Positions 1-39,278 of a stretch of DNA of 39,278 nt are shown here, in pieces. Each line of letters begins with the position of its first letter. Within the stretch, counting starts at the first letter, position 1. The notes beneath the pieces are model-generated. The model worked only from the letters and a program-made list of their open reading frames with translations. It did not search any database and had not been told where the DNA came from. This DNA comes from a virus. The translations under genes were made by a program, and so were the position numbers. The stretch is taken from the IMG/VR virus record IMGVR_UViG_3300020472_003932, positions 1-39,278 of that record; one strand, written 5' to 3'.

Positions 1-489
1 CTATGCAAGTGCGAAATGAGCGCGGATAATTTCGAGGCAGGCTTCCCGATCGTCATCTGACAAGCCGAGAAATGGTCGTTTAGGAATAACCCCCCACGGT
101 GTGCGTTTGCCGTACTGTCCCTTCTTCGCGCCGTAGTGGAATGTGCCCGCGTAAATCATCGGTGAGCCAATTAGCAGTTCACCGTTTACCACCTGGTAGA
201 GAATCTGAGTGCTGAGCTGTTTAGTCTCACCGATGCCCGGCTTCTTCTTCTGGATCCGGCTGGCGCGTTTGGTTTTGAACCGGCTGGCGTAGTTCAGCAG
301 CGTGACCGGGCTGTTGTCTTCCCATTTTGACCCGTCCGGCGCTTCTGAGTCTCGGAACCGCTGCTTGGTTGAGTCGATCAGGTATTCACCGATCTCTTTC
401 AGTGCTGGATCCACATTGCCGATCGATGCCAGCAATGCGTCCAGTGCCGAGGTAACTTCCTGATCGTTTACTTCAACCGTGAGGCTCAC
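1..489 (-). CDS. Phage virion morphogenesis protein, Mu gpG-like
   Basis: 162 residues. The N-terminal pattern (short acidic start, then an EIGEYLIDSTKQRF segment and a GSKWEDNSP segment) and the C-terminal GVIPKRPFLGLS motif fit the Phage_tail_S / virion morphogenesis family that includes Mu gpG. In Mu, gpG acts at head completion and head-tail joining. It is the last gene of the leftward head operon and starts with GTG overlapping the portal-F stop by 4 nt (GTGA), so translation is probably coupled. The stop codon lies at the very edge of the window, so nothing can be said about what follows. Family assignment is from sequence recognition; the exact role is inferred from Mu. Confidence 0.85.
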   Translation of the reverse strand: MSLTVEVNDQEVTSALDALLASIGNVDPALKEIGEYLIDSTKQRFRDSEAPDGSKWEDNSPVTLLNYASRFKTKRASRIQKKKPGIGETKQLSTQILYQVVNGELLIGSPMIYAGTFHYGAKKGQYGKRTPWGVIPKRPFLGLSDDDREACLEIIRAHFALA

Positions 490-2732
490 AGGAAGCGCTC
501 CCCGAGTTCACGAACCAGCGCCAGTTTGAAAGCGGCGGCCAGCGTCTGCGCCAGATTGATCTGTTTCTTGCTGGCGATCTGCTGCAGCTCTTGGGTGACG
601 CTTGCACCAGGTGCGTAATCCCAGCCTTCATCGATATCGCCGTCGGCGTCCGGTACCGGATCTTCAAACCGGCCCCCCATGCGCTTGGCGGTGGCTTCAG
701 ATACCGCGATCACGTAACAGCTGCAGCCCCAGCCGTTCGGTGTGTAATGCGTCTGCCACCACGGGTGATCTGCAGGCAGAGTCAGCTTGTCCCACTTCAG
801 ATGTTCAAGGCGTGGCTCCGCGCTGCCGCCATGACGGTACATGCGCAGGGGCGCGACCTTCAGCAGCTCCGGATCGTTCAGCTGTGCCAGTCGCCCGGCG
901 TGGTACGTCGACTTCATATTGGTCGCGTAGATGGTACGTGTGCGCCAGTTCTTCTCGCCGGTATATGCCCAGCCGTGTTTCTCCACGATCTGATCAAAGT
1001 CACGGCGGAATTCATCGATCGAGCCGCCGGTTTCAATCGCAGTCATCACCGCACCGGCCAGATCGTTCAGCAGGTCAGCCTTCATGGCCCCGGCCACCAC
1101 GAACGAGCGATCGTGCCCGGCGCGCTGCATATCGCTCCAGCGTTCGGTCGGTACCAGATTGCGCAGACGGATCTGCAACGCTGCCAGCTGCTCATAGAAG
1201 GGATTGCCCGGCTCAGCGAACATCACCATGCCTTGTCCGGCTTCTTTCGCCACGTCCTCCACACCGCGCGCCTGCGCCACGGTGAATGCCACCTGCAGCG
1301 CTGACAGCATGCTGATGTCCGGCAGCTCGCTGTACGCGTTCAGCAGCCGGTTGTGCAGATCGGTCAGGCTGTCTGCCTGGTCGGACATGCGGCGCACGCG
1401 ATCGATCCACTCTTTCAGCGGCTCTTCACCGTCGCGTTGCAGTTGATCTGTCAGGTCGGTGATGCGCTTGCTGATGTCATCCCCAGGATCTGATTCAGCG
1501 AACTGCACATCCGGTACCGGCGCAGCAGGTTGTTGTGGATCCGGCTCTGCCGCGTCTTCGATATCGTCTTCTTCCAGATCGTACGAGCGCATGAAGTAGC
1601 TCTTGCTGAACGTCACACCAGTCCGGCTCAGAATCTCATCACGCTTGGCCTGCCGGTCGTCGATCTCTTCCTGTTCGTACATGGTGAACTTCGGCGCTGG
1701 CCCACTCATGCCATTCGCGTACATGATCCACTCGATCAACTGATCAACCGTGCTTTCAACCAGTGAGGCATCGCCGTCGCGCAGATCATCAGCCACTTCC
1801 AGACCCGCAGTGGCGCTGGCGTTGGTGCTGTTGCTCTCGGTGGTCTGGTTCTGGCCCAGCAGTGCGATGTTGATTTCCGAACGGCAGTACATCAGCAGGC
1901 GCTCATAGGCTTCTGCCGCGCCGGTCTTCGCGGCGGCCTCGATGATATCCACGCTGGAGTCATCTGGAATCACCGCGATCGCATCCTGAATCATCGCCTC
2001 CAGATCATCCGCCAGATCCATCTTCACATTGCGCTGGGTGTTGCGCGGCACTTTACCGACCAGCCACGGCGTGCCGTATTTCTCGGCAAACTGAACCCAG
2101 AAACGCAGCCCGCCTTTCATGAATGTGGCAGGCCAGAACACCATCGCCAGATCGGCAACGCCCCACGGATTCTGATAGGTAGCCTCGTTGCGCGGCAGCA
2201 GGAATTTCCGCTCCGACAGCTCCTCGCCTTCGATCATCGACTTACGGCTGCGGAAACGCAGATCGCCTTCGGTACCGAACACAAACCACTCGGGTGGCTT
2301 AGCAATCAGCTGCTCTGGCGCTGTCCAGCGCTGGCCTTTTGACCAGAGAATCTCAATCGGCTGATAACCGTACAGTGGCGCTTCGAGAATATCCTTGATC
2401 AGCTGCGTGATATCCATGTCATCCAGAATCGTCTGAATATTCGACTCCGTACGCGCTGTGGCCTTGCCGCGATCCAGTCCCCACTCGAGTGCGGTCACCG
2501 CTGATTTACGACGGCGGATCGCACCACCCACCGCAGGGTGGCCACGCAGGTCACGGTAAATCGCAACGCTCTTACCCTTGGCGCGCAGAATCGGATCCGG
2601 GTTCGGCAGGTAGTTACCCAACGCGGTGAAATCCGGGCTGCGATCGCGGGTCACGATGTGGTCAGTCATGCGATCGTTTTTTTCAGCGAACTGAACGAAC
2701 TGGTCGGGCGATACCCAGATGCCATTCTTCAT
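486..2732 (-). CDS. Fused portal (DUF935, Mu gp29-like) and MuF head morphogenesis protein
   Basis: 748 residues. Residues of roughly 30-420 resemble the DUF935 portal family (Mu gp29), with segments such as RDLRGHPAVGGAIRRRKSAV and LLGQNQTTESNS. Residues of about 500-720 resemble the Mu F minor head protein, including FRRDFDQIVEKHGWAYTG, the RTRTIYATNMKSTYHAGR segment and the GWGCSC motif near residue 670. In Mu these are two proteins; here one uninterrupted frame carries both, joined by a Pro/Glu/Asp-rich linker (about 400-440). The portal forms the DNA entry ring; MuF proteins sit inside the head near it. The ATG overlaps the terminase stop by one base (TAATG) and has a GAGG ribosome site. 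No frameshift or stop is seen at the junction. Confidence 0.85.
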   Translation of the reverse strand: MKNGIWVSPDQFVQFAEKNDRMTDHIVTRDRSPDFTALGNYLPNPDPILRAKGKSVAIYRDLRGHPAVGGAIRRRKSAVTALEWGLDRGKATARTESNIQTILDDMDITQLIKDILEAPLYGYQPIEILWSKGQRWTAPEQLIAKPPEWFVFGTEGDLRFRSRKSMIEGEELSERKFLLPRNEATYQNPWGVADLAMVFWPATFMKGGLRFWVQFAEKYGTPWLVGKVPRNTQRNVKMDLADDLEAMIQDAIAVIPDDSSVDIIEAAAKTGAAEAYERLLMYCRSEINIALLGQNQTTESNSTNASATAGLEVADDLRDGDASLVESTVDQLIEWIMYANGMSGPAPKFTMYEQEEIDDRQAKRDEILSRTGVTFSKSYFMRSYDLEEDDIEDAAEPDPQQPAAPVPDVQFAESDPGDDISKRITDLTDQLQRDGEEPLKEWIDRVRRMSDQADSLTDLHNRLLNAYSELPDISMLSALQVAFTVAQARGVEDVAKEAGQGMVMFAEPGNPFYEQLAALQIRLRNLVPTERWSDMQRAGHDRSFVVAGAMKADLLNDLAGAVMTAIETGGSIDEFRRDFDQIVEKHGWAYTGEKNWRTRTIYATNMKSTYHAGRLAQLNDPELLKVAPLRMYRHGGSAEPRLEHLKWDKLTLPADHPWWQTHYTPNGWGCSCYVIAVSEATAKRMGGRFEDPVPDADGDIDEGWDYAPGASVTQELQQIASKKQINLAQTLAAAFKLALVRELGERFL

Positions 2733-4348
2733 TATTGGTAACCCTCAAACATTGACGCCGACTGACGGCGATGACGACTGGAAACCTCGACCGGACCCTG
2801 GCGCATTTCAATGCTGGCAAACACCGCCAGCGCCAGCGCCGGGGAAAAATCGCCGTGGCGATAGGTGTCCGGGTCTTTCAGATCCTGTCGGCGCTGCTTA
2901 ACCACCATCGGAATGCCGTCGACTTCTTCCACCGCTCGCAGATCGTTGGCGAGATCCTGGTCTTTCGGTACCTGTATAGTCCCGTCTTCAAACTGCTGAA
3001 TCATTTTCGGCATCCAACTGCCGTACCAGGCTCTGTTGAGTTTCACCTGAGCGATCATGCCGCTGCCGTACTTATCAGCCGTGTATTCGGCCAGCGTTTC
3101 GCCGGAGCCGGTCGCGTCCATCGCACCACCACAGAAACGCGGTAGCCGGTCGAGGATGTACCAGATAATCTGCTCTTGCTGCCGGGTAGGCACCTTGTGC
3201 ATTTCCAGTACAAACGGGCAATAACGCTGCCGCCCTGGCTCAATCGCCAGCGGAGCAAAGATGGAATAATCGCGGTGGCGGGCAAAGTCATGACCGAAGA
3301 CGTGAAGGTGCTCGGGATTACACAACGCCAGCACAGGGTCGATGTACTTTTTAATCCAGTCATCGCACCACGACTCTCGCTCATCAACCGGCTTAGCGGC
3401 AAAATCATCAGTGAGTTTCAGTCGCACCACAGGCCGATGCGGCTCGCTCGGCATTGCGTTATCAATCCAGATGCCCGGCATACTGGTGCCGGTACCGTCG
3501 CGCGGTATTGCGTCCAGCTCTTCGCGCATTTGCGCCTTACGAGGCCCGTAACCGTTGCGGATCGTGGCGTACCATTTGGCTTTGCCTTCGATCGTCGCCT
3601 TCTCGCCCTTCATCATGCAGACGCGCTCATAGAGCCCATTGGCTACCGCATCGTCAAACGAGCATTTATATACTTCAGCGCTGTCGCCGTAGCGAAGGTC
3701 TCGGATGTCATTAATCAGAGCGTTAAACGGATTCGCGCGTCCGAAATGCGTACTGATAATAGAAACGCGCCCACCCCAGATCAGCAGTGCAGTCGCCGCA
3801 TCAATCACCGCCGCCACATTTCTGTGGAACGCCGCCTCATCAATTATGACCTTACCCTGCAAACCACGAATATTGGCTGGGTTACTGGATAGCGCGACAA
3901 TTTTAAAACCGGAGGCGTAGCGAATGCGGTAGCTGGTGATCTGCTTAGTTGTGCCATCTTCCTGTTGGTCTTCAAACAGAAATTCTTCGATCTCTGAAAT
4001 GCCGCCAGCCTGCGCCTGAGCGATCGTCTTGGAGAATTTCGCGCAGTAGCCAATAAACTCCAGACCTTTTTCTTTTGTGTCACCGATGTAATACACATCC
4101 ATGCCACCGGCTTCTTTTGTTGCACCTGCCGTCAGTGGTGCATCAAGCCCCTCGGCGAACGTAATACCAGTACGACGGCCTTTCTCACACACCTTAATTG
4201 GTGCAGTGATTCGTAACCACTCCACCTGGTGCTTCATCAATACGCCTTCAGCCGACGGGTCGAAACCTTCTGGAATTTCACGCGCTCGTGTGGGCAGTTC
4301 TTCCCATTCAACACAGCGTAGAGTGTCGCCCAGCGGCTTGATGGCCAT
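2732..4348 (-). CDS. Large terminase subunit (Mu gp28-like)
   Basis: 538 residues. This is the packaging motor ATPase and headful nuclease. Visible motifs: a degenerate Walker A region CEKGRRTGIT (54-63), Walker B VIIDEA (167-172) and coupling motif STH (199-201). The C-terminal half has nuclease-like acidic positions in HVFGHDFARHRDYS and GGAMDATGSGETLAEY. Length is normal for Mu-type large terminases. It lies 2 nt downstream of the DUF3486 small-terminase gene and overlaps the portal start, in the usual terminase-portal order, but on the minus strand. The ATG at 4348 is supported by close spacing to the preceding stop. Confidence 0.92.
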   Translation of the reverse strand: MAIKPLGDTLRCVEWEELPTRAREIPEGFDPSAEGVLMKHQVEWLRITAPIKVCEKGRRTGITFAEGLDAPLTAGATKEAGGMDVYYIGDTKEKGLEFIGYCAKFSKTIAQAQAGGISEIEEFLFEDQQEDGTTKQITSYRIRYASGFKIVALSSNPANIRGLQGKVIIDEAAFHRNVAAVIDAATALLIWGGRVSIISTHFGRANPFNALINDIRDLRYGDSAEVYKCSFDDAVANGLYERVCMMKGEKATIEGKAKWYATIRNGYGPRKAQMREELDAIPRDGTGTSMPGIWIDNAMPSEPHRPVVRLKLTDDFAAKPVDERESWCDDWIKKYIDPVLALCNPEHLHVFGHDFARHRDYSIFAPLAIEPGRQRYCPFVLEMHKVPTRQQEQIIWYILDRLPRFCGGAMDATGSGETLAEYTADKYGSGMIAQVKLNRAWYGSWMPKMIQQFEDGTIQVPKDQDLANDLRAVEEVDGIPMVVKQRRQDLKDPDTYRHGDFSPALALAVFASIEMRQGPVEVSSRHRRQSASMFEGYQ

Positions 4349-4350
4349 GA

Positions 4351-4929
4351 TTAAACACCCAGCACTTTATTGCGCCAGAATTTCACCTGGTCTTCGTCCA
4401 TACCCTGAGCACGTGCTGCGCTTTCAGCGTTTTCGGCGGCCTCTTCCAGCGCTTCTTTGCGTGCGGCTTCTTTGATTTTCGCTTCACGAGCGGTGGTTTC
4501 GCTGACAGCTTTTTCCAACTTTTCGTGGCTATACGACAAGTCTTTAATCATCTTCACCGCACCGGCGATCACTTCCGGGTCGTGTTCGCCCATGGTGATT
4601 TTCTGGATTGCCAGGGACAGGTCTATCAACGAATTCCGGATGATTTCAGACGTGAGGTTAGCGACTTTGCTTTGCGGGGCTGCGCCCAGCTTGCCGATCC
4701 AGATCTCCGCCATTTCGCGGGATTCGCGAATTGCCGCGCCAACCTGATCCATACTGAGCTTGTAGCGGTTGACTGCGCTTTTACTGACGGGCTCTTCACC
4801 GCGCTCTTCTAACAGCGCGTTGATTTTGGCCGTTGCATCCAGCTGGTTTATCCGTGGATCACGCAGCAGCTCATGCAGCTGCTCCAGAATGTCAGGGGCG
4901 AGTTGTTTTATCGATGATTGGCGTCCCAT
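4351..4929 (-). CDS. DUF3486 protein, probable small terminase (Mu gp27-like)
   Basis: 192 residues from the MGRQSSIKQLAP start. I prefer this ATG over an upstream one 30 nt earlier because it lies one base after the preceding stop and has a GGGAG ribosome site. The N-terminus has a helix-turn-helix-like region (LDATAKINALLEERGEEPVS then KSAVNRYK), followed by a long helical part with a Lys/Glu/Ala-rich tail, typical of DUF3486. In Mu-type phages this gene directly precedes the large terminase and is thought to recognise packaging DNA. Function is inferred from family and position. Confidence 0.88.
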   Translation of the reverse strand: MGRQSSIKQLAPDILEQLHELLRDPRINQLDATAKINALLEERGEEPVSKSAVNRYKLSMDQVGAAIRESREMAEIWIGKLGAAPQSKVANLTSEIIRNSLIDLSLAIQKITMGEHDPEVIAGAVKMIKDLSYSHEKLEKAVSETTAREAKIKEAARKEALEEAAENAESAARAQGMDEDQVKFWRNKVLGV

Positions 4930-4930
4930 A

Positions 4931-5230
4931 TCACGCTCCCGGCTGCGGTCGCGCCACACCAGTAACCGTGGTCAGACCACGGGCGACATCCAGCCCGCGT
5001 GCGGTGATTTTGGCGATTTTTCCCACGCCAGGCATCTCGCTCACGGTGATCAGCGCCACATCGCTCAGCCAGTCCATGCTGGCGCGCAGCGCATCGCGGC
5101 TGATCGCGTGCCCCATGTATTGCAGGCCCGACTGCAGCACACCCTCGTTGTGGCTGTACGCCGCATCCTGCTCCAGCATCTGCAGGATCAGCAGCCGCTG
5201 CTGCTGAGTAACGATTTCAGCAAAATTCAT
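4931..5230 (-). CDS. VpaChn25_0724-type phage protein (Mu gp26 position)
   Basis: 99 residues, beginning MNFAEIVTQQQRLLILQMLE. It has a winged-helix-like layout: QRLLILQMLEQD, then GLQYMGHAISRDALRASMDW, then a two-strand wing GLITVSE/ITARGLDVARG. This matches the short VpaChn25_0724 family found between DUF2730 and DUF3486 genes in Mu-like phages. It overlaps the DUF2730 stop by 4 nt (ATGA) and ends one base before the small-terminase start. Biochemical function is not known; the fold suggests DNA binding. Confidence 0.8.
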   Translation of the reverse strand: MNFAEIVTQQQRLLILQMLEQDAAYSHNEGVLQSGLQYMGHAISRDALRASMDWLSDVALITVSEMPGVGKIAKITARGLDVARGLTTVTGVARPQPGA

Positions 5231-5616
5231 TGGCCTTTCCCCGCGTTATTGAGAGTGAGGAGATACTGATAGATAGTCGCGGTCTGGTTTGCCATCGCAC
5301 TGGTTGAACCCACGACTTCAGACAATTGCCGCGACACACCGCCCAGGCGCGTGTGTATATCCTTAAGATCATCGTGTTTCGGCAGCCCTTTAACTTCACC
5401 CTCGACCGTGAGGATGCGTTTTTCGTGTTCGCCGAGCTGGCGTTTCACATCTTTATCCAGCGCCGTGATGGCATCCGTGATATCGCTGGTGAGCTGTTTA
5501 AAATCATCCGGGCTGACGGTCGACCGTCGGAACGACCAGGCAATCCAGATCGCCAGACCGTTAAAAATCAGAATAATCAACGGCCACCAATCTTTTAATG
5601 CACTGGCAAAATCCAT
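5227..5616 (-). CDS. DUF2730 membrane-anchored protein (Mu gp25 position)
   Basis: 129 residues. One N-terminal transmembrane helix (about 10-30, WWPLIILIFNGLAIWIAW) is followed by a heptad-rich coiled-coil region (about 38-115). This architecture and the position first in the terminase operon match DUF2730. GAGG lies upstream of the ATG. It is the first gene of the leftward head operon, so its 5' side (5617-5754) holds the divergent promoter shared with the lysis operon. Role unknown. Confidence 0.82.
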   Translation of the reverse strand: MDFASALKDWWPLIILIFNGLAIWIAWSFRRSTVSPDDFKQLTSDITDAITALDKDVKRQLGEHEKRILTVEGEVKGLPKHDDLKDIHTRLGGVSRQLSEVVGSTSAMANQTATIYQYLLTLNNAGKGQ

Positions 5617-5682
5617 AGAGTAACCTCGTATTTATTGACCTCTCAGGGTACTTTCAGTGTACCTATTACCACCTCCTGATTA

Positions 5683-5731
5683 TTTTAAAGTGCTTTAAAA
5701 GATTCTCCGCGCGCGCCCGTGCAGACTGGCC
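5683..5731. promoter_or_regulatory. Candidate divergent late promoter/activator site (copy 1)
   Basis: A perfect inverted repeat TTTTAAAG-TG-CTTTAAAA (5683-5700) is followed by a GC-rich CCGCGCGCG tract and ACTGGC (about 5725-5730). The same arrangement, without gaps, recurs at 21752-21800 upstream of the protease-capsid operon. The site lies between the divergent DUF2730 operon (minus) and lysis operon (plus), so one palindrome could serve both. In Mu, late promoters depend on the Mor/C family activator; a Mor-like protein is encoded at 21108-21461. Binding by that protein is an inference. Confidence 0.6.
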
Positions 5732-5754
5732 TCAATCAGATCAGGATGGCCACC

Positions 5755-6267
5755 ATGGGCAAACTCAGAACGGCATCAGACATTAAACGCATCGTCATTC
5801 ACTGCGCGGCCACTCCGAACGGGAAGAAATTCACCGCCGAGGATATTGATCGCTGGCATAAAGAACGCGGCTTTAAACGGGAGGCGACCATCCCTTTTGC
5901 GCCCAATTATCCGGCGTGGCAGTGCTGCCCGCCGCTGGCGCACATTGGCTATCACTATGTGATTGAACTGGATGGCCGGGTTGTCTCCGGGCGTCCACTG
6001 CTGGAAACCGGCGCGCATGTGCAGGGCCACAATGCCGATACCATCGGCATCTGCCTGGTCGGCACCGATCAGTTCACCAGTGAGCAATGGGTGGCACTTG
6101 AGGCGCTGGTTTATTACCTGATTAACCGCTTCGGAATCAGCGAGGCTGACGTGGTCGGCCACCGCGATCTTTACGACGGTAAAACCTGCCCAGGCTTTGA
6201 TGTCGCCGCATGGCTGGAACGATTTTCCACACCAGAGCAGGAGAACATTCTGGAGGCCATCGAATGA
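5755..6267 (+). CDS. Endolysin, N-acetylmuramoyl-L-alanine amidase (Amidase_2)
   Basis: 170 residues from ATG 5755. It cleaves the amide bond between MurNAc and the peptide stem during lysis. Amidase_2 zinc ligands are visible and spaced as in T7 lysozyme: H16 (IVIHCAAT), H136 (VVGHRD) and C145 (KTCPGFD). The HIGYHYVIELDGRV and GICLVGTD segments are also typical. There is no signal peptide, so it probably needs the holin encoded next door. In-frame starts also exist at 5719 (GTG) and 5746; 5755 is favoured because an AGGAT element sits 7-8 nt upstream and because the conserved domain begins right after it. Confidence 0.93.
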   Translation: MGKLRTASDIKRIVIHCAATPNGKKFTAEDIDRWHKERGFKREATIPFAPNYPAWQCCPPLAHIGYHYVIELDGRVVSGRPLLETGAHVQGHNADTIGICLVGTDQFTSEQWVALEALVYYLINRFGISEADVVGHRDLYDGKTCPGFDVAAWLERFSTPEQENILEAIE

Positions 6268-6497
6268 AAACGCCGACCCTCTGCGACAGCCGTGGCAAAC
6301 AGTCTGCAACTCTGTTCTGGGTAGCGCTGTGCCTGATGATTCTGATCATTAAATTCGCCCTGAGCGGGCTGGTAACGCCACTGGGCCCGGTGCCGTTAAT
6401 GACGGGTACGGAATTCGGCATTGCCGCCACCGGCCTGTTGGCCGTGTGGACCGCGCGTGAACACACCGAGAAAACAGCGAGGCCGCCCAATGGTTAA
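6264..6497 (+). CDS. Putative holin
   Basis: 77 residues, two predicted transmembrane helices (about 14-34, ATLFWVALCLMILIIKFAL; about 48-62, EFGIAATGLLAVWTA) and a charged, polar C-terminus. The ATG overlaps the amidase stop (ATGA), and the next gene (inner spanin) overlaps its 3' end by 8 nt. Size, topology and position between endolysin and spanins support a class II-like holin that opens the inner membrane at lysis. I recognise no specific family, so the call rests on topology and context. Confidence 0.65.
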   Translation: MKTPTLCDSRGKQSATLFWVALCLMILIIKFALSGLVTPLGPVPLMTGTEFGIAATGLLAVWTAREHTEKTARPPNG

Positions 6498-6765
6498 AAA
6501 AATACTCGGCCTGCTGGCGGCCTCCCTCGCATTTATCGTCATGTTGTACCGGGGGCGACTGACCGAGCAGGAAAAAAAGAACGCGATGGATAGTGCCGTA
6601 CGCGAGCGTGAAAACACCGCTGCAGCAACAGCGCGCGCTGATCAGCAGCAGCGCCAGATCACGGCACAGAATGAACTGAAACAGCGCCACCAGACAGAGG
6701 CAAAAACCGATGCGGATGAAATCGCTCGCCACCGCCGCGATCATTTTAATAACGAGTGGGATTAA
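6490..6765 (+). CDS. Rz-like inner-membrane spanin
   Basis: 91 residues from MVKKILGLLAASLAF. One N-terminal membrane helix (about 3-20) is followed by a charged coiled-coil periplasmic domain rich in Glu, Arg and Gln (AVRERENTAAATARADQQQR). This is the standard i-spanin layout. It overlaps the holin by 8 nt, and the outer spanin gene begins inside it in another frame, as in the Rz/Rz1 pairs of lambda and LysB/LysC of P2. It would pair with the outer-membrane lipoprotein to fuse membranes in the last lysis step. Confidence 0.8.
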   Translation: MVKKILGLLAASLAFIVMLYRGRLTEQEKKNAMDSAVRERENTAAATARADQQQRQITAQNELKQRHQTEAKTDADEIARHRRDHFNNEWD

Positions 6766-7036
6766 CAGCTGCAGCCTGCCAGCGCCAGCTGCTCTGGCTG
6801 CTGTGCTGTTTATGTCGGGATGCGCCACACCACCGGCAGAGGTTGTAACCGTTCCAGTCGTTGTTGCGCTGGAGTCACCACCGCGCCCGATCCTGCCGCC
6901 GGTACCGGCAGACGATCTGAAATGCCTGAGTGTTGAAACCTACGAGACCCTGGTGACGCGTCAGCGATTGCTGCGGCAATACGCCGAGGAGCTTGAAGGG
7001 ATTATTCAGAGCACGCATACAGAGGGGATTGAATGA
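6710..7036 (+). CDS. Rz1-like outer-membrane spanin lipoprotein
   Basis: 108 residues. It has a hydrophobic signal region ending in a lipobox MSGC (C38), then a proline-rich stretch (PPAEVVTVPVVVALESPPRP, 41-60) typical of Rz1 proteins, then a helical tail. An earlier ITSGINSC (C21) is a second, weaker lipobox-like site. The gene starts inside the i-spanin frame with GAGG 9 nt upstream of ATG 6710 (ATG 6716 is an alternative) and overlaps it by 56 nt. The overlap, lipobox and Pro-rich segment make the assignment firm even though sequences diverge. Confidence 0.8.
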   Translation: MRMKSLATAAIILITSGINSCSLPAPAALAAVLFMSGCATPPAEVVTVPVVVALESPPRPILPPVPADDLKCLSVETYETLVTRQRLLRQYAEELEGIIQSTHTEGIE

Positions 7037-7785
7037 TGTTGCGGTCACCACTGGGAGCGCCGGTTAAAAATGCGCTGCGGGATGCGATTCGGACAACCAT
7101 TCTGCAACGCTATTTGTTGCAGATGAGTGGTGTCCAGTACGGGGTTATCGAGAACTTAGAATTGCTCGGAGATTTCAAGCTACGCATTAAATTTTTAATT
7201 AACGGTAACACTCAATCATTGATCACATTCTGCACTGACAACACCGCCGAATATTTTCGTATCAGCAGCACAGACGATGCAGGCAAAACAGTCATTAAAC
7301 TGGAAACACCGGGTAAAACCCCAGGGAACGGTACAACTGAAATTGCAGACGGTTTGATCCACGATATTCAACTGATCAAATCCGGGGCGGATTTTTTAAT
7401 TTATATCGACGGTAATTATGAATACTCGACAACACACTCCAGTCCAGAATTACTGGGGCGGACATATACTGCATATATCGGTATGCGCACAAACTCCGCG
7501 GGTACCATCACAACTCAGCTTTTAGATGGGTACATACAAGCTATAGAGCTGACACAGAATAGCGCTCCGGTCTCCGGTCTCGGAGATATACGCATTGACG
7601 ATCCAACAAGTATTTATCAACAGGATTATTCAGCAGATCAGAGTAGCGGATTTGTTGGCATCGAACTCAAAGACACAATTATTCCAGATGACTTCGAGCA
7701 GTTTGAAATGCGCACGGGCTTGGATTATTGGCAATCAACTGACGACTCAGAAACACAACTGGTATACGCACCGGGGGCACAATAA
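7033..7785 (+). CDS. Lectin-like (ConA/LamG-type) protein in the lysis operon
   Basis: 250 residues. Middle part (about 45-180) shows alternating beta strands and motifs such as DFLIYIDGNYEYSTT and GRTYTAYIGMRTNSA, as in laminin-G/concanavalin A-like folds. There is no signal peptide. It overlaps the outer spanin stop (ATGA at 7033) and couples to the next gene (TAATG). Codon and base use are clearly more AT-rich than the flanking lysis genes, suggesting separate acquisition. A carbohydrate-binding or virion-surface role is plausible, but no family match can be claimed. Confidence 0.6.
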   Translation: MMLRSPLGAPVKNALRDAIRTTILQRYLLQMSGVQYGVIENLELLGDFKLRIKFLINGNTQSLITFCTDNTAEYFRISSTDDAGKTVIKLETPGKTPGNGTTEIADGLIHDIQLIKSGADFLIYIDGNYEYSTTHSSPELLGRTYTAYIGMRTNSAGTITTQLLDGYIQAIELTQNSAPVSGLGDIRIDDPTSIYQQDYSADQSSGFVGIELKDTIIPDDFEQFEMRTGLDYWQSTDDSETQLVYAPGAQ

Positions 7786-8162
7786 TGGACCTGAAATCAT
7801 TATCTCAGGGTCAGATTTATTCCATCGTCACCGACTCAAGCCACAGTCTGCACCCCGGTAACGACGCCCCGATTCGCTCATTTGAAATCATCCGCGATGG
7901 CCTATCTGAGAGCGTAAATACATGGCGGGGCAGCGAGTTTACGGTCAGCGATGATCTGACTGATGCCGCAGTCATCGCACCTCAGCCGCTGCTGATCATC
8001 ACCAACGCCGAGCACGACCGGCTCGCATCGATGCTCGAACAAACCGATGAAGACGGCAATATAACCCCGCGCTCGCTACCGATCAACTGGGACGAGATCG
8101 TCACGCTGATAAACCAATGGCGCACCGACGCTGAACAACAGGAGAACCCCGATGGCATCTAA
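7785..8162 (+). CDS. Hypothetical protein, translationally coupled to the lectin-like gene
   Basis: 125 residues, acidic and soluble, no membrane segment or signal peptide. It starts at TAATG overlapping the previous stop and overlaps the next start by 11 nt. The C-terminal half (INWDEIVTLINQWRTDAEQQ) looks helical and resembles small tail-fibre assembly or chaperone-like C-termini, but this is weak. Its tight coupling to the lectin-like gene suggests that the two products act together. I do not recognise a family. Confidence 0.6.
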   Translation: MDLKSLSQGQIYSIVTDSSHSLHPGNDAPIRSFEIIRDGLSESVNTWRGSEFTVSDDLTDAAVIAPQPLLIITNAEHDRLASMLEQTDEDGNITPRSLPINWDEIVTLINQWRTDAEQQENPDGI

Positions 8163-8424
8163 ACCATTCACCGGCGCAGCCAACGTAGCCAGTGCCTTAG
8201 AAATCAAACCGACCACCAACAACCCGCACCCGGTCGATACCATCAATATCCAGAACACCGGATCGGGAGCTGCGACGGTGTACGTGAAACTCAACGGCGC
8301 GAGTGAATTTTCCGTGCTGGAAGGTGATGTGCCTGCTGGCACGCTGAAAATCATCGAAGGCCTGCGCGACCTGGTGGCGCTGAAAATCGTCGGTAGCGGC
8401 GCAGCGGGTGTGATCACCTCGTGA
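8152..8424 (+). CDS. Hypothetical small beta-rich protein
   Basis: 90 residues, with an AGGAG ribosome site before the ATG. Composition (Gly, Ala, Thr, Val) and alternation (TINIQNTGSGAATVYVKLNG, then TLKIIEGLRDLVALKIVGSG) suggest a small beta-sandwich, like capsid- or fibre-decoration proteins. It is the last gene of the lysis operon, 28 nt before a heavily structured RNA region. No family recognised; the decoration idea is an inference from composition. Confidence 0.6.
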   Translation: MASKPFTGAANVASALEIKPTTNNPHPVDTINIQNTGSGAATVYVKLNGASEFSVLEGDVPAGTLKIIEGLRDLVALKIVGSGAAGVITS

Positions 8425-8452
8425 GAATGAAAAGCCGCAACCGTATCAGGCT

Positions 8453-8580
8453 GGTGCCACCTCTCACCGGCCTATGACGCGGGGCGAGGTAGTGCACCTG
8501 GCAGATGTGTTTAATCTGCAAGCCGGGCCTAACATAGCCCATTAGGCCGGTAGCCCCGCCGGTGGCGACAGAGGGGCACC
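8453..8580 (+). ncRNA. Candidate multibranched structured RNA
   Basis: A non-coding stretch folds by hand into a closed multibranch. Outer stem: GGTGCC (8453-8458) with GGCACC (8575-8580); CCTCT (8460-8464) with AGAGG (8570-8574); ACCGG (8466-8470) with CCGGT (8559-8563). Inner stem: CGGGGC (8480-8485) with GCCCCG (8553-8558). Inside are three hairpins: AGGT/ACCT (8487-8499), GCAGAT/ATCTGC (8501-8519) and CCG-GCCTAA/TTAGGC-CGG (8523-8550). It could be a 3' UTR element of the lysis operon or a separate small RNA. The strand is not proven, because the fold is nearly symmetric. Confidence 0.55.
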
Positions 8581-8624
8581 TTCTTTCCGGCGGGCATTCT
8601 GCGCTGCTGTTTTCCTTCCTCAAT

Positions 8625-8660
8625 CCCGGCTTTGCGCCAACACTGCCGGGCCTTCCTTTA
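8625..8660 (+). terminator. Probable terminator of the lysis operon
   Basis: CCCGGC (8625-8630) pairs with GCCGGG (8645-8650) around a 14-nt loop, followed by CCTTCCTTTATT. The T-tract is interrupted, so efficiency is uncertain. Its position between the convergent lysis operon and the minus-strand cargo genes supports the call. Confidence 0.5.
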
Positions 8661-8688
8661 TTACCACCGCCGTCAGTAAGCAGGGATC

Positions 8689-9204
8689 CTATTCGCCTTT
8701 TTCTTCATCACTCCAGAAATTCTGTTTGGCTTTGATCTCTCTAATGTCAGCGAGCAATTCTCTTTCAATATTAGTGATGTGGAAAAACTCAAGTCCGGTC
8801 AGTACGGTGAAAAGAACTCCGATCAATACCAGCATTATTACAACAGCAATCAGCCACGCCGCAGCTGGCTGACTACCTAAATACGCGAAATAGAGTGAGA
8901 TCACTGCCAAAGAGACACCAGAGATAAAGGCAATAAGCCATCGTACCCTTATCACCATCAACCGAATCGTTAGTTTTCGAGTCAGTCTTTCTGCCGATCT
9001 GAATGGGAGACCTTCAATTTTTTCCAGATCGCGTGCCTTTCCCGCCACCATAAACAACATGACTACTGGAGCACTAACTAGTGCCGCGATCCATCGCATC
9101 CCCTCGACTATGAAGGAAGCTTCAAACGCGGGCAGCAGTATTGCTATGCAATAGCATACTGCAAACAATACTCCGTAAAATATAATCCGCGTCAGAATAG
9201 CCAT
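8689..9204 (-). CDS. Four-helix membrane protein of an AT-rich cargo module
   Basis: 171 residues with four predicted membrane helices (about 5-25, 35-53, 86-108 and 114-140), a basic cytoplasmic loop between helices 2 and 3 (KARDLEKIEGL through RKLTIRLMVIRVRW) and a charged C-terminal tail (about 145-171). It lies 5 nt downstream of the 329-residue gene and has no clear ribosome site of its own, so translation is likely coupled. Base composition is markedly more AT-rich than the phage core. I recognise no family. Such membrane-plus-soluble pairs occur among phage-borne exclusion or defence genes, which is only a contextual idea. Confidence 0.7.
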   Translation of the reverse strand: MAILTRIIFYGVLFAVCYCIAILLPAFEASFIVEGMRWIAALVSAPVVMLFMVAGKARDLEKIEGLPFRSAERLTRKLTIRLMVIRVRWLIAFISGVSLAVISLYFAYLGSQPAAAWLIAVVIMLVLIGVLFTVLTGLEFFHITNIERELLADIREIKAKQNFWSDEEKGE

Positions 9205-9209
9205 AGCGC

Positions 9210-10199
9210 TTATTTTTCGTCACCTACAACAATCGTATTGTCTTTAATGAGTGTATCAAGCCACTCGTACATTCGCTCCCACATCTCTTCCTTTCTGAGC
9301 AAACCTTTGTCATTTTCTGGAACGCTGACAACCTTTCTTAATTTCAGCTCGTCTCGAGTCACTGTCCCTGATTTTGTGTGAATCGTGTAATCCACTTCAC
9401 TTTCGACATGTCTTAGTTGATTAGAAAAGCTATCCATAAACTCCGTCGGGTCATCCTGATAAGTCCTACTCCAGCTTAGCGTTACTGTCACCTCAAGAGA
9501 GCGCCTTTGGATAATGTCATTCGACACCATTTTTGTTGGAAGCTTAACTTCTGGAGGGAGAAGCATCTTCAGATAGTCCCAAGCATTACCGCTTGGAGTT
9601 AACGAAATTGACTTCGTTCCTTTGACTTCCGAAGTGGTTGTTTTAGATTGGCTGGGCGCTTCCGATGACTTTAAATCCACCGGTGCTACAAAGGTAACGC
9701 CTTTACTATTTTTAATTTGTTTTGCTTTATCAGCTGGAGGTTGATCATTCAAAGCAACAAAATCTTCGTCCTTAATCTCTCCTGCTTCACGAAGCAACCA
9801 GTTGATGTAGTCTTCAAACTGTAAGGATTTAAGAGACATCGACTGCGACAAAATCACTGAGTTCTTTCGTATGCCGAAGTACATGATGCTGTGTAAGAAC
9901 TCGCTAAGCTTATCTGCAGGGCTAACTGAATCAAGCGTGAATTCATCCGCTACGGCATCCATTTTAGCCGTCGGCTGTTTAGCACCTGCTGTGTAGTCAA
10001 ACATTTCACCTACCCGCAACCCTTTATAGGGGCCGTTATAGTTGATTAGGCGAAAGTGGCTTTCAGAGTCAGTGCCTTGACGCCTGGCCGACGCAGCCTT
10101 TTTCTTCTTCAGCGCGCTTTCTAATCGGGCCTGTAAGTTGCGAGTGTCCGTTTCATCATTAAAATTAGCTACTTTGTAAACCAAAGATTTACTTGCCAT
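9210..10199 (-). CDS. Unidentified 329-residue soluble protein of the cargo module
   Basis: No membrane segment or signal peptide. Residues 1-50 are very basic (LESALKKKKAASARRQG). The region 105-140 (ILSQSMSLKSLQFEDYINWL) looks like an alpha/beta unit. A Ser/Thr/Lys-rich linker (about 168-200) separates it from a C-terminal domain rich in beta strands (RRSLEVTVTLSWSRTY) and ending in a Trp/Glu-rich helix. ATG 10199 has AAGGA 8 nt upstream. It is the first gene of a two-gene minus-strand unit, AT-rich and unlike its neighbours. I do not recognise it; a nuclease or sensor role cannot be supported from visible motifs. Confidence 0.7.
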   Translation of the reverse strand: MASKSLVYKVANFNDETDTRNLQARLESALKKKKAASARRQGTDSESHFRLINYNGPYKGLRVGEMFDYTAGAKQPTAKMDAVADEFTLDSVSPADKLSEFLHSIMYFGIRKNSVILSQSMSLKSLQFEDYINWLLREAGEIKDEDFVALNDQPPADKAKQIKNSKGVTFVAPVDLKSSEAPSQSKTTTSEVKGTKSISLTPSGNAWDYLKMLLPPEVKLPTKMVSNDIIQRRSLEVTVTLSWSRTYQDDPTEFMDSFSNQLRHVESEVDYTIHTKSGTVTRDELKLRKVVSVPENDKGLLRKEEMWERMYEWLDTLIKDNTIVVGDEK

Positions 10200-10253
10200 T
10201 TAGTTAATTCCTTTATCGTTAAATTACGCTGAAAATCTCAGCCCAGCTTTCTA

Positions 10254-10730
10254 TTATTGTTCAGATAGTCCAGCCCGCTGCTCCCTCAGGTGAGCCAGCC
10301 TGTCTTTTTCCGCATCTATCATCGTCTGATACTTAGCGGTCACCGCGCTCATTTCCTCACTGATGCTGGTTTGCCACTGAGCGCCAGCCAGGTTGTTGTT
10401 GGCGTATGATTTCTTCTGGCGCAGGGCGCTGAGTTCGCCATTCATCTGCTCTGAGTATTCACGAATCCGGCGCTCTGATCGGGTGATATCACGATCAAGC
10501 TGGCGGCGCTGGTTGTCAGCCCCCAGCTTGTCAGCCAGTGCCTGAGGGTCATACGTGCCTGCACTGGTGGGCGGCAGTTCCTGAAATTCCTTTGTCTGCT
10601 CGGTATGGCTGTCCGGGCAGGGCTTATCCTGGAAGGATTTCTTGCCGTCTGGCCCGGTGCAGGCGTAGTACGACCCAGCCCAAGCGCTGGGCGTGAGCAG
10701 CATTGCCAATATAATGGTTGCGGTTTTCAT
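10254..10730 (-). CDS. Secreted DUF4124-type protein
   Basis: 158 residues. It has a Sec signal peptide (about 1-18, cleavage after SAWA), then a DUF4124-like segment with YYACTGPDGKKSFQDKPCP and two cysteines that could form a disulfide, then a long coiled coil (about 70-155). It is transcribed with the repressor gene (11 nt downstream of it), so it may be made in the lysogen, as expected for lysogenic-conversion cargo. DUF4124 proteins are common in gammaproteobacterial envelopes; their function is unknown. Confidence 0.75.
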   Translation of the reverse strand: MKTATIILAMLLTPSAWAGSYYACTGPDGKKSFQDKPCPDSHTEQTKEFQELPPTSAGTYDPQALADKLGADNQRRQLDRDITRSERRIREYSEQMNGELSALRQKKSYANNNLAGAQWQTSISEEMSAVTAKYQTMIDAEKDRLAHLREQRAGLSEQ

Positions 10731-10741
10731 GTGACCTCCTG

Positions 10742-11212
10742 TCAGTCTTCGGTGGGTGTGTCTGTGCCTTGCTGTTGGGTTTGTTCCTGCTTCTTCTTTT
10801 CCAGCATCGCCTGTATCTGGCTCTGCATGTCGTGCATTTTCTCTTCCAGGGCGTGGACTTTGCCCTTCACTTTTGCGGCGTCCAGCAGCTCGTGCTTTAC
10901 GTCATCCGGCAGCTTTTTCAGCAATGCCAGAATCTCCACCTCTTCTTTATCCGGGGTTGCGAGATAGGGGTGCCAGGGTTCGTTGATTTCAGTGTCAGTT
11001 GAAATAAAAACAGGGCCCAGTCCATTCAGTAGCCAGTTCATGGATATACCCAAATGAAGACATAGTTTGGAGAGAGCATTGATATTTGGCTCTCTTTCTC
11101 CCCTCAGGTAGTTCTGCATTGAGCTGTAAGGAATGCCAGAAACAGAGACGGCCTCTGTGATCTTCAGCCCTTTTTTCTCAATCGCATACTTTAAGCGCTC
11201 AGATATATTCAC
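10742..11212 (-). CDS. XRE-family immunity repressor (c-like)
   Basis: 156 residues. The N-terminal helix-turn-helix covers about 5-65 (EKKGLKITEAVSVSGIPYSS, then NYLRGEREPNINALSKLC). The C-terminal part has no S24 autoprotease motif; instead it has a helical segment EVEILALLKKLPDDVKHELL and a coiled coil (about 115-145), so oligomerisation without RecA-linked self-cleavage is likely. It faces the early operon across a short divergent region, the normal place for a transposable-phage repressor. The start is GTG 11212 with no good Shine-Dalgarno (AAGGGA about 12 nt away), hinting at weak or near-leaderless translation. Confidence 0.85.
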   Translation of the reverse strand: MNISERLKYAIEKKGLKITEAVSVSGIPYSSMQNYLRGEREPNINALSKLCLHLGISMNWLLNGLGPVFISTDTEINEPWHPYLATPDKEEVEILALLKKLPDDVKHELLDAAKVKGKVHALEEKMHDMQSQIQAMLEKKKQEQTQQQGTDTPTED

Positions 11213-11228
11213 TTGGGTACAAAATCCC

Positions 11229-11257
11229 TTGACTTATTCATTTGGGAAAACTAAATT
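11229..11257 (+). promoter_or_regulatory. Early promoter with candidate repressor/Ner operators
   Basis: TTGACT (11229-11234) and TAAATT (11252-11257) are separated by 17 bp, a good sigma-70 promoter reading into the Ner-like gene. CAYTTGGG occurs twice as a direct repeat: 11210-11217, over the repressor start codon, and 11239-11246, in the promoter spacer. These repeats are candidate operator sites letting one protein control both directions. Confidence 0.65.
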
Positions 11258-11300
11258 TACTCGTATGAAGACACAATACAAAAAACAGGACACACATTCT

Positions 11301-11582
11301 ATGAGCGTTACTCCCGAATCCAGCATTCGTGTCAATCCGAGGCGCAAGGCCTATCGGAAAGTGCAGGCGGCTTTGGTTGCTCAGGATCTGAATTTCCGTC
11401 AGTTCGCCATCCAGAACGGGTACACCCCTGACACGGTAACTCGTGTGGTTGCCCGCTACGCCGGTGGCACAGACCTGCCCCGCGGGCGGATGTCTTTCCG
11501 CATCCTGCTGGAGATAAGTCGCCTGATCGGCTGGGAGATTGTTCCTGGAATCAAAAAACAAGCGAAGGAGGACGCCGCATGA
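11301..11582 (+). CDS. Ner/BcepMu gp16-like early DNA-binding regulator
   Basis: 93 residues from ATG 11301 (AGGA 10 nt upstream); an in-frame ATG at 11265 would add 12 residues. The core FRQFAIQNGYTPDTVTRVVA (about 34-53) followed by PRGRMSFRILLEISRLIG is a helix-turn-helix pattern like short regulators at the start of transposable-phage early operons. In Mu, Ner shuts down early and repressor transcription. First gene of the early operon, divergent from the repressor; it overlaps the next gene by 4 nt. Confidence 0.7.
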   Translation: MSVTPESSIRVNPRRKAYRKVQAALVAQDLNFRQFAIQNGYTPDTVTRVVARYAGGTDLPRGRMSFRILLEISRLIGWEIVPGIKKQAKEDAA

Positions 11583-11797
11583 TCAAGCCATCGATGAGTA
11601 AAACACTGACCTGTAGCCGTTGTGGCTGTAAGCGGGAGGCCTACGAACTGAATGGCGTCAATCTCACCTCTACAGGCTGGGATGACGACAGCCGGGCGAT
11701 CTGTAAGCGCCTCGTCGACTGTCACTCCGCTGAGGCTGATGAGGCTATCAACTGGCTGCTGGATGCGCTGGATGACGACAATGAGGACGCTGCATGA
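11579..11797 (+). CDS. Small Zn-finger-like protein
   Basis: 72 residues. An N-terminal CSRCGC motif (C12, C15, C17 region) with later C42 and C49-H could bind zinc; the C-terminus is very acidic (DALDDDNEDAA). It starts at ATGA overlapping the Ner-like stop and ends in ATGA with the next gene. Family not recognised. Tiny Cys-rich proteins recur in this early operon (17350, 19167, 20443). Confidence 0.65.
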   Translation: MIKPSMSKTLTCSRCGCKREAYELNGVNLTSTGWDDDSRAICKRLVDCHSAEADEAINWLLDALDDDNEDAA

Positions 11798-12090
11798 GCA
11801 CCCACCAATCCGCAGAACGCATTCTGAAAGTGCTGGAGCTGATCCTGCGCCACACCGTGCATGGCCTGACCCCGACTGAGATCAGCAAAGCCACTGGCTT
11901 CACCCTGGTCAACGTCAGCCGCTACGTCTCCACGCTGGAGAGCGCGGGCTGGGCAGAACGTATCCCTGAGACCAACCGTATCCGCGCCAGCATCCGCGTG
12001 GCGCAGATGGCGGTCGGCGTGATGAGAGATTTTGACCGTGCAGCAGCTCGTCTGGACGAGATGCGCGCGCGTATTACCACTGACCTATAA
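11794..12090 (+). CDS. IclR-type winged-helix protein (DNA-binding domain only)
   Basis: 98 residues, essentially only the N-terminal winged helix of IclR regulators: SAERILKVLELILRHTVHGL, then PTEISKATGFTLVNVSRYVS (recognition helix) and a wing AGWAERIPETNRIRASIRV. The effector-binding domain is absent, so this is a short DNA-binding protein and not a truncated host gene in an obvious way. It is tightly coupled on both sides in the early operon. A role at transposition ends or early promoters is possible but not shown. Confidence 0.75.
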   Translation: MSTHQSAERILKVLELILRHTVHGLTPTEISKATGFTLVNVSRYVSTLESAGWAERIPETNRIRASIRVAQMAVGVMRDFDRAAARLDEMRARITTDL

Positions 12091-12101
12091 GGAAGACCGA
12101 C

Positions 12102-12983
12102 ATGGCCCGTAACCCAAACCCTACCACTGTTATTGATGACGCTGAGACCATCAGCATTCGACCAGAGATTGCTGGCAAGGCGACAGAAGTCGTGCAAATT
12201 CAACTGGCGCAACAGGAATCCGCCGAGCAGCTGGCCCTGCAACTGCGCTACGACGGCCCGATGCATCCGGATGCGCTGGAGGCCGGTATTGCTGATGCCC
12301 GATCCCGTATCGCTGCTGAGCTGTTCGGTATGGGTGCCCGCCTGCTGTTACTGAAAGAGCAGTGCGAGCACGGTGAGTTTATGGATCGCATCGGGCGTCT
12401 TGGGCTTGATCACACATTGGTGAATCGCACGATGCAGGCGACTCTGAAGTTTTCAAATTCTGCGATATCGCAGAATTTGGAGAAGCTCAGCAAATCAAAA
12501 CTGTTCGAGCTGGTTGTGCTCGACGACGACGAAATCAAAGAGCTGGAATACGCCGGATCGGTGCGCGGTATCAGCATCGACGACATCGACCGTATGACGG
12601 TCTCTGACCTGCGCAAGCAACTGCGTGAGGCTAAGCAACTGGCCGAAGCCAAAGACAAGCTGCTCGCCAATAAAAACACTCAGATCGATGAGCTGAATAC
12701 CAAGCTAGATGGTAAGGCCGCGAAGCTCATTGCACCTGACGAGCATCTGCAGCGCAGTCTGACTGAGGTCACCTCGCTCACGCAGCAGATCACCACCACG
12801 CTGGGCACCGTCTACCGCAAGGCGTTGGTGGAGATTTCTGACCACCATGCGCTGCATGGGGGTGACTCTGACCGCCTGCTGATGGGTTGCATGGATCAGA
12901 TTGAGTCTGCCGTTACCGAGCTGCGCGAGGCGTTTACCCTGATCAATACCGATGGCTGGCAACAGGATATCGAGGAGGCCTGA
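12102..12983 (+). CDS. Hypothetical coiled-coil protein preceding the transposase (DUF3102-like)
   Basis: 293 residues. About 60-150 contains MGARLLLLKEQCEHGEFMDR and a MQATLKFSNS segment, as in DUF3102-like phage proteins. About 165-235 is a coiled coil (LRKQLREAKQLAEAKDKLLA). AAGGA lies before the ATG. It ends one base before the transposase start and appears in this position in other transposable phages I know of in general terms. It may help in DNA binding or target handling; the exact function is unknown. Confidence 0.65.
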   Translation: MARNPNPTTVIDDAETISIRPEIAGKATEVVQIQLAQQESAEQLALQLRYDGPMHPDALEAGIADARSRIAAELFGMGARLLLLKEQCEHGEFMDRIGRLGLDHTLVNRTMQATLKFSNSAISQNLEKLSKSKLFELVVLDDDEIKELEYAGSVRGISIDDIDRMTVSDLRKQLREAKQLAEAKDKLLANKNTQIDELNTKLDGKAAKLIAPDEHLQRSLTEVTSLTQQITTTLGTVYRKALVEISDHHALHGGDSDRLLMGCMDQIESAVTELREAFTLINTDGWQQDIEEA

Positions 12984-12984
12984 C

Positions 12985-14730
12985 ATGGCATTACCTGCAG
13001 AAATGCTGGTCGATGCCTGGCGGGCTGCGGAGGCCGCCGGGCACGGTAAAAAGCAGTCGATTTTACAGGCCGCCGCAGATCGCCTGAATGTCTCCATGGC
13101 AACCCTGTATCGTGAGCTGGAAGCCATTGGCCTGCAGCGCGGGCGCAAACAACGCGCTGATGCTGGTAAGTTGGCTCTCAGTCGTGATGAAGCAACGATC
13201 ATCAGTGGCCTGATGATGCAGAGTTATCGTGCCAACAATAAAAAGCTGGCAACGATCGCCGGGGCGCTGGAAATGTTGCGCGCTAACGGCATGGTCCGCG
13301 CTGAGCGCATCGACGAAAAAACCGGTGAGGCGGTTCCGCTGACGGTTAATGCCGTCAGTCGCGCCCTGCGCCATTACGGTCTGCATCCGGATCAGCTGCG
13401 CCGCCCGGCTCCGGCTATGCAGCAGCGCAGCGCACACCCGAACGATGTTTGGGAGATCGACGCCTCCATAAGCACATTATTTTATGTGCCAGAGGACGGC
13501 CTGCAGGACATGAGCCCGGCGGAGTTCTACAAAAACAAACCCGGAAACTTCGAGAAGATCAAGCGCCAGCGCTTAACGCGCTATGTGGTTACCGACCACA
13601 CCAGTGGCGCTATTTTCGCCTGGTATGTCTCGGGTGGTGAGAGTATTGCCAATCTGGCTGAAAGCCTGCTGGAGGCCATGCGCGAACGCCCCGGGGAGGC
13701 ACTTTACGGCGTGCCGTTCCATCTGTATTACGACCCCGGCTCTGCAGCCACCAGAACCTTCAAGCGGTTTTTGGCGGCGCTGGATATTCAGCCCGTTGTT
13801 CATGCCGTTGGTAATGCCCGCGCTACCGGGCAGGTTGAGAACGCTCACAATCTGGTGGAGACCCGTTTCGAGGTCGGTTTTAAGTACACCCAAGTGCCGA
13901 CCATTGACTGGATCAACGAGCAGGCGCAGCGCTTCTGCCGCTGGTTTAACGCAACCAAAACCCATACCCGTCACGGCCATACGCGGCTGAATGCCTGGAT
14001 GACCATCACTCAGGTGCAGCTGCGCCTGGTTGATATTGATCTGGCTGCAGAGCTGCTGACCCGTGAGCCGGAACAGAAGAAAGTCCGCGACGATCTGCGG
14101 GTGCAATTTCGCGGTGGTTTTTACGATGTATCCAATATCCCAGGGGTACGTATCGGTGAAAAGCTGGATGTAACGATCAACCCGTTACGTCCGGGTACTG
14201 CCTACGTCGTGCTGCATGAAGCCGGGCGTGAGGTGTTTCATCTGATTCCTCAAATTGAGGTGGACGAATACGGTTTTGAAGTGGATGCACCGCTGATCGG
14301 ACGGCAGTTCCGCCAGAAAGCAGACACCGAACTGGATACCAACCGCAAAGAAATTCAGCGCCTCATCTACGGCGCTGAAACCGACGAAGAAGCCGCTGCC
14401 GCTGCCAAGGCCAAGGCCTTGCCGTTCGGTGGCCGGATTGACCCATACAAACACCTGGACGACCTGCCGGCTGTCACCGTGCTGCCACGACGTGGTACCG
14501 AGCACCCTGTGAACGCCAACCGCGAATACGCAGACCGCATTCTGACTCACGCTGAAGCCGCGATGTCCATCAAACGCGACATCCGCAACTGGACGGCGCA
14601 GCACTACACCCAGATCACTCAACGCTATCCAGACGGCGTGCCGGAGTCGGCACTGGCTGAGCTGGTGGCCGAGTGGGCAACCACCACCACAACCAAAACC
14701 ACTAAAAAAACAGGAGGTGACGCATGCTGA
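12985..14730 (+). CDS. A: MuA-type transposase (DDE recombinase)
   Basis: 581 residues from ATG 12985, chosen because GAGGAGG lies just upstream and conserved sequence begins there. An N-terminal helix-turn-helix (about 25-50) precedes the catalytic core with D159 (DVWEIDAS), D250 (LYYDPGSA) and E285 (GQVENAHN). The D-to-E spacing of 35 matches the rve/DDE family. A beta-barrel domain (about 375-430, RGGFYDVSNIPGVRIG) and a C-terminal tail that would contact the B protein follow. It catalyses strand transfer in integration and replicative transposition. It overlaps gene B by 7 nt. Confidence 0.95.
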   Translation: MALPAEMLVDAWRAAEAAGHGKKQSILQAAADRLNVSMATLYRELEAIGLQRGRKQRADAGKLALSRDEATIISGLMMQSYRANNKKLATIAGALEMLRANGMVRAERIDEKTGEAVPLTVNAVSRALRHYGLHPDQLRRPAPAMQQRSAHPNDVWEIDASISTLFYVPEDGLQDMSPAEFYKNKPGNFEKIKRQRLTRYVVTDHTSGAIFAWYVSGGESIANLAESLLEAMRERPGEALYGVPFHLYYDPGSAATRTFKRFLAALDIQPVVHAVGNARATGQVENAHNLVETRFEVGFKYTQVPTIDWINEQAQRFCRWFNATKTHTRHGHTRLNAWMTITQVQLRLVDIDLAAELLTREPEQKKVRDDLRVQFRGGFYDVSNIPGVRIGEKLDVTINPLRPGTAYVVLHEAGREVFHLIPQIEVDEYGFEVDAPLIGRQFRQKADTELDTNRKEIQRLIYGAETDEEAAAAAKAKALPFGGRIDPYKHLDDLPAVTVLPRRGTEHPVNANREYADRILTHAEAAMSIKRDIRNWTAQHYTQITQRYPDGVPESALAELVAEWATTTTTKTTKKTGGDAC

Positions 14731-15872
14731 ATCTGCGCCACGCGATGGAAGACTACGGCGTCAACAACCGCACCCTGAGTGCGGCGCTGGATGTCGCCCC
14801 GTCAACCGTCAGCACGCTCGCAAACCACGGACGATTCCCGAAGCACCGGGATGAGACCACTGCGAAAGAAATCATTCGCGGCGTATTTAAAGAAAAAGGT
14901 GCCAGCGCGGCAACGCTGGCAGTCCTGTTTGATGAATCCACCACCGCAACAGCAGCTAATAAACCAAAGGACGAATACATGTTACTACGCAAGCAGCCAC
15001 TTTACCCAGCCACCCGCAAGCATTTTGGCCTGTTTCAGGATCCGTGGGGCGAAATCACCAACGCTGAACATATTTTCGATACGTCAGATATCAAGTACGT
15101 GCGCATCTCATTGCAGCAGACGCTGACCAGCGAGCGTTTTATTGCCGTGGTCGGTGAGTCTGGCGCTGGCAAAAGCACGCTGCGCCGTGAGCTGGCGGAT
15201 AAAGTCATCCGCGAAGACCTGCCGGTCATCATTATTGAGCCCTATGTACTGGGGCTCGAAGACAACGACAAAAAGGGCCGAACCCTGAAAAGTCAGGATC
15301 TTGCCGCTGCCATCATCCGCACCGTCGCGCCACTGGCGACACTCGCCAGCAGCGCAGAGGGCCGCTTTAACCAGCTGCACCAGGTGCTGCGTGATTCGCG
15401 CCGCGCCGGTCACCGCCATGTGCTGATGATTGAAGAGGCCCATGCGCTGCCAATCCCCACACTCAAGCACCTGAAAAGGTTTTACGAGCTGGAAGACGGT
15501 ATGAACAAGCTTCTCAGCATTGTGCTGATCGGTCAGCCGGAGCTGGCGGCAAAACTCACTGAGCGCAACCTGCAGGTGCGCGAAGTCGTGCAGCGGCTGG
15601 AGATGATCACGCTCGAACCGCTCGACAGCAACCTCGAAGAGTACGTCGCGCACCGTTTGAAACTCGCCGGAAAAAGCACCGCTGAGGTGTTTGAGCCCGG
15701 TGCCCTGGATGCACTGCGCGACAAGCTGACAGTACCCAGCCGACATAAAGATGCCCCGGCGGTCAGCCTGCTGTACCCGCTCGCGGTCGGCAACCAGATC
15801 ACCGCCGCCATGAACAAAACGGCCGAGATCGGTGCGCCGCGCATCACCAAAGACATCATCCGGATCGTCTGA
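14724..15872 (+). CDS. B: MuB-type AAA+ ATPase, transposition target selector
   Basis: 382 residues. An N-terminal helix-turn-helix (about 8-35, NRTLSAALDVAPSTVSTLAN) is followed by an AAA+ core with Walker A GESGAGKST (144-152, K150) and Walker B VLMIEEAH (233-240). MuB binds target DNA non-specifically, stimulates the transposase and confers target immunity. Strong AGGAGGT ribosome site; start overlaps transposase end. Slightly longer than Mu B (312 residues), with an extended N-terminal part. Confidence 0.93.
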   Translation: MLNLRHAMEDYGVNNRTLSAALDVAPSTVSTLANHGRFPKHRDETTAKEIIRGVFKEKGASAATLAVLFDESTTATAANKPKDEYMLLRKQPLYPATRKHFGLFQDPWGEITNAEHIFDTSDIKYVRISLQQTLTSERFIAVVGESGAGKSTLRRELADKVIREDLPVIIIEPYVLGLEDNDKKGRTLKSQDLAAAIIRTVAPLATLASSAEGRFNQLHQVLRDSRRAGHRHVLMIEEAHALPIPTLKHLKRFYELEDGMNKLLSIVLIGQPELAAKLTERNLQVREVVQRLEMITLEPLDSNLEEYVAHRLKLAGKSTAEVFEPGALDALRDKLTVPSRHKDAPAVSLLYPLAVGNQITAAMNKTAEIGAPRITKDIIRIV

Positions 15873-15883
15873 GGGACGCCGCC

Positions 15884-16150
15884 ATGGGAATCCACCAAAC
15901 CATTAACGCCACCTACGGAGCCCGGCTGCTGAATGTAGCCGAGGCCATTGCCCTGCTGAATGAGCTGGATATCACCGTGCTGGATATGGACCTGAACCGC
16001 GCCAAGCCGGTGATCAACGTCCATCCCTGCCGGGGTGTAAACCGGCTGGTCGGTGTGGTGTACCGCCACATCGGCACCCCAACCGGACGCCTGAGCATCG
16101 CCCAGGCAAACCTCTGTAACTGCCGTATTGAATGGGAAGTCAAAGCATGA
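15884..16150 (+). CDS. Hypothetical early protein
   Basis: 88 residues, GAGGGA ribosome site, no membrane helix. An amphipathic N-terminal helix (NVAEAIALLNELDITVLDM) is followed by short strands ending CNCRIEWEVKA. The end of the next protein (GCVIEWEEFE) is similar, hinting that the two small proteins are paralogs or share a beta-terminal motif. Coupled by ATGA to the next gene. Function unknown. Confidence 0.6.
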   Translation: MGIHQTINATYGARLLNVAEAIALLNELDITVLDMDLNRAKPVINVHPCRGVNRLVGVVYRHIGTPTGRLSIAQANLCNCRIEWEVKA

Positions 16151-16467
16151 GCACCGCACTGAAATCACAGACCCCGGTGACCGAGATCACCGACGCGGAC
16201 TACCGCACACCACAGTTCCGCATCAACGAAGCGAACTACCAGATCACTGCTCAGCTGAGCATGGCATCCGACGCCCTCAGTGCCCTGATGCACTGTGGCG
16301 TGCCGGTGCACAGCATCGCCATGACCGCTGCCGGAGCCCATCTGAAAACCGGCCCTGCGCGCAACGTGCCGGGGCTGAAAGAGTTCGGCTGGGCAGACAA
16401 AACCAGCCACCGTCGGGTGCGCGCCAGTCTGCACGGCTGCGTGATTGAGTGGGAGGAGTTCGAATGA
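16147..16467 (+). CDS. Hypothetical early protein
   Basis: 106 residues from ATGA-coupled ATG 16147. Mixed alpha/beta composition with an RRVRASLHGCVIEWEEF C-terminus, resembling the end of the preceding protein (NLCNCRIEWEVK). No cofactor motif. Coupled by ATGA to the membrane protein downstream. Family not recognised. Confidence 0.55.
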   Translation: MSTALKSQTPVTEITDADYRTPQFRINEANYQITAQLSMASDALSALMHCGVPVHSIAMTAAGAHLKTGPARNVPGLKEFGWADKTSHRRVRASLHGCVIEWEEFE

Positions 16468-17315
16468 TCATGTCACTACTGAAAGCCATCTGGGCTGTAT
16501 TGCCCCGTCTGCCCGCCGTATTACTGCTGGCTGGTGCCATCACACTGCTGCAGCTGCACGCCATCGCCTGGTGGTCAGAGCACGATGCCAGCTACGGCTG
16601 GCTCTGGGCTGTCGTCATCGAGGCCGGAGCCATCTGGCTCTGGGCGTCACGCCGCTGGTATTGCAATGTCATTGCAGTATTTGCAACCGCACTGGCGTTG
16701 ATCGTACCGCTGTCAGAGCTGGCGCAGCCGGTGCTGGATGATCAGCGCACAGCACAGACCGCCGCCGACACCCTGCCGCAGCGCACAGCCGCTGCAGAGG
16801 CGCGGATCCGGTCGCTGGAGGCATCGCTGGCGCAGTACAACGCCAACAGCCGAAGCCGCGCTGGCTGGTACGGTCTGATTGAGAGCACACAGCAGCAGCT
16901 CACTGCCGCCCGTGCGGATCTTGCCCAACTGCAGGCTGAAACAGCCCCAGCTCCGGCAGAGCTGTCACTCTGGCTGCCGCTGGCGGTGCAGATGATCAGC
17001 ATGGTGCTGCTGCAATGCCTGATCGTACTCACCACTCGCCGCATATTTGCACCCGTCAATGTGGATCCCGTGATCAAGTCACGGGATGACGAAGAATCGG
17101 CACCCGCCGGGGAGGCCGCTGAAGGATTCAGCGGTGACTCCCGCCCAGAAGACGACTTCCGCTGGCTCACCGATCGTGAAGCCCAGCGGGATGAGGAGAG
17201 AGTGCAGGCTTTTAAGACAGCCGTCGGCATTCTGAATAAAACCGGCAAGGCTGAAGTGCTAAAGCCCACCGCCCTGCATCCAGCGCAGGATGCAGCGGCA
17301 ACGTCACTTCCCTAA
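16464..17315 (+). CDS. Membrane protein with coiled coil; carries an in-frame palindromic repeat
   Basis: 283 residues. Three membrane helices near the N-terminus (about 14-34, 44-62 and 65-88), a periplasmic or cytoplasmic coiled coil (about 95-155), a fourth helix (about 170-192) and an acidic tail. Residues about 200-209 (VDPVIKSRDD) are encoded by a 30-bp palindromic repeat also found after the next gene. GGAGG precedes ATG 16464; ATG 16470 is an alternative. Unknown function; topology resembles small phage inner-membrane proteins that alter host physiology or exclude other phages. Confidence 0.65.
   Translation: MIMSLLKAIWAVLPRLPAVLLLAGAITLLQLHAIAWWSEHDASYGWLWAVVIEAGAIWLWASRRWYCNVIAVFATALALIVPLSELAQPVLDDQRTAQTAADTLPQRTAAAEARIRSLEASLAQYNANSRSRAGWYGLIESTQQQLTAARADLAQLQAETAPAPAELSLWLPLAVQMISMVLLQCLIVLTTRRIFAPVNVDPVIKSRDDEESAPAGEAAEGFSGDSRPEDDFRWLTDREAQRDEERVQAFKTAVGILNKTGKAEVLKPTALHPAQDAAATSLP
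17061..17090 (-). repeat. 30-bp palindromic repeat, copy 1 (inside a CDS)
   Basis: Reverse strand reads as an inverted repeat with arms ATCCCGTGA and TCACGGGAT around CTTGA. It equals the 17514-17543 copy at 28 of 30 positions. It occupies exactly ten codons of the membrane-protein gene and keeps the frame. Confidence 0.8.
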
Positions 17316-17349
17316 GCGCCGCCCGACTGAAACGACAGGAGAGACCGCC

Positions 17350-17508
17350 ATGACCGTATGGATAGGCACCTGCCCCAAGTGTGGGCCGGTAAGAATCGAA
17401 AGCATCGCCCAGCCAGAACGCTGCAAGACCAAGGTGATGCTGGGTAAAAACGTCCGGACATGCCAGCAGGTGCTGACTGAAGTCCGGGGAACGCGCCAGA
17501 CCAGATAA
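17350..17508 (+). CDS. Small zinc-ribbon-like protein
   Basis: 52 residues from ATG 17350 (GGAGAGA upstream). Two cysteine pairs: CPKC near the N-terminus and C/C in ERCKTKVMLGKNVRTCQQ, spaced like a minimal zinc ribbon. Short Zn-ribbon proteins are frequent in phage early regions. It is flanked by the two copies of the palindromic repeat. Function unknown. Confidence 0.6.
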   Translation: MTVWIGTCPKCGPVRIESIAQPERCKTKVMLGKNVRTCQQVLTEVRGTRQTR

Positions 17509-17513
17509 CAACC

Positions 17514-17543
17514 GTCATCCCGTGGCTTGACCACGGGATCCAC
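17514..17543 (+). repeat. 30-bp palindromic repeat, copy 2 (intergenic)
   Basis: Arms ATCCCGTGG and CCACGGGAT around CTTGA, between the Zn-ribbon gene and gam. The two differences from copy 1 are paired (G-C versus A-T), so the stem is conserved. It resembles the REP-like palindromes scattered in many proteobacterial genomes. Confidence 0.8.
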
Positions 17544-17554
17544 AGGAGATCGAA

Positions 17555-18085
17555 ATGACCGACTTAACCACAATCGAAGCACTGACCAAAGACTACGCCA
17601 CCGCCCGAGACCTGCTGGCTGAACGCCTGCAGTCATTGAATGATGAAGTGGAGGCACTGAAACGCCGCCGTATGACCGGCCTGAAGAGCGCTGTGCGGTC
17701 AATGGCAACCGCCCAGGACAAACTGTACAGCAGCATTAAAGGCAACCCAGAGCTGTTCATGAAGCCTCGCACACTGGTGATTCAGGGCATCAAGGTCGGT
17801 ATGGCGAAGGGCAAAGGCAAGATCTGTATTGATGACCCGGCCATGGCCATCAAGCTGATCCGCAAGCACTTTCCGGAGCAGGCAGACGTACTGATCAAGA
17901 CCGAAGAAAAGCCCGTAGCGAAAGCCATTGGCCAGCTGACAGTTCCTGAACTGAAGCGCATCGGTGTGACGGTTGAAGAGGCCGGGGATCAGGTGGTGAT
18001 CAAACCCACCGATTCCGAAGTCGACAAGCTGATTAGTGCCCTGATCGCAGACGCCACAGAGGAACCGATGGATGGCGCTGCTTAA
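17555..18085 (+). CDS. gam: Gam-like host-nuclease inhibitor protein
   Basis: 176 residues. N-terminal coiled coil (about 8-45) followed by the Mu Gam core (PELFMKPRTLVIQGIKVGMA, then GKICIDDPAMAIKLI). Gam binds double-stranded DNA ends and blocks exonucleases; it is a Ku homologue. It overlaps the ASCH gene by 14 nt. The C-terminal part (about 130-176) is helical and less typical. Confident from family pattern and early-operon position after B. Confidence 0.9.
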   Translation: MTDLTTIEALTKDYATARDLLAERLQSLNDEVEALKRRRMTGLKSAVRSMATAQDKLYSSIKGNPELFMKPRTLVIQGIKVGMAKGKGKICIDDPAMAIKLIRKHFPEQADVLIKTEEKPVAKAIGQLTVPELKRIGVTVEEAGDQVVIKPTDSEVDKLISALIADATEEPMDGAA

Positions 18086-18422
18086 CTTTCAGAAGCGCTT
18101 TGCGCCGGATGTGAAGAGCGGCAAAAAGCGTCAGACCATACGTCGGACGCGAAAGCGTCCGATCAAAGCCGGAGAGCGTCTGCACCTATACACCGGACTG
18201 CGCACCCGGTCGACGGCAAAACTGGGTGAAAGCATTTGTATCAGCACCATGAAGATCTGGATCTACCCAGACGGATCCATCCGTATGGCAGGTGTACTGA
18301 TCGACCCGGCAGATGAGCGTGATCTTATCCGGGAGGACGGATTCAAAACCAAGGCAGAATTCGTGGATTTTTTCTGCCCGGATGGAGAGGTCTTTGAGGG
18401 AGACCTGATCCGCTGGGAATAA
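18072..18422 (+). CDS. ASCH/PUA-like domain protein
   Basis: 116 residues. LLNFQKRFAPDVKSGKKRQT and the RKRPIKAGERLHLYTGLRT segment match ASCH domains, a PUA-like RNA-binding fold. It would bind RNA or modified nucleosides; the substrate is unknown. It starts inside the end of gam. ASCH proteins recur in Mu-like early regions. The C-terminal FEGDLIRWE is the usual domain end. Confidence 0.8.
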   Translation: MALLNFQKRFAPDVKSGKKRQTIRRTRKRPIKAGERLHLYTGLRTRSTAKLGESICISTMKIWIYPDGSIRMAGVLIDPADERDLIREDGFKTKAEFVDFFCPDGEVFEGDLIRWE

Positions 18423-18438
18423 CTAATTGGAGAACACA

Positions 18439-18993
18439 ATGGAAAAACTCACTGATCGTATCGTTGCAGAACTGAAAGGCACCACCAAATGGCCATCCAC
18501 CCGCCATCTTGCTGCAAGCCTCGGTGAAGACCAGGACATGGTCGAGGCCGCGCTGGAATCACTGGTTGACGAGGTGGTGGTCGAGAAGAAAGGCCGCTTC
18601 ACCTGGGGGCTGGTCGGCCAGTCAAAAAGCCTGAGTGGCGGGCATGAGATCGTCGACGGTGAAGACGACCAGGTCACCGGCAGCTGGAATAAAAATGAGA
18701 GCGCCATGCCGGATCCTTTCCTGAAGCCAACAGAACGCCGGGTAACACCGAAAAAGCCGAAGATCGAGAGCCTGAGTGATGTCGTCGACCGCATGGTCAA
18801 GCGTATCGAAGGGCCGGATCCGGTGCAGCTGAAAACGCTGGAGGAGCTGCAGATCGATAATCTCGAAGACAAGAAACTGGTGCTGAGCCGCATCGCCACC
18901 GTCGCACCTGAGCCGGTGAAAGGCGTTATCCATAGCATCTTTTCTGACCTCGATCGCGTAGCAAATGCCACCGCAGGAGTAGGTCATGAGTAG
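18439..18993 (+). CDS. Hypothetical protein with N-terminal winged-helix-like domain
   Basis: 184 residues from ATG 18439 (GGAG 6 nt upstream; a TTG at 18427 is less likely). The N-terminus (STRHLAASLGEDQDMVEAAL, then WTWGL-like wing FTWGLVG) looks like a winged helix. A charged linker (about 60-115) leads to a helical C-terminal part. It overlaps the next gene by 8 nt. No family recognised. Confidence 0.6.
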   Translation: MEKLTDRIVAELKGTTKWPSTRHLAASLGEDQDMVEAALESLVDEVVVEKKGRFTWGLVGQSKSLSGGHEIVDGEDDQVTGSWNKNESAMPDPFLKPTERRVTPKKPKIESLSDVVDRMVKRIEGPDPVQLKTLEELQIDNLEDKKLVLSRIATVAPEPVKGVIHSIFSDLDRVANATAGVGHE

Positions 18994-19180
18994 CAACCCA
19001 TTCCGCAGCCCGAAGACGGGCTACAGCCCGCAGAGCGTCACCGATCGCATCGACCGGGTGGTGCGTATGGACAAAGCCGAACTGGAGGCCGCACTGAACG
19101 TACCAGGTATTCAGAAAACCGTGGTGAATAAAATCCGCAGCCGCCTGAAGGCGATGGAGAAAGACCATGCAGACCGATGA
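18986..19180 (+). CDS. Small basic hypothetical protein
   Basis: 64 residues, basic and helical, with NPFRSPKTGYSPQSVTDRID at the N-terminus and IQKTVVNKIRSRLKAMEKDH at the C-terminus. It overlaps both neighbours (8 and 14 nt), which supports translation. Function unknown; basic helices could bind nucleic acid. Confidence 0.55.
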   Translation: MSSNPFRSPKTGYSPQSVTDRIDRVVRMDKAELEAALNVPGIQKTVVNKIRSRLKAMEKDHADR

Positions 19181-19382
19181 AATCAATCACCAGTGCGACG
19201 ACTGCAACGACACCGGTGTGGATGAGCGCTACGCCATCCGCGTGTACTGCGAGTGTCTGGCCGGGAAGAAGCTGTGGAAGAACGAAGTGGACTCCAGCAT
19301 TCAGGCCGCCCGCAAGACCCTGGGCAGCCTGAAGCTGCAGCGCGAAGCGTTAAACCACCAGATCCGGAGGATGGAACAGTGA
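19167..19382 (+). CDS. Small Zn-finger/coiled-coil protein
   Basis: 71 residues. CDDCNDTG and YCECLAG form a DnaJ-like Cys pair set (C10, C13 and C28, C30), followed by a coiled coil (AARKTLGSLKLQREALNHQI). Similar proteins accompany DUF2786 genes in phage early regions. ATG overlaps the previous gene; its TGA overlaps the GTG start of the DUF2786 gene. Confidence 0.6.
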   Translation: MQTDEINHQCDDCNDTGVDERYAIRVYCECLAGKKLWKNEVDSSIQAARKTLGSLKLQREALNHQIRRMEQ

Positions 19383-20056
19383 GTGATAAAGAAAAAATTC
19401 TCGGCAAGGTTAAAAAATGCATGGCGCTGGCCAAAAGCAGCAACCCTAACGAGGCGGCAGCCGCTCTGCGCCAGGCTCAGAAATTGATGCAGCAGCATGG
19501 CCTGACGGAAGAGGATGTTGCGCTGTCTGATGTGAGTGAAAAGCACTTCAAAGCGGGCAGCGCAGCACAGCCTCCACGGTGGTTCAGCATGCTGGTCAGT
19601 ACAGTGTCCGTCGCTTTTGGTGTCCATCCGATTTATTCGCACCACTGGGGAAAAAGCGAAGTCATTTTTATCGGCATCGACCCTCAATCAGAAATTGCCG
19701 GATACGTTTACGAAGTGCTTTTTCGTCAGCTGAAAAAAGACCGGGCTGAACACGTTAGAAAACAGACCCGCTGCAAACCTGCGACTAAAACCCGCCGTGG
19801 CGATCTGTTTGCAGAGGCGTGGGTGTACGGTGTACGTCAGCAGGTCAGCGAGTTTGCCATGCCAGATGAGCACAAAGAGTTGACCGGAAAATATCTTGAA
19901 GTTAATCACCCTGACCTCGGGACTCTGAAAAGCCGCACTGCGGAAGCCAGAGGCAATGACGATCGGTCGCAGAACGCAGGCTACAAAGCCGGTAAATCAG
20001 CGTATCTGAATAAGGGAATGGGTGAGACAAAACGGGAGAGGCTGGTTCAGCAATAA
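19379..20056 (+). CDS. DUF2786-type protein
   Basis: 225 residues from GTG 19379, which overlaps the previous stop. The N-terminal DUF2786 helical hairpin (about 5-45) is clear: ILGKVKKCMALAKSSNPNEA, then AALRQAQKLMQQHGL. The second domain (about 60-190) has mixed alpha/beta character with an RAEHVRKQTRCKP basic patch, as in the DUF7168-type partner. DUF2786 proteins are common in transposable phages; their function is unknown. Confidence 0.85.
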   Translation: MSDKEKILGKVKKCMALAKSSNPNEAAAALRQAQKLMQQHGLTEEDVALSDVSEKHFKAGSAAQPPRWFSMLVSTVSVAFGVHPIYSHHWGKSEVIFIGIDPQSEIAGYVYEVLFRQLKKDRAEHVRKQTRCKPATKTRRGDLFAEAWVYGVRQQVSEFAMPDEHKELTGKYLEVNHPDLGTLKSRTAEARGNDDRSQNAGYKAGKSAYLNKGMGETKRERLVQQ

Positions 20057-20061
20057 CCCTT

Positions 20062-20100
20062 ACAGCAGGTGCGAGCGATAGCGAGTCGCGCTGCCTGTTG
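20062..20100 (+). other. Intergenic stem-loop
   Basis: In the 80-nt gap after the DUF2786 gene, CAGG (20066-20069) pairs with CCTG (20094-20097) and GCGA (20071-20074) with TCGC (20086-20089). No T-tract follows, so it is not a classical terminator. It may separate the short cargo genes that follow or stabilise the mRNA. Confidence 0.4.
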
Positions 20101-20136
20101 TTGTTATGACTCGCATTAACAAACTTGGAGGCCGAC

Positions 20137-20373
20137 ATGGCTGAATTAAAAATTAAGGTGCCGAATGTGGCACACATTGTTGTAACCGGCCCAACTCAGT
20201 GCGGGAAAAGCATTGTGATGGATAGGATTGAAAAAGCGCTGAAAGCTGAATTTGGCGCAAGCGTGGTTAGTGAAGATTTGCGAATAGAGCGAAACGGTAA
20301 CGACTACGACAAGCTGGATGACTGGCAAAAGAAGATGGTTGCTAAAACCACCTGGGTGCTCAGCGAGTCATAA
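20137..20373 (+). CDS. Miniature P-loop protein
   Basis: 78 residues from ATG 20137 (TTGGAGG upstream). A Walker A motif GPTQCGKS sits after the first beta strand (AHIVVTG), followed by a helix (IVMDRIEKALKAEFGA) and a second strand (SVVSEDLRIE). No Walker B or sensor is present; the protein stops after one and a half alpha/beta units. Either a nucleotide-binding fragment that acts with a partner or a remnant of a larger NTPase. Flanked by hairpins on both sides. Confidence 0.65.
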   Translation: MAELKIKVPNVAHIVVTGPTQCGKSIVMDRIEKALKAEFGASVVSEDLRIERNGNDYDKLDDWQKKMVAKTTWVLSES

Positions 20374-20382
20374 CCACCATGA

Positions 20383-20412
20383 CCACCGGGGAGCCGTAGG
20401 CGGATCCGGTGG
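20383..20412 (+). other. Intergenic stem-loop
   Basis: CCACCGG (20383-20389) pairs with CCGGTGG (20406-20412) around a 16-nt loop in the short gap between the P-loop gene and the Zn-ribbon gene. It is followed by GTTTACTTGTTATTT, a weak T-rich run, so partial termination is possible. Confidence 0.45.
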
Positions 20413-20442
20413 GTTTACTTGTTATTTCCCTCGGAGGCAAAC

Positions 20443-20604
20443 ATGGAAGACACAGATTATGAAGACATTGAATGCTGCCCTGAGTGCGGTAGCGATGAAA
20501 TTACATGCAATGCTTCAGAATATTTCCCGGAAGAGGATCGGGTTTTTGACCATTTCCACTGCTTTAAATGCCGGAAAACTTGGGCTTCCGAAGAGTGGCA
20601 ATAA
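20443..20604 (+). CDS. Small zinc-ribbon protein
   Basis: 53 residues from ATG 20443 (GGAGG upstream). CCPECGSDEITC and FHCFKCRKTW give two CxxC knuckles (C10-C13 and C40-C43 region), a canonical zinc ribbon. Very acidic N-terminus. Flanked by two intergenic hairpins. Could bind nucleic acid or a polymerase; function unknown. Confidence 0.65.
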   Translation: MEDTDYEDIECCPECGSDEITCNASEYFPEEDRVFDHFHCFKCRKTWASEEWQ

Positions 20605-20610
20605 CAAAGA

Positions 20611-20634
20611 GTTCACGGGCTCTGCCCCGTGAAC
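20611..20634 (+). other. Intergenic stem-loop before gemA
   Basis: GTTCACGGG (20611-20619) and CCCGTGAAC (20626-20634) make a perfect 9-bp stem with a 6-nt loop, right after the Zn-ribbon stop. There is no T-tract. It may act as an mRNA 3' stabiliser or processing site. Confidence 0.5.
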
Positions 20635-20661
20635 GAGGTGTTATTGATCCAGGAGAACAAC

Positions 20662-21111
20662 ATGACCGATACCAATAAACTCAAAGCCCAGATTCACATC
20701 GCCAAGCAGCAGCTGGGTATGGACGACGAGACCTACCGCGCGGTGCTGAAATCGGCGACGGGTAAAACGTCGAGCGCGCAGATGGGTGTGGTGGATCTGC
20801 ACAAGGCGCTGCAGGCGTTTAAGGACAAAGGTTTTAAGTCACGCCCACCCAGGAAGAAAACCGATCAGAAAAAGCCTGCCGGGCCGTACGGACTGCTGCA
20901 GAAAATCAAAGACCAGTGGCGGGTAATGGGTGAGCAGAAAATTCTGCGTGACTCCTCTGATGCAGCCCTGCGCAGTTACGTCAGCCGCCAGACCAATGGC
21001 CGGTTTGAAGCGCCGGAGTTTCTGGATAACCGCAACATGATCATGGTGCTGGAATCACTCAAACAGTGGCAGCTGCGAGAGCTGCGCGAACGCAAGTGGG
21101 AGGACGTATGA
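20662..21111 (+). CDS. gemA: GemA-family protein (DUF1018, Mu gp16-like)
   Basis: 149 residues from ATG 20662 (CAGGAG upstream). The N-terminal core IHIAKQQLGMDDETYRAVLK then GKTSSAQMGVVDLHKALQAF is diagnostic of DUF1018/GemA. The C-terminal half (about 75-149) is helical. In Mu, GemA modulates host gene expression and DNA topology. It lies just before mor, as in Mu, and overlaps it by 4 nt. Confidence 0.88.
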   Translation: MTDTNKLKAQIHIAKQQLGMDDETYRAVLKSATGKTSSAQMGVVDLHKALQAFKDKGFKSRPPRKKTDQKKPAGPYGLLQKIKDQWRVMGEQKILRDSSDAALRSYVSRQTNGRFEAPEFLDNRNMIMVLESLKQWQLRELRERKWEDV

Positions 21112-21461
21112 CACAGGTACAAAGACCAAAACCACACGACGCCCCGGAGATGCTGGCCGATCTGATGGACGCCGGTGCCGCCATTGCCCGCGAGTTCGGT
21201 CTGGATGATGAGCAGGCCGACGAACTGGCGCTGCGCATTGTCGAGCAGCTGGAAAACGACTGGCGCGGTCAGCAGCTGTATTTCGGCAGCACTACCAAGA
21301 TGCGGTTGAGTAAACGTGATCTGGATATTTTCCGCGAATTCACCGGCAACAACGTGCCAGAGTTGGCCGCTAAATACAAAGTCAGCGCCGTGTGGATTTA
21401 TGCCGTGCTGCGCCGTGTACGTGAACAAACAACCACTGACGCTCAGCAGGCGCTCCTGTAA
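21108..21461 (+). CDS. mor: Mor-family transcription activator
   Basis: 117 residues from ATGA-coupled ATG 21108. It has the Mor/C layout: an N-terminal dimerisation part (MLADLMDAGAAIAREFGLDD) and a C-terminal helix-turn-helix (VPELAAKYKVSAVWIYAVLR). In Mu, Mor drives the middle promoter and its relative C drives late promoters. Only one member of the family is seen here, so it probably switches on late genes directly. Candidate target dyads are at 5683 and 21752. Confidence 0.9.
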   Translation: MTQVQRPKPHDAPEMLADLMDAGAAIAREFGLDDEQADELALRIVEQLENDWRGQQLYFGSTTKMRLSKRDLDIFREFTGNNVPELAAKYKVSAVWIYAVLRRVREQTTTDAQQALL

Positions 21462-21596
21462 GCGATTCTGGCGGGCGGCTATGATGACTCACGGAATCGC
21501 CGAAAAACGCCCACAGCCCCTTCATGAAGGCTAATTGCCGCGCTTGCAGAGCAAAGAATCGGTGTGAGAGTATCCATGAGAGATAAGGAACCTGAA

Positions 21597-21716
21597 ATGG
21601 ACGAAAAAGCCACAGTATTGGCCGGTAAACTACCCCGCAGCTTTCTTCATGAGCATGGTTTTAACGATGAAGAGATAAAAATGATCTCGAATTGGTTTCA
21701 CTGCATCGAGCATTGA
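21597..21716 (+). CDS. Possible small protein between mor and the late operon
   Basis: 39 residues from ATG 21597 (AAGGA 8 nt upstream); an in-frame ATG at 21576 would give 46. Sequence MDEKATVLAGKLPRSFLHEH then GFNDEEIKMISNWFHCIEH looks like a real helical domain. It is the only reading frame of note in the 363-nt gap 21462-21824. Rest of gap: a GCGATTC/GAATCGC stem (21462-21500) and the late promoter element. No family recognised. Confidence 0.5.
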   Translation: MDEKATVLAGKLPRSFLHEHGFNDEEIKMISNWFHCIEH

Positions 21717-21751
21717 GTTCTAAACCATTCACCTGACTGTCCTCAAAAAAG

Positions 21752-21800
21752 TTTTAAACTCCTTTAAAAGACCTCCCCCGCGCGACTGCTGATACTGGCG
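21752..21800 (+). promoter_or_regulatory. Candidate late promoter/activator site (copy 2)
   Basis: TTTTAAACTCCTTTAAAA (21752-21769) is followed by CC-CGCGCG and ACTGGC, aligning without gaps to the element at 5683-5731. A GATACT hexamer at about 21791-21796 could be a weak -10. It lies 25-73 nt upstream of the protease ATG and downstream of mor, where Mu has its late promoter for the head genes. Confidence 0.65.
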
Positions 21801-21824
21801 TTATCCCTTACACGGAACGCCAAC

Positions 21825-22856
21825 ATGCCAGCACCAGTTATTCATCTCTTCAAGCCCGGCACTCATATCGATATGGGTGGCCAGCAGATTTCGTTCAGCG
21901 AATCGGATATGCAGGCGTCTGTCGATGCGTACGATCCGGCGCTGCATGAAGCCCCTCTGTGCATCGGCCACCCGAAAGATGACGCACCGGCTTATGGCTG
22001 GGTGCAGTCCATGCACATGGCCGCTGACGGCCCCGAGGCGATCCCGCATCAGGTGAACGCCGACTTTGCCGAGATGCATAAAAGCGGCGCGTTCAAAAAA
22101 GTCTCCGCCTCCTTCTATACCCCGAACAATCCGCACAACCCGGTGCCGGGTGTGTATTACCTGCGCCACGTTGCATTCCTCGGTGCTCAGCCACCGGCCA
22201 TTAAAGGTCTTCGTCAGGCGCAGTTGGTTGAGTACGCAGAAGGCGACGACTTCATCACCATCGAGTTTTCTGAATCCCCTGAAGAGGCACCAGCCGCTGA
22301 CGAGCAGCCGGTGCCGCCATTAGCTGCAACACCCGAACCCGAACCCCAACAACAGGAGGACGCCGCCGTGTCGTCACCGTTATCGCCCGAAGAGGCAGCC
22401 GAGCTGGATGCCAAAAACAAACAGCTGGAGCAACAGCTGAAAGAAGAACGTGCGCTGCGCCTGAAAGAAAAAGCCGACCGCGACCATGCGGATAACGTGG
22501 CGTTCTGCGAAGCGCTGGCCAAAGACACCCGCATCGGCAAAGACGACGTGGATGTTATGGCCGCTGCACTGGACGCCCTGCAATCGCAGGACACCCTGAA
22601 CTTCGGTGAAGGCAAAGACGCCCAGCCGCTGCACCAGGTGTTTAAAGATCGCCTGACGGCCATGCCGCCGCGTGTGGAATTCGGTGAAAGCGCCAAAGGC
22701 GAAGACGCCGCCGACGGTGAAGACGACGGCGAGACCGTGGTTTACGCCGAAGGCACGCCTAAAGAGCTGCAGGAGCTGGATCAGAAGATCCGCGCTCACA
22801 TGCAGAAAAACAACGTTTCATACGCTGCAGCGGCTCACGCTGTGGCCAGCAAATAA
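21825..22856 (+). CDS. Phage protease with C-terminal scaffold (Mu gpI-like)
   Basis: 343 residues. The N-terminal 150 residues fit the Mu-type head maturation protease: LCIGHPKDDAPAYGWVQSMH and VSASFYTPNNPHNPVPGVYY segments with conserved His, Ser and Gly positions. A Pro/Glu-rich linker (about 152-180) joins it to a coiled-coil, acidic scaffold domain (about 195-343). An internal start at 22368 should make the scaffold alone, as in Mu I/Z. It begins the late head operon. Confidence 0.88.
   Translation: MPAPVIHLFKPGTHIDMGGQQISFSESDMQASVDAYDPALHEAPLCIGHPKDDAPAYGWVQSMHMAADGPEAIPHQVNADFAEMHKSGAFKKVSASFYTPNNPHNPVPGVYYLRHVAFLGAQPPAIKGLRQAQLVEYAEGDDFITIEFSESPEEAPAADEQPVPPLAATPEPEPQQQEDAAVSSPLSPEEAAELDAKNKQLEQQLKEERALRLKEKADRDHADNVAFCEALAKDTRIGKDDVDVMAAALDALQSQDTLNFGEGKDAQPLHQVFKDRLTAMPPRVEFGESAKGEDAADGEDDGETVVYAEGTPKELQELDQKIRAHMQKNNVSYAAAAHAVASK
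22368..22856 (+). CDS. Nested scaffold protein (Mu gpZ-like internal start)
   Basis: 162 residues, in frame with the protease and sharing its stop. A perfect AGGAGGA (22354-22360) sits 7 nt before GTG 22368 inside the coding sequence, exactly at the linker preceding the coiled-coil domain. Mu makes its scaffold Z from an internal start in I. The ribosome site in this position is hard to explain by codon needs alone. Translation from it is inferred. Confidence 0.65.
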   Translation: MSSPLSPEEAAELDAKNKQLEQQLKEERALRLKEKADRDHADNVAFCEALAKDTRIGKDDVDVMAAALDALQSQDTLNFGEGKDAQPLHQVFKDRLTAMPPRVEFGESAKGEDAADGEDDGETVVYAEGTPKELQELDQKIRAHMQKNNVSYAAAAHAVASK

Positions 22857-22867
22857 GGAGCTGACCC

Positions 22868-23803
22868 ATGCCACAACGTTTATCTAACCTGCGCGTCGTT
22901 GATCCGGTACTCACACAACTGGCTATTGGTTTCGGGGCCAATATCTTTGGCGCTGCCGAGGCGCTGTTCCCGCTGGTGGAAATCGATACCGAAGCCGGAA
23001 AGATTCCGAAGTTCGGCACCGAACACTTCAAAATCTACAACACGCTGCGTGCGCTCCGTGCCAGTTCGAACCGGATTCAGCCGTCGGATATCGATGGTTT
23101 TGACATCAACCTCGACGAGCACGATCTGGAGTACCCGATCGACTACCGTGAAAGCGCGGAAGCGGCCTTCCCGTTGCGCTCTCATGCCACCAATGTGGTC
23201 ACTCAAGGCATTCAGCTGCGCCGCGAGAAATACTGTGCGGATCTGGCCCAAAACGCGGCCAATTACGCGGCCAGCAACAAGATCACCCTGTCTGGCAACA
23301 GCCAGTTTACCGATGGCACGAACTCTGACCCCGAAAACGTGATTTCGGATGCTAAAGATGCGATCCGTGCCCAGATCGCGAAAGACCCGAACACCATGGT
23401 GATCGGTCACTCCACCTGGAAGGTGCTTAAGCGTCACCCGAAGATGCGCGAGCTGCTGTCGACCGCATCTAAACGCCTGGTTCGGATGGAAGACCTGCAG
23501 GATATTTTCGAGATCGAGAACATCGTGATTGGTTCCTCCGTGTTCTCTGCCGACGGTACCAACGCAGTTTCTGACGTTTGGGGTGACAACATCGTGCTGG
23601 CGTATGTCCCGCAGAAACAACAGGACATGGAGCGCTCTATGTACGATGCCGCGTACGGTTACACCATCCGCAAGAAAGGCTCGCTGATGATGGATTCGCG
23701 CACTGAAGACGGAAAAATCGAGCTGATCCGCCAGACCGACATTTACCGTCCGTATCTGGTTGGTGCAACCGCTGGCTACCTGATCAGCGACACTAACGCA
23801 TAA
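22868..23803 (+). CDS. Major capsid protein
   Basis: 311 residues. It lies directly after the protease-scaffold gene with a GGAG ribosome site. Segments KYCADLAQNAANYAASNKIT, then NTMVIGHSTWKVLKRHPKMR and VWGDNIVLAYVPQKQQDM are typical of an HK97-fold coat family that replaces gpT in many Mu-like siphophages. It does not look like classical Mu gpT. It forms the icosahedral shell and is probably processed or assembled with the nested scaffold. Confidence 0.88.
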   Translation: MPQRLSNLRVVDPVLTQLAIGFGANIFGAAEALFPLVEIDTEAGKIPKFGTEHFKIYNTLRALRASSNRIQPSDIDGFDINLDEHDLEYPIDYRESAEAAFPLRSHATNVVTQGIQLRREKYCADLAQNAANYAASNKITLSGNSQFTDGTNSDPENVISDAKDAIRAQIAKDPNTMVIGHSTWKVLKRHPKMRELLSTASKRLVRMEDLQDIFEIENIVIGSSVFSADGTNAVSDVWGDNIVLAYVPQKQQDMERSMYDAAYGYTIRKKGSLMMDSRTEDGKIELIRQTDIYRPYLVGATAGYLISDTNA

Positions 23804-23816
23804 GGGGTGAGCCGCG

Positions 23817-24110
23817 ATGACTGCACGTAAGAAAACCCCTTCAACCCCTGCGGCTGACGATCAGGCGCAGGCTACTACCACTCCGGAGGCACCGGCCCAG
23901 CCGGTGACCTCTGAGCCGGTTCAGCCACCGCCAACGCCTGATCCACCAACGACGGTGTCCACGCCTGGCTATAAAGCTGAAACCCCGATCCTTCATAGCG
24001 GCGAGAAGTATCTGCCAGGCGATGAAGTACTGGACCTGACCCCGGATGAAGCTGCGCGCCTGCTGGCGCAGGGCTTTATCTCTCTCATTATCGACGGAGA
24101 CGCATCATGA
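23817..24110 (+). CDS. Small head-associated protein with Pro/Thr-rich N-terminus
   Basis: 97 residues. The first 45 are a low-complexity Pro/Thr/Ala stretch. The C-terminal part (ILHSGEKYLPGDEVLDLTPD, then EAARLLAQGFISLI) resembles the small DUF7210-like domain of the gene at 25401. Overlaps the next gene by 4 nt. Possibly a head fibre or decoration protein; function not established. Confidence 0.65.
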   Translation: MTARKKTPSTPAADDQAQATTTPEAPAQPVTSEPVQPPPTPDPPTTVSTPGYKAETPILHSGEKYLPGDEVLDLTPDEAARLLAQGFISLIIDGDAS

Positions 24111-24439
24111 AAACACATCATCCAATCCTGATTACCAGCATCACTGCCGCCGCTGCGCTGGCTCAGCGCCGCTTTGTCGGTTTTGACGGCGATGTCTGTG
24201 CCGCTGAAGCCAAGGCGCTGGGTGTGACTGAATACGCCGCTGACTCTGGCGACCAGGCCAGCGTCAATGCCAGCGGTGTGATTCTGGTGGAAGCCGGTGG
24301 TGCGATCGCTGTCGGTGCGCAGGTTGAATCCGACGCTAACGGCAAGGCCGTGACCATCGCCTCGGGTGCCAGCAACGGCTACGCACTGGACGCGGCTGCC
24401 GCTGACGGCGACGTGATCCGTATCGCGCGCGGTATCTGA
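24107..24439 (+). CDS. DUF2190-like head decoration protein
   Basis: 110 residues, Gly/Ala/Val-rich and beta-strand rich: ASVNASGVILVEAGGAIAVG followed by AQVESDANGKAVTIASGASN. This matches DUF2190-type capsid cement proteins, which follow the major capsid gene in many siphophages. It would trimerise on the capsid surface. Start ATGA-coupled. Confidence 0.78.
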   Translation: MKTHHPILITSITAAAALAQRRFVGFDGDVCAAEAKALGVTEYAADSGDQASVNASGVILVEAGGAIAVGAQVESDANGKAVTIASGASNGYALDAAAADGDVIRIARGI

Positions 24440-24441
24440 TC

Positions 24442-24951
24442 ATGAGTGTTTACGCCTCGGTAGAAGAGCTGGCAGCGGTTGCCATTAACGGCTGGGAGGA
24501 GCTGGCGCAGTTTGCCAGCCGTAACCCCGACGTAACCGGCGTGCTGCTGGAGGCCCGCTACCGGGGCGAAAACACCGACGACGAACAGAGCGCCAAGGAC
24601 GATGCTGATACCGCACTGGATCAGCTAGAAAACCTGTTGAGCGCCGTCTCCCGTTACGCCGACACCTACCTGAACCAGCGCTACCGCGATCTGGTACCAC
24701 TGGCTCAGCAGTATTACGAAAACACCGGCCTGCCGTACGCGGTGGCGGTGATTGCTCTGGGCCGGATTTACGGCCTGAAGCAGGACGACGACATGCGCAA
24801 AACGATTAAAGCGCAGGAAGACTACCTGCGGGATCTGGCCTCGGGCAAAGCATCACTGGATTACACCCAGCCGACCACGCCGGATGAGCCGGGCCGCATG
24901 ACCGTCAGCTCGCGCCCCAGTGCCTTTGATATGACCGGGTACGACAGCTGA
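24442..24951 (+). CDS. DUF1320 protein (Mu gp36-like), head-tail connector
   Basis: 169 residues. LLSAVSRYADTYLNQRYRDL and the YYENTGLPYAVAVIALGRIY segment are hallmarks of DUF1320. In the Mu gene order gp36 follows the capsid and precedes gp37, as here. It likely forms part of the connector below the portal. Its stop overlaps the next start by one base. Confidence 0.88.
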   Translation: MSVYASVEELAAVAINGWEELAQFASRNPDVTGVLLEARYRGENTDDEQSAKDDADTALDQLENLLSAVSRYADTYLNQRYRDLVPLAQQYYENTGLPYAVAVIALGRIYGLKQDDDMRKTIKAQEDYLRDLASGKASLDYTQPTTPDEPGRMTVSSRPSAFDMTGYDS

Positions 24952-25382
24952 TGTGGACCGACATTGAAAAAAGCCTGGTCGACGTACTGAAAACCGCGCT
25001 GCCGGATGTGCGTGTGCTGACGGCCAACGATTTGAAAGACGTCGATGAGGCCAACCAGCCGACCCCGGCGGTGCATGTGATTTACAACGGCTACCGGGTG
25101 AGCGAGAGCCGACCGGATGGTCTGATTTCCCGCGTCAGCCAGAACTGGATGACGGTGATTGCAGTGAAGAACCTGCGTGACCGTAAGCGCGGCTCAGCGG
25201 CCCGGACGGACGCCGTCGCACTTGCTGAACAAATCACCGGGGCACTGATGGGTGAACAGTTACAGCCCGCCGCCGGGCCATTGATATTAGCCACCGCACC
25301 GGCCCCCGGTGCCAGCGACGGCTTTCTGTATGTGCCGATCGCCTGGACGGCAGACGTTGTTTTAAAGCGACCTACCAACTAA
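24951..25382 (+). CDS. DUF1834-like protein (Mu gp37-like), tail completion
   Basis: 143 residues. N-terminal helix (IEKSLVDVLKTALPDVRVLT) then strands AVHVIYNGYRVSES and NWMTVIAVKNLRDRKRGSAA, as in gp37/tail-terminator-like proteins. Located between DUF1320 and the tail-tube genes, the expected place for a neck or tail-terminator protein. Role inferred from family and context. Confidence 0.8.
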   Translation: MWTDIEKSLVDVLKTALPDVRVLTANDLKDVDEANQPTPAVHVIYNGYRVSESRPDGLISRVSQNWMTVIAVKNLRDRKRGSAARTDAVALAEQITGALMGEQLQPAAGPLILATAPAPGASDGFLYVPIAWTADVVLKRPTN

Positions 25383-25400
25383 CCAGCTGAGGAGCTGACG

Positions 25401-25589
25401 ATGAGCAAACCAACCACCAACTCAGTTGAGGTCACTCTGCTGAAGCAACACACCCACAAAGGCGTGGCATACGCCAAGGGCGACAAGATTTCCGTCCGCC
25501 CGGATCAGAAGATCTGGCTGGTAAAAGAAGGCGTGATCGCAGCGGATGCAGCGGCCACAGCCTCAACCCCTGAAAAGGAGGCTAAGTAA
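25401..25589 (+). CDS. Small DUF7210-type protein
   Basis: 62 residues with GAGGAG ribosome site. VTLLKQHTHKGVAYAKGDKI then QKIWLVKEGVIAADA matches a short family found before tail-tube genes, with an Ala/Lys/Glu tail. Stop overlaps the next ATG (TAATG). Structural role unknown. Confidence 0.7.
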   Translation: MSKPTTNSVEVTLLKQHTHKGVAYAKGDKISVRPDQKIWLVKEGVIAADAAATASTPEKEAK

Positions 25590-26365
25590 TGGTTCAGCGT
25601 GTACGTGTTTTTAAACCGACCAAACTGGTTGGGCGTTTATACATCCGTGAGGCAGGTCAGGCGACTGCACCTCGTTACCACATGGGCAACAGCAGCGAAC
25701 TCAAACTGACGTATGACGAGCAGGTGATTCCCCAGCCCGATTACGACTCGGTCTCTGGCGGTGTTGCCGCTGAGGTGCGCCTGCTCAACAGCATTGAGTT
25801 TGCTGCTGCATTGCACGACCTGAATGCTGACAACCTGGCTCTGTTGCAGCGCGGTACCCGCACAACCATCACCGGCGCTACGGTAACGGATGAGGCAATC
25901 ACTGCCCATAAAGGTGCGCTGATCAGCCTGGCCAACATCAATGCAAAGAGCGTTGTGGTAACCAGCTCTGACGGCAATACCACCTACACCGAAGGCGATG
26001 ATTATGAAGTGACCGGCGCGGGTGTGCTGATCAACTCTACTGGCGCGATTGCGACTGCCATCGATGCGTTGCCTGATCCGACCACCGGTCTGGATCTGCT
26101 GGTTGACTACACGTTCGCTGACTACCAGCGCATTCAGCCGTTCACCGAATCCGGTAAAACCTACGAGCTGCTGCTGGATGGTATGAACCAGGCCGAAGAC
26201 GGTCTGCCGGTTGTGATTACGCTCTGGAAGGTCAACGTCGGTGTGCTGACTGAGTGGCTGCTGAAAGGCGACTCGATTGCCTCTCTGCCATTCGCGGGCA
26301 AGCTGCTGGCTGACAAGACCAAAGGCCAGGGTGAATCCGCATACCTGCAGATTGACCAGGTGTAA
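25589..26365 (+). CDS. Major tail tube protein (siphovirus type)
   Basis: 258 residues. N-terminal beta-rich part with GNSSELKLTYDEQVIPQPDY and VRLLNSIEFAAALHDLNADN, then an insertion (about 85-165) with Thr/Asp-rich strands, then PVVITLWKVNVGVLTEWLLK. This is the pattern of tail-tube subunits in B3-like and other siphophages. No sheath gene precedes it, which argues for a non-contractile tail. An intrinsic terminator follows 36 nt after the stop. Confidence 0.78.
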   Translation: MVQRVRVFKPTKLVGRLYIREAGQATAPRYHMGNSSELKLTYDEQVIPQPDYDSVSGGVAAEVRLLNSIEFAAALHDLNADNLALLQRGTRTTITGATVTDEAITAHKGALISLANINAKSVVVTSSDGNTTYTEGDDYEVTGAGVLINSTGAIATAIDALPDPTTGLDLLVDYTFADYQRIQPFTESGKTYELLLDGMNQAEDGLPVVITLWKVNVGVLTEWLLKGDSIASLPFAGKLLADKTKGQGESAYLQIDQV

Positions 26366-26401
26366 GCCGGACCACTATCTACCAATAAAATCCGGAGCAA
26401 T

Positions 26402-26429
26402 AAAAAAGGCGGCAATTAGCCGCCTTTTT
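26402..26429 (+). terminator. Strong, probably bidirectional intrinsic terminator
   Basis: AAAAAAGGCGGC-AATTA-GCCGCCTTTTT: a 6-bp GC stem (26408-26413 with 26419-26424), 5-nt loop, T5 on the plus strand and A6 before the stem. It can end the head/tail-tube transcript and the minus-strand gene at 26449. It would also stop read-through into the tape measure unless there is a promoter or antitermination. Confidence 0.88.
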
Positions 26430-26448
26430 CAAATCGGGTGGGATGAAG

Positions 26449-26604
26449 TTAACGCCCTGCGAAGAGTAAGGAACCACCGGCACTGCCCGCCGCAACCAAG
26501 AGGCAGATCAGGGCGGGATAAATCGCCACGCCGACTGCAGGCGTCATCAGCAGGAACGCCACAAAAAACTGAATTGATACCACTGAGATACGGTCCAGAG
26601 TCAT
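26449..26604 (-). CDS. 51-residue two-helix membrane protein, candidate exclusion moron
   Basis: MTLDRISVVSIQFFVAFLLM starts a protein with two hydrophobic helices (about 8-25 and 27-45) and a short basic end. GAGG lies 8-9 nt before its ATG on the minus strand. Its start codon and that of the tape measure overlap on opposite strands (CATG at 26602-26605). It sits between the tail-tube and tape-measure genes, against the local direction, with a terminator just after it. HK97 gp15, a 55-residue two-helix superinfection-exclusion moron, is encoded close to its tape-measure gene. Homology is not shown. Confidence 0.6.
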   Translation of the reverse strand: MTLDRISVVSIQFFVAFLLMTPAVGVAIYPALICLLVAAGSAGGSLLFAGR

Positions 26605-29600
26605 GAATAACGACCTCAATTTGGCGCTTAAGATCAAAGCCACTCAAGAAGGCTTAGGTGAGATTAAGTCCATCATAACAGAGCTGGACAAGGCAGGGGT
26701 AGAAACCACCGAGTGGAAGCAGGCTATCGATGGTCTGGATAAGTCGCTGGCGGATGCCGGAAAGAACCAGGAACTGATCGATAACTTTGTGGACCTGCGC
26801 CGTGAAACCACGGCCACAGCCACGGCGCTGGAAGAGGCGCAGCAGAAAGCACAGAAACTCGCCAGAGAATTAAAAGACACCGAGAACCCGACCAAGGCGC
26901 AGACTGCTGCCTTTGAAAAAGCCCGCACTGAAGTCCGCAAGGCCTCTGCCGAATATCAGACTAACCGCCTGTCCGTTCAGAAGTTGCGCACAGAGCTGAA
27001 ATCTGCCGGTATTGAGACGCGCAATCTGGCCTCGCACCAGGTGGCAGTGAATAAGAGCACAGCGGCGGTCGACGATAAGGTCAATGCGCTGACCCGCGAC
27101 CTGAAAAAACAGGTGGCACAGATCAATTCTGTGACCTCTGCCAACCAACGTCAGGCTGCCTCTCACCGTAAGATCCGCGACGGCGTTGAATCCATCTCTA
27201 CCCAACTCGGTGCTTTGCAGCGCAATGCGGTGGCGCTGTTTGGTGTGACTCAAGGTGCGCAGCTGGTCGGCGATCTAGGTCGCATGGCTGATGAGTACAC
27301 CAATCTGGCGGCGCGGGTGCGCCTGGCGGTCGGTGAAGGCGATGCCTTTGAAGCCGGTATGGCGGACATCCGGGAAACCGCGAACGAGACGGGCAGCGCG
27401 CTAGAATCCGTCGGTGAGCTGTATGTGACGCTGAACCGGGCCACCAAAGAGCTGGAAATATCACAGCAGGAAGTGGCGGCGCTGACCGATACCATCAGCA
27501 AGTCGTTTCTTGTGTCCGGGTCCTCTGCGCAGGCGGCGGATGCAGCGATTACACAGCTTGCACAGGGTTTACAGTCTGGCGTGCTGCGCGGTGACGAATT
27601 CAACTCGGTGATGGAGCAAAGCCCGCGTCTGGCTCAGGCGCTGGCTGACAGCCTGCAAGTGACCCGTGGCGAGCTGCGGGCAATGGCTGAAGACGGCAAG
27701 CTGACCACGGAAGTCATCGTCAATGCGTTGCAGGACCAGTCAGCGGCGATCGCTCAGGAAGCGGAGAAAATCCCAGACACCATCGGGCGTGCTCTGCAAC
27801 GGGTGAATAACGAATTCATGCTGGCGGTCGGCCAGATTGATCAAGCTGCCGGGGTATCAGCCACCGTCGCTGAGGCGCTGTCTTCGGTCGCGGCCAATAT
27901 GGATCAGGTGATTAACCTATTGGAGCTGGCTGGTGAAGTGGCCACGGCAGCCTTGCTGCGCAAGTACGTTCCGGCGGTAATTGCATCAAGCAAGGCAATG
28001 GTTACTGCTGCCCGTGATGGCACTCTGTTTGCCAGTAGCCTGACGGCAGTTGAAGGCTCTGCTAAGGGCGCTGCCGGTGGTATGGCACTGCTGAAGAACG
28101 GTCTGCAATTACTTGCCGTAACGTACGCCGTCGACCAGGTGTTTGAATTGGTCGGTGCGATCGGAGAACTGCGTCAGGCAAGCCGCGAGCTGGGTGATTC
28201 TCAGGAGGCGGTAGCGGCTCAGAATAATGCGTTGGCCAATGCCTATGCTCTGATCAGTGAGCGCACCGGCGTGGTCGTGCGCAATATGCAGGATCTGGAT
28301 GCTGCGCTGGCTGCCGGTACCATCGTCATCGATGAGCAGACCAGCAGTTATCTGAGTGCGGCCCAGGCAGCAGAGCGCAAGACTGCTGCCGACAAGGCGC
28401 TGGCAGAATCCTCTGTGCAGATGTCCTACACCCAGGAACAGCTTTCGGCCCGCCTCGCAGAGACCAATAAACAGTTGCAGCAGGCAGTCGAGGATAACAG
28501 CAAGCTGGAGTCTGTTATGTCCGGCGCACTGCTTGATGCGCTGAAAAATGGTGAAGCTGGAGTCGGTGCATTTGCCATCGCCTTGCGTGGTGTTGAGCAG
28601 ACCGGACAGCTGACGACCGAACAGATTGAAAATGGCCTATCCGTAGCGCTGCAGAAACTCAGCAATGAAGAGCGGGCTCGCTTTGGAGATCTGCTGCGCG
28701 AGGCAATGCGGAAGATTAAGGACGGAGCTCAGAGTGCTGGTTTGTCGGTCGAGCAGCTGCAGGCTCAGATTGACGCGTTGAATGCGTCCGAGATCGATGC
28801 CGCACTAAAGCGCCTCGGTACCAGCCAGGCGGAGCTTAACAACGAGATCACCACCGGTACGCGGCAATCCCTCGCAGATCTGGAGCTACTCAAGGAGCAA
28901 TTGTACAGCACAGGCCGCAGCGGATCCGAAGCCGCCGCTATTATGGAACCAGCGCTGGTCGGTGTCTTCAAAAATGCCCGTACTGAGGCCGACAAAGCTG
29001 CTCTCTCAGCTGTACTGGATAACTATCAAAAGTCCGGTTTGATTACTGCAGACGCGTTTAAGTCTCTGAACGCCGAATTGACCGGCAGCACGGCGAAGAT
29101 GGGGGAACTGGCCCAGGCTGGCGTTGACGCTGGTCGCCGTGTCACTGAATCTGCGCAGGAAGCCGCTGCAGCAACCGCTGCAATGAGTGATGCTGCGCAA
29201 GTGGCCGGGACGGATGTTCAGGGTCTGGCAGCTGGTCTCGCTGAGTGGTTTATCGGCGTACGTAATGAGCTGTATGAATTATCTGAGCAGACCGGTCAGC
29301 TGTTCGACCGCCGCATGGGTATCGACTCCACCGGGCCGGTGACTGAGATCGAATCCATCAAGCAGTCCATCGTCAGCCTTGGTGAACAGATCCGCGATGT
29401 GGAACGCGCCAACATGCTGCTGTTTGATGCCACCGGCCTGCGCGAATGGGAGACCGAGGTCGTCCGCGCATCCAACTCTGCAAAGCAGGAATACCTGGGA
29501 CAGAAGCTGCGGGTGCTGGAATATTACGAGGCCCTGCAATCAGGTCAGGGGATTAACCAGGCATTCATCACAAATGCCGAGCGCTCGATCGATAAGATGA

Positions 29601-30133
29601 ATTTACTCGGCTCTGAAGACCTTTCTCAGCTGCGTTCGGCGCTCGATGCTGCCAATCGAAAACTCGAACAAATGAACGAAAACGCGAGCAACACCCTCGG
29701 CAATCTACGTGATGAACTGGACCGTCTGAACGGCGATACCGAGTCGATTCAGCAGCGCGATTATGAGCAGAAAAAAGCGGAGCTGCAGGCGCAACTGGAC
29801 GCTGCGCGTAAAGCGGGCCAGGACCAGGCGGTTGCTGATCTGACCGAGTCGCTGCGCATTCTTGAGGAAGTGCGCAAAGCACAGAAAGCCGCTGCAAAAG
29901 AATCCGGCTCTTCTTCACAGTCATCCAATTCCTCATCCTCCAGCTCCACGGCGTCTTCCTCTTCTGGTTCATCTGCGCCTGCCAGCGGCGGCCAGCAGGG
30001 CTATTTTACCGTCAAGGTAGAACTGCCGGATGGCAGCAATCAGACGATAAAAACGACCAACCAGGCCGAGGCGCTGAAACTCAAAGACGTGCTGGATGAA
30101 CTGGCCAAGTACAAATCACTGAGCGGAGCCTGA
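26603..30133 (+). CDS. Tape measure protein
   Basis: 1176 residues. Long coiled coils (about 40-130), then the tape-measure N-terminal domain, including AADAAITQLAQGLQSGVLRG and EFNSVMEQSPRLAQALADSL (about 295-345), then hydrophobic segments (about 440-520), more coiled coils, and a Ser-rich linker (about 1095-1125) before a small beta domain. It sets tail length and acts in DNA entry. ATG 26603 has only a weak GAG upstream and overlaps the start of a minus-strand gene. No frameshifted tail chaperone gene is seen before it. Confidence 0.93.
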   Translation: MNNDLNLALKIKATQEGLGEIKSIITELDKAGVETTEWKQAIDGLDKSLADAGKNQELIDNFVDLRRETTATATALEEAQQKAQKLARELKDTENPTKAQTAAFEKARTEVRKASAEYQTNRLSVQKLRTELKSAGIETRNLASHQVAVNKSTAAVDDKVNALTRDLKKQVAQINSVTSANQRQAASHRKIRDGVESISTQLGALQRNAVALFGVTQGAQLVGDLGRMADEYTNLAARVRLAVGEGDAFEAGMADIRETANETGSALESVGELYVTLNRATKELEISQQEVAALTDTISKSFLVSGSSAQAADAAITQLAQGLQSGVLRGDEFNSVMEQSPRLAQALADSLQVTRGELRAMAEDGKLTTEVIVNALQDQSAAIAQEAEKIPDTIGRALQRVNNEFMLAVGQIDQAAGVSATVAEALSSVAANMDQVINLLELAGEVATAALLRKYVPAVIASSKAMVTAARDGTLFASSLTAVEGSAKGAAGGMALLKNGLQLLAVTYAVDQVFELVGAIGELRQASRELGDSQEAVAAQNNALANAYALISERTGVVVRNMQDLDAALAAGTIVIDEQTSSYLSAAQAAERKTAADKALAESSVQMSYTQEQLSARLAETNKQLQQAVEDNSKLESVMSGALLDALKNGEAGVGAFAIALRGVEQTGQLTTEQIENGLSVALQKLSNEERARFGDLLREAMRKIKDGAQSAGLSVEQLQAQIDALNASEIDAALKRLGTSQAELNNEITTGTRQSLADLELLKEQLYSTGRSGSEAAAIMEPALVGVFKNARTEADKAALSAVLDNYQKSGLITADAFKSLNAELTGSTAKMGELAQAGVDAGRRVTESAQEAAAATAAMSDAAQVAGTDVQGLAAGLAEWFIGVRNELYELSEQTGQLFDRRMGIDSTGPVTEIESIKQSIVSLGEQIRDVERANMLLFDATGLREWETEVVRASNSAKQEYLGQKLRVLEYYEALQSGQGINQAFITNAERSIDKMNLLGSEDLSQLRSALDAANRKLEQMNENASNTLGNLRDELDRLNGDTESIQQRDYEQKKAELQAQLDAARKAGQDQAVADLTESLRILEEVRKAQKAAAKESGSSSQSSNSSSSSSTASSSSGSSAPASGGQQGYFTVKVELPDGSNQTIKTTNQAEALKLKDVLDELAKYKSLSGA

Positions 30134-30134
30134 T

Positions 30135-30512
30135 ATGCAGATCGACACCACTGAACTGAATGAACAGACCGTCTGGGAGAACGAATTCGACTGGGCACCG
30201 GTGGCGCAAAGTACCGAGACCAGCATCGGTGGCGTGCCGGATATTCAGGCGCGTTCATTGAGTTACGGCCAGCCGATCCGCCTGACCAACGGCTGGTATA
30301 GCCGGGTGGATTTTCTCGCGCTGCGCGATATGCAGAACAGCGCCCCGACCATCAAGCGCACCCTGACGCTGAACGATGCCACCACGCATACCGTGGTGTT
30401 CGACATCGAGGCCGGTGGTGTGACCGGCGCGCCGGTTTACCCGACCACAAACCCGACCGCTGACACCCTGTATGCGGTAACCATTAATCTCAAAACCGTG
30501 GAGCCTGACTGA
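30135..30512 (+). CDS. Distal tail/minor tail protein
   Basis: 125 residues, beta-rich: SYGQPIRLTNGWYSRVDFLA and TIKRTLTLNDATTHTVVFDI. It follows the tape measure by one base and overlaps the next start by one base. Size and place match small distal-tail proteins of B3-type siphophages. No conserved motif is certain. Confidence 0.65.
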   Translation: MQIDTTELNEQTVWENEFDWAPVAQSTETSIGGVPDIQARSLSYGQPIRLTNGWYSRVDFLALRDMQNSAPTIKRTLTLNDATTHTVVFDIEAGGVTGAPVYPTTNPTADTLYAVTINLKTVEPD

Positions 30513-33500
30513 TGGCTATCAACCCAGAAGACCTGAAAATCCTCCGCTCTGAACGCATCTCTGACGAGAGCGACGGCGGCGGACAAATGACCAACGAAGA
30601 GATCAACCCAGGCGAGGTCAATAACCTGTGGTCAGATATCTCGTTAACGCTGCAGATCGGCGGGGGTGTGTCGATCCGTAAATTGTACGGTGCGATTGCA
30701 TCCGCCAACCGTGATCAGCTGCTGGGTGCCGGTTTTTTCATCAGCCGCGATGCATCGGCTGAAAACGTCTCCACGTTGCTGTTTGACACGGATGACCACT
30801 ATGACGAGCGCGCCGCAGCACGGGATAAAATCGAGAGTTATCGGGTTAAATCAACCCGGTCACCGCTGCGCCCGGTGGGTACTCAGCGTGAGGGGCAGCG
30901 CAGCATTATTGTGTACTCCGACAGCTCGTCGGATGCGCCTGAAATCGGTGCCGTACTGTTCCTCGTCAATAACAACACGGGCGACGAGCAGGCGATACAG
31001 GTCACGGACGTGACGGGCCAGTATCAGGATTATTACTACGAGCAAAACAACGAGTATAAAAAGTACCGCGCATGGGAGCACACAATCACGATCAGCCAAG
31101 CGTTGCAGTATGAGTTCGAGGGGCGCGACCCTGAGCCCGTGGTCACGCACCCGACCGAGATTTTTAAGTCTCAAACCAGCGACGGGCAGAATTACTACGG
31201 CATCAAGCCGCTGCAAGCTGCTGCCACTGCTGGTGACCAGTCGGTCAAAGTGGACGGCATTTTTCAGTCGATTATCCCGGCGCTGACATCAGAGACCGCG
31301 TTGGTCGATCAGAGTGTCGGTGTCGTCCGCCGGGCGTATCCGTCAGCTGGCGATCAGGTCACCCGGTCGCTCGGTACCCGTTCCGGTGCGCAGGATATTA
31401 CCCTGCCGACTTGGTGGGCGCGTGGCACCCTGATACTCATCGTCGCGGGCGGCGAATATGAGGACGACGGCGATATCATGACGCACACCTCGGGCGCCGA
31501 TTATGTGACTGATATCGAACTGGATCCGATTAATAAACGCCTTGTGTTTACAGTGAGCGGCAGCCGCTCAGTCTCCGTCAAATACGAGCCATCCTCCGCT
31601 CTGGAGCTGACGCCGTACACCGATAAAGTGACCGTCGGTGAGGGCAACCGACAAGCCACGTATACCTTCCAGTTGTACCCGGCACCACTGCCCGGGACGG
31701 TGCGCGTTGAGTTTATGTACCTGGGTGACTGGTACACCCTCGATGACAACGCCACCGGTGAGCTGACCGGCGATGCCACCGGCACCATCAACTACAGCAC
31801 CGGCTCAGGCAGCATCAGCCTGCCAGCCGAACCGGATCTCGGTAGTGCCATCATTTATACATGGGCGCAGTCCCCGTACTACACCGGCGATCTCGGCAGC
31901 CGTGATGTCGCGTTTGAGATCCCTGTTGCAGGCAGCCCGGTGCAGGGCACGATGGAGGTCGCGTGGTCGCGAGGGGGTATCAACTACACCGCCACGGCGG
32001 ATGCTAACGACACACTGAGCAGCAGCGCCGGTGAAGTGGCAGACGGGCATGTTATTTTCACCCCGGCGAACCTGCCCGATACCGATATCACGCTGACGTA
32101 TACAAATCACAATGATGCGTTTATCACGCACAATGCGAGCATCAGTCAGCAAACCGGTGGACAGCTGGTTATCAATCTGCCGGATACGGATATTCAGCGT
32201 GGATCAGTCGGGTTTAATCTGGATCTCACGTACACGTCTGAAACCCTGTCTGACGGTACGGTTACTACTACGCGGTTTACCAAGGGCTATCGCATATACA
32301 GTACCGGCAGTGGCTCCGTCGCGTATCAGGTCGCGGGCAGTCGCAGCGGTGGTCATGTATGTGGGTCACTGGATGCACCCGCTGGCACGATCACGCTGGA
32401 TTGCGATGAGTTTACTGTTGTGGCGGTAGATTACACAAAATCCAGTGGCGTGCTCGGCGGGTGGGAAAAAAATGTGGTCGTTAAAACCATGCGGGTTGAG
32501 ACACAGACTGCCGCAATCCGCTACATGAGCACGTCTGCGGGCACTGAAGTCTCTGAGACCATCAGCCTGTCAGCTCTGGAGCTGAAAATCCCACTGCAGG
32601 ACGATTTCGTACTGCCCGGCGCCGTGTTTACTGTGGGTGGATACGAGCTGGTGACCGATACGAATGGCAATGTGCTACGTGGCTGGGATGTCGATACCGG
32701 CGCGGGCGTGACGGTCGGTAATCTCGATGTGGCTGCGGGCTGCGCGATCGTCAGCTACAACGATATCCGTACCTACATCAGCAGCCTGACCACGTCAGTC
32801 ACCGCGCTGTTGGCGGGTGTGGGTGCCGGTGCAGCAGTGGATAGTGTGGTTTTCCGTACTGCCGCCAGCCCATTGCGCCCATCGGGCATGCAGTTTCAGG
32901 CCCGTCGTGCGTCTGACGGCGCGCTGATGCTTGCAGAGTCGGATAACGCGGGCGACATTTCGGGCACTTTTCAGAGCGATGACCGGGATGACGCGCTGCC
33001 CCAGCCCGGCACCAGCATCTATGGCGGGTCATATCAAATGACGATTGTGCAGCCGTCATACACCTCCGGCGATGCCGGAGGAACCGTAGAGTCAGACATC
33101 GGCCTCGTCGAAATCATCTTTGATGACCCCGTCCTGTTGGCAACACTGACCTACAACGCGGTAGCCTATAAAACCATCCCGCAGGATCCGGATAAGCTCG
33201 GGGTGGACCCGGTAAAACTGCCATCCGACGGGCGCGTGCCCATTTATAAAGACGGCTACAAGCTGCAGATCCACAACACGCAGGACATCAGCGTCGCCAG
33301 CCCGGTAGCAGGTCAGGTGATCAACTGCGGCCGCACGGATTTAACGCATGTTTTTGTGACCGGTGATAACGGCCATTACCTGGCGTTTGATCAGTTCACA
33401 GCCGATCTTGCAGCCGGTACTGTCACCCTGGCTGACCCGCTCAATCTCGTCGATACCGACGGCACCAGCCTGCCGACACCACTCACCGTTGCGCACCGCA

Positions 33501-34066
33501 TTTCACAGCGTGTGGTCTGCACCCAGGCCGGTATTGACGGTACACTGCAGCTCAATCTGCAGCTGACGCAGGACTACCCGGCAGACACCAGCTACGTGAG
33601 CGGTTTTGTAGATCTCGGTGATATCGGCAGCCGCGTTTACAACCTCTTTGACCAAAAAGTGGATGAAGCCGGGCTGTTTAAAGACACGCTGGTCGGCGAC
33701 CCGGCATCGGCTACATACGACGACCTCAACTACCCGATCCTTGTCAGCAACTACGGCGCAGTCGAAGACCGCTGGAAGCTGAAATTCACCGGCAGCGAGT
33801 CGTTCGAATGCCACTCAGAGCAGCGCGGCCTCATCGGCACCGGCAACATCAATGCCGACTTCAGCCCGATCAACCCCATGAACGGCCAGCCGTACCTCAC
33901 CATTTATGCCGCAGGCTTTGGGGCTGGCTGGGTTAACAGCAACATCATCCGCTTCAACACCGAAGCCGCATCAGCACCGATCTGGGCCATCCGCTCCGTC
34001 ACACCGAGCAACACGCCGGTCGCGGACGATGAGGTCTATATCGAGTTGACAGGGAGTGCAGACTGA
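30512..34066 (+). CDS. Large tail-tip protein
   Basis: 1184 residues made of many beta-sandwich-like segments. The start SDISLTLQIGGGVSIRKLYG precedes repeated Ig-like stretches (about 360-660, for example GTVRVEFMYLGDWYTLDDNA and GTMEVAWSRGGINYTATADA). The C-terminus (about 1090-1184) has an RWKLKFTGSESFECHSEQRG segment. It overlaps neighbours by one base. Likely a central tail-tip or baseplate component. I do not know a named family; role inferred from size and position. Confidence 0.7.
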   Translation: MAINPEDLKILRSERISDESDGGGQMTNEEINPGEVNNLWSDISLTLQIGGGVSIRKLYGAIASANRDQLLGAGFFISRDASAENVSTLLFDTDDHYDERAAARDKIESYRVKSTRSPLRPVGTQREGQRSIIVYSDSSSDAPEIGAVLFLVNNNTGDEQAIQVTDVTGQYQDYYYEQNNEYKKYRAWEHTITISQALQYEFEGRDPEPVVTHPTEIFKSQTSDGQNYYGIKPLQAAATAGDQSVKVDGIFQSIIPALTSETALVDQSVGVVRRAYPSAGDQVTRSLGTRSGAQDITLPTWWARGTLILIVAGGEYEDDGDIMTHTSGADYVTDIELDPINKRLVFTVSGSRSVSVKYEPSSALELTPYTDKVTVGEGNRQATYTFQLYPAPLPGTVRVEFMYLGDWYTLDDNATGELTGDATGTINYSTGSGSISLPAEPDLGSAIIYTWAQSPYYTGDLGSRDVAFEIPVAGSPVQGTMEVAWSRGGINYTATADANDTLSSSAGEVADGHVIFTPANLPDTDITLTYTNHNDAFITHNASISQQTGGQLVINLPDTDIQRGSVGFNLDLTYTSETLSDGTVTTTRFTKGYRIYSTGSGSVAYQVAGSRSGGHVCGSLDAPAGTITLDCDEFTVVAVDYTKSSGVLGGWEKNVVVKTMRVETQTAAIRYMSTSAGTEVSETISLSALELKIPLQDDFVLPGAVFTVGGYELVTDTNGNVLRGWDVDTGAGVTVGNLDVAAGCAIVSYNDIRTYISSLTTSVTALLAGVGAGAAVDSVVFRTAASPLRPSGMQFQARRASDGALMLAESDNAGDISGTFQSDDRDDALPQPGTSIYGGSYQMTIVQPSYTSGDAGGTVESDIGLVEIIFDDPVLLATLTYNAVAYKTIPQDPDKLGVDPVKLPSDGRVPIYKDGYKLQIHNTQDISVASPVAGQVINCGRTDLTHVFVTGDNGHYLAFDQFTADLAAGTVTLADPLNLVDTDGTSLPTPLTVAHRISQRVVCTQAGIDGTLQLNLQLTQDYPADTSYVSGFVDLGDIGSRVYNLFDQKVDEAGLFKDTLVGDPASATYDDLNYPILVSNYGAVEDRWKLKFTGSESFECHSEQRGLIGTGNINADFSPINPMNGQPYLTIYAAGFGAGWVNSNIIRFNTEAASAPIWAIRSVTPSNTPVADDEVYIELTGSAD

Positions 34067-35067
34067 TGGGTATGGCTCCGATTCGGTACGCGTACGATGA
34101 CGCCGGTGCGCCGGTGCTCTCTGATGTTACTGACTGCCTGTATCAGATTCTGAAGGCATGTCTTGTTGATGGGTATGGCGGTAAAAGCGCTGCGGGCTGG
34201 TCGGTGGTGTATGACGACTGGTCTGGCTCAGGAGTTTTTACGATTACTAATGCGTTGCAGACGTTTGTGTTGGGCTTAAAAAAGTTTTCAGGATCAATCT
34301 ACGGGCCGGGAATTTTTATTTGTGAGGCGATGATCAACGCCAGCACTCCGGTCAATGCGCGCTCTGGACGATATTATTTGAGCAGTCTGGATGATCTGAC
34401 GGAGGCGGGTGAGTTTCAGCGGGGGCAATTTTACAACCTGCCAAATGCTGGTCAGTTTGTGATGTATGCCAATGATAACGCATTTCATCTGTTCAGTGGG
34501 CCAACTGGCGATCTGTTTAATTCACATAATACCGACGGTGATGATATTTGCTTCTGGGGTTCTGGTGCAATGTTTAATGCGCAGGGGTTGGCGGATGGCG
34601 ATCTCGGTAATGGTGCGGTCTGGGTCGGGAATTACCGCCGCTATCAGTCCAGCTCGCCAGGCTATACGGTGATGACGGATTACTCCTCGAACTGGCACGG
34701 CACTCAGTTTTATTCTGATGGATCAGCGGCGCTGAGTGAGACGTGGATGCAGCTGCAGCCATTTTCGCAGTCAACCTATAATGCAACAATAAATATCTCT
34801 GGATCACGTTATTTGCCCTTGGCTCCGGCGATGGCGCTCAGCAGGTCAGATAATGCCGACATCGGGATTGTGCCAGGGTTGTACTCATGTCCCCAGATCG
34901 TTTCATATCAGCAATCGATTGCTCGTAGTGTTCTGCGGCAATACTTTGATACATCTTTGCAAACGCTGAAAGACACGATTGAGCTGGGAGGTAAAACATT
35001 CACGGCCTGTAACCTTGGCTGGGATATCTACGGCATGATCAGTCTGGAGCCGGAGGACTGGCTGTGA
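34066..35067 (+). CDS. Tail protein, probable variable tip/receptor component
   Basis: 333 residues, rich in Gly, Ser, Tyr and aromatic residues (SGSIYGPGIFICEAMINAST; CFWGSGAMFNAQGLADGD). The DNA is more AT-rich than the rest of the tail operon, suggesting exchange. TGATG-type coupling with its neighbour and an overlap with the next start. Related-looking proteins occur in tail-tip modules of Mu-like siphophages. Receptor role is an inference. Confidence 0.65.
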   Translation: MGMAPIRYAYDDAGAPVLSDVTDCLYQILKACLVDGYGGKSAAGWSVVYDDWSGSGVFTITNALQTFVLGLKKFSGSIYGPGIFICEAMINASTPVNARSGRYYLSSLDDLTEAGEFQRGQFYNLPNAGQFVMYANDNAFHLFSGPTGDLFNSHNTDGDDICFWGSGAMFNAQGLADGDLGNGAVWVGNYRRYQSSSPGYTVMTDYSSNWHGTQFYSDGSAALSETWMQLQPFSQSTYNATINISGSRYLPLAPAMALSRSDNADIGIVPGLYSCPQIVSYQQSIARSVLRQYFDTSLQTLKDTIELGGKTFTACNLGWDIYGMISLEPEDWL

Positions 35068-35804
35068 GCATCGGCTATTGCCCGCCGGTGTTTGTTTATA
35101 CGCCGCCAGACCCGGTGGAATTTGTTGATTTGCTACACAACCTGCCCGCCGCTGATCTCTGGGTTGTGCAGTTTTATCGATCGCTGACGAACAATGAGCA
35201 GCTTGTTGTCATTCAGGGCGATATATTCCGGTTTTCCAAGGCCTCTTTCGACAACGCCGGTGAATACCGCCTGATTGCCTTCCGTGTGCGTAACGGCGGA
35301 TTGGATGCTGGTATGTGGTGGGTGGATTCGTACGTGTACGACTCCGGGCAGGTCAATATCGAGTTTACAAACAATTTGCCGGATGAGGGCACAGGCGACC
35401 CCGGCTCATTCAGCGGTACCGCAACCGTCGCTGACCAGCCTGCGCAGCGTATTGTGATTGCCACAGCGTTGGACGGTGAATCACCGCGCCAACTGGCACA
35501 GACGGTATCCAGCCCGGTAACGGGCGAGTACCTGTTAGAGTGGCTGGGCTACAACGGCCAGGTGCTCGTCACCGTGTTTGATGACTACGGCGTTGATTTT
35601 GTTGAGGGCGCTGCCCACGGCGTGGGTGAGCGTATTCACCCGACGGGCTATAACGGCTATGTGTACCAGGTATCCGATACCGGCACGCTCGGGCCAGAGC
35701 CGGAGTGGCCCACAACAGAGGGAGCTGTCGTCGTCACCGGCAGCTGTACTCTGACGGCCAAACGTTTTTTCCGCCCTGTCAGCGAAGGGCCTTTTTTCGT
35801 ATGA
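35064..35804 (+). CDS. Tail protein with C-terminal terminator in its gene
   Basis: 246 residues. N-terminal part CPPVFVYTPPDPVEFVDLLH, middle beta domain (FRLIAFRVRNGG-like, about 60-95), then an Ig/carboxypeptidase-like domain (about 120-190; GEYLLEWLGYNGQVLVTVFD). The last 12 codons contain an intrinsic terminator hairpin. It is coupled upstream and downstream (ATGA). Tail-tip role inferred from operon. Confidence 0.65.
   Translation: MSIGYCPPVFVYTPPDPVEFVDLLHNLPAADLWVVQFYRSLTNNEQLVVIQGDIFRFSKASFDNAGEYRLIAFRVRNGGLDAGMWWVDSYVYDSGQVNIEFTNNLPDEGTGDPGSFSGTATVADQPAQRIVIATALDGESPRQLAQTVSSPVTGEYLLEWLGYNGQVLVTVFDDYGVDFVEGAAHGVGERIHPTGYNGYVYQVSDTGTLGPEPEWPTTEGAVVVTGSCTLTAKRFFRPVSEGPFFV
35773..35797 (+). 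terminator. Intrinsic terminator inside the end of a coding sequence
   Basis: GCCCT (35773-35777), loop GTCAGCGA, AGGGC (35786-35790), then CTTTTTT. The stop codon follows 5 nt later, so the last residues of the tail protein are encoded by the terminator. A 5-bp stem with T6 could reduce expression of the downstream hub gene. Confidence 0.65.
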
Positions 35805-35926
35805 GCCGCAGCCATCTCCACTCACAGTCACTCTGCGCCGTGACCACCGCGCCCATGTCTTTTCCCGTCATCCCGCGGTTTGTGGGACTCGCCTCCGAGC
35901 CGCAGATCCATACCGGTGCCTGCTGA
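35801..35926 (+). CDS. Possible 41-residue coupled protein
   Basis: Open frame beginning ATGA at the stop of the 246-residue gene and ending TGATG at the start of the hub gene, so it bridges them exactly. MSRSHLHSQSLCAVTTAPMS then FPVIPRFVGLASEPQIHTG. Part of it (from 35867, GTCATCCCGCGG) resembles a degenerate REP-type palindrome, which can create such peptides by chance. It is equally possible that this is just translational coupling sequence. Confidence 0.35.
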   Translation: MSRSHLHSQSLCAVTTAPMSFPVIPRFVGLASEPQIHTGAC

Positions 35927-37692
35927 TGCCCGTCCTCTATGCCCGCGCGGCCACATCCGTCAGATCCGCCAACCGTCAGGCAGCAGCCCGGTCTGATCAG
36001 CCGTGGTCAGCAACCACCGACCGCAGCGGCCGCACCGCCCTGGCTGTTGTCAGCGCAGATCAGCAGCAGACTGCGCAGACAGCACTGCCGATCACAACGG
36101 CACCCGACAAAACCGCGCAGGTCACAACCCCGCTCACCAGCGCAGATCAGCAGCAGACTGCGCAGACAGCACTACACATCACAGGCGCACCGGACAAAAC
36201 CGCCCAGGTCTCAGCGCTGTACGCCAGCGCAGATCAACAGCCAGCAGCACAAACGACATTGCCCGTGCATCAGGCCGCGCTGAAAGTCGTCAATCGCGCA
36301 ACCCCCATCCGGGGCACAGATCCGACAGCCATCCGGATCAGCGAATACACCCTCGGGCAGGCCGCACTGCTGACCAGCGTCAGCCCCAATTTCAACCTGA
36401 CCGACGGCCCGTACATCCCCAGCGCTGACATTAAAATCGCCACGTTTGAGCTGACAAAACTACCCGCGTGGAACATCAGCATCATCAGCAAAAGCCGCGT
36501 GCATAAAGCCCCGGATAAAGAGCGCGCCAGTGACCTGCCCTGGGGTGCGGGACACACATACTATGAACGCTCAACCCAGCCCTATGAGGCTGAGCAACCG
36601 TATCTGCCGGGTGAGCTGACGCCGAGCCCGGACATCAAGAGGAGTTACATCAGTATGAACCTGGTTAATGTGATTGCGCTGCCGGGTGAGCAGCCGCTGG
36701 CGTACCGCGACCTGAAGCTGAGCCTGAGTCAGGATGGTGTGCCATGGAGCTGCTCGTTCAACGTGACGAACGACGGCAGCCGCTCGCTTGTGGAGCCGGA
36801 TCTGTCAGGTAAAAAAGAAGTGCGGATCGAGATTAACGGCTGGCAGTGGGTGTTCTTTATGGATCGCCCGCGTGAGTCGCGGGTGATTCAGGGCAATCAG
36901 CTGCAGCGTGCGTATTCTGTGACCGGCTACAGTCGTGGGCATTACATGAGTGCGGAGTACGCGCCGTTACGCTCAAAGAGTATAAGCAGCACGACGGCTG
37001 TGCAGGCTGCGACGGCGGAGCTGGATGGTACCGGGTTCAGTCTGGTATGGGATACCGCGCGGCTGCCGGACTGGCCGATGGCCAGCAGCTCGTTCAGTTA
37101 TCAGGGCCGGTCACCCATGCAAGTGATCAAACGCCTGGCGGAGGCTGCTGGCGCAGTGGTTCAGGCGAGCATGGCGGCGGATGAGCTGATTGTGTCTCCG
37201 CGTTACTACCCGTTGCCGTGGAACCTTGAAAACTATGTCGTCGACCACACGATCCACGAGAACCAGGTGCTGAGCCTGAGCCGCGACTGGCAGCCGGGCA
37301 AGCTGTTTAACGCTGTCGTGGTGACCTCGGGTGTGGATACGGCAGACGGTGTGTCGCTGACGGTTCAGCGCTCAGGTACTGCCGGTGACATCGAGGCCGA
37401 CGAGGTGGTGGATGAATGGGCCACAGCGTACGAGGCAACGAAGGCTCGGGGTGGGCAGATTCTGGCCGCCAGCGGTGTGTGGATGATTTACACCTTGCGC
37501 CTGCGGGTTCCTGAGTATCAGGGTGCTGAGCCGGGCCTGATTCTGCCGGGTGAGACGCTGGCGGTGGTGTTTGAGGATTCGTCTGAGTCGTTCCGTGGCT
37601 ACTGCACTGCGACCGACATTGATGAAGATAGTAAAGGCCGGGTATCGCAGACGCTGACGGTGGCGCGGCCATACGAGTGGGAGAGTAACTGA
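35926..37692 (+). CDS. Tail hub-like protein with N-terminal 29-residue repeats
   Basis: 588 residues. About 43-125 carries SADQQQTAQTAL repeats with 29-residue period. The rest (about 240-588) reads like a phage hub (gpD/gp27-type) protein: LAYRDLKLSLSQDGVPWSCS, INGWQWVFFMDRPRESRVI, YQGRSPMQVIKRLAEAAGAV and a C-terminal RVSQTLTVARPYEW. Such proteins anchor the tip below the tape measure. TGATG coupling to the frame before it. Hub role is inferred from pattern. Confidence 0.65.
   Translation: MPVLYARAATSVRSANRQAAARSDQPWSATTDRSGRTALAVVSADQQQTAQTALPITTAPDKTAQVTTPLTSADQQQTAQTALHITGAPDKTAQVSALYASADQQPAAQTTLPVHQAALKVVNRATPIRGTDPTAIRISEYTLGQAALLTSVSPNFNLTDGPYIPSADIKIATFELTKLPAWNISIISKSRVHKAPDKERASDLPWGAGHTYYERSTQPYEAEQPYLPGELTPSPDIKRSYISMNLVNVIALPGEQPLAYRDLKLSLSQDGVPWSCSFNVTNDGSRSLVEPDLSGKKEVRIEINGWQWVFFMDRPRESRVIQGNQLQRAYSVTGYSRGHYMSAEYAPLRSKSISSTTAVQAATAELDGTGFSLVWDTARLPDWPMASSSFSYQGRSPMQVIKRLAEAAGAVVQASMAADELIVSPRYYPLPWNLENYVVDHTIHENQVLSLSRDWQPGKLFNAVVVTSGVDTADGVSLTVQRSGTAGDIEADEVVDEWATAYEATKARGGQILAASGVWMIYTLRLRVPEYQGAEPGLILPGETLAVVFEDSSESFRGYCTATDIDEDSKGRVSQTLTVARPYEWESN
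36051..36311 (+). repeat. 87-bp tandem repeat within the hub gene
   Basis: Copies of a unit starting CAGCGCAGATCAGCAGCAGA lie at 36051, 36138 and 36225, i.e. exactly 87 bp (29 codons) apart. Copies 1 and 2 are close over most of the unit; copy 3 is divergent after its first third. The frame is preserved. Confidence 0.88.
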
Positions 37693-37919
37693 TGCGTAAT
37701 CCTTGGGTTCAGTTCGGCAAACTGTTTGCACCTGGTGCAAAGACGGTAGTGACAGTTCAGACCGTAAACGCCGATGGCAGCAGCATTGTGCAACTGCGTT
37801 CAGGCGACACGCTGCGAGTGATCGGTGACACGGTTGATGCAAATTCAAAGGCGGTTATTCAGGAGGGCAAAATCATCGGTAAGGCACCCGACCTGCCGAC
37901 TCAGACGGTCGAAGTCTGA
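37692..37919 (+). CDS. Small tail protein, beta-rich
   Basis: 75 residues. AKTVVTVQTVNADGSSIVQL, then SGDTLRVIGDTVDANSKAVI, suggests a single OB-like or SH3-like beta barrel. Overlaps the hub stop by one base and ends the tail operon, 17 nt before the structured com leader. Similar small proteins follow hub genes in other siphophages. Function unknown. Confidence 0.65.
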   Translation: MRNPWVQFGKLFAPGAKTVVTVQTVNADGSSIVQLRSGDTLRVIGDTVDANSKAVIQEGKIIGKAPDLPTQTVEV

Positions 37920-37936
37920 GGTAAAAGGGGGAAAGA

Positions 37937-38070
37937 GAGGCGACCGGTCAGCAGCTGCAACTGCCAACCGGACACCAAAGCACAGTGAACTGGCACTGTG
38001 AATCAGCCAAGGCCTCCCGCTCGTCGACGAGCCGGGCAAGCCTATCAGAAAACCATCTGAGGGGATTCAC
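37937..38070 (+). ncRNA. Structured 5' leader of com, candidate translational switch
   Basis: Hairpins read by hand: CCGGT (37944-37948)/ACCGG (37967-37971) with inner GCAG/CTGC; CACAGTG (37981-37987)/CACTGTG (37994-38000); GAGGC (37937-37941)/GCCTC (38012-38016) closing them; GCTCG-TCGA-CGAGC (38019-38032); TCAGA/TCTGA (38045-38060) abutting the GAGGGG ribosome site (38059-38064). GTGAATC (37998-38004) is also fully complementary to GATTCAC (38064-38070), just before the ATG, and competes with the second hairpin. Confidence 0.6.
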
Positions 38071-38259
38071 ATGCACGAAGTGCGATGCAACACTTGTAAC
38101 AAACTGCTGCTGAAGATCAGTGGCAGTGGCCGCGTAGAGGTTAAGTGCTCACGCTGCAAACACATCACTAAGTCAGAGTGCCGCGAGCGCCAGAATGGAG
38201 GAGACAGAAATGTCCAAACCACTGGTACCTTGGCCGGGCGGCAAACGCAAACTGGCTAA
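38071..38259 (+). CDS. com: Com-like zinc-finger translational regulator
   Basis: 62 residues, the same length as Mu Com. RCNTCNKLLLKISG and VKCSRCKHI give the four cysteines C6, C9, C26 and C29. In Mu, Com binds mom mRNA and frees its start site. Here the downstream gene is a methyltransferase, not mom. Com and that gene overlap by 50 nt in different frames, mirroring com-mom. GAGGGG is 6 nt before the ATG. Confidence 0.85.
   Translation: MHEVRCNTCNKLLLKISGSGRVEVKCSRCKHITKSECRERQNGGDRNVQTTGTLAGRQTQTG
38203..38214 (+). promoter_or_regulatory. Start-codon hairpin of dam
   Basis: GACA (38203-38206), GAAA tetraloop (38207-38210), TGTC (38211-38214). The ATG (38210-38212) lies in the loop and stem and the GGAGGAG ribosome site (38197-38203) leads into it. 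In Mu, the mom start is held in a stem that Com opens. A similar control of dam by Com is inferred. Confidence 0.5.
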
Positions 38260-38980
38260 ACACATTCTCCCCCTTCTGGGGGATCATACCTGTTATGTAG
38301 AGCCGTTCGCGGGCGCGGGCGGTATCTTCTTCAGCAAAGAACCCTCGAAGGTTGAGGTGCTGAACGACATCAACGGCGATATCACCAACCTCTATCGTGT
38401 AGTCAAGCATCACATGGGTGAGCTGTATGCTCAGTTCCGCTGGGCGCTGGTGAGCCGGGATAACTGGGACTGGCTGATCAAAACGCCGGTGGAGACACTG
38501 ACGGATATCCAGCGCGCGGCGCGGTTTCTGTATTTACAGAAGATGGCTTTCGGTGCCCGTGTGGATAGCCAGCACTTCGGCACGGCTGCAACAGCTCCGC
38601 CACGCTTCAACCTGCTGACACTGGAGCGGGATCTTGAAGCGGCGCACCTGCGTCTGAACCGTTGTTACATCGAGAACATGGACTGGAGGGTATTGGTGAA
38701 ACGCTATGATCGGCCAGGCACGGTGTTCTATGTGGATCCACCGTACTGGCAGTTGACCGGCTACGGCGTACCGTTTGACTGGCCGGAGTATGTAGCACTA
38801 CGAGAGCTGGCGGATACGATCAAAGGCCGCATGATCATCAGTATCAATGATCACCCTGACATCCGGGCGTTGTTTGATGGCATGGAGGTGATGGAGGTCG
38901 GCTATAACTACACGCTGGGTGGTGCTAAGTCGGGTGAGAAGAAGAGCACCGAGCTGATCTACGTCAGACGCCCCGCTTAA
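38210..38980 (+). CDS. dam: DNA adenine N6-methyltransferase, Dam type
   Basis: 256 residues from ATG 38210 (GGAGGAG upstream). Motif X PWPGGKRKL (7-15), motif I EPFAGAGG (31-38, AdoMet binding) and catalytic motif IV DPPY (176-179) are in Dam (alpha-class) order. It likely methylates adenine in GATC or a related site and shields phage DNA from restriction or affects regulation. It overlaps com at its 5' end and the XRE gene at its 3' end (17 nt). Confidence 0.93.
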   Translation: MSKPLVPWPGGKRKLAKHILPLLGDHTCYVEPFAGAGGIFFSKEPSKVEVLNDINGDITNLYRVVKHHMGELYAQFRWALVSRDNWDWLIKTPVETLTDIQRAARFLYLQKMAFGARVDSQHFGTAATAPPRFNLLTLERDLEAAHLRLNRCYIENMDWRVLVKRYDRPGTVFYVDPPYWQLTGYGVPFDWPEYVALRELADTIKGRMIISINDHPDIRALFDGMEVMEVGYNYTLGGAKSGEKKSTELIYVRRPA

Positions 38981-39278
38981 CACGGTTCAGGGCATCGATG
39001 CTGGCCATGATGATGGATGATAGAGCTGCTCTGTCGGAGGTACTGAGCTCGAAGTACCTCCGTATCCATACAGGTCGCTCCATACCCAGCTCAAGCAGTA
39101 CATCGATCGGCAGACCGAGGCTCTGTTCCAGTGCGCGGATGTGAGTGTACCGATAGCTGGTCAGCCCGCTTTCTACACGACTGACCGTGGATGCAGAGCA
39201 GTTGGCCAGTGTTGCAAAGTCGATTTGCTCCAGACGCAGGCTCAAGCGCAAGCGCCGGAACCGGATTGCTTCGGTCAT
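38964..39278 (-). CDS. XRE-family transcriptional regulator
   Basis: 104 residues. A helix-turn-helix (about 10-65: LRLEQIDFATLANCSASTVS, then GLTSYRYTHIRALEQSL) and a C-terminal helical part (about 75-100). Its last codons overlap the end of dam on the other strand, which favours phage membership over a host gene. The start codon is the last base triplet of the window, so its promoter is not visible. Target unknown. Confidence 0.75.
   Translation of the reverse strand: MTEAIRFRRLRLSLRLEQIDFATLANCSASTVSRVESGLTSYRYTHIRALEQSLGLPIDVLLELGMERPVWIRRYFELSTSDRAALSSIIMASIDALNRVKRGV

Follow-up and report, generated by a model that had tools for sequence, protein, structure and literature searches.

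The Mu-like prophage and its accessory insert

The window, i.e., the whole 39,278-nt stretch of viral DNA analyzed here (IMG/VR record IMGVR_UViG_3300020472_003932), is a Mu-like prophage encoding a DDE transposase (12952-14730) and a transposition protein B (14724-15872). The same sequence constitutes contig C20 of a 3.49-Mb bacterial genome, with identical copies in two contigs of the viral collection. The RNA described in this work lies on the plus strand between the end of an amidase/lectin-like operon, whose last gene encodes a 90-aa protein (stop codon at 8424), and a convergent operon on the repressor side, which is represented by a 171-aa gene from 8689. The earlier note had regarded the 128 nt at 8453-8580 as non-coding, which agrees with our results; the sole open reading frame across them (8414-8623, minus strand, 69 aa) matches nothing in PHROG or Pfam.

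Comparison with the closest related prophages, L026 and L031, delimits the segment that brings the RNA. Their proteins are 64-86% identical to those of the window, and in both of them TCCGGCGG and the terminator region come almost immediately after the same 90-aa gene. The intervening segment (8425-8585, approximately 155 nt) is missing, and neither prophage yields a match to the models R1 and R2 described below. A search by the neighboring 90-aa protein likewise retrieved relatives that have the gene but not the RNA. The RNA is therefore an accessory insertion rather than a conserved part of the operon. Downstream, a hairpin of CCCGGC...GCCGGG followed by CCTTCCTTTA (8627-8652) is the probable terminator of the plus-strand operon. 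By-eye comparison places CCCAGC...GCTGGG CCTTCCTTTAA at the same position in L031, i.e., a compensatory change. The window RNA is followed by a conserved terminator within 50 nt and then by convergent genes.

Other features of this prophage deserve mention. The minus-strand cassette at 8689-10199 specifies two proteins, a likely membrane protein of 171 aa and a PHROG 3482 protein of 329 aa, without Pfam or PADLOC matches. Situated between the lysis operon and the repressor side, it is kept in L026 and missing at the same place in L031, a pattern of presence that identifies it as an exchangeable accessory cassette. The head module is split, with the terminase subunits, portal, and minor head protein encoded on the minus strand at 1-5616, left of the lysis genes, and the head protease, major head protein, and tail genes, including that for the tape measure, on the plus strand at the far right (21825-38980). 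A self-inverse BLAST match revealed a perfect 26-bp palindrome (12454-12479) within the coding sequence 12102-12983.

The conserved pseudoknot and the drawn cloverleaf

In the earlier note, 8453-8580 was drawn as a cloverleaf-like multibranched RNA of five compatible helices, including a three-part closing stem and three hairpins, with more complementarity than chance would provide. Such complementarity indeed exists: the drawn cloverleaf is the minimum-energy fold, at -63.9 kcal/mol versus -51.0 +/- 4.1 for shuffled sequences (z -3.2), and none of 200 shuffles equaled it. The opposite strand folds nearly as well because the region is palindromic. As a description of the conserved fold the cloverleaf was nonetheless rejected, since the model R1 built on it matched only identical copies among 44 genomes of the family and the retrieved loci.

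The relatives reveal another structure. Permissive BLAST of the region returned weak intergenic matches, limited to the 3' part of the RNA, in Leptolyngbya phage Lbo-JY16, Serratia phage MQ-4, and an Alteromonas mediterranea plasmid, from which a common core with two short crossing helices was read. Pattern scans of viral contigs then provided the larger set of members. The family consensus is TG-[P1]-A-[P1']-AA-[GCC]-variable-[NNNGG]-UA-[RNNNN]-G-[CCNNN]-[GGC]-GACARA-[NNNNY]. In the conserved fold, a 5' hairpin (P1) and an AA joint precede the coaxial helices P2 and P3, and the loop of P3 pairs with the 3' end of the RNA to form an H-type pseudoknot. Near-invariant unpaired letters are the AA, UA, G, and GACARA.

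In the window, the conserved core occupies 80 nt (8498-8577), which is the short form of the RNA; it matches covariance model R2 with 77 bits and an E value of 6e-16, the window sequence being itself among those from which the model was built, and the 36-sequence alignment A5 also supports it. P1 pairs GCAGAT (8501-8506) with ATCTGC (8514-8519) around a 7-nt loop, GTGTTTA. Across relatives this loop varies from 7 to approximately 110 nt, most of them having a larger P1 domain than the window. The 5' strand of P2, GCC (8522-8524, within the invariant AAGCC), pairs with 8564-8566. A variable segment follows (8525-8545), of approximately 11-56 nt in relatives and conserved in neither sequence, length, nor pairing. 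P3 is built from GCCGG (8546-8550) and CCGGT (8559-8563), the latter continued directly by the 3' strand of P2, GGC (8564-8566), and both assigned from pairing and covariation. Inside the P3 loop, GCCCC (8553-8557) forms the pseudoknot with GGGGC (8573-8577), whose assignment has the same basis, and the single-stranded linker GACAGA (8567-8572; GACARA in the family) crosses P2/P3. In the window RNA, P1, P2, P3, and the pseudoknot all pair, with standard pairs at all 19 positions of the conserved structure, and across the family these helices pair with covariation.

Covariation carries the case for this fold. In the final structure of 19 pairs, 99.5% of the cells are paired across 30 distinct sequences (77.7% after shuffling and 30-49% for slid controls), covariation reaches 0.63 versus 0.18, and double changes occur in 14 of the pairs. 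A trimmed alignment of 33 members gave 99.4% of 528 cells paired, compared with 74.4% after shuffling and 28-43% for slid controls, a covariation of 0.71 versus 0.19, and double changes in 13 of 16 pairs; the trimmed alignments (A4 and A6) leave out the variable segments. When 36 full sequences are aligned by MAFFT without regard to structure, pairing is still 98.6%, again with double changes in 13/16 pairs, and RNAalifold independently recovers P1 and the pseudoknot helix. Helix by helix, P1 is changed on both sides in five of its six pairs, and all six form in 41 of 53 members (1.6 expected from own-letter shuffles of the 3' strand). P3 and the pseudoknot each show double changes in four of five pairs.

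Members were found by pattern search with GACARA among the fixed letters, and the invariance of fixed letters is therefore in part by construction; the RNA of Serratia phage MQ-4, found without fixing GACARA, has GCAAAA as its linker. Selection was controlled with a pattern that fixed GGTAR, GCC, and GGCGACARA and left free the three outer P3 pairs and four of the five pseudoknot pairs. Of its 68 distinct matches, 60 satisfy both helices (54 perfectly), and the remaining eight mostly satisfy neither. The inner pairs of P3 are also supported, since another pattern with P3 free returned members with different inner pairs, e.g., GCAAG/CTTGC and ACATG/CATGT. P2, the pairing of GCC in AAGCC with GGC in GGCGACARA, was predicted before testing. 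A scan for a changed middle G of GGC gave 10 matches, three of which (L214, L216, and L218) fit both other helices perfectly; in these, AAGGC is paired with GCCGACAGA, a compensatory C-G to G-C change that confirms P2. This shape recurs in otherwise unrelated viruses, whereas its neighbors hardly do. Therefore, we regard the structured RNA family itself as virtually certain from these comparisons.

Family covariation thus places a genuine structured non-coding RNA on the strand proposed earlier, with an architecture other than the cloverleaf. The covariance analysis suggested in the earlier note does uncover strong covariation among unrelated phages, but for the pseudoknotted fold and not for the helices drawn. 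Four of the five are unconserved, and several exclude conserved pairs. The GCAGAT/ATCTGC hairpin survives as P1, the sole drawn helix to recur in relatives, whereas GCCTAA/TTAGGC falls mostly within the variable segment, which differs in length and sequence among members; its final two bases belong to P3. Of the three-part closing stem, one side (within 8453-8485) lies outside the conserved RNA, and the other (8553-8580) is committed to the pseudoknot in all relatives. Homologs with the same genes and no conserved pairing had been named as the test of the structure. This test needs care with an accessory insertion such as this RNA: L026 and L031, the closest homologous prophages, lack the segment entirely, and the covariation comes from unrelated phages.

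For the window segment, energy minimization selects a fold other than the pseudoknot, and the 80-nt core by itself has a folding energy no better than that of shuffles (z -1.0); thus, the conserved structure is revealed only by comparing relatives. The shuffle-level energy of the core and the general tendency of compact, GC-rich phage intergenic regions to fold well would be in keeping with chance complementarity devoid of function, which we can practically dismiss, as covariation and recurrence in unrelated phages refute it for the family. The cloverleaf might still operate in the window lineage, its 5' flank capturing the 3' half of the RNA and switching the pseudoknot off. This flank (8453-8496) is complementary to the 3' half and is paired with it in the minimum-energy fold only. 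The cloverleaf beats all shuffles, and its -63.9 kcal/mol compares with -49.9 to -55.6 kcal/mol for folds with the conserved helices, before pseudoknot energy. Such a switch is nevertheless improbable: the flank has no counterpart in other relatives carrying the RNA, and the cloverleaf exists in one lineage, represented by two identical marine contigs, which affords no evolutionary test. As a separate observation, the flank, which is unique to this lineage, looks like an inverted and imperfect duplicate of the 3' domain of the RNA and could sequester the pseudoknot.

Occurrence and genomic neighborhoods

The RNA was identified in approximately 65 phage or prophage contigs, the genomes of three named phages, and one plasmid of Alteromonas. 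DNA-level searches with the whole 240-nt region gave chance matches only in 94 genomes, as well as weak matches to phages and plasmids, some of them genuine. The only true match in 369 genomes of the class is that in the window's own genome, and BLAST against E. coli genomes and plasmids found nothing further. One relaxed pattern matched 19 genome contigs, of which L063, from an Oceanospirillaceae genome, is real; the other 18 were rejected by eye, as they show no pseudoknot and lie mostly in coding sequence. Whole records carry the RNA sparingly, with exactly one strong match in 27 of 28 and a chance pattern match in the last. The plasmid copy (L037:4893-5035) is the one copy on a 200-kb MOBH plasmid of A. 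mediterranea 615. Hence, phages are not the only carriers of the family. Hosts known by name are Serratia, Alteromonas, and the cyanobacterium Leptolyngbya, so any target would have to be widely conserved. Overall, the RNA is a rare accessory of phages and plasmids from a wide range of hosts.

Its neighbors differ entirely among loci. Flanking genes encode an RdgC-like exonuclease, a DNA methyltransferase, SSB (assigned by its sequence), the terminase small subunit, a head protease, a sigma-like factor, a replication initiator, an HNH endonuclease, a baseplate hub, and unknown proteins. When the predicted proteins of 23 carriers were compared, no family was common to more than eight. A phage-encoded partner is therefore unlikely, which implies that the RNA would act by itself or meet a conserved host component. 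Being present in a single copy per phage, with no fixed neighbor gene and no common protein partner, the RNA is an independently moving unit.

At six loci (L035, L075, L136, L214, L216, and L218), the RNA lies inside or beside tRNA arrays, ending 8-34 nt ahead of a tRNA in the last four. Terminators flank it on both sides in L083 and L112, the downstream one immediately, and one terminator lies just downstream in L048, L116, and L117; these loci therefore mark the RNA as a discrete unit. In L111, L113, L120, and L138, a terminator lies just upstream. In many prophages, the RNA resides within an operon, 9-13 nt past one stop codon and 25-40 nt ahead of the next start. Promoters just upstream are suggestive in a subset, without overall enrichment over shuffles.

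Candidate functions and known RNAs

The previous reading as neither a tRNA nor a recognizable structured family was borne out: ARAGORN and Rfam detected no tRNA or tmRNA in the window, and the conserved fold is not a cloverleaf. The Rfam/Infernal search proposed at that stage (Rfam 15) found nothing at gathering score that covers the RNA, either in the window or at 23 loci where relatives occur, and permissive searches returned chance-level matches only, none of them convincing. A by-eye resemblance to the 16S rRNA segment GGUAAYGGC..ACCAAGGCGACGAU was dropped, as R2 has no credible match elsewhere in the host genome (best E value, 8.4). Keyword searches of open-access full texts found no description of the RNA. 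We regard the RNA family as new, although its mechanism may still prove to be of a known kind.

Two phage RNAs invite comparison. The stable RNAs C and D of T4 (species 1 and 2) are non-tRNA molecules of similar size and unknown function located within the phage tRNA array, and the RNA described here also occurs in tRNA arrays of large phages. Homology was rejected, since the T4 RNAs have no GGCGACA, do not match R2, and misfit a relaxed version of the architecture. The family accounts for part of the non-coding "dark" space of such arrays. VIPR guide RNAs (vrRNAs) are also intergenic phage RNAs of approximately 100 nt and consist of 9-16 tandem YNNGG repeats that work with the Vipr protein (PMC13142463). 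By eye, the member sequences contain no such repeat tract, and the 23 carriers share no protein family, which excluded this candidate.

Structured RNAs that covary to this degree and keep their unpaired letters invariant usually have a specific task, such as catalysis, the binding of a ligand or protein, or imitation of a cellular RNA. We consider it reasonably probable, from comparative sequence analysis, that the family represents either a new class of trans-acting pseudoknotted RNAs, passed among unrelated phages and plasmids as one-gene accessories to subvert a conserved component, or a new class of self-cleaving ribozymes. To the narrower proposal, a new accessory stable RNA of mobile elements that probably acts in trans on a conserved host component, we assign about an even chance. 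The RNA would be made as a discrete stable molecule, either from its own short unit or by cutting from a polycistronic or tRNA-array transcript. Its pseudoknot would then present the invariant letters to a conserved host component of translation, transcription, or RNA decay or to a defense protein, and the RNA would thereby help the mobile element in trans. Candidate components shared from cyanobacteria to gammaproteobacteria are, e.g., the ribosome, an RNase, RNA polymerase, or a defense factor. The position of many copies between a stop codon and the next start argues against this proposal in that it would suit a cis-acting element too.

A new class of small self-cleaving ribozymes, in which the pseudoknot would build the active site around UA, G, and GACARA and trim phage or tRNA-array transcripts, is unlikely but has arguments in its favor. 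Its approximately 60 essential nt, compact pseudoknot, and invariant unpaired letters, together with gene-agnostic single copies in phages, some of them close to tRNA genes, recall HDV-like theta (PMC10879173), hammerhead, pistol, and similar ribozymes of phages, and a ribozyme would need no protein partner and work in any host. Theta ribozymes are likewise small pseudoknotted RNAs at single phage sites, sometimes beside tRNA genes, but cleave at the tRNA 3' end (PMC10879173), unlike the present RNA, which is 5' of the tRNA in L136, L214, L216, and L218. HDV-like ribozymes are nested double pseudoknots in which P1 begins at the cleavage site and J4/2 supplies the catalytic C, with P2 and P3/L3 as further elements. 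The family alignment offers crossing helices resembling P1/P2 and a single G where P3/L3 should stand between them, and the HDV-like fold fails because P3/L3 is missing; the 5'-terminal P1 of theta is also absent, and Rfam reports no HDV match. Further evidence against a ribozyme is that neither free end, 5' or 3', has a conserved short stem that would point to a cleavage site and that the only ribozyme named by Rfam is an insignificant hairpin-ribozyme match (E value, 7.6).

Action in cis, as a processive antiterminator, an RNA-stability block, or a processing site of polycistronic mRNAs, is rather unlikely. The antiterminating precedent is put of phage HK022, which consists of two hairpins, has no pseudoknot, and is found at the beginning of each of the two early operons. 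Like put, the RNA is a phage element indifferent to the identity of nearby genes that requires no phage protein, and in many prophages it lies between co-oriented genes, past a stop codon and ahead of a ribosome-binding site, whatever those genes are. Unlike put, which stands at operon starts ahead of the terminators it suppresses, the RNA occurs once per phage rather than at both early operons and often just ahead of a terminator. It precedes co-oriented genes at many loci, but a terminator or convergent genes follow it elsewhere, as in the window, where both do, and in L048, L083, L112, L116, and L117, where the terminator is just downstream. The upstream terminators of L111, L113, L120, and L138 and the copies in tRNA arrays also count against a cis element.

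A metabolite-binding riboswitch or attenuator is very unlikely. Small riboswitches such as preQ1, SAM-II, and guanidine-III are commonly H-type pseudoknots with conserved loops, in which a hairpin loop pairs downstream and the first loop is short. The present RNA shares this topology, and a terminator or ribosome-binding site is sometimes found downstream. In contrast to these riboswitches, it has no Rfam match and no consistent downstream gene. The downstream positions are occupied by methyltransferase, SSB, terminase small subunit, or exonuclease genes, tRNAs, convergent genes, or none, with no transporter or biosynthetic gene among those seen; regulation by a metabolite is unlikely precisely because these genes share nothing. 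For the preferred trans-acting RNA, as for a catalytic one, the invariant letters define exact mutants with which host takeover, anti-defense, or catalysis could be addressed.

Finally, a group of related prophages (L082, L084, L085, L088, L091, L097, L104, L111, L120, and similar ones) has the RNA in the same early operon, beside RdgC-like or PHROG 1965 genes. Its P1 loop contains a strongly conserved domain (GTGTTAGC...), and this conservation suggests that the long form of the RNA may have an extra function.
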